Origin: Nannocystis sp.
Lineage (GTDB): Bacteria > Myxococcota_A > Polyangia > Nannocystales > Nannocystaceae
DNA length: 36,680 nucleotides
Assembly: GCF_013812955.1 (NCBI RefSeq)
Contig: NZ_JACCSO010000719.1
Span: forward strand, 1 to 36,680
Reading direction: 5' to 3'
Of this stretch, positions 1 to 36,680 are shown piece by piece (position 1 is the first letter of the stretch; each line of letters opens with the position of its first letter). A program made the position numbers and the translations under genes. The notes under the pieces were generated by a model. It did no database searches, was not told the DNA's origin, and saw only the letters and a program-made list of their open reading frames with translations.

Positions 1-2712
1 CTCGAGGCTCCGGCGCTCCGCGGAGTTGTCGCCTGCGCCCGCCGCAGCGCGTTGTAGGGCCTGCGCGGCGCGCTGGGCCGCCTCGAAGCTCTGCAGCGCG
101 CGGGCAGGATCGGCGGCGGCTTCGCCCTCGAGCTGCTGCAGCTGCTCGCGCGCGTCCTCGAGGGCGCGGCGAGCGTCACGGCCGAGCCGGGCGTCATTGA
201 TCGCGTCGAGCTCCTTGCGCAGCGCGGCGGCCCTCTGCGCGGCTTTTTTGGCGGTCGCGGGATCGAGGCTCTGACGCTCGGCCTGGGTGCGCCACTGTTG
301 ATGCAGCGCGCGGGTGTCACTGCGCAGACCGACCTGCTCGTCCTGCAAGCGGCTGAGCTCGCGCATCATCTCCATGCGGGCGCGCTCCTTCGGGGTGAGC
401 GGGACGTCGTCGGGGCGAGCCTCGCCGAGGCGCTGCTGCACGCTGTCCCGGAGGTCGCGCAGCTCGTCGAGGGCACCACGCGCCTGGTCGAGGGCACCGT
501 CGATGTCGCCGCGACGCAGCTGCTCGCCGACGTCCTGGTTGCGCATGCGGGCCTCGAGCGCCTGGAACGCGTCGAGGTTCAGGAACTCCTGGCCGACCTC
601 CTTGTCGAGCTTGGCCCTCGCCTCGGAGAGGCGACGCAGGTCCTCGCGGATGCGCTGCTGCAGCTGCTCGATCTCGCCGCGTACCGACTCGTCGCCGGCC
701 TTGAGCTTCTCCAGCAGGTCGACCAGCTTCTGTTGAGAGGTCTGGAGACGGGCGACCAGCTGCTCGATCTGGGCGACGACCTGCTCGTCGACGAGGTCGT
801 CGAGGCGGATGATCTCGTCCTCGAGCTGGGTGATCTGGCGGCGGTTGTGCGCCGTGAACCGGGCCAGCAACCCCGCGATCGGGCGCCGCGCCCCGCTGTC
901 GGGCGGGAGCTCGGCGTGGAGGGCGGCCTCGACGCGGTGCAGATCCATCAGCCGGCGGTGGATCGCGGTGAGCGTGGCGACGTCGCGGGCCGGCGTCAGG
1001 TTGTCGACGGAGAGCGCGTCGATCACCCCGCGAATCGCGGTCAGCAGCTGTTCGGAGGCGCTCAGGAGGTCACGGGCGGAGCGCAGCGCGGCTTGCTCGG
1101 CGGGCGGGCGGGCGACGGGGACCTCGCGCGGCGGACGGTTGGCCAGCGGGAGGTTGAAGAGGACGTCGAAGTCGTCGAGGTCGCTGTCCGCCAGTGGTAC
1201 ATCGGATGTCTGTTCGGACATGTTCCCGGGGACAGCAGCGTTCGGGTCGCCGAGCGTGGGGTCCTCGCGGATCATGCGGCGAGCCAGCAGGTCGACCGCC
1301 GCGTCGCGCAGCTGCGCCAGGCTGGCGAGGTTCTCGGCGTGCTCGCGCTCCTCGTCGCGGATCGTGAGGCGCATGCGGGCCGAGCGGGCGGCTTTGCCGG
1401 GCGGGTCGGCGAGCGGCACCAGGCCCAGGCCCGGGTCGTTGTCGCGGACCTCGATCCAGTAGCTGAGCTCGTGGCGGTCCCCGAGCGGGACGCTCGAGAG
1501 GTCCCAGGTGTAGCGGTGCTGCCAGCTGCGGGCGCCCGGCGGCGGGGGTCCAGCGTCGAGGCGGATCTCCTGCTGGGCGGGGCCCTCGAACACGAGGGTG
1601 GCCTGCGCCAACCCGAAGTCGTCGCGGGCCTTGAAGCGCAGCTCGATGCTGTCGCGCTCGCTCGGGTCGCCCTGTGAACGCGGCAAAGGGGCGAGTTCGA
1701 CCTCGGGGGGATCGTCGGGCTCGAGCTCGAGACCAAAGGCCGGAGCCGGACCGGGATCGTCGTCGGCGACGAGGCGCCAGCTGCCACCACCGCGGACCAC
1801 GAAGCTGCCGCGCCAGGTGCCGTCCACATCGGCGCTCAAGTCACTGCGCCCGGGTGGCGGCGTGGCACCGGCCTCCGGGGCGTCGAGGTCGAGGATCACG
1901 TGCAGGCCGGTGAAGGGGCGGGTCGGCGTCAGCTCGAGGTCGATACGGGTGCCGGCGAGCACACGCAGCTTGCCGCTGGGGTTGCGGACGGTCCGAGGGG
2001 GCCTGGCCGCGTACTCGGGGGCCGCGAGCGTGAGATCGAGGTTCGACCACAGCGGCTCGGGCGGGACCGGGGGTGTGCCGTCCTCCGCGGAGAAGAGGAG
2101 GGCGAGGCCGCGGACGAAGTCGCTCCGACTGGACAGCAGGGCGCTGCTCAGGGCCAGGACGGCCAGGGCCAGGGCCGGCGCCCGCAGGCGCAGGGGCGGC
2201 GCGGCGAGCCCGGGATCGCAGCCACGGATCCGTGCGCCGATCCCGAGGACGTAGGCCATGGCGAGGTCACGTGAGCCCGCCGTGCCTGGCAGGACCGCGT
2301 CGCCGGGGCGAGGATGAATGGACTGGTCGAGCTCCGCGGCCCCGAGGATCTCCCAGCGAAGCGCGAGGTCGGCCGCTTTCAGGGCGCCCGCCGGGTCTTC
2401 ATGGGTGGACCGAGGCGTGAGCGGTCCGCGGTTTTGGGCTATGGTAAGCGCCGTCCGATGCCGTGTTCCACCCAGCCGTCGCGCCCGCCGCAGCGCTCGC
2501 AGGAGCAGCCCCGCCGAGGCAAAACCCAAGGCGCCGAGCAGCAGCGGCGCGAGCCAATCTCCGCGCAGCGTCGCACCAGCCGCAGCGGCCGCGACGATCG
2601 TCCCGGCGCCACCGGCGACCAAAGCCCACAGGCCGGCAGTCACCAGCTCCCGTCGTTTGGTGACGGCAGCGGTCGCGGCGAGGAAGTCGTCCAGTGGGGC
2701 CTTCACGCGCAT
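1..2712 (-). CDS. DUF4175-like large coiled-coil membrane protein (3' end beyond the left window edge)
   Basis: Reverse-strand frame from ATG at 2712 is open to base 1 (904 codons): MRVKAPLDDFLAATAAVTKRRELV..., N-terminal TM segments, then a long Glu/Arg/Gln-rich coiled coil (LVARLQTSQQKLVDLLEKLKAGDESVRGEIEQLQQRIREDLRRLSEARAKLDKEVG). It has no stop in the window, so it is missing from the ORF track. Confidence 0.75.
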   Translation of the reverse strand, partial: MRVKAPLDDFLAATAAVTKRRELVTAGLWALVAGGAGTIVAAAAAGATLRGDWLAPLLLGALGFASAGLLLRALRRARRLGGTRHRTALTIAQNRGPLTPRSTHEDPAGALKAADLALRWEILGAAELDQSIHPRPGDAVLPGTAGSRDLAMAYVLGIGARIRGCDPGLAAPPLRLRAPALALAVLALSSALLSSRSDFVRGLALLFSAEDGTPPVPPEPLWSNLDLTLAAPEYAARPPRTVRNPSGKLRVLAGTRIDLELTPTRPFTGLHVILDLDAPEAGATPPPGRSDLSADVDGTWRGSFVVRGGGSWRLVADDDPGPAPAFGLELEPDDPPEVELAPLPRSQGDPSERDSIELRFKARDDFGLAQATLVFEGPAQQEIRLDAGPPPPGARSWQHRYTWDLSSVPLGDRHELSYWIEVRDNDPGLGLVPLADPPGKAARSARMRLTIRDEEREHAENLASLAQLRDAAVDLLARRMIREDPTLGDPNAAVPGNMSEQTSDVPLADSDLDDFDVLFNLPLANRPPREVPVARPPAEQAALRSARDLLSASEQLLTAIRGVIDALSVDNLTPARDVATLTAIHRRLMDLHRVEAALHAELPPDSGARRPIAGLLARFTAHNRRQITQLEDEIIRLDDLVDEQVVAQIEQLVARLQTSQQKLVDLLEKLKAGDESVRGEIEQLQQRIREDLRRLSEARAKLDKEVGQEFLNLDAFQALEARMRNQDVGEQLRRGDIDGALDQARGALDELRDLRDSVQQRLGEARPDDVPLTPKERARMEMMRELSRLQDEQVGLRSDTRALHQQWRTQAERQSLDPATAKKAAQRAAALRKELDAINDARLGRDARRALEDAREQLQQLEGEAAADPARALQSFEAAQRAAQALQRAAAGAGDNSAERRSLE

Positions 2713-2876
2713 GCGCCGAAGTCCGGTATATCCGCCGTGCGGGCCAGCGTCACTGTCTGCTCGTCGATTCCCCGCGGGGCGTCTGGGTTCACGTCCCTGG
2801 CTTCGCTTCCTCTCAACGCGCGCTCGATGCGCCCTGAATAGAGCGGGCATGCGCCCGTCGAAGGACAACTTTTAAC

Positions 2877-3545
2877 GTGGTTTCCCCAGAAGCCGACGAC
2901 CAAACCCTGGTCGCAGCCTGTCGACTCGGCGATCGACAGGCGTTCAAGAGCCTGATGCAGCGCTACCAGCGCAAGGTCTATTCCGTGGCGTATGGGTTCC
3001 TGCGCAACCAAGAGGATGCTCTCGACGTGGTCCAGGAGAGCTTCATCAAGGTGCACCGGTACCTGGGAAACTTCGAGGGTAACTCGAGTTTCTACACCTG
3101 GCTGTACCGGATCGTGACCAACCTGTGCATCGACCACATTCGCAAGAACAAGCGCCATCGTGAGCTCGAGTTCGACGACGGTTTGCGCCACGACGGCGAG
3201 GATGGCGGCATGTCCGCGCTTCCGCTCTCGAGCCTGGGCGATCCAGCCCAGGTGCTCCAGCGCCGGGAGATCCTCGATGCGGTGCAAGACGGCCTGCAGT
3301 ACCTCAGCGAGAAGCACCGGGCCGTGATCATCATGCGAGAGCTCCAGGGGATGTCCTACGAGGAGATGGCCCAGGCGATGACGTGCTCGAAGGGCACGAT
3401 CATGAGCCGGCTGTTCCACGCCCGGCGCAACATGCAAAAGCTCCTGACCGAGCGGCTCGGGTATGTACCCAGCCCGCTCGCGGACGAGACCGGTGAAGAT
3501 CGTGACGCCAGCAGCGTCGCTACACCTGGGGCGGTGCTGTCATGA
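2877..3545 (+). CDS. ECF (RpoE-type) RNA polymerase sigma factor
   Basis: 222 aa with region 2 ([53 protein letters not shown]) and region 4 ([45 protein letters not shown]). GTG start. Confidence 0.95.
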
Positions 3546-4249
3546 CGACCAGAGAGATCAGCGAGCAACAGCTCAGCGCTTACTTCGACGGCGAACTGTC
3601 GCCAGCCGAGCGGGCAGAGGTCGAGCAGTGGCTCGCCCACGACACCGGAACGGAGAGCGCCGGGTCATCAGCATCATCTGCATCGTCTGGATCGTCCAGG
3701 CCATCCGGACGCGCCGTGCTCGCCGAGTTCGGGCTGATGCGCGACGCGCTCGGTGCCAGCCTGAACGCCGAGGCCGCCCGGGTGCCCGAGGCCCGCTTCG
3801 AGCAGATCTGGGACGAGATCGATCGGGCCCTCGACCGTGACACTGCGGCGCACCAGCCGTCGGCGCCGAGCCCGTCGCTGTGGGCGCGGGCTCTCGGGAT
3901 GCTCCGGCCGGTGTGGATCCCGGTCGCGGCGACCGCCGGCGTCGCTGCGGTGCTGATCGCGGTGGTCAACGGAGGCGTGGTACCGACCGATGAAACGGGC
4001 ACGAATACCGTCGAGCTCGTCGCGTCAAAGCCCGAGCCGCTGCCCGCGGTCGCTCCGGCGCCGGTCCACGTGGCCGCCGCCGAGGTGGAGCTGATGTTCC
4101 CGGAGCCCGACATGCGTGAGGCGGAGATCGAGCGCATCGAGTTCAGCGGCAAGCAGGGCCGCATCGGCACCATCGAGGGCAAGCGTGGCACCACGACGGT
4201 CATCTGGGTGTCCGACGAGGACGCCGGGGCCGGTGAGCGTTCGCTCTGA
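3542..4249 (+). CDS. Anti-sigma factor, single TM, lacking a zinc-finger motif
   Basis: ATGA overlap with the sigma gene; N-terminus [27 protein letters not shown] is typical of an anti-sigma domain; TM segment [19 protein letters not shown]; no cysteine in the protein. Confidence 0.8.
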
Positions 4250-4279
4250 GTTTCGATAATGCAAGTTACGCAGCACTAG

Positions 4280-4789
4280 ATGAGGCACACGACCATGACA
4301 CCGCGGATCCTCGCTTCAGCCTTCACGGCCCTCCTCCTCCCGGCCACCATCCTCGGTGGCCTGTCGCTCGCGTCCGCCGAGGTTCGTGCCGAGGTCAAGG
4401 CGGTCGCCTGTAAGGTGACGGTCTTCCTCGCCACGAAGGATGGGGACGGTAGCATCTCCCCGGAGCTCAAGTTCCTCGAGGAGCAGCTGCGAGATGACCA
4501 GTTCGCGGCGTTCAAGGGCTTTCGCCTGCTCGAGGCCAAGACCCTCAAGCTCGGCCTCGACAAGCCGTCGGTCGCGGCGCTGCAGTCCGGCTTCCAGCTG
4601 CGGCTCAACCTCCTCGGTGAGGAGGCGAGCAAGCTCAAGCTGCACGCGAACTTGATGGCGCCCGATCGCGACAAGCCGCTCGTCGACACTGCGTACAAGA
4701 TCGACAACAACGGTCTGTTGCTGGTCGGCGGTGTGCGGCACCTCGATGGCAAGGTGTTCTTCGCGATCCAGTGCCGCGGCGAGACCTGA
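4280..4789 (+). CDS. Hypothetical secreted protein
   Basis: 169 aa with Sec-type signal (ILASAFTALLLPATILGGLSLASAEVRA); co-directional with the sigma/anti-sigma pair; followed by a terminator hairpin. Confidence 0.65.
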   Translation: MRHTTMTPRILASAFTALLLPATILGGLSLASAEVRAEVKAVACKVTVFLATKDGDGSISPELKFLEEQLRDDQFAAFKGFRLLEAKTLKLGLDKPSVAALQSGFQLRLNLLGEEASKLKLHANLMAPDRDKPLVDTAYKIDNNGLLLVGGVRHLDGKVFFAIQCRGET

Positions 4790-4816
4790 AGCGAGCGCCA
4801 GGCGAAGGCGAGAGGA

Positions 4817-4845
4817 GGCCCGGGACTTTTGCCCCGGGCCTTTTT
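4817..4845 (+). terminator. Rho-independent terminator
   Basis: GGCCCGGG-ACTTTTGC-CCCGGGCC-TTTTT: perfect 8-bp GC stem plus 5-T tract, 28 nt after the stop at 4789. Confidence 0.85.
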
Positions 4846-4971
4846 GCGTCGCTGTTTTGCGGAGGCTCCTGGGCGGCGGAGGCGCGGGCGCGCTCTTGAC
4901 CGGCGATTTGCGAGAGGGGGCTCGCGGCGTTACTCTGTGCCGCCGTTTCGCCGCGCAGGCCAAGCCGTCTC

Positions 4972-7377
4972 ATGTCGACCCCTGCCTCTCCAGCGAGAAC
5001 GCGAAGCCGCTGGCGCCTCGCCCTGATCCTCTTCGGCGGGACCGTGCTGCTGGCAGGCGGCATCGTGGCCAGCTACCCGGTGTGGGCCGACTCCTTCGTG
5101 CAGGCCAAGGTGACCGAGCGTTTGCATCGCTTGACCGGCGCCACGGTCGAGATGGAGGCCTTCGAGCTCGAGTACAGCTCGGTGACGATGCGAGGCGTGG
5201 TCCTGACGATCGATCCGCAGACGTCGATCCGCCTGGATCGTGTCGACGTGGAGATCAACCGTGAGCTGCTCTGGTCCGGCAAGGTGATCATCACCTCGGT
5301 CGAGGCCACCGGCGGCGCGGTCCGGGGCGACATCGAGGTGTTCAGGGCCCGGTTCGCCGAGGCCCGCGCAAAGACGAAGAGCTCCGAGAGCAGCGGAGGC
5401 GGACGGATCCGGGCCATACCGGATCGAGCTGCGGTTCAGGGCATCACCCTCGACCTCACACGCCCGGTCGGCGAGCACACGGCCCATCTGCTCGCCCGCG
5501 CCGACGTCGACGTCAGACTGGTCCAGGGCAAAGCGACGCTGACCTTGAGCCAGGTCGAGGCCTCGCTCGGCGAGCGCGCGCTGCGAGCCGCGAGTGTGTC
5601 GACGACAATGACGCGAGTGCCCGGCCAGCTCGCGTTTGCGCTCGAGTTCCCGATCAGCGTCCAGATCGAGGGCGGCGCGACGGCCCTGACCCCACAGATC
5701 GCCATGGCGGACGTCTCGGGCAGCGTACGCATCGCCGACGTCGCGTTCAGCGAGGTAGGGGTCGATCTGGCCGGCGGTTTTTCGGACGAGCCACGTGCGC
5801 CGGCTCGGGCGGCAGCCGACCCCACGGTATCGGAGGACAGCCCGCCGCTGTGGACACTCAAGGGCAGCGCGGCGCGTGACCTGTCCTCCGGGACCATCGA
5901 CCTGACGATGGCGGCCTTCAAGCTCGGACGGATCCCCGCCGTGCTCGCCCAGTTGCCGGTGGTTCGGTCCGAGGACGCGACGGTGGGCGGCGATCTGCAG
6001 GTCGCCTTCTCCGGAGGCAAGGCGCTGGTCGAGGGGGACCTCGCGCTCGCCGGCCTGAACATCGACCACCCGTTGTTGGCGCGCCAGCCGGTGCTCGGCC
6101 TCGGCTTCAACTTCGACTTCAGCGCCGAGATCGACCCGGCCCAGCGGCGGGTGACGATCTCCGCGGCGACGTTGAGGCGCGGTGGCCTCGAGGTCGACGT
6201 CGACGGCGAGTTCGTGCACCCCGAGGACCCGGCGCTGCGAAAGTATCGCCTGCACCTCGCGGTGCCGAAGGTCGCCTGTCAGGAGGTCATCAAGGCGATC
6301 CCCGCCGAGCTGGCGCCGAGCCTGGTGGGCTTCGAGCTCAAGGGGGACTTCGAGCTCGACTTGCAGGCCAACATCGACTTCTCGGACCTCGAGAAGCTGG
6401 CGCTCACGGGCCGGATCGAGAAGGACAAGTGCAAGGCAGTGAAGACGCCGGCGCTGGTCGCAGCGAGCCGCCTGAACGGGGCTTTCACCCACCGCGTGAC
6501 CATGCGTGACGGCTCACAGCGGACCGTCGATCTCAGCGAGGGCTCGGGCAGCTTCACGGCGCTCGACCAGATCTCGCCGTACATGGTCGCCGCGGTGATG
6601 ACCACCGAGGACGGCGGCTTCTGGCGCCACAAGGGCTTCCTCACCTCGCAGTTTCAGGCGGCCCTCAAGAGCAACCTCGAGGCGGGGAAGATCCGGCTCG
6701 GCGCGTCGACCATCACCATGCAGATGGTCAAGAACGTGCTCCTGGCACACGAGCGCACGCTTTCGCGCAAGCTGCAGGAGCTGATCTTGACCTGGTACGT
6801 CGAGCAGTCGCTGAGCAAGCAGCGGATCATGGAGATCTATCTCAACGTGATCGAATTCGGCCCCGGCATTTATGGGGTCACGCGTGGCGCCTCGCACTAC
6901 TTCGGCAAGACGCCGGCCGAGCTCACGCCGCCCGAGGCAGTCTATCTCGCGCTGATGCTCCCGAGCCCGGTCCGCCGGCACGTGAACTACTGCGAGGGCG
7001 CACTGACGCCGGCGTTTCAGGTGAAAATGAAGCGCTTGCTGGCGATCATGCAAAACCGCGGGCGCCTCGATCCGGAGACCTACGAGGTCTGGAAGGACGG
7101 TGTCATCGTCTTCGACCCGACCGACCTGCCCTCCAGGAAGGAGTGCCTCGCGGAGATCCAGCGGCTGCTCGCGGCCTCGTCGCAGCAGCGCTCGCTCTCG
7201 GGGCTGCTCGACGACAGCGGACCCGATGACGAGTCCCTGCCGCTGACCGCGGACGAGGTCGTCGATGCGGGGCGCGCTGGCAAGAAGAAGGGCAAGGCCG
7301 CGGACGGCTTCGACGCGGCCGCGCTCGAGGCCCTCGGTGGCGACGATCCGTTCCTCCAGGCGGGAGAGGTCCCGTGA
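4972..7377 (+). CDS. AsmA-like N-terminal region fused to a GT51 peptidoglycan glycosyltransferase domain, no transpeptidase domain
   Basis: 801 aa. Residues ~1-500 look AsmA-like (VTERLHRLTGATVEMEAFELEYSSVTMRGVVLTI...). C-terminal third carries GT51 motifs EDGGFWRHKGF, ASTITMQMVKNVLL, RKLQELILTWYVEQSLSKQRIMEIYLNVIEFG, YFGKTPAELTPPEAVYLALMLPSP. No SxxK/KTG transpeptidase motifs. Confidence 0.85.
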   Translation: MSTPASPARTRSRWRLALILFGGTVLLAGGIVASYPVWADSFVQAKVTERLHRLTGATVEMEAFELEYSSVTMRGVVLTIDPQTSIRLDRVDVEINRELLWSGKVIITSVEATGGAVRGDIEVFRARFAEARAKTKSSESSGGGRIRAIPDRAAVQGITLDLTRPVGEHTAHLLARADVDVRLVQGKATLTLSQVEASLGERALRAASVSTTMTRVPGQLAFALEFPISVQIEGGATALTPQIAMADVSGSVRIADVAFSEVGVDLAGGFSDEPRAPARAAADPTVSEDSPPLWTLKGSAARDLSSGTIDLTMAAFKLGRIPAVLAQLPVVRSEDATVGGDLQVAFSGGKALVEGDLALAGLNIDHPLLARQPVLGLGFNFDFSAEIDPAQRRVTISAATLRRGGLEVDVDGEFVHPEDPALRKYRLHLAVPKVACQEVIKAIPAELAPSLVGFELKGDFELDLQANIDFSDLEKLALTGRIEKDKCKAVKTPALVAASRLNGAFTHRVTMRDGSQRTVDLSEGSGSFTALDQISPYMVAAVMTTEDGGFWRHKGFLTSQFQAALKSNLEAGKIRLGASTITMQMVKNVLLAHERTLSRKLQELILTWYVEQSLSKQRIMEIYLNVIEFGPGIYGVTRGASHYFGKTPAELTPPEAVYLALMLPSPVRRHVNYCEGALTPAFQVKMKRLLAIMQNRGRLDPETYEVWKDGVIVFDPTDLPSRKECLAEIQRLLAASSQQRSLSGLLDDSGPDDESLPLTADEVVDAGRAGKKKGKAADGFDAAALEALGGDDPFLQAGEVP

Positions 7378-8858
7378 GCGCCCGCGTTGGCTGCTTCAGC
7401 CTCGTTTGCATCGCATGCATCGTGGCTCTCGGGTCAGCCACAGCGCGTGCGCAGGAGGTCCTGATCGAGGCCGACGCGAGCCCGCGCGAGCCAGAATTTC
7501 GTGGGCGCAAGGTCCACGGCGACATCCGCTTCGGTGCCGGCTTCGGCTTCATCGTCGAGGACCCGACGGCGAGCCTCGAGCCCTCGCTCGGCCTCGATTT
7601 TCGCGACATCGCACCGGTGCAGGTGCGGATCGGCGGGCCGGTGCGCCTGCGGATCTACGACCGCGATCCCGAGCAAGGTCCGGTGCTGCGCGGCACCGAC
7701 TGGGACGAGGCCGGCGACTACCTGGCGATCCTTCAGCAGCTCTCCTATAACGGCGACTATGTGTTCGGTCTGCAGGGCCGGGCGATGATCGACCTGCGCG
7801 TGGGCAACCTCGGTCGTGTGCACGTCGGCCACGGCAGCATCGTGCACGGCTATGCCAACAGCCTCGATCTCGATCGTCGGCGCACCGGCATCGACCTCGA
7901 CGCGCGGGTCGAGGGCGCGCTGCTCCAGCAGCCCGCGGGCGCCGAGCTGGCCTTCGTCGTCGGCGACCTCGCCGGCCAGCAACTCTTCGGCACGCGGGTG
8001 GGCGCCGACTGGGCCGGCGCAGGCGTCGGCTTCTCGGTGTTCGGTGACCCGCTGGCCCCGCGTGCGCTGCAAGCCGGGGCCGGCAATGGTGTGCTGGTCG
8101 ACAGTCGCAACCGCCTCGCATCGCAGGGGGACCGCGGCGCCACGGCGCTCGGCCTCGATTTCAGCTACCGGTGGACCGACCGCTGGCGCTATCTGGTCGT
8201 GCCGTACCTCGACTTGAACCTGATGCCGGGCCTCGGCAAGGGCATGCACCTCGGCGTCGACACAGAGTTCACGCTCGGCCGGCGCCGCGCCGTCCGCCTC
8301 GGCGTGGTCGGTGAACTGACGGTCGGTGATCGCGGCTACGATCCGACCTACTTCGACGTGTTCTACATGGCGCAGCGGATGCAGGGGACCTTCCTGGCGT
8401 ACCCCGGGGACGCACCGCCGGGCTTCTCCACCGATGCGCTGACGAAGTACGGCTTTGTCCAGGCCAACGACCTCGGCGGTGCAGGCGGTTATGGGGCGCT
8501 GCGCTTCTCGCACGAGGAGGGCGCGTTCGTGGAGATGGGCTACCGGTATCGTCCGGGTCCGCTCGGTCACACCTGGGAGACGCGGGTCGGCGTCGATCTC
8601 GAGGTCGTGCAGCTGTCCGTGCTGGCGGCGCACAAGGGTGCGCTGGGCTTCAACATCGTCGAGCCGGCGGGCACGCTGGCGCGCCTCGACCTCAACGTGC
8701 CGATCAATCCTTACCTCGATGTCACCGCCCAGGCCGGGTGGCAGCCGGTGGTCCGACGCGCGCCGGGCGAGAGCGCGGCGGCGCGGCAGCCCTCGTCCGG
8801 CTTCGTCGGCGGCGGCGGCTTGATCTTGCTCGGTGTCGCTGGACGCTTCGGTTGGTGA
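7374..8858 (+). CDS. Putative outer-membrane beta-barrel-like protein
   Basis: GTG start overlapping the previous stop (GTGA at 7374); signal peptide (VCIACIVALGSATARAQ); alternating amphipathic strands, C-terminal GLILLGVAGRFGW ending in an aromatic residue. Confidence 0.6.
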   Translation: MSARVGCFSLVCIACIVALGSATARAQEVLIEADASPREPEFRGRKVHGDIRFGAGFGFIVEDPTASLEPSLGLDFRDIAPVQVRIGGPVRLRIYDRDPEQGPVLRGTDWDEAGDYLAILQQLSYNGDYVFGLQGRAMIDLRVGNLGRVHVGHGSIVHGYANSLDLDRRRTGIDLDARVEGALLQQPAGAELAFVVGDLAGQQLFGTRVGADWAGAGVGFSVFGDPLAPRALQAGAGNGVLVDSRNRLASQGDRGATALGLDFSYRWTDRWRYLVVPYLDLNLMPGLGKGMHLGVDTEFTLGRRRAVRLGVVGELTVGDRGYDPTYFDVFYMAQRMQGTFLAYPGDAPPGFSTDALTKYGFVQANDLGGAGGYGALRFSHEEGAFVEMGYRYRPGPLGHTWETRVGVDLEVVQLSVLAAHKGALGFNIVEPAGTLARLDLNVPINPYLDVTAQAGWQPVVRRAPGESAAARQPSSGFVGGGGLILLGVAGRFGW

Positions 8859-8863
8859 CCTCG

Positions 8864-9637
8864 ATGCCAGGAACGATCGGACAGGTCCCGGAGGACAGCC
8901 GACCGCCGCCACGCGGACTGATGGACACCGCCGAGTTCGCGGCCGTGGTCGCTACACGTGGCGCCGAGGTCGTCGCGGCCCGGCTCGCGCCGTTCTTGAC
9001 CGTGGCCCGGCGCGCGCGCATCGAGGCGGTGCTGCGCGCTCGCGTCGCCTCGCTGCAGGTGGCGATCGAGGACCCGCAAGATCCACACAACGTGGCCGCG
9101 GTGGTCCGTAGCGCCGAGGCGCTCGGAGTCGGCGCCGTGCACGTGATCGGCGGGCGGGCGAGCGGCCTGCTGTCGCGCAAGGTCACCCGCGGGACCTTTT
9201 ATTGGGCGGACATTCGTCACCACGCCGGCTGGGACGATTTTCGCGCCGGCCTGCCCGCGGGAATGCAGCTGGCCGGCGCCTGCGTCGATCCGGGGACCGT
9301 GGAGCTCGCCGTCGTACCCGTCGATCGACCGCTGTGTTTGCTGTTCGGCAACGAGCAGTCGGGGCTGTCGGCGCGGGCGCGAGCGGCCTGCACGCTGCAC
9401 TTTCGCATTCCCATGGCGGGCATGGCCGAGAGCCTCAATCTCTCGGTCGCCGCAGGGATCACGATGTACACGCTGCTCGAGCGGCGCAGGGCGCTGCTGG
9501 GCGGCGCGGGCGACCTCCCGGACCAGGAATTGGCCGGGCAGCGCGCACGCTGGTACGCCAAGGCCATCGATCCGCGGCTGGTCCGGCGCGCGCTCGAGAT
9601 CGCTGGTGAGCGGACCGAGGAAGAGAGCTCATCATGA
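8864..9637 (+). CDS. SpoU/TrmH-family RNA 2'-O-methyltransferase
   Basis: MPGTIGQVPEDS...; SpoU motifs DPQDPHNVAAVVRSAEALGVGAVHVIGG, LLFGNEQSGLS, FRIPMAGMAESLNLSVAAGITMYTLLE. The ORF track start at 8738 is upstream read-through; ATG 8864 (or GTG 8855, overlapping the previous stop) is more likely. Confidence 0.9.
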   Translation: MPGTIGQVPEDSRPPPRGLMDTAEFAAVVATRGAEVVAARLAPFLTVARRARIEAVLRARVASLQVAIEDPQDPHNVAAVVRSAEALGVGAVHVIGGRASGLLSRKVTRGTFYWADIRHHAGWDDFRAGLPAGMQLAGACVDPGTVELAVVPVDRPLCLLFGNEQSGLSARARAACTLHFRIPMAGMAESLNLSVAAGITMYTLLERRRALLGGAGDLPDQELAGQRARWYAKAIDPRLVRRALEIAGERTEEESSS

Positions 9638-12165
9638 CCGCACGACGCTGGCGCAAGATCCTCGGCTGGACAGCAGGCCTGGGCCTGACCGGCCTGGTCC
9701 TCGGTGTGGGTGGGATCGCCGGGGTGTTCTGGTACTACGGCCGCAACATCGAGCACGTCGACGTCGCCGCGATCCGCGACTATCGGCCGCCGCAGGTGAC
9801 CCGCATCGTCGCCCGTGACGGCACTGTGCTCGGCGAGATCTTCAGCCAGCGGCGCTCGCTGATCCGCTTCGACGACATCCCCACGCACGTCGTCAACGCC
9901 TTCCTCGCGGCCGAGGACGCCGACTTCTACAACCACGAGGGCATGGACTACTTCGGCATGGCCCGCGCGGCGCTCACCAACATCGAGGCCGGTGAGCTGC
10001 GCCAGGGCGCATCGACGATCACCCAGCAGGTGGTGAAGAACTTCCTGCTGTCGTCGGAGCGGACCTTCGAGCGCAAGATCCAGGAGCTGCTGCTGGCGCG
10101 CCGGCTCGAGCAGGCGCTGTCGAAGCACGAGATCCTCGAGCTCTACCTCAACGAGATCTTCCTCGGGCACGCGCGCTACGGCATCGAGGAGGCGAGCCGC
10201 TTCTACTTCGGCAAGAGCGTGCGCGACATCAACATCGGTCAGGCGGCGGTGCTCGCCGGTCTGCCGAAGGCGCCGGGCAAGGTCACGCCGATCAAGGACC
10301 CGACCCGCAGCAAGGACCGTCAGGTCTACGTGCTCCGGCAGATGGTCGCCAACGGCTTCGCCCAGCCGCAAGACGTCGAGGCTGCGATCGCCGCGCCGCT
10401 CGAGTTGAACCCCAATACGGAGGCCTCCACGACGCATGCGGGCGCGCAGGAGTTCGTCGACGCCGCGCGCGAATTCCTGGTCGCCAAGTACGGAGAGGAG
10501 CGCCTGGATCGCCTCGGCGCCACGGTGACGACGACGGTCGACCTCGGCTTGCAGGAGCAGGCGCGGGCCGGGCTGCTCGAGGGTCTGGTCGCCCTCGATC
10601 ATCGCCAGGGCTATGGCCACAAGATCAAGCCGATCAAGCCCAAGGAGCAGGCCAAGGTGCTCGAGAAGGGCAAGGTGGCGCTGGCGATCGGAGCGATCGT
10701 TCCCGGGGTGATCCAGGCGCGTGATCCGGCGCGCGGGCTGCCCGCGGACACCTTCGTGGCGAAGGTCGGAGACAGCGAGCTGCTCGTGCGGGTGCGTGAG
10801 GGCGGACGTTACGACGATCCCAAGCTGACCCACGATGAGCAGTTCCCCGCCGGCGGCGTGACGATGGTGACGGTCAATGCGTTGGCCGGCTCGCCGGAGG
10901 CCAAGGAGGCCGGCGCGCCGGAGGGCTGGGCGGTCGGCACCATCGGCTCGGGCCCGCAAGCGGCGGTGGTGGTCGCGGAGGCGAAGACCGGCGAGATCGT
11001 GGCGATGATCGGCGGGGACAGCTACCGCCGCGGCGACTTCAACCGCGTGCTCGCGGCCAAACGTCAGCCGGGCTCCTCGTTCAAGCCGTTCATTTATGGC
11101 GCCGCTCTGGCCACCGAAAAGATCACGGCGGCGTCGCTGATCAGCGACTCGCCCGAGATCTACGAGAAGTGGCGGCCGACCAACTTCGAGGCCGACGTGT
11201 ACCGCGGCGACATCCGCCTGCGGGTCGCGCTGACCTTCTCGGTCAATACGATCGCGATCAAGCTGCTCGACACGGTCGGCTTCGAGGCCGCCCACGCCTT
11301 CGCCCGGGCGGCGGGGATCCAGGCGCCGTTGATCGAGAACCTCGCGCTGGCGCTCGGCGTCAGTGAGCTGACCCCGCGCGACCTGCTCGCCGGCTATCTG
11401 ACGCTGGCGCGCGGCGGCTCGTACCTCGAGCCGACCTTCATCCGCTCGATCAACATCCCGGGTGAGGCCAGCTGGACGCCGGAGCGCGTGCCGCAGCAGG
11501 CCCTGCGCGACGACATCGTATTCGTGCTGACCTCGATGATGACCAGCGTGATCCAGGAGGGCACAGGGCAGGCGGCTCGTGCGCTCAAGCGGCCGGTCGC
11601 GGGCAAGACCGGGACCTCGGCGGAGCACCGCGACGCCTGGTTCGCCGGCTTCACCCCGGACCACGTGGCGATCGCGTGGGTCGGCTTCGACACCCCGAAG
11701 AAGCTCGGGAAGAGCGAGACCGGCGGTCGCGCGGCGCTGCCGATCTGGTTGACGGCGATGAAGGCGGCCAGCGGCGCGCTCCCGGTCCGCGGCTTTGTGC
11801 CGCCCGCGTCGGTGCAGGTGCGCACGATCGACAAGCGCACCGGTCTGCTGGCGCCGACCGAGGTGGTACAGGCGGATGGCACGATGGGCCCGCCGCGGGC
11901 CGAGGACGTGATGGAGGAGTACTTCGTCGCCGGGACCGAGCCTGTCGATGTCGCCGAGCCGGCCGCGCTGCCGGCGGGCGACGCCCTGCTCGACCTCTAT
12001 GGTGACGGTGATGAGAGCATCCCCTCGAACCAGCCGACCGCGGCACCTCCCGACGCGATCGACCCGGTCCCGCCGCCGGCATCGCCGCCGGTCTCGCCGG
12101 TCTCGCCGGACTCGCCGGCTCAGGGCCCGCGTGGGGGCCTGCCGAGCGTCACCGACGATCCCTGA
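9634..12165 (+). CDS. Bifunctional class A penicillin-binding protein (PBP1A family)
   Basis: 843 aa; GT51 (AAEDADFYNHEGMDYFGMARAALTN, GASTITQQVVKNFLLSSERTFERKIQELLLARRLEQALSKHEILELYLNEIFLG) plus transpeptidase (RQPGSSFKPF = SxxK, SVN, KTGTS). ATGA overlap with the methyltransferase gene. Confidence 0.95.
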   Translation: MTARRWRKILGWTAGLGLTGLVLGVGGIAGVFWYYGRNIEHVDVAAIRDYRPPQVTRIVARDGTVLGEIFSQRRSLIRFDDIPTHVVNAFLAAEDADFYNHEGMDYFGMARAALTNIEAGELRQGASTITQQVVKNFLLSSERTFERKIQELLLARRLEQALSKHEILELYLNEIFLGHARYGIEEASRFYFGKSVRDINIGQAAVLAGLPKAPGKVTPIKDPTRSKDRQVYVLRQMVANGFAQPQDVEAAIAAPLELNPNTEASTTHAGAQEFVDAAREFLVAKYGEERLDRLGATVTTTVDLGLQEQARAGLLEGLVALDHRQGYGHKIKPIKPKEQAKVLEKGKVALAIGAIVPGVIQARDPARGLPADTFVAKVGDSELLVRVREGGRYDDPKLTHDEQFPAGGVTMVTVNALAGSPEAKEAGAPEGWAVGTIGSGPQAAVVVAEAKTGEIVAMIGGDSYRRGDFNRVLAAKRQPGSSFKPFIYGAALATEKITAASLISDSPEIYEKWRPTNFEADVYRGDIRLRVALTFSVNTIAIKLLDTVGFEAAHAFARAAGIQAPLIENLALALGVSELTPRDLLAGYLTLARGGSYLEPTFIRSINIPGEASWTPERVPQQALRDDIVFVLTSMMTSVIQEGTGQAARALKRPVAGKTGTSAEHRDAWFAGFTPDHVAIAWVGFDTPKKLGKSETGGRAALPIWLTAMKAASGALPVRGFVPPASVQVRTIDKRTGLLAPTEVVQADGTMGPPRAEDVMEEYFVAGTEPVDVAEPAALPAGDALLDLYGDGDESIPSNQPTAAPPDAIDPVPPPASPPVSPVSPDSPAQGPRGGLPSVTDDP

Positions 12166-12261
12166 GCGGACGGTCGGAGGCGAGCCTGGGGCGCCAGTGA
12201 CCGCTCGCCGCGGGGGCGGATCGACCTTTCGCGCGGCCCCGGCGGTGCTAGTCTAGGCGCC

Positions 12262-12894
12262 ATGGCCCAGCACAAGGTCGTGGATCTCGTGATCCAGCAC
12301 GGCTCGGTGCAGATCGTGCAACGCAATGCCCTGGCGGTGCCGGAGCAGCGCGGGGCCGTGGATCTGCGCGGCTGGTTGGTCGCGACGCCGGGCACCTGGC
12401 TGGGCATGATCGGCGCGGGCGCGGCCTCGGCCGGTGTCGGCATGGCGCTCTCGGTGCTCGGGACCCGGGTGCTGACCCTGATGTTCGCCAACTCGATGCT
12501 GTCCGCGGGCCTGTGCCTGCTGTTTCTGGGGGTGCTCAAGCGAGTCTGGTCCCGGCAAGTGCCCGGTCCGACGCCCGCGCCTGCGCCTGCACCCGTCGAT
12601 CCGAAGCTGCTGGCCGAGCGAGCCCGGCGCGTACGTGCGATCCTGGCCCGCGCCAGTTCGGCCTCGGAGCTCTTCACCTTCGAGCAGCTGATCAAGGAGT
12701 CGCGCTGGACGCAGGCGGCGATACTCTCGACCCTCCTGCACATGAAAGAGCGCGGCGAGGTCGTGGAGGACCTCAACCTCGATACTGGCGAGTGGGTCTA
12801 CTCGCTGGCCGACGAACCCTCGGCGGGCGGCGGCGCCTCGCTGATGCTCGCCGAGCGCACGGCCCAGGTCTCAGCTTCGGAGCGACAGGGATGA
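12262..12894 (+). CDS. Hypothetical membrane protein with C-terminal winged-helix-like domain
   Basis: 210 aa; two TM stretches ([40 protein letters not shown]), then [46 protein letters not shown], wHTH-like. Confidence 0.6.
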
Positions 12895-13607
12895 AGGACA
12901 AGAACACAGCAGCGGTCCTGGCGTTTTTCTTCGGGGGCGTCGGCGCCCACAAGTTTTATCTCGGGCAGACGGGCGCCGGCATCGTGTACCTCGCGTTCGC
13001 GTGGACCCTCATCCCGTTCTTCATCAGCTTCATCGAGTTCATCGTGCTCGCGCTGATGGACCGCGAGGAGTTCAACCGCCGCTTCAACGGCAGTCACTCG
13101 CTCGGCGCGAGTCCTGTGGTCGTGAACATGTTGCCGCCGGGTCCTGGTTACTACCCGCAGCAGCACCCGCCGGGTCCTGGTTTTTACCCGCAGCAGGGCT
13201 ACCCGCAGCAGGGCTACCCGCAGCAGGGCTACCCGCAGCAGGGCTACCCGCAGCAGGGCTATCCGCAGCAGCCGGGCTATCCGCAGCAGCCGGGCTATCC
13301 GCAGCAGCCGGGCTATCCGCAGCAACCTGGTTATCCCGCGCAGCCGCCGACGTACCCGCCTCCCGCGGCGACGTATCCCGCGCCGGGCACCCAGCCACCT
13401 GCGCGGCCGACGACACCCACGGCGCCGGCCAGGTCTGCTCCCCCGATCGCACGGCCGATGGCACCCGCCAGGCCTCCCGCGCCGGTGAAGTCGCCCACGA
13501 AGCAGCCTGATCCGGTGCTCGGTACCGAGGGCGACGTGTGCACCGCGCAGACCGACTGCGCGTCGGGCTTCAGCTGCACGGGCAACGTCTGTCTGAAGAC
13601 GAAGTGA
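12891..13607 (+). CDS. TM2-domain membrane protein with (GYPQQ)n/(PGYPQQ)n tail and C-terminal Cys motif
   Basis: True start at ATG 12891 (ATGA overlap); [57 protein letters not shown] is TM2-like; C-terminus [26 protein letters not shown]. Confidence 0.85.
13197..13343 (+). repeat. In-frame tandem repeat: five 15-bp units, then four 18-bp units
   Basis: GGCTACCCGCAGCAG at 13197, 13212, 13227, 13242 and a TAT variant at 13257; CCGGGCTATCCGCAGCAG at 13272, 13290, 13308 (last codon CAA), and a diverged fourth unit at 13326. Confidence 0.95.
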
Positions 13608-14093
13608 TCAGAACGGCTGCGCGCGCCACTCCATCAGCTCGCGCTGGCGGTCGCCACCGATCACGCGAAAGCCGAGACGGCGGTACAGCGAACGCGCGCG
13701 GTTGGTGAACAGCACGCTCAGCCGGATCGGGATCCGACCGGCCTCGAGCATGAGGTCCCGCATCGCTGCTTCGCCGACACCGCGACGCTGGAAGTTCGGG
13801 ACGATCGCGATCGCGTCGATGTACCAGTGGTTGTCGCGGCGCTCGATCGACAGATAGCCCGCGTCGGGCTGACCACGCACCTCGATCACCCAGCAGTTCG
13901 GGATCCGGATCTCGCGATGGAACTGCTTGCGCAGGCGCTCGGCGGTCCAGCCGTAGCCGACCAGCGCGGTCGGGCCGAGCGCACGGATGTGAACGTCCTC
14001 GAGAAAATCCTGATCTTCGAGGATCGCTCGCCGCAGCAACACGTCCCGCGGATCGATCCGCGGGCGCGGTTTCAGTTCACGGTCTCGGTGCAC
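13608..14093 (-). CDS. GNAT-family N-acetyltransferase
   Basis: VIEVRGQPDAGYLSIERRDNHWYIDAIAIVPNFQRRGVGEAAMRDLMLEAGRIPIRLSVLFTNRARSLYRRLGFRVIGGDRQRELMEW. Start chosen as GTG 14093, overlapping the upstream stop; ORF track start 14228 is likely too long. Confidence 0.85.
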   Translation of the reverse strand: MHRDRELKPRPRIDPRDVLLRRAILEDQDFLEDVHIRALGPTALVGYGWTAERLRKQFHREIRIPNCWVIEVRGQPDAGYLSIERRDNHWYIDAIAIVPNFQRRGVGEAAMRDLMLEAGRIPIRLSVLFTNRARSLYRRLGFRVIGGDRQRELMEWRAQPF

Positions 14094-14758
14094 GGGGCGA
14101 GCTCGCAGAGGAGGTGGCTCACGTGACCGAGCGTGCGCTGCAGACGAACCATCGGATCGCAGGCCTCGAGCAGCTCCTGGCGCGCGTCGGCATCCATGAT
14201 CAGCGCGGCGGCGATCGCATCCGCGCATGCGCCCGGCGCCTCGAACGAGCGCACCAGATCGCGAAGTTGCGGACCGCCCTGTTCGATCACTTCCGCCAGC
14301 CGATCACAGAGCGAGATCAGCCGGCGCTGGTGGTGTTTGATCTCGACCTGATCCGATGACGAGTCGTCGAGCAGTCGAGCCTCGACCCGGCGATAGGGTT
14401 GTTCCTGCGGAAGCTCGCGCGCGATCTCGACTCGCGCGACACCTCGCAACAGCAAGGCAAACCTGCCGTCGGGGAGCTCCTCGGAGCAGATGATCTTGCC
14501 GACGCCGCAGCGTTCGTAGACCGGCGGGCATCCGTAATAGGCCGATTCATAGCCGGGCCGCAGACGCGCGATGCCCATCAGCTGATGGCCTTCGAGGCAA
14601 TGCTTGGTGAGCTCGCGATAACGGGGCTCGAACACGTGCAGCGGCAACAGCCCGCAGGGCAGGAGTACGCAATTAGGTAATGGAAAGATCGGCAGCGAGG
14701 ACAACGCGCTGGGGTCGAGTCTCTCGTTCAGCTCCGACATGCCAGGTTCCGTCCACAT
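14072..14758 (-). CDS. LON substrate-binding (Lon N-terminal/PUA-like) domain protein
   Basis: LSSLPIFPLPNCVLLPCGLLPLHVFEPRYRELTKHCLEGHQLMGIARLRPGYE...GVGKIICSEELPDGRFALLLRGVARVEI. ATG 14758 overlaps the SDR stop (TAATG); ATG 14740 is an alternative. Confidence 0.88.
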   Translation of the reverse strand: MWTEPGMSELNERLDPSALSSLPIFPLPNCVLLPCGLLPLHVFEPRYRELTKHCLEGHQLMGIARLRPGYESAYYGCPPVYERCGVGKIICSEELPDGRFALLLRGVARVEIARELPQEQPYRRVEARLLDDSSSDQVEIKHHQRRLISLCDRLAEVIEQGGPQLRDLVRSFEAPGACADAIAAALIMDADARQELLEACDPMVRLQRTLGHVSHLLCELAPCTETVN

Positions 14759-15453
14759 TACCCGAAGACGTCGACGCAAGTGCCGGTCAGCGCATCGGGG
14801 GCGTCGGTTGCCAGGAACAGCACCGTCCGCGCGATGTCATCGGGCGTCATCTCGGGCCTCGCGCCGGGGAGACCTTCGCGAAGCATCGCTGTGTCCACAC
14901 TGCCCGGGCAGACCGCATTCACGCAGACCTTAGCAGTGCGAAGCTCCTCGGCAAGGCTTCGCGTGAACCCGACGACCGCATGTTTGGCCGCACAATAGGG
15001 TGCCAGGAGAGCCGTGCCCTCGCGCCCGGCCCGTGACGCGATGTTGATGATCCGGCCGCCGGTGCGGGTCAGCTGGACGAGGAACGCGCGGGTGACGTGA
15101 AACGTGCCGTCGAGATTGATCGCCATCACCCGGCGCCACTCGGCATCGTCGATCTCTGCGGTCGCCTTGCGCAGGACCGCACCCGCGTTGTTGACGATCG
15201 TGCGGACCTCGGGCATCGCGGTGCGGACATGCGCCGCTGCGCGTTCGACCGCTGCCGGATCCGAGACGTCGCACTCGAACGCCGCTGCCTTGCCCCCGGC
15301 CTTCGCGATCTCGGCAGCGACGGCGTCGAGCGCTTGCCGATCGCGCGCCCACAGCGCGACCTCGGCGCCTGCCGCCGCGAGCCGCAGTGCGATCGCGCGT
15401 CCGATGCCACGACTGGCGCCGGTGACCACCGCGGTGGTGCCGGCTAGCCTCAT
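14758..15453 (-). CDS. Short-chain dehydrogenase/reductase (FabG-like)
   Basis: VVTGASRGIGRAIA, NNAGA, IASRAG...YCAAKHAVVGFTRSLAEEL, NAVCPGSVDTAM. Confidence 0.93.
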   Translation of the reverse strand: MRLAGTTAVVTGASRGIGRAIALRLAAAGAEVALWARDRQALDAVAAEIAKAGGKAAAFECDVSDPAAVERAAAHVRTAMPEVRTIVNNAGAVLRKATAEIDDAEWRRVMAINLDGTFHVTRAFLVQLTRTGGRIINIASRAGREGTALLAPYCAAKHAVVGFTRSLAEELRTAKVCVNAVCPGSVDTAMLREGLPGARPEMTPDDIARTVLFLATDAPDALTGTCVDVFG

Positions 15454-15974
15454 TTCTGCTTCTGCTTCTTCTCGAGCGCCTTGAGATCCGCCGGCTCGTC
15501 ATCTCCGAGCTGCTTGCGGTTGCGCTGCGCAGCGACATCCATCGGATCGACGATCGTGTTGTATGGATACGGCATCGTTCGCGACTGGCACTGGAACGAG
15601 TTCTTGTTCTGGTCGTCCTTGACGTCGAACGTGTAGATCGGGTCCTGCTTGCCGCCGGTGCCGTTGCCGCAGTCATGGAGCAAGGGCCAGCCGGTGCCGT
15701 CGATCTCGCGCCACACGCTGTCGAACTCGGTTGGCGACAGCGCGTGCACGTCGTCGACGCGTGCGCCCTGCCTGGTCATCCGCCACCGCTTGATCCGTGG
15801 CCCCGCCTCGGCGCAATCCATTTCCACGCCGATCTCGTCGCCGCCCATGTGGTGCACCGCGATGTAGCTCGCGATCCGGTCGCGACACTGGAAATCGACC
15901 GCCTCGCGACGCGCGCGATCGCGAGCACCCGCACCACAGCCGACGAGCAGCAGCACGAGCCACACGCTACGCAT
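15450..15974 (-). CDS. Hypothetical lipoprotein
   Basis: [24 protein letters not shown] has lipobox LVGC; ATGA overlap with the SDR gene (TCAT at 15450-15453). Confidence 0.6.
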
Positions 15975-16551
15975 AATCACCGGCGAGCGACGCGCGCATC
16001 TCCTCGGGACAGTCGACGCGATACGCGTAGCGCGGGTGATCGATCTCGACCGCGATCTTCGTACCGGACGTCAGCAGCGCGGCGCGCGCCTCGGCCGACA
16101 GCGGATACCGCGTGTACTGCACCGCAGAGATTCGATCCGCGGTCGCGCGGCCAGGCTCGAACTGGGCAGGAATGACGTGAGGGCCGATGTGGATCCGGAC
16201 GTGCTCGTCGAGCCCGATCAGCTTGTCGAGCTCCGCTCTCGCATCGACGTCGGGAGGCAGCTCGACGAACAGCGTCGCCGAGAGCGAGCCCTCGGTCGGC
16301 ATCATCTCGTTATAGACCTCGATCTCGGCCTCGATCTGCTCGTCGCGGGTCAGGCCCTCCGCGCGGCACATCTCCTCGATCTGCATCGTCAGCGTGTGCC
16401 GGTTCTCGAACACCAGCGCGACGCGGTCTCCGAGCACCACGCGACGTGGGCGCTTGAGCGCGATCACGCGATTTCGGTAGTCGTCGCGGATCGGCCCGTA
16501 CAGCGCCGGGCCCTTGATATCCCGACGAGTGATGGGTCGCACGAGGCTCAT
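15967..16551 (-). CDS. DUF3501-family protein
   Basis: [67 protein letters not shown]... recognised as DUF3501-like; adjacent to rubrerythrin. ORF track start 16674 is too long. Confidence 0.8.
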
Positions 16552-16592
16552 CAACGGTGTGTACCACACCGACCCCGGCCGACCGATCGCAG

Positions 16593-17018
<426 letters not shown>

Positions 17019-17099
17019 ATCACTGCTCCTTTTTCGTTGAGCGTTGGTACCACCCGCTCCAGCCCACAGCAATGGCGACGGGCGCGGTAGAACCGGGGC

Positions 17100-18836
17100 A
17101 TGGCTCGTCGCGATCCGCACTCGTACACCGACGACGGACAGGTCGAAACGGAGTCGTTCGACCTCGTCGCGAAGCTCGACTTCGCAGGGAAAGTTCTGCG
17201 CGGCGAGGTCACGCTGACGTTTCGCACGCCGGGTGGCGGCACGCTCGATCTCGATACCCGCGATCTCGAGATCGAGGCGGTCCGCGACGACGCGGAGCGG
17301 GTGTTGCCGTTCACGCTCCATCCCGCCGAGCCGATCCTCGGTGCGCGGCTGGCGATCGAGCTTCCCGAGGGGACCGGTGCGATCCGCATTCGCTACCGCA
17401 CGAGCCCCGACGCCTCGGCGCTGCAATGGCTGGCACCCGCGCAGACCGCCGGAGGGCAGCACCCGTTTCTGTTCTCGCAGTGTCAGGCGATCCACGCGCG
17501 CTCGGTGATTCCTCTCCAGGATTCGCCGCGGCTTCGCGTCCGCTACACCGTCGAGCTCACCGTGCCGAAGACGCTGCGTGCGGTGGTCGCGGCCGCGCAC
17601 CGCGGGCGGACGGAGGATGGCGAGCTCGCCACCGAGCGCTACGAGATGCCGCAGCCGATTCCGCCGTACCTGTTCGCGTTCGCGGTCGGCGATCTCGCGT
17701 CGCACGATCTGTCGCCGCGCAGCCGGGTGTGGGCGGAGCCGAGCGTGTTGCAGAAGGCCGCGCACGAGTTCGCGGGCGTCGAGGCCATGATCGAGGCTGC
17801 CGAGCAGCTGTTCGGGCCGTACGACTGGGAGCGGTTCGACATCCTGACGATGCCTCCTTCGTTTCCGTACGGCGGCATGGAGAACCCACGGCTGACGTTC
17901 CTGACGCCGACGCTGCTCGCCGGCGATCGCTCGCTGGTCGGCGTGGTGGCGCACGAGCTCGCGCATTCGTGGACCGGGAACCTCGTCACCAACGCGAACG
18001 CCGAGCACTTCTGGCTCAACGAAGGATTCACGGTGTTCGCGGAGCGCCGGATCCTCGAGGCCATCGACGGGTCCGACGTCGCCGCGCTCGACGCTGCGCT
18101 CGGACGCAAGGAGCTCGATCACGCAGTCGAGCGATTCAAGGAGCAACCGGGGCTGACCCGGCTGCGCACCCACCTCACCGGCATCGATCCCGACGACGCG
18201 TTCTCGCAGGTCCCGTACGAGAAGGGCTACTTCTTCCTGTGCGCGCTCGAGCAGGCGACCGGTCGCGACGCGTTCGAGGCCTGGCTCAAGAGCTACATCG
18301 CCGCGTTCCGGTTCGGCGCGATCACCACTGACGACTTCATCGTTCACTTCGAGCACGCGCTGCCCGGCGTGCTCGCGAAGGTCGACGGCGAGCGCTGGAT
18401 CAACGGCGAAGGCGTGCCGGAGGATGCACCCAGGCCGCGCTCCGATCGGCTCGCTGCGATCGAGGCGATCGGGATCGAGCTGCCCGAACCGAAGGTCGCG
18501 TCGCGCTGGACCCCGGTCGAGTGGCAGCTTCACCTCGAGGCGGGCAACCGGTCGGCCGAGACCTGTCGCGTCCTCGACGCCGCGCACGGCCTGACCGCGA
18601 GCACGAACTACGAGGTGCTGGTGTCGTGGCTGACGCTCGCGCTGCGCTGTCGCGTGCTCGAGGTGCTCCCGCGCGTCGAGCAGGTGCTCGCCGAGGTCGG
18701 GCGCATGAAGTATCTGCGGCCCCTGTACTCGGCGCTGCGCGAGGTCGATGCCGCGCGCGCGGCGACGGTGTTCGCGGCCAACCGCGCCGGCTACCACCCG
18801 ATCGCGCGGCAGATGGTTGAAGGGCTGCTCACTTAG
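17100..18836 (+). CDS. M1-family zinc metallopeptidase (leukotriene A4 hydrolase/aminopeptidase-like)
   Basis: [67 protein letters not shown] and HEXXH-(18)-E motifs. Confidence 0.95.
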
Positions 18837-20406
18837 CTTCGAGATATGCGACGAGCGCTCCGACCATGTCGTCGGCGGCCAGCGTCACCAGGCCGCGCTG
18901 ACCGCCCGGGATGTCGTTGACCAGGATCGCGAATGCGATCACGTGATTGCTCTCGACGGCGACGTAACCCGCCAGCGTCTTCACGCGATCGAGCGTGCCG
19001 GTCTTCGCACGCACGCGGCCCATCGCGGGCTTGCCCTTGAACCGCCGCGCGAGCGTGCCGTCGTAGCCGCCGGTGGGAAGTGATGCGACGAGGTCGGGTC
19101 CGATCCGGTAGTCCCGGTGGGCCGCGGCGAGCAGCGAGACCAGCTGCTTGGCGGACACCTCCGTCGACGCGAACAGGCCGGAGCCATTTTCGCTACGATA
19201 CGTCCCCGTCACTCCGATCTCCGCGAGCCTGCCGCGGACCGCGGCAACGCCATCCGCCCACGTCGCGTTCGGTGCCGCCTTGGTCTCGGCGCCGAGCGTC
19301 TTCATCACGCACTCGGCGACGTAGTTGTCGGACGACTTGTTCATCGACCGCAGCACGTCGGCGAGCGTGGCGCTGTCGTGGGTGGCGATCAGCTTGCTGC
19401 TCGCGGGCACGGTTCCGAAGCTGACCGACCGACGGCCGAGCTTGACGCCGTTCTCGGCGAGCGCGCGCAGGAAGACCTCGGCCGCGAACCGCGCAGGATC
19501 GTCGACGCGGCGGCGGAGATCCCACGACCCCTGACCTTGTCGGATCGTTCCGGTCAGCTCGAGCGCGATCTGATCGCGGCGCGGCTTGGCATCGAGGCGC
19601 AGCCGGGTGCGGCCCTCGGTGACACTGGTGACCTCGTCCTTGGTGAGCTTGAGGTAATCGCCGAGCGACGGATCGACCGTGACCTTCGCCTTGCCCTCGG
19701 GCTGCGCGAGCACGGTGACCGTGTACGAGCTGCGATTGACGCCGAAGCTCGCGACCGGCGCGCGGAACGCGGCGGTCTCCTTCGGTTGCTCGTTGAAGTG
19801 CGGTGGCTCGGTGACGTTGTCGAAGTAGGAGCCATCGACGACCAGGTTGCCCTCGACGCTGAGCACGCCGCGCGCCGCGACATCGTGCGCGAGCTGGCGG
19901 AGGGACTCGAGCGAGAGCATCGGATCGCCGCGGCCCTTGATGTAGAGGTTACCGGTGACCTTGCCGTCGACGTCGGGGAGCGAGGTCGCATGGACCGACG
20001 TCCGCCAGCGAAACCCGCCGCCGAGCCCGCGCAGCGCGGCCACCGAGGTCAGGAGCTTTGCGTTGGACGCCAGGTTGAGCCCCTTCTCGGGCTCCTGCGC
20101 CACCAGGATCGCACCCGTGGTCAGATCCACCGCGTAGTAGCCGACCTTCGCGCGCGACAGCTGCGGTCGCGAGGTCAGGGCCGTGGTGAACTTCTCCTTG
20201 AGCCAGCCGGCGCGCAGAGCCGGGTTGGTCGGCGCGACGATCGCGCTACCGCTGCCGGTCACGCCGTCGTCGTCATCGTCGACGCTGGGTGGAGCGGGAT
20301 CGGCGGAACCAGACCCCGAGCCTGGTTGCGATGCCGCCGGCCCGCCGCCCATACTCGCCAGGAGCCCGACGACGAGTAATGACGGAAGCCTCCGTGAAGA
20401 GATCAC
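18829..20406 (-). CDS. dacB: D-alanyl-D-alanine carboxypeptidase/endopeptidase (S13, PBP4 family)
   Basis: SNAKLL (SxxK), MNKSSDNYVAE (SxN), RVRAKTGTLDRVKTLAGY (KTG); signal peptide. Confidence 0.9.
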   Translation of the reverse strand: MISSRRLPSLLVVGLLASMGGGPAASQPGSGSGSADPAPPSVDDDDDGVTGSGSAIVAPTNPALRAGWLKEKFTTALTSRPQLSRAKVGYYAVDLTTGAILVAQEPEKGLNLASNAKLLTSVAALRGLGGGFRWRTSVHATSLPDVDGKVTGNLYIKGRGDPMLSLESLRQLAHDVAARGVLSVEGNLVVDGSYFDNVTEPPHFNEQPKETAAFRAPVASFGVNRSSYTVTVLAQPEGKAKVTVDPSLGDYLKLTKDEVTSVTEGRTRLRLDAKPRRDQIALELTGTIRQGQGSWDLRRRVDDPARFAAEVFLRALAENGVKLGRRSVSFGTVPASSKLIATHDSATLADVLRSMNKSSDNYVAECVMKTLGAETKAAPNATWADGVAAVRGRLAEIGVTGTYRSENGSGLFASTEVSAKQLVSLLAAAHRDYRIGPDLVASLPTGGYDGTLARRFKGKPAMGRVRAKTGTLDRVKTLAGYVAVESNHVIAFAILVNDIPGGQRGLVTLAADDMVGALVAYLEAK

Positions 20407-21944
20407 CTGCCAACGCTATCACCGCCGCCTTCGCCGTGCTCGCCACTCTTGGCTGCACCGCGCGGCGGCGGACGCCCGACGATACGCTGGTGGTCTTGAT
20501 CGAGTCCGCGATGGTGACGGGTGACCCGCGCTACGCGATCACCGGCTACGACCGCAAGCTCGCGCACGTCATCGCGCCGGGCCTGACCATCGTCGATTCG
20601 CCGACGCTCGAGCCGCGGATGGGGCTCGCGACGAAGGTGACGCGCGTCGACGATCTGACCTGGGATGTCGAGGTTCGCGCCGACGCCAAGTTCTCCGACG
20701 GACTCCCCGTGCGTGCCGACGACGTCGCCGCGACCTACCAGGATCTGATCGCGCCCGACTCCGACAGCATGTTCCACAAGCAGTTCGACGACCGGTTCAC
20801 CAAGGTTGTCGTGACGTCGCCGCACGTCGTTCGGTTTCACCTCAAGTCGCCGCTCGCGACGTTCCAGACCGACATCGATTTCGGCATCGTCTCCTACCAC
20901 CACGGCAAACCGGAGCGAGGCAGCGGGATCGGTGCAGGGGCGTACATGGTTCGCGAGATCACGTCGACCGAGGTGCTGCTCGACGTCAATCCGCACTACT
21001 ACGGCCCGAAGCCGAGCATCCCGCACGTCGAGATCAAGATCGTGCGCGACAACGCCGCGCGTCTGCTGATGCTGGTCGGCGGTTCCGCCGATCTGGTGCA
21101 GAACGCGACCCGGCTCGATCTCGTCGACGAGGTTCTCGATCGACCGCGCGTGCGGATCGAGTCAGGGCCGAGCGTGTTCCTGACGTACTTGCTGATGAAC
21201 AACACCGACCCGGTGCTCCGCGACAAGCGCGTGCGCCAGGCGATCGCGCTCGCGATCGATCGCCCGCAGATCATCTCGGCCAAGTTCGGCGGCCGAGCGC
21301 AGCTCGCCACCGGGCTGCTCCCCCAGACCCACTGGGCCTACGCGAAGGGGATGAAGAGCTGGGATCACGATCTCCGGCGTGCGAACCAGCTGCTCGACGA
21401 GGCCGGCTTCAAGGATCCCGACGGGGAGGGTCCGCGGCCGCGATTCTCGCTGACCTACAAGACCAGCTCCGACGCGTTCCGGATCGCGGTCGCGCGCGTG
21501 ATCGCCGCGCAGCTCGCGCGGGTCGGGATCGAGATCGACGTCCGCCCGTTCGAGTTCGCGACGTTCTTCGCCGACATCAAGAAGGGCAGCTACCAGCTCG
21601 GCTCGATGCAGACCGCCGAGATCACCGAGCCCGATTTTTACTTCACGTATTTTCACAGCTCGTGGATCCCGAACGAGAAGAACCCGGATGGCTACAACCG
21701 CTGGCGCTACATCAACCCCGTGGTCGACAAGCTGACCGAGGCCGGCCGCCGCGAGCTCGACCGCACCAAGCGGATCGCGATCTACGATCAGATCCAGCGG
21801 ATCGTCGCCGAGGACGTGCCGATCATCCCACTGTTCCACGAGGACAACGTGGTGCTGCTGAATCGGGACGTGGAGGGCTTTACGATCACGCCAAACGCTC
21901 GGTTGATCGGCATCGCCACGGCCTCGAAAAAGCCGTCTGACTAG
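20379..21944 (+). CDS. ABC transporter substrate-binding lipoprotein, family 5 (peptide/oligopeptide type)
   Basis: MTEASVKRSPANAITAAFAVLATLGCTARRR lipobox; LTWDVEVRADAKFSDGLPVRADDVAATYQDL; RVRQAIALAIDRPQII; IYDQIQRIVAEDVPIIPLFHEDNVVL. Confidence 0.88.
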   Translation: MTEASVKRSPANAITAAFAVLATLGCTARRRTPDDTLVVLIESAMVTGDPRYAITGYDRKLAHVIAPGLTIVDSPTLEPRMGLATKVTRVDDLTWDVEVRADAKFSDGLPVRADDVAATYQDLIAPDSDSMFHKQFDDRFTKVVVTSPHVVRFHLKSPLATFQTDIDFGIVSYHHGKPERGSGIGAGAYMVREITSTEVLLDVNPHYYGPKPSIPHVEIKIVRDNAARLLMLVGGSADLVQNATRLDLVDEVLDRPRVRIESGPSVFLTYLLMNNTDPVLRDKRVRQAIALAIDRPQIISAKFGGRAQLATGLLPQTHWAYAKGMKSWDHDLRRANQLLDEAGFKDPDGEGPRPRFSLTYKTSSDAFRIAVARVIAAQLARVGIEIDVRPFEFATFFADIKKGSYQLGSMQTAEITEPDFYFTYFHSSWIPNEKNPDGYNRWRYINPVVDKLTEAGRRELDRTKRIAIYDQIQRIVAEDVPIIPLFHEDNVVLLNRDVEGFTITPNARLIGIATASKKPSD

Positions 21945-24900
21945 CGTCCGAGCCGAGCATCGAGCGTCTTCAAGAGCTCGATGATCTGGACCATCTTGTT
22001 CGCGAGCAGCGTGTCGCCGGCGCGGCTCTCGACCGCGGCACCGACGACCGGTAACAGCGTCTGCTCGATCCGGCGGATCTGTCCGAGCAGCTGTTCGGGA
22101 TCGATCGACCCAGGATCCGTACCGAGCCGCGGCGAGTTGCCGTTGCCGTTCCCGGTGAAGCTCTGGGCGTGCCGCAGCGACTCGACGATCGCGTCGAGCC
22201 GCGGTGCGAGCCAGCGCTCGAGCTCGGGGTCGCTGCCGTTGCCGGTGCGTGCGGGGTGGCGCTGCTGGGATTCGGCGAGCCAGGCGGCGAGCGAGTCGAG
22301 TCGCGGGCCGAGCCACGATTCCGCGGACTCCGGCGGTGGTGGTGGGGGCGGGGGCGACTTCGACGCCGCGAGCGAGACCACGCCGCGCAGCTGCTTGAGC
22401 TCGGTGGCGACATCGGATTGCTTCGCGGCGGCGATCGCTTCCTTGATCGCGCCGAGGTCGGCGCCGAGACCCGAGAGCGTACCGACCAGCTTGGTCACCG
22501 GATCCGACTCTGCCCCGCCCATCCGGCGCTGGCGCACGAACTCGGCCTTCATCTCGGTCCAGCGCTTCTCGATCTCGGGCGTCATCCGGCCGCGGAGCTC
22601 GGCCAGCTTGAGGAGGTTCTGTTCGGCGGCGGTGGTCAGCGTCTGCGATTCGCCGCGGTAGTGATCGTCGACCAGCTGCTGGAGCTCCTGCGGGGTCATC
22701 GCCGAGACCGTCTTCTCGGCGATCTTGTTCATGTTGCGGTAGCTGCCCTGCAGCTTGAACGGCGGCTCGGTGCGATAGGCATCCGCCTGCGCGGCCGACC
22801 GGATGTACTCCGCGTTGACCTTGAGCAGCGTCTCCTGCGCGACGAACAGGTGGCGCATCACCGCCATGATCTCCTCGAGCTCGACGCCCGAGTAGCCATG
22901 CGAGAGCTCGGTGGTGGCGATCGGCTCGCCCTTCGCCATCCGCACCAGCTTGTAGACGTCACCGAGGTCCCGCGTCGCGAGCGGGTTGAGCGTCGGGTTC
23001 GACGTCAGCGCATTCTCGAGGAACGACAGCGCGAAGGCCTCCGCCTTGCCGCCGAGGACGTCACCGAGGTTGTAGACGTCGGCGCGGTTCGCGAGCATGT
23101 CGGGGATCTTGAAGGCCTCGCCACTCTCGGTGTACGGGTTGCCGGCCATCACGACGCAGAACTTCTTGCCGCGCAGGTCGTACGTGCGCGTCCGGCCGCG
23201 CCACACGCCCTCGATCTTGCGCTGCGCATCGCAGAGCGAGATGAACTTCTGGAGCAGCTCCGGCGACGTGTGCTGGATGTCGTCGAGGTAGAGCATCACG
23301 TTGGTGCCCATCTCGAGTGCGAGCGAGACCTTCTCGATCTCCTGCCGCGCGGTCGCGTTCGGAGCTTCGGCCGGATCGAGCGACGTCACGTCGTGGCCGA
23401 GCGCCGGGCCGTTGACCTTGACGAACGCGAGGCCGAGGCGCGCCGCGACGTACTCCATCAACGTCGTCTTGCCGTACCCGGGTGGCGAGATCAGGAGCAG
23501 CATGCCCATCTGATCGGTGCGCTTGGCCGCGCCGGATGCGCCGAGCTGCTTCGCGAGGTTCGCGCCGCACAGCGGCAGGTACACCTGATCGATCAGGCGA
23601 TTGCGCACGAACGACGACATCACCTTCGGCTTGAGCTCGTCGATCCGTAGCCGCTTGCGCTCCTGCGCGGCGATCTCGGCCTTGACCGTTCGGTAGGCGC
23701 GGAACGCCGGCACCGTCTCGGTGCGGAACCGCGACAGCCGCGCAGTCATCTCGTCGAGCCGGATCGGTAGCTGACCGCCGGTGACGCGCGCATGGCGTCC
23801 GAGCAGGCCCGTGACGGTGGTCTCGATGACCGCGCTCGACGTGTCGCGCGCGAGGTTCGGGGTCGCGAGATACGCCGCCGCTTCGATCGCCGCCGCGGCG
23901 AGCTCGGGTTTGCGTGCGACGATGCCGTCGACCCAGGCGCGGGTCAGCGCGAGAGCCGCGCCGGGCACGGTCTGCAGCACGCGGACGTCGTCGTCGAACC
24001 CGGGGCGCGCGGCGCGTGCGGTGAGCTCGGCGTGCAGTGCCTCGACGATCGCGATCGCGTTGCCGCTCACCACAAACCGCGGGTTCGAGACGGATAGCTC
24101 GCGCACCACATACTGCGTGGCGAGCTCCGCATCGGCCGCCGCCAGCCCCGCGGCGATCAGCTGCGGTTCACGCTCGACGAACCTCGCGATCGCAGCAGCG
24201 ATCTCGACGGCGAGCTGGTTGCGCCCACCGCGATCGCCGAGGACGTCGGCGAGCCGCGCGAGGCTCTGCGCGGAGCGATGCCAGCGATGGCGGGCCTGGG
24301 CGTCGTCGCGCATGCCCTGCGTGACCTCGTTGCCCCAGTACATCACCGCGAGCGCGCGTGCCGCGGCGGGGTAGGCGAGTAACCCGGCGCCGTCGCGCAT
24401 GGCGAGCAGGCGTTCCAAGATCTTCGCGGCATCGTGATCGTGGACGCCGCGCTCGTAGCCCTCGTCGTACCGCCCCTGGGCGATGCCCTTGAGCAGATCC
24501 TCGAGCTTGCCGAGACGAGCCGCGTCGTGCAGCGCCGCGATCGTCAACCCGTTGGCACCGGCCTCGGCATCGGCCAGGATCGACGCCGCGAGGTACTCGC
24601 CGCGATAGACCTCGGCGGACTCGCTCGGCAGGTCCTGGTTCCACAGCGGCTTGGCGGCGAGCAGGCGTTCATCTTCGAGCGGCTCGTAGAAATCGGTGCC
24701 GGCGAGGTGCACGGCGAGGCCGTCCTCGTGCGGGACGATCATCAGCTCGAGCGGCTGCGTGTTGACCGGGAACCGGTGCTCGCCAAACCGGATCGTCTCG
24801 CCGCCGCCCTCGAACAGATCTGCCTTGTCGCGCTGACCGCGCAGCGCGTCCTGCCGCGCGCTCTTGAGCTTGGCCTCGAGCTCGTCGGCCTTGACCGCGT

Positions 24901-27421
24901 CGCCGAGCGATCCCATCTCCGCGGAGATGTCGCGCAGCTTCTGCACCATCGCATCGGACGCGAAGTACGCGTTGACCTCGTCGGCGGTGGCCAGCGTCGA
25001 CGATCGACGAGCCACGCCCTCGAGGATCCGCTGTGCGGCCTTCTGGAGGTTCGCGGCCCGGCGCTGCCGCTCCGCCGCGAGCAGCTGCTTGCGCGCACCG
25101 ACCGAATCGACGATCTCCTCGCGCTTGGTCGTCAGCTCCGCGGTCAGCTCGTCGATGTCCGCGAACCGGCCCTCGAGCTCCTCGAGCTGGACGAGCAGGC
25201 GCGTCAGCTCCTGATCACAACGCTCCGGCGAGTCGCACTGCGCGAGCGCCGAGGCCACGCTCTGCGTCAGCAGCTTGACCTGGGCTCCGAACTCCGCGCG
25301 GCCTTCCTTGCCCGCGAGCTCGCGGTAGCGACCTTCGATCGTCGCGCGCGCGCGGTTCACCTGACCGAACGCGTCGGTGATGTTCTCGAGGATGATCGTC
25401 CGCTTCGTCGTGTCGTCGATCTTGAGCGACCCGATCACGTTGCCGAGCAGATCGAGACCCCCGGCGACCTTGTCGATGTCCTCTCGGACCGGCTTGATCT
25501 CGACCGCGGTCGGCAGCTCTGCCACCCGCGAGGCGAGCGCATCCGCGCGACCGACGAGCTCGCCGAACGCCTGACCGCGCGCGAGGAGCGCGACGCAGTC
25601 ACTGGTGACGCGATCGAACGCGGTCGCGACTTCCTTCTCGAGCGCCTCGAGCCGGGCGACGTCGACGAATCGGATGTCCTTCTTCGAGATCAGCGCGCCG
25701 CGCAACCCTCGCAGCCCGGTGAGGGCCTCGAGGAACGGATCGATCTTCTCCCATCCCTCGCTGCGCGTCGCGCGCAACTTCTCGACGACCAGGGCCTCGG
25801 CCTCGACGACCGCATTCCTGGCCGCGGCTTCGAGCGCGATGACCTTGTCGTACTCGTCGAGGATCAACTTCGCGGTGCTGCGAACATCGCCGACCGCGGT
25901 CTTGAGGTCGCCGGCATCCCCGTGCCCGAGCCAGTAGTACGCGTCGACCGCGCGGGTCGACAGCCCGAGGATGTCCTCGAACGTCGTCCGCTGCGGCTTG
26001 TCGGCGGAGGCCAGACGCGCGATCGACAGCGCGTCGGACAGGCCGCGCACCAGATCCGCATTGCCGACCTTCGCGAGGTAGCTGCCGTCGGTGGGCGCAC
26101 TTGCCGCGAACTCCGCCGACGTGAACGGCGTCTTCCACACCTGCATCGGGTGGACGCGCGTCGGCTCCGTCGACGTTCCGCGCATCACCACCATGCGGCC
26201 GTCGGGGAACAGCGAGTAGCCATTGCACTGGATCGGCGACGCGACCGACTTCTCGATCAGGTTGTACGCCGCGAGCACGTACGTGCCGTCGCGACCACGG
26301 TGATAGACGTAGAGCACGTCCTCGCCGTTCGGGCTCTTGAGCTCGCGCTCGAGGACGTAGTCGGTGTGGTCGCCGTCGAACTTCTTGTAGTCGCCGCCGA
26401 CCAGCACGTAGCCGCCGGGAAACACGATCCCGTGGTCCTCGGGCAGGTTGCGGCAGCCCTGACCGATGCCATCGGCGCGCACGACCTTCTTCGAGCGCGC
26501 GTCGAACACCAGGTACCGCCACGCGGTCTCGCGGAACGGCAGGATCTTGAGGACCACCAGGCCGACGCCACGGGCGGAGGTCGACCCGATCGGTGCGTAG
26601 AAGATCTTCGCGTCGTCGAGGGTCTGGTTCGCGTCGTCGACGGGCTCGCTGTAGACGCCCTGACCGGTCTCGGTGTTGTCCTCGACCTTGATCGTGAGAT
26701 CGCCGTTGATGCATTCGACGAACATCGCGTCGAGCAGGTTGTAGTGCGGGTGCTTGCCCGATCGCTGATCGTCGCGGGTGACCTCGCGCCACTCGAAGTC
26801 GTGCGAGGGCGGGGCGAGCGCGCCGTAATCGCGATCGCCGCGATCGTCGACGTACGCGATCCGGCCCGACGGCTCGATCCGCCAGCGCAGGACCTTCGAT
26901 TCTTTCCACGTCGCACCGGACTGGAACACCGCGAACAGCTGGGTGTCGGTGCGCACCAGCTGGCGAAGCTGCGCGTCGCGGTAATACCGGTAGAGGTTCG
27001 AAAAGTCGCGCGCGAGCGTGGCGTCGAGCAGGAACGCGCCGGCCTCGGCGTCGCGCGGTAATGGGGCAGTGTCGAAGGCGCTATCCGCGTTCGCCTGTGC
27101 GAGCGGCTCGAACCGATGCAGCGCGAGGACGTCCTCGAGCTTGGTCTGGTCCTTGAGCCCGAGGAACACATTGTAGCCGAGCAGGAGGTTTCCCCCGACC
27201 GCGACGATGTCGGCGGGCGCGCAGTTGTGCTCGGTCCGCACCCGCTCGGTCGCGATCAGCTGCGGCTCGGTCGAGCCGAACACGGACTTGCGCCGCGCGT
27301 TCAGCGCCTCGGTGCGCTTCGCGAGCTCGGCACCAGCGGTGGCGAGACGCGCCCGCAAGACCTCGTAGTTGCCGCCGGTGAGGGCGGCATCTACGTCGGC
27401 AGGTTTCGTCGGCTGCGCCAT
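21941..27421 (-). CDS. Giant AAA+ ATPase, DUF3686-like ('DNA repair ATPase' annotation family)
   Basis: 1826 aa; beta-rich N-terminus, long coiled-coil/helical middle, AAA+ near C-terminus: Walker A LLLISPPGYGKTTLMEYVAARLG, Walker B VMLYLDDIQH, sensor-1-like FCVVMAGNPYTESGEAF; Pro8 linker and helical C-terminal tail. Confidence 0.88.
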   Translation of the reverse strand: MAQPTKPADVDAALTGGNYEVLRARLATAGAELAKRTEALNARRKSVFGSTEPQLIATERVRTEHNCAPADIVAVGGNLLLGYNVFLGLKDQTKLEDVLALHRFEPLAQANADSAFDTAPLPRDAEAGAFLLDATLARDFSNLYRYYRDAQLRQLVRTDTQLFAVFQSGATWKESKVLRWRIEPSGRIAYVDDRGDRDYGALAPPSHDFEWREVTRDDQRSGKHPHYNLLDAMFVECINGDLTIKVEDNTETGQGVYSEPVDDANQTLDDAKIFYAPIGSTSARGVGLVVLKILPFRETAWRYLVFDARSKKVVRADGIGQGCRNLPEDHGIVFPGGYVLVGGDYKKFDGDHTDYVLERELKSPNGEDVLYVYHRGRDGTYVLAAYNLIEKSVASPIQCNGYSLFPDGRMVVMRGTSTEPTRVHPMQVWKTPFTSAEFAASAPTDGSYLAKVGNADLVRGLSDALSIARLASADKPQRTTFEDILGLSTRAVDAYYWLGHGDAGDLKTAVGDVRSTAKLILDEYDKVIALEAAARNAVVEAEALVVEKLRATRSEGWEKIDPFLEALTGLRGLRGALISKKDIRFVDVARLEALEKEVATAFDRVTSDCVALLARGQAFGELVGRADALASRVAELPTAVEIKPVREDIDKVAGGLDLLGNVIGSLKIDDTTKRTIILENITDAFGQVNRARATIEGRYRELAGKEGRAEFGAQVKLLTQSVASALAQCDSPERCDQELTRLLVQLEELEGRFADIDELTAELTTKREEIVDSVGARKQLLAAERQRRAANLQKAAQRILEGVARRSSTLATADEVNAYFASDAMVQKLRDISAEMGSLGDAVKADELEAKLKSARQDALRGQRDKADLFEGGGETIRFGEHRFPVNTQPLELMIVPHEDGLAVHLAGTDFYEPLEDERLLAAKPLWNQDLPSESAEVYRGEYLAASILADAEAGANGLTIAALHDAARLGKLEDLLKGIAQGRYDEGYERGVHDHDAAKILERLLAMRDGAGLLAYPAAARALAVMYWGNEVTQGMRDDAQARHRWHRSAQSLARLADVLGDRGGRNQLAVEIAAAIARFVEREPQLIAAGLAAADAELATQYVVRELSVSNPRFVVSGNAIAIVEALHAELTARAARPGFDDDVRVLQTVPGAALALTRAWVDGIVARKPELAAAAIEAAAYLATPNLARDTSSAVIETTVTGLLGRHARVTGGQLPIRLDEMTARLSRFRTETVPAFRAYRTVKAEIAAQERKRLRIDELKPKVMSSFVRNRLIDQVYLPLCGANLAKQLGASGAAKRTDQMGMLLLISPPGYGKTTLMEYVAARLGLAFVKVNGPALGHDVTSLDPAEAPNATARQEIEKVSLALEMGTNVMLYLDDIQHTSPELLQKFISLCDAQRKIEGVWRGRTRTYDLRGKKFCVVMAGNPYTESGEAFKIPDMLANRADVYNLGDVLGGKAEAFALSFLENALTSNPTLNPLATRDLGDVYKLVRMAKGEPIATTELSHGYSGVELEEIMAVMRHLFVAQETLLKVNAEYIRSAAQADAYRTEPPFKLQGSYRNMNKIAEKTVSAMTPQELQQLVDDHYRGESQTLTTAAEQNLLKLAELRGRMTPEIEKRWTEMKAEFVRQRRMGGAESDPVTKLVGTLSGLGADLGAIKEAIAAAKQSDVATELKQLRGVVSLAASKSPPPPPPPPESAESWLGPRLDSLAAWLAESQQRHPARTGNGSDPELERWLAPRLDAIVESLRHAQSFTGNGNGNSPRLGTDPGSIDPEQLLGQIRRIEQTLLPVVGAAVESRAGDTLLANKMVQIIELLKTLDARLGR

Positions 27422-27430
27422 GCTAGCTCC

Positions 27431-27656
27431 GTTGACCTTGACTTGAACTTGAACTCCACCGTCGACGTTGACCTCGACCGAGCGAGCGTGACGTTCGACC
27501 GGCGTCGGCCGCGAGCACCGTCGAACACGCGTGTTCGACGGTGACTCGGCGAGACGTCAGGAGCAGTTGCACGAGGCCGGGCGTGACCCGGCGGACCCGG
27601 CGGACAATGTCCACGTGCGCGTTCACGTTCACGTTCAGGTTCACGTTCAGGTCAAC
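27431..27656. repeat. Nested inverted repeats with GTTCAC/GTTCAG-type hexamer arrays in the flotillin-AAA intergenic region
   Basis: 28-bp perfect palindrome CACCGTCGAACACG|CGTGTTCGACGGTG at 27516-27543; outer inverted arms 27431-27454 (GTTGACCTTGACTTGAACTTGAAC) and 27633-27656 pair at 20 of 24 positions. Confidence 0.85.
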
Positions 27657-27667
27657 GCTGACGTTGT

Positions 27668-29767
27668 TTAGCTGACCTTGTCGTCGCCGACGCCGAGTTG
27701 CTTGGCCTTGTCGAGCAACGCCTGCAGCTTGGTCTTGGTGCCCTCGTCGGCCTTGCTCATGAGGCCAGCAAGCACGTCGGAGAGGTTGTGCTTGCCGTTG
27801 CCGTTGCCATTGAGCTTGTCCCCGATCGCGCGCTTCACGACGTCGGAGCCGCCGACCACCTCGTCGATCGAGCTGCCGAGCGACACCGCCTTGACGAAGC
27901 GGTCGAAGAACTGACCGTCGCCGCCGACGATCTTGATGTCGGCGTGCGTCATCGCCTCGGCCATCACGCGGGATTGCGCGTCGGTCATCTGGATCCGCGC
28001 CTTGATCTGCTCGAGCGCGATCATCCGATCGTTCTCGAGGCGGAGCCGGAACTCCTCGTGCTCGCGAGCGCTGCCGTCGAGATGCTTCATCGCATCGGCC
28101 TTCTCGGCGATACCCCTCGCCTCGGCGAGCATGCGCTTCTCGATCGCGCCTGCTTCGGCTTCCTTGCCCGCGACCTCGGCGAGCAAGAATTCGCGCCGCG
28201 ACGACGCCTCGGCGTGGCCCTTCTTCTCGATCGCGATGGCTTCCGCCTCGCGACCCTGCGCCTCGGCCATCGCCTTGCGCTTGACGTTCTCCGCGAGGAC
28301 GGTGCCTTCCTTGTCGGTGATCTGGACCTGCGCATCGCGCACGCGCGACTCCGCGAGGCCGACCTTCTCGGTCGCCAGCGCATCGGCTTCCTTGACGCGC
28401 ACGTGGGCGAGGCCCTCGGCGGCAAACTCGGCCTGCGCGCCTTCCGACCGGCGGATCTGCGCACGCGCTTCCTTGTCGCTCGCCTCCATCGAGGCCTCGG
28501 CAAGGATCAGCTGCTTCTTGGCGAAGGACTGCGCGACCTGCTGCTCGGCCTCCGCCTTCTTGATGTCCTTGATGAAGATCTCCTGCGCCGCAGCCTCGGC
28601 GTGGAGGATCGTCACGTGCTTGTGGCGCTTCGCCTCGCTGTCGGTCCGGAGGTCCTTGATCGCCTCTTCCTCGACCGCGACGGTCTTGTCGACGGCGATG
28701 CGCGCGCGGATGATGTCCGCGATCGAGCGCTTCTCGGTCTCGAGTGCCTTGTTCATGTCGATCGAGCCGAGCTCGACCTCGCGACGGCGACCGACCTCTT
28801 CGAGGTCATGCGCCTTCTGAACGCGCACCTTCTCGATCTCGACCTCGCGGATGCGGCCCTGCTCCGAGACCTGCACCGAGCGCAGCTTCGCCTGCTCGGC
28901 CATCTGGATCGCTTCCTCGGCGCGCTGACGCTCGATGTGGGTGCGCTTCTCTTCCTCGAGGCGGAACCGGTTGGCTTCGTTCTCCTCGCGCGCAACGGCG
29001 ACCGCGACTTCCTTGTTCTTCTTCGCTTCGGCCTCGGCCTGCTGCTGCTCGAACCGGTACAGGGCTTCCTGCGACGTCAGGTTCGACTTGCCGAGCTCCA
29101 TCTTCTCGGTCTGCCGGAGCTGGTTGGTCGCGATGTTCGCGATCGTGGTGATCTTGGTGATCTTCTCGATGCCGAGAGAGTCGAGCACGTTGTTGGGGTC
29201 GAGGATCTCGACCGGCGTCTGCTCGAGGTAATCGATCGCGGCGTCGTCGAGGACGTAGCCGTTGAGGTCCTTGCCGATGACCTGGATGATCTGGTCCTTG
29301 AACACGTCGCGCTGGGTATAGAGCTGCTCGAACTCCATCTTCTTGCCGACGGTCTTGAGCGCCTCGGAGAACTTGGCGCTGAACAGCTCCTCGAGCGTCG
29401 ATTGCTGCGACGCGCGAATACAGCCGATCGATTGCGCGACCCGCAACACGTCGTCCTTCGTCTTGTTCACGCGGACGAAGAACGTGACCTTGATATCCGC
29501 GCGGATGTTATCTGCGCAGATCAGGCCCTCCTTGCCTTTGCGTGCGATCTCGATCGTCTTCACCGAGAGATCCATGACCTCGGCCTTGTTGACGATCGGC
29601 AGCACGACAGCACCGCTGAACGTCACCTTCGGCTCGGTGCCCATCTTGTTGACGATCAGAGCTCGTCCCTGATCGACTTGTCGCCAGGTCCGCGCGACGA
29701 GAACGAGGATGCCGAGGAGGAGAACGCCTCCGCCGACGATCAATGCGATCAACATCTGCTGTCCCAT
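27668..29767 (-). CDS. Flotillin/SPFH-domain protein (YqiK-like)
   Basis: MGQQMLIALIVGGGVLLLGILVLVARTWRQVDQGRALIVNKMGTEPKVTFSGAVVLPIVNKAEVMDLSVKTIEI: N-terminal TM plus SPFH; long Ala/Glu/Lys-rich flotillin coiled coil. AGGAG upstream of ATG 29767. Confidence 0.95.
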   Translation of the reverse strand: MGQQMLIALIVGGGVLLLGILVLVARTWRQVDQGRALIVNKMGTEPKVTFSGAVVLPIVNKAEVMDLSVKTIEIARKGKEGLICADNIRADIKVTFFVRVNKTKDDVLRVAQSIGCIRASQQSTLEELFSAKFSEALKTVGKKMEFEQLYTQRDVFKDQIIQVIGKDLNGYVLDDAAIDYLEQTPVEILDPNNVLDSLGIEKITKITTIANIATNQLRQTEKMELGKSNLTSQEALYRFEQQQAEAEAKKNKEVAVAVAREENEANRFRLEEEKRTHIERQRAEEAIQMAEQAKLRSVQVSEQGRIREVEIEKVRVQKAHDLEEVGRRREVELGSIDMNKALETEKRSIADIIRARIAVDKTVAVEEEAIKDLRTDSEAKRHKHVTILHAEAAAQEIFIKDIKKAEAEQQVAQSFAKKQLILAEASMEASDKEARAQIRRSEGAQAEFAAEGLAHVRVKEADALATEKVGLAESRVRDAQVQITDKEGTVLAENVKRKAMAEAQGREAEAIAIEKKGHAEASSRREFLLAEVAGKEAEAGAIEKRMLAEARGIAEKADAMKHLDGSAREHEEFRLRLENDRMIALEQIKARIQMTDAQSRVMAEAMTHADIKIVGGDGQFFDRFVKAVSLGSSIDEVVGGSDVVKRAIGDKLNGNGNGKHNLSDVLAGLMSKADEGTKTKLQALLDKAKQLGVGDDKVS

Positions 29768-29822
29768 AACCACTCCTCTGCCGGCGACATCCCGGCGGCT
29801 CCCATGCTGAAAACGAACTCGT

Positions 29823-30557
29823 TCAGGCGGACTGACCCGTGTCGCCTTCCCGTGGCGACGCGAGCAGCATATCGGTGACCGGCTCCACGACGTAGGCTTG
29901 GCGCTCGGTATCGAAGTCGATGATCAAAGCTTTGTCATTACGAGAAAGTCCTGCTTTGTCGCAACGGATTGGAATCACCAGCACGGTCCCGCCGTCCTCG
30001 ACCATTCCCTGACCGAACCCGTCGTCGACCGTGCCGGTCGTGACCGTGACGCTGTGTCCGACATAGTCCTGATTCGACTTACCCTCGCGAAGCTCGAACA
30101 CGCCACCGAGCGGACGCACGAGCAAGCCTGCGATCGGCAGCCCGACGATCAACGTCGCCGGAAGGATCGTCGGACCGAGCCAGCTCGCCGGGCCGATCAC
30201 GTCCGGCAAGTAATGCATCGCCAGAAGTGAGATGCACCAGCAGACCAAAAAGATCACGGACACCGAGATCGTGATCGGCACCTTCGCGAGGCCGAGCCCA
30301 CTCCACAGGCCGCCGCCACCATCGACGTCGAGGTCGTGATCGCCGCCGTGTCCGATCGCCTTGCCGGCCCCGGCGACATCGCCGATGTCGTGACCGCCGC
30401 CGCCGAGCGCCTTGCCCGCGCCCGAGATGTCGGCGTCGCCGAACATGTCGATGTCGAGCGCGCCGATCAGGACGAACAGCCAGTAGATGAGACAGATGCC
30501 GAGCCCGATCGTGAACACGACCGTCGGAAACTGTTGCGCTGCTTCGATCAACATCAT
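29823..30557 (-). CDS. YqiJ-like membrane protein with C-terminal OB-fold/NfeD-like domain
   Basis: MMLIEAAQQFPTVVFTIGLGICLIYWLFVLIGALDIDMFG..., Gly/Asp-rich loop, three further TM stretches, then VGHSVTVTTGTVDDGFGQGMVEDGGTVLVIPIRCDKAGLSRNDKALIIDFDTERQAYVVEPV. GGGAGG before ATG 30557; immediately upstream of flotillin. Confidence 0.85.
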   Translation of the reverse strand: MMLIEAAQQFPTVVFTIGLGICLIYWLFVLIGALDIDMFGDADISGAGKALGGGGHDIGDVAGAGKAIGHGGDHDLDVDGGGGLWSGLGLAKVPITISVSVIFLVCWCISLLAMHYLPDVIGPASWLGPTILPATLIVGLPIAGLLVRPLGGVFELREGKSNQDYVGHSVTVTTGTVDDGFGQGMVEDGGTVLVIPIRCDKAGLSRNDKALIIDFDTERQAYVVEPVTDMLLASPREGDTGQSA

Positions 30558-30703
30558 GTCGACCTCCCCACCGGCCGAACACTGACCAGGTACGACGTCT
30601 TTACCAAACTGCGTCCTGCTGTAAGGACTCTCGACAGCGTCGAAAAGGCCCGATCGGACGACGCGGTGCACGATTCCAGGCGAACCAGATGCGTCATGAC
30701 CAC

Positions 30704-30964
30704 TTAGATGCCCTCAAAACCGCCCTTGGAGGCGTTGACACTGCTGTGGTACGTAACGTGGCTCTTATGGTCATGGATCCTGGAACCGAAGAACTGTTTC
30801 TCGGCATCGCACATGCGTTGTTCGTCAATCGCCTTCACGTCCTTCGGCTCACCGAGATCGTTCGTCTCGGTGTGCGTCCCGATCCGGCCGACCAGAACAT
30901 GGAAGTTCCGTCCGAGATCGATCGCGATCTGATCCAGCAAGCCTTCGCCTACGTCATGCATCAT
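30704..30964 (-). CDS. Possible small protein of unknown function (86 aa; strand assignment uncertain)
   Basis: MMHDVGEGLLDQIAIDLGRNFHVLVGRIGTHTETNDLGEPKDVKAIDEQRMCDAEKQFFGSRIHDHKSHVTYHSSVNASKGGFEGI; by eye third codon positions are more G/C-rich in this frame than in the overlapping + ORF 30689-31027 over its left part. Confidence 0.35.
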   Translation of the reverse strand: MMHDVGEGLLDQIAIDLGRNFHVLVGRIGTHTETNDLGEPKDVKAIDEQRMCDAEKQFFGSRIHDHKSHVTYHSSVNASKGGFEGI

Positions 30965-31076
30965 TTCCCGCAATCGTTCATCGGGAAGATCGAAGCAGCG
31001 AAGGCGCGCTGGGTTCGCCTCGCCTAGCAGCCCCCTGGAGCTCTCTCCTGTTCGTGCTTATGGTGCGACCACAGCC

Positions 31077-31577
31077 ATGGCGTATATCCCGAGCGTCGTA
31101 AACGATTCGCGGTCGAGTCCGAGCTTCGGGCTCGAGGATCTCCAGCGTTTGATCCCGTTCGCGCTGGCGCTGTTCGATGACCGCGGGCCCGGCTCGGACT
31201 ACGCGAACGCGAAGGACAAGCTTCGCGCGTGGGCGAAGGAAGATCCGATCGACGCGCTCGCGACGGTCGTGATCGGCGGCGGGTTTGCGTTCTATCTCGC
31301 GGAGAAGGATTCCAACCCGGGCTGCACGTCGCCCCTCGACGGCATCCTCTACATGTCGACCGCACTCTCGGTCGGCTACGACAACCTGTTTCCAACCACG
31401 CCAGCGGGCCACGTGCTCGCCACGTTCGCGCAGACGTTCGGTCCCTCGCTCGCCGCCAACGCGTTCGAGGACCCGGCTATGGTGAAGCGCGCGCGGGAGG
31501 AAGAGGCCGCCGAGGTCAATCGCCAGATCCTGGCGCGCCTCGAGGACATCGTTCGAGTGCTCGAAGCGAAGGCCTAG
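31077..31577 (+). CDS. Small protein with K+-channel-like pore segment (Ion_trans_2-like, degenerate filter)
   Basis: LATVVIGGGFAFYLAEKDSNPGCTSPLDGILYMSTALSVGYDNLFPTTPAGHVLATFAQTFGPSLAANAFE resembles TM1-pore helix-TVGYGD-TM2; C-terminal helix. Confidence 0.65.
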   Translation: MAYIPSVVNDSRSSPSFGLEDLQRLIPFALALFDDRGPGSDYANAKDKLRAWAKEDPIDALATVVIGGGFAFYLAEKDSNPGCTSPLDGILYMSTALSVGYDNLFPTTPAGHVLATFAQTFGPSLAANAFEDPAMVKRAREEEAAEVNRQILARLEDIVRVLEAKA

Positions 31578-31657
31578 GAGTCCGTAGGGCGTAGGACCGC
31601 TCTCGCTCGACACGCTCGCGCTGGTCGCCTCGAGCGGTCCTACGCCAGCGGACTCCT
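31576..31657. terminator. Long hairpin after the channel-like gene (terminator-like or REP-like; no T tract)
   Basis: AGGAGTCCG-(TAG)-GGCGTAGGACCGCTC pairs with GAGCGGTCCTACGCC-(AG)-CGGACTCCT: 24 bp with a 3/2-nt internal loop and a 29-nt apical loop; first arm overlaps the stop codon TAG at 31575-31577. Confidence 0.7.
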
Positions 31658-31715
31658 CCTAATGATCGGCTCGCGAGGCGCTCGCCTATACGGAGCGGCC
31701 TCGCAAGCTCGGCCT

Positions 31716-33062
31716 CTAGTCTTCGTCGCGTTCGGCGCGCTGCTGATCGAGAACAGCGCGGCGCTCGGCGAGCTCCTTCTCGAAGCCCGAATCGGCGGGC
31801 TCGTAGATCCGCTCGCCGACCAGGGCATCCGGCAAGTAGTCCTCGACGACGTAGTGACCCGCGAAGTCGTGCGGGTACTTGTAGCCCTGGCCGTGACCCA
31901 TCGATCGATCGATCGCGGTCGAGCCCGGGCGATAGCGAGCCGGCACCGGCAGCGCACCTCGGTCGCGCACCAGCTTGCGAGCGGCGGCGTACGCGGTGAG
32001 CGCGCGATTCGATTTCGGCGCGAGCGCGAGATAGGTGACTGCCTGGGTCAGCGGCAACACGCCCTCTGGCAAGCCGACCAGCTCGAAGGCCTGCAGCGCC
32101 GCGGTGGCAACCACCAGCGCTTGCGGGTCGGCATTGCCGACGTCCTCGCTCGCGAAGATCACGAGCCGGCGCAGCACGAACCGCGGATCCTCTCCGGCCT
32201 CGATCATCCGGGTCATCCAGTACACGGCGGCATCGGGATCCGAGCCGCGCATGCTCTTGATGAACACCGAGACGACGCCGTAATGCTCGTCGCCCGCCTT
32301 GTCGTACATCAGGCTCTTGCCCTGCGCGGCCTCGGCGACATGGGCGGTGCTGATCGCCGCGACCGGAGCATCGCCAGCCGCGCGGCGTGCGAGATCCGCG
32401 GCGACCTCGAGGATCGAGTACATCCGGCGCGCATCGCCGGTGGCCGCGGCAACCAGCTGCGCGCGGGTGTCGTCATCGATCGAGACGTGGAGGTCGGCGA
32501 GCCCGCGCTCGCGCTCGGCCAGGGCACGCGTCGCGAGCTGACCGAGATCGTCCTCCGAGAGGGCCTCGAGGCGGACCACGCGGCAACGCGAGAGCAGCGC
32601 GGCGACCACGCCGAAGCTCGGGTTCTCCGTGGTCGCACCGATCAGCGTCACGGTGCCGGCCTCGACGTGCGGCAGCAGGGCGTCCTGCTGGGTCTTCGAG
32701 AACCGGTGGATCTCGTCGATGAACAGCAGCGTGCGCGCACCGAACTGGTCGCGGCGTTCGCCGGCCTTGGCGACCGCTTCGCGGACATCCTTGACGCCGG
32801 CGTCGACCGCGGAGAGCGCGACCAGCTCGGCCTTCATGATCTCCCCGAACAGACGCGCGAGCGTGGTCTTCCCGGTGCCGGGAGGCCCCCACAGGATGAG
32901 AGAGGGAACCGTTCGACCGGGCCCGAGATCGGAAAGGATCCGGCCGGGGCCGACCAAGTGGGTCTGGCCGACGATCTCGTCGATCTTGCGCGGACGCATC
33001 CGCTCGGCCAGCGGCTGGCCGATGTGACGCTTGGCGGCAGAACGGGCAAACAGGTCCATCAC
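31716..33062 (-). CDS. rarA: Replication-associated recombination protein A (AAA+ ATPase)
   Basis: PLAERMRPRKIDEIVGQTHLVGPGRIL, ILWGPPGTGKTTLARLFGEI, LLFIDEIHRFSKTQQDALLPHVEAGTVTLIGATTENPSF, YKYPHDFAGHYV. Confidence 0.95.
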   Translation of the reverse strand: MMDLFARSAAKRHIGQPLAERMRPRKIDEIVGQTHLVGPGRILSDLGPGRTVPSLILWGPPGTGKTTLARLFGEIMKAELVALSAVDAGVKDVREAVAKAGERRDQFGARTLLFIDEIHRFSKTQQDALLPHVEAGTVTLIGATTENPSFGVVAALLSRCRVVRLEALSEDDLGQLATRALAERERGLADLHVSIDDDTRAQLVAAATGDARRMYSILEVAADLARRAAGDAPVAAISTAHVAEAAQGKSLMYDKAGDEHYGVVSVFIKSMRGSDPDAAVYWMTRMIEAGEDPRFVLRRLVIFASEDVGNADPQALVVATAALQAFELVGLPEGVLPLTQAVTYLALAPKSNRALTAYAAARKLVRDRGALPVPARYRPGSTAIDRSMGHGQGYKYPHDFAGHYVVEDYLPDALVGERIYEPADSGFEKELAERRAVLDQQRAERDED

Positions 33063-33340
33063 ACTACCCAGGGCAAGTACGCCAGCGACCCAGGGCGATC
33101 GCGACGCGCCTTAGGTGTAGGCCAAAACGGCACTCCGCACCGCAGGTTGTTACATGGGGATACACGCTCGTAGTGTCTCGGAGGCAACAACTCCCGGCCT
33201 GGCGTGAACAGCACCGCGTCTGGTGACGGCTCACCCGGCAAGTGGGGCTACCGATCGCTTGGTCCCCCGCGAAGTTTCGCCGCCTTACGGTTGCGCGATC
33301 CGAGCAGGCGCGTGGCACGGGCGATGCTTCCTGTCTGGTC

Positions 33341-33808
33341 ATGCTCGAGGACGTCTTCCAATACCGCACCCTGATCGGGAAGTGCGAGCTTGGGGTCGGC
33401 CTGGAGTGGGATGACATCGAGCACGTCACCACGCTCGAGTCCCGCTTCGAGCCGTCACAGGGCGACAAGCACAAGCACGTCAGCCGCAAGTTCCGCCGCG
33501 AGGCGGTCCGGATGACCGGTGTGATGCGCGGCGATCGGATCCACGATCGCGTCGAGATCGTCGAGCTCGGCCTCGGCGGCATGGTGGTTCGCAACGCGCC
33601 GTACATCGCGCGCGGTGAGCAGATCGAGCTGGTCGTCGATATCGGCGAGCTCTCGTATCGGTTTCGCGCGCAGGGCGTCTGGCTCAAGGACGACGGCGAC
33701 GACTACAAGGTCGGCCTCGCGTTCGTCGGCATGCCCGTGTGTCTGCACAAGGTCGCCGTCAGCGCGCACCACCACGATGTGGTGGATCAGATCGCCGCGG
33801 CAGCCTGA
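33341..33808 (+). CDS. PilZ-domain protein
   Basis: MLEDVFQYRTLIGKCELG...KFRREAVRMTGVMRGDRIHDRVEIVELGLGGMVVRNAPYIARGEQIELVVDIGELSYRFRAQGVWLKDDGDDYKVGLAFVGMP. ORF track start 33242 is likely too long. Confidence 0.75.
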   Translation: MLEDVFQYRTLIGKCELGVGLEWDDIEHVTTLESRFEPSQGDKHKHVSRKFRREAVRMTGVMRGDRIHDRVEIVELGLGGMVVRNAPYIARGEQIELVVDIGELSYRFRAQGVWLKDDGDDYKVGLAFVGMPVCLHKVAVSAHHHDVVDQIAAAA

Positions 33809-33969
33809 TTCGGTCGATCACCTGATCCAGTCGCTCCGTAGGAGCGGAGGATTTTTGGCGAGCCAGTCAGTGATCGCCCAATCAAGAACGCGTCGAGCAG
33901 ACAGCGGTGGCGTCGGACGTCTCGGGCAGGACGTGGTCACGGGGGCCGCCAAGGCGCCTTCCCTTCGTG

Positions 33970-34034
33970 CCTTTGTGCCTTTGCGTTCAATTTTCCGATC
34001 GGAAATTGAACGCAAAGGCGCAAAAGCACAAAGG
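33970..34034. repeat. Palindromic octamer-repeat element
   Basis: Core 33977-34019 GCCTTTGCGTTCAATTT(T)CCGATCGGAAATTGAACGCAAAGGC (palindrome with one unpaired T), flanked by CCTTTGTG (33970-33977) and CACAAAGG (34027-34034). Confidence 0.9.
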
Positions 34035-34096
34035 TCAGGAAACGAAAGAAACGATCGATCGGGCGATCACCAGAGCACCGATCCTTAGTTTCGATC

Positions 34097-34128
34097 CTTG
34101 GCGCCTTGGCGCCTTGGCGCTTTGGCGG
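34097..34128. repeat. Tandem octamer array (CTTGGCGC)3 plus one variant
   Basis: CTTGGCGC CTTGGCGC CTTGGCGC TTTGGCGG. Confidence 0.93.
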
Positions 34129-34208
34129 CCCGCCTACCGACGGCGCGTCAACACTCTGACTCGTACGTGGTCAGAGGCCCATCCGCCGATGCCCGGTTGA
34201 CTTGCGTC

Positions 34209-35164
34209 CTAGGACTTATCGAGGACGCGCGACAGCAGGTGCAGCGTGCGTGGCGGCAGCGTCTCGCCGCGCCACTTGATCGCACGCGCGAGGACCACGG
34301 CCTTGTCGCGGTTGCCGAGCGCCGGGCGCTCCGCGAACAGCCGATCGCCGACACCCTCGATCTTCTCGAGGATCCGCATGCCGCCGTGCCACGTCAGCGC
34401 GAGCTCGACCGCTAGATCGGCGCCGACCAGATCGATCAGCGGACGCGAGCGCTCGAACAACGCGCGGGTGCGAGCGACCTCGTAGCGGACCAACGAGCCG
34501 ACTTGCGGCGTGATCCGGCGATGCTCGATGTCGCCCTCGACAACGCCGAAGTGCCGGAGATCCTCGGCAGGCAGATACACGCGACCGCGCTGCCAGTCGG
34601 CGGGCACGTCCTGGATCAGCCGGGTGAATGCGAGCGCGGTGCCGAGATCCTCGGCGAACGCGTGGAGCTCGGGTGCGCGATAGCCACCGATGTAGAGGAG
34701 CAGGCGGCCGATCGGCTCGGCGGCCTGGCGGGTGTAGCTACGGAGCTCGTCGAACGTCGCGTAGCGTCGGCGCTCGAGATCGGTGCGGAAGCCGGAGAGC
34801 AGCTCGCTGAACTCGGTGATCGGCAGCGCGAACTTGTCGACGGTCTCGGCGAGCGCGACGAACACCGGATGCTCGGCGTGACCGCGATACGCGAGGTGGA
34901 GCTGCTCTTCCCAGCGATCGAGCTCGCGGGCACGGCGACCCTCGAAGGCGAGCTCGTCGGCAAAATCGTCGGCAACACGCGCGAACGCGAACAGCGCGAA
35001 GATGTGCTTGCGCAGCTCGCTGCGCGCGAACATCGAGGCCACCGGATAGTTGTGATGGCGAGCGCGGCACAGCGCTTCGCAGTAGCGATAGCAAGCCTCG
35101 AGCTCGAGCGACGGCGGGAGCGGCACGGCGAGGGCGGGGGTGCGAGCGACTCCGAGGCGATGGA

Positions 35165-35168
<4 letters not shown>
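34209..35168 (-). CDS. Squalene/phytoene synthase family protein (HpnC-like)
   Basis: HHNYPVASMFARSELRKHIFALFAFARVADDFADE, AFTRLIQDVPADWQRGRVYLP; GTG start in GTGA overlap with the upstream gene stop. Confidence 0.88.
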
Positions 35169-36361
<1,193 letters not shown>

Positions 36362-36384
36362 GAGCGTGAAGGAGACTAAGGGTT

Positions 36385-36680
36385 CTACTGCGCCCCGACT
36401 TGGGTGTCCACGCCACTGTCGTCGACGGTCAGTTGCAGTGGCTGGCACCCGAGTTCGATGAGCGATCGGGTGGCGATCGTTACGTCTGCCGTTGCCGGGA
36501 CGACGGCAATCGCGATATCGCCGCCGCCGGCCCCAGTGGTCTTCGCAGTGCCGCCAAGTGCCTGCATCGCCGTGCGTGCCAGCATCACGCACGCCGGCAC
36601 CAGGTCCACACCGGTCGTATGTGCGAGCCGATCGATGGCGACCGCGGCGAGGCGAAGGGCCGCCAGGAGCGCGGTCGCTG
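36385..36680 (-). CDS. GHMP-family kinase, C-terminal part (mevalonate-pathway kinase likely; 5' end beyond right edge)
   Basis: ...ATALLAALRLAAVAIDRLAHTTGVDLVPACVMLARTAMQALGGTAKTTGAGGGDIAIAVVP...: GHMP motif 3 (KTTGAGGGD); frame open to the window edge; adjacent to HMG-CoA reductase. Confidence 0.75.
   Translation of the reverse strand, partial: ATALLAALRLAAVAIDRLAHTTGVDLVPACVMLARTAMQALGGTAKTTGAGGGDIAIAVVPATADVTIATRSLIELGCQPLQLTVDDSGVDTQVGAQ

What the first reader, a model, noticed from the sequence alone, without database searches (positions are those of the whole stretch)
21941..30557. YqiJ-like / flotillin / 1826-aa coiled-coil AAA+ three-gene module
Seen: three co-oriented genes in the order OB-fold membrane protein, SPFH/flotillin, giant ATPase, with nothing between them except a 246-bp repeat-bearing spacer. 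Established: E. coli yqiJ-yqiK encodes the first two family types. From memory, DUF3686-type ATPases carry the name 'DNA repair ATPase'. Inference: the ATPase is the motor of a flotillin membrane-microdomain machine, acting in membrane remodelling, protein-complex extraction or stress/phage response, so the DNA-repair name is probably misleading. The biological role of such a triad is not known to me.
Basis: partly seen in the sequence, partly recalled or inferred. Interest (0 to 1): 0.78.

Follow-up and report, generated by a model that had tools for sequence, protein, structure and literature searches.

The report
Flotillin, YqiJ and AAA+ motor operon
Three neighbouring genes encode a membrane scaffold (flotillin), its small membrane partner and a giant ATP-driven motor that databases misleadingly call a DNA repair ATPase; the genes stay together across distant bacteria, so they probably form one membrane-remodelling machine, and a small potassium-channel-like gene beside them looks like an undescribed extra partner.

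Summary
In detail: YqiJ/YuaF-like 3-TM protein (29823-30557), flotillin (27668-29773) and an 1826-aa DUF3686 AAA+ protein (21941-27421), all on the minus strand. The linkage is real and ancient. Of 115 de-replicated DUF3686 loci (Myxococcota, Actinomycetota, Bacteroidota, Eremiobacterota, Pseudomonadota, Deinococcota), 113 have a co-directional flotillin directly upstream and 103 also YqiJ; the two exceptions keep the flotillin elsewhere. The ATPase-linked flotillins form their own clade, apart from E. coli YqiK, and the trees of motor and flotillin agree. AlphaFold gives a propeller-like domain, a long coiled coil and one AAA+ domain resembling RuvB/MoxR, without transmembrane segment or protease. 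The triad is not new: Ravi et al. 2024 (PMC11237479) describe it with PspA-CesT/Tir; I recover that longer operon in Bacteroidota and plasmid pQBR103. Best reading: a flotillin-scaffolded ATP-driven remodelling machine for membrane stress, mechanism inferred. No phage or defence evidence. New here: a small K+-channel-pore-like gene (31077-31577) just outside the given coordinates; its family lies beside flotillin/YqiJ in 38 of 50 loci examined, including ATPase-less YqiJ-flotillin-channel operons. The window contig is probably a contaminant in its MAG.

The parts
21941..27421 (-). DUF3686-family giant AAA+ ATPase, 1826 aa, no TM segment (annotated 'DNA repair ATPase' in RefSeq relatives)
   Evidence: Pfam PF12458 E=6e-180, DUF7902, AAA_5/AAA; AlphaFold models; RefSeq names
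25934..27328 (-). DUF3686 domain (aa 32-496), beta-propeller-like in the predicted model
   Evidence: Pfam; AF2 pLDDT 87.6, about 26 strands aa 54-430; leading compact Foldseek hits are propellers (Sec12, Elp123, paraoxonase), E about 1e-5 but low TM-scores
24812..25934 (-). long helical/coiled-coil region (about aa 496-870) including DUF7902 (aa 617-701)
   Evidence: Pfam, DSSP of model
22502..23611 (-). AAA+ domain and C-terminal conserved region: FVRN 1271, Walker A SPPGYGKT 1312-1319, Walker B LDDIQH 1379-1384, sensor-1 MAGNPY 1425-1430, arginine-finger-like PDMLANRAD 1440-1448, LQGSYRNM 1557-1564
   Evidence: Motif positions, near-invariance across 123 ATPases, Foldseek to RuvB, NorQ, CbbQ
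27422..27667 (.). 246-bp flotillin-ATPase spacer with 6-bp-period repeats and a 28-bp palindrome (27516-27543)
   Evidence: not generally conserved
27668..29773 (-). flotillin: one N-terminal TM, SPFH domain, long Ala/Glu-rich coiled coil, 701 aa
   Evidence: Pfam Band_7; 27% identity to E. coli YqiK over 444 aa, E=2e-31; own clade
29823..30557 (-). YqiJ/YuaF-like (NfeD2-type) protein, 3 TM segments plus C-terminal OB-like domain
31077..31577 (+). small K+-channel-pore-like protein (166 aa, filter-like SVGYDN), divergent from the triad; probable fourth component in Myxococcota
   Evidence: Pfam Ion_trans_2 in 10 of 11 members; PDB profile best hit 1orq (potassium channel) E=9e-9; linkage
30689..31027 (+). 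112-aa ORF between YqiJ and the channel-like gene, conserved only in the closest relative

Best explanation
The three genes encode one membrane-attached, ATP-driven remodelling machine. Flotillin and the YqiJ/YuaF-like protein form an oligomeric SPFH assembly on the inner membrane (established for SPFH families elsewhere, inferred here). The soluble DUF3686 ATPase, through its propeller-like domain and coiled coil, docks on the cytosolic face of that assembly, and its single AAA+ ring, presumably a hexamer, pulls apart or re-models membrane-bound client proteins or assemblies under envelope stress. In lineages where PspA and CesT/Tir are in the same operon, the PspA coat is a likely client or partner. 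Shown: gene identity, conserved linkage, clade-specific flotillin, concordant trees, domain layout and intact ATPase motifs. Inferred: docking, hexamerisation, clients, stress role. It has no protease domain, so it is more like Vps4 or a MoxR chaperone than like FtsH.
For: Flotillin immediately upstream and co-directional in 122 of 124 loci, or 113 of 115 after removing >97% duplicates and short contigs; YqiJ in 103 of 115. The two exceptions, G132 and G205, encode the same flotillin elsewhere. Tree concordance of ATPase and flotillin: Mantel r=0.86, 65 of 93 splits shared. All 78 ATPase-linked flotillins separate from 18 ATPase-less ones plus YqiK by a split with support 1.0. Soluble ATPase, one TM in flotillin, three in YqiJ. 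AAA+ motifs near-invariant. Fold like RuvB/NorQ/CbbQ. CesT/Tir-PspA-YqiJ-flotillin-ATPase operons in Bacteroidota and YjfI-PspA-...-YqiJ-SPFH-ATPase on pQBR103. Published context: PMC11237479. FloA-NfeD holds unfolded proteins without ATP (PMC11222466), so a motor would add an energy-driven step.
Against: No experiment on any member was found. No fusion of ATPase and flotillin was seen. Many flotillin/YqiJ pairs, including E. coli, lack the ATPase, so it is not needed for every flotillin function. Structural matches of the propeller have low TM-scores. The AAA+ fold also resembles the DNA motor RuvB, so the fold alone does not exclude a DNA role. PspA is not adjacent in the window or in the Myxococcota loci examined.
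Confidence: 0.58

Rival explanations
1. The ATPase is a true DNA-repair or nucleoid motor that happens to be co-regulated with a membrane module, as the database name suggests.
For: RuvB is the best Foldseek hit by E-value and among the weak sequence hits. The long coiled coil resembles SMC/RecN-type proteins in general character. In several Bacteroidota loci an XRE/S24 (LexA-like) regulator sits divergent from the operon, which could mean damage-inducible control. In the window an MgsA/RarA-type AAA+ gene lies nearby (31716-33062).
Against: 98% adjacency to flotillin, not to repair genes. Recurrent neighbours are PspA, CesT/Tir, a channel-like gene and general regulators. RarA adjacency did not recur. 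MoxR-type CbbQ/NorQ chains give better target-normalised TM-scores (up to 0.62) than full-length RuvB (about 0.35).
Confidence: 0.1
2. The ATPase is an assembly factor or disassembler of the flotillin scaffold itself (Vps4-like recycling), not a remodeller of other clients.
For: One-to-one pairing with a dedicated flotillin clade and concordant trees; published analogy to ESCRT/Vps4 (PMC11237479).
Against: SPFH oligomers elsewhere assemble without such a motor; nothing here identifies the substrate.
Confidence: 0.22
3. The module is an anti-phage defence system.
For: Patchy distribution (45 of 284 Myxococcota genomes; 8 of 297 in the phylum of the Actinomadura locus) and presence on large plasmids resemble accessory defence genes.
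Against: No convincing PADLOC match for the triad or the neighbouring proteins scanned; no copy in phage records or viral contigs; conserved partners are envelope-stress genes.
Confidence: 0.05
4. The module regulates ion conductance: flotillin/YqiJ organises a K+-channel-like pore, and the ATPase loads or gates it.
For: Channel-like family linked to flotillin/YqiJ in 38 of 50 loci in at least three arrangements; SPFH proteins such as stomatin regulate channels in animals (own knowledge).
Against: The channel-like gene was found only in part of Myxococcota and is absent from most triads; the filter is SVGY followed by D, A, C or other residues instead of TVGYG, so conduction is uncertain; hydropathy is only moderate.
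Confidence: 0.1

Closest known systems
PSP-linked operon of Ravi et al. 2024 (PMC11237479): YqiJ/YuaF + band-7/flotillin + 'novel AAA+ ATPase' fused to coiled coil and beta-propeller, with or without CesT/Tir-PspA
   Same: Same three components; the paper explicitly mentions abbreviated operons without PspA, spread across bacteria and archaea.
   Different: Window lacks adjacent PspA-CesT/Tir; the term DUF3686 is in no paper of the library; the adjacent K+-channel-like gene found here is not mentioned in the passages read.
E. coli yqiJ-yqiK and B. subtilis yuaF-yuaG (NfeD2-SPFH2 operons, PMC2636767)
   Same: Same first two family types in the same order.
   Different: No ATPase; YqiK falls outside the ATPase-linked flotillin clade.
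HflKC-FtsH
   Same: SPFH assembly working with an AAA+ enzyme at the membrane.
   Different: DUF3686 ATPase is soluble and has no detected protease domain; FtsH is a membrane AAA+ metalloprotease.
MoxR-class AAA+ chaperones (NorQ, CbbQ, RavA)
   Same: Similar AAA+ core fold; they remodel protein complexes.
   Different: No VWA partner was noted; a propeller-like domain and a long coiled coil are added; RuvB scores as well by E-value.
S. aureus FloA-NfeD (PMC11222466)
   Same: Flotillin plus NfeD-type partner.
   Different: Reported to act without ATP; the window system adds a dedicated ATPase.

Membership tests
Pfam DUF3686 (PF12458) | Profile match above gathering score | tested here: met
   599 bits vs cut-off 25
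Ravi 2024 flotillin/YqiJ/AAA+ triad | YqiJ-type, flotillin and AAA+ genes adjacent and co-directional | tested here: met
Ravi 2024 flotillin/YqiJ/AAA+ triad | AAA+ with N-terminal beta-propeller and coiled coil | tested here: met
   AF2 models and Foldseek, low TM-scores for the propeller
Ravi 2024 flotillin/YqiJ/AAA+ triad | PspA and CesT/Tir genes in the same operon (long form only) | tested here: not met
   Absent near the window triad; one PspA on another contig of the MAG; present in Bacteroidota and pQBR103
SPFH/flotillin | Band_7 domain with N-terminal TM and long coiled coil | tested here: met
YqiJ/YuaF (NfeD2) | About 3 TM plus C-terminal OB fold | tested here: inconclusive
   3 TM; hhalign to YqiJ 94.7%; 2k14 E=0.015; OB fold not modelled
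MoxR AAA+ | MoxR-like AAA+ core | tested here: inconclusive
   CbbQ/NorQ TM up to 0.62, but RuvB has the best E-values
MoxR AAA+ | VWA-domain partner encoded next to it | not tested
   Recurrent-neighbour clustering was not screened with a VWA profile
FtsH-type SPFH-bound AAA+ protease | M41 metalloprotease domain | tested here: not met
   No protease family in Pfam or NCBIfam
DNA repair ATPase | Conserved linkage to DNA repair genes | tested here: not met
   None recognised among recurrent neighbours; one isolated MgsA/RarA gene in the window
DNA repair ATPase | DNA-dependent activity or DNA-damage phenotype | not testable with these tools
   needs bench work
K+ channel pore (for 31077-31577) | Two-TM pore domain | tested here: met
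   Ion_trans_2 in 10 of 11 members (window copy 21.9 bits, just under the 22.5 cut-off); PDB 1orq E=9e-9
K+ channel pore (for 31077-31577) | TVGYG selectivity filter | tested here: not met
   SVGY followed by D, A, C or others
Anti-phage defence system | Match to known defence models | tested here: not met

The most novel reading that the evidence does not exclude
Flotillin/YqiJ assemblies in Myxococcota own a dedicated small K+-channel-like pore subunit. It is encoded directly after flotillin in ATPase-less operons and beside the triad when the DUF3686 motor is present, so a bacterial SPFH scaffold would organise or gate an ion pore, with an AAA+ motor as an optional remodelling arm.
Probability: 0.3. 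Interest if true: 0.8.

Novelty: new variant of a known kind. Interest (0 to 1): 0.55.

Why it matters
A family named 'DNA repair ATPase' in public databases is almost always encoded with one particular flotillin clade, so its name probably misdirects readers. If the motor acts on flotillin assemblies, bacterial membrane microdomains gain an ATP-driven arm comparable in logic to ESCRT-III/Vps4 or HflKC-FtsH. The linked channel-like protein gives a concrete, testable candidate for what a bacterial flotillin scaffold organises.

Tried and rejected
Sequence search of PDB with the ATPase: only P-loop and coiled-coil matches. Flotillin profile vs PDB: nothing at E<=0.001. Defence role: PADLOC, phages and viral contigs all negative or weak P-loop noise. 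Spacer repeats as a conserved element: rejected, gaps vary and only L040 shares the repeat tracts. Two cassettes in one genome as a feature of the window's organism: probably a binning artefact, although G495 and G549 each carry two loci. The 112-aa ORF next to the channel gene is conserved only in the nearest relative. An early gene-calling pass chose shadow ORFs in some loci and was redone.

Full report
What is there. In transcription order on the minus strand they are a YqiJ/YuaF-like protein (29823-30557), a flotillin (27668-29773) and a DUF3686 AAA+ protein (21941-27421). DUF3686 is unambiguous (E=6e-180). The flotillin has a Band_7 domain and 27% identity to E. coli YqiK over 444 residues (E=2e-31). 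The YqiJ assignment is weaker and rests on a family alignment: hhalign to E. coli YqiJ 94.7%, YqiJ_N in 5 of 30 members, PDB profile best hit YuaF 2k14 at E=0.015, and three TM-like segments. The ATPase has no TM-like segment; flotillin has one at its N terminus.

Is the linkage real. I collected 133 loci that encode a DUF3686 protein from whole genomes, genome contigs and plasmids and called genes around them. Of 124 loci with at least 2.5 kb upstream, 122 have a flotillin directly upstream on the same strand, at a median distance of 54 bp. After removing duplicates above 97% identity and requiring 3.2 kb upstream, the figures are 113 of 115 for flotillin and 103 of 115 for YqiJ; among representatives below 80% identity, 75 and 68 of 77. 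The two loci without adjacent flotillin come from genomes that carry the same flotillin elsewhere at 50-55% identity. ATPase and flotillin trees agree (Mantel r=0.86, no permutation of 500 as high; 65 of 93 splits shared). The 78 ATPase-linked flotillins tested separate perfectly, with support 1.0, from E. coli YqiK and 18 ATPase-less flotillins. That is an unrooted split, and the ATPase-less sample is one phylum plus E. coli.

Distribution. DUF3686 is patchy: 45 of 284 genomes in the window's phylum, 8 of 297 in the phylum of the Actinomadura locus and 8 of 297 in that of the Sporocytophaga locus, 1 of 200 in the phylum of the Clostridia MAG, 7 of 58 in that of the Eremiobacterota locus, all in genomes of 7.4 Mb or more. 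It occurs on large plasmids, but no copy was found in phage records or viral contigs.

Architecture. AlphaFold models of residues 1-880 (pLDDT 87.6) and 860-1826 (pLDDT 85.7) give a beta-rich domain, a long helical region, and one AAA+ domain with a poorly ordered tail. Foldseek hits of the first half include many beta-propellers at E about 1e-5, but with low TM-scores, so 'propeller-like' is the safe term. It agrees with the propeller reported in PMC11237479. The AAA+ half matches RuvB by E-value and CbbQ/NorQ (MoxR class) with target TM up to 0.62; a beta-hairpin between the Walker B helix and sensor 1 fits the pre-sensor-1 hairpin superclade (own reading). Walker A SPPGYGKT, an unusual Asp-Asp Walker B (LDDIQH), MAGNPY and PDMLANRAD are nearly invariant. 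There is no protease domain.

Prior art. Ravi et al. 2024 (PMC11237479) describe operons of CesT/Tir, PspA, flotillin, a novel AAA+ ATPase with coiled coil and beta-propeller, and YqiJ/YuaF, and note shorter versions without PspA. My Bacteroidota loci and pQBR103 (YjfI-PspA-rhomboid-DUF2491-DUF350-DUF1190-glutathionylspermidine synthase-YqiJ-SPFH-'DNA repair ATPase') reproduce that longer form, which identifies their ATPase as DUF3686 by operon match (an inference). The term DUF3686 occurs in none of the papers in the library. NfeD-SPFH pairing is older knowledge (PMC2636767).

Mechanism. SPFH proteins form membrane-bound rings and domes (PMC12624060), and S. aureus FloA-NfeD holds unfolded proteins without ATP (PMC11222466). 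A dedicated motor tied to one flotillin clade is most simply an ATP-driven arm of such an assembly, remodelling clients or the scaffold itself. The docking site, the clients and the stress that triggers it are inferences. The DNA-repair reading is not excluded by fold alone, and S24/LexA-like regulators beside several Bacteroidota operons are a caution, but the genomic context speaks for the membrane.

A fourth component. Clustering neighbours of 86 diverse loci brought up a small protein encoded at 31077-31577 (+), outside the given stretch. Its family matches K+-channel pores (Ion_trans_2 in 10 of 11 members; 1orq E=9e-9), but with SVGY followed by D, A, C or others in place of TVGYG and with moderate hydropathy. 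In a phylum sample, 17 of 284 genomes have a strong match and 10 of these have DUF3686, against 45 of 284 overall (Fisher p=3e-5, not corrected for relatedness). In 50 contexts examined, 38 place it within 3.5 kb of flotillin or YqiJ; in 21 it follows flotillin immediately in operons with no ATPase in view, and in at least ten it lies upstream of a triad, divergent or co-directional. Twelve are unlinked. The loci are related to each other, so 38 of 50 is not 38 independent events, but the different arrangements argue for a functional link. No description was found in the library searched; that search is limited.

Caveat on the source. G000 carries two versions of the triad (53% identity) and two of a leukotriene-A4-hydrolase-like peptidase; the same-genus genomes resemble the window copy of that peptidase only at 47-50%. 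The window's tetranucleotides correlate 0.98 with another MAG's contig (L035) and 0.91 with the second triad's contig. The window contig is therefore probably a contaminant in this MAG; this does not affect the conclusions on the triad.

Noticed in passing
window 31077-31577 (+): Small K+-channel-pore-like protein whose family sits beside flotillin/YqiJ genes in 38 of 50 Myxococcota loci examined, including ATPase-less YqiJ-flotillin-channel operons.
   Followed up: yes
window 1-36680 (G000:C607) versus L067 (G000:C500): The contig is probably binned into the wrong MAG: triad and M1 peptidase each occur in two versions, and tetranucleotide usage matches L035 (0.98) better than L067 (0.91).
   Followed up: partly
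window 34209-35168 and 35165-36592 (-): Squalene synthase HpnC and HMG-CoA reductase genes lie 3.7 kb beyond the triad's 5' end; polyisoprenoids are linked to bacterial flotillin domains (own knowledge), but no such cluster recurred at other triads.
   Followed up: partly
window 4972-7377, 9634-12165 (+), 18829-20406 (-): Several peptidoglycan genes (two transglycosylase proteins, one with a transpeptidase domain, and an S13 D-Ala-D-Ala carboxypeptidase) in the same window.
   Followed up: no
window 31716-33062 (-): MgsA/RarA-type AAA+ ATPase next to the channel-like gene; the only DNA-repair-type neighbour seen in the window, not recurrent at other triads.
   Followed up: partly
L158, L160, L163, L164, L104: XRE/S24 (LexA-like) regulators lie upstream of CesT/Tir-PspA-YqiJ-flotillin-ATPase operons in Bacteroidota; in L106, L150, L154, L155 and L157 (actinobacterial type) a regulator with a PucR-like look takes this place (own reading of the sequences).
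   Followed up: partly
window 27422-27667: 6-bp-period repeat tracts and a perfect 28-bp palindrome in the flotillin-ATPase spacer; the tracts, not the palindrome, are shared with L040.
   Followed up: partly
genomes: In the Eremiobacterota-type sample all 7 DUF3686-positive genomes are 7.4-8.4 Mb; the other 51, nearly all smaller, lack it.
   Followed up: no
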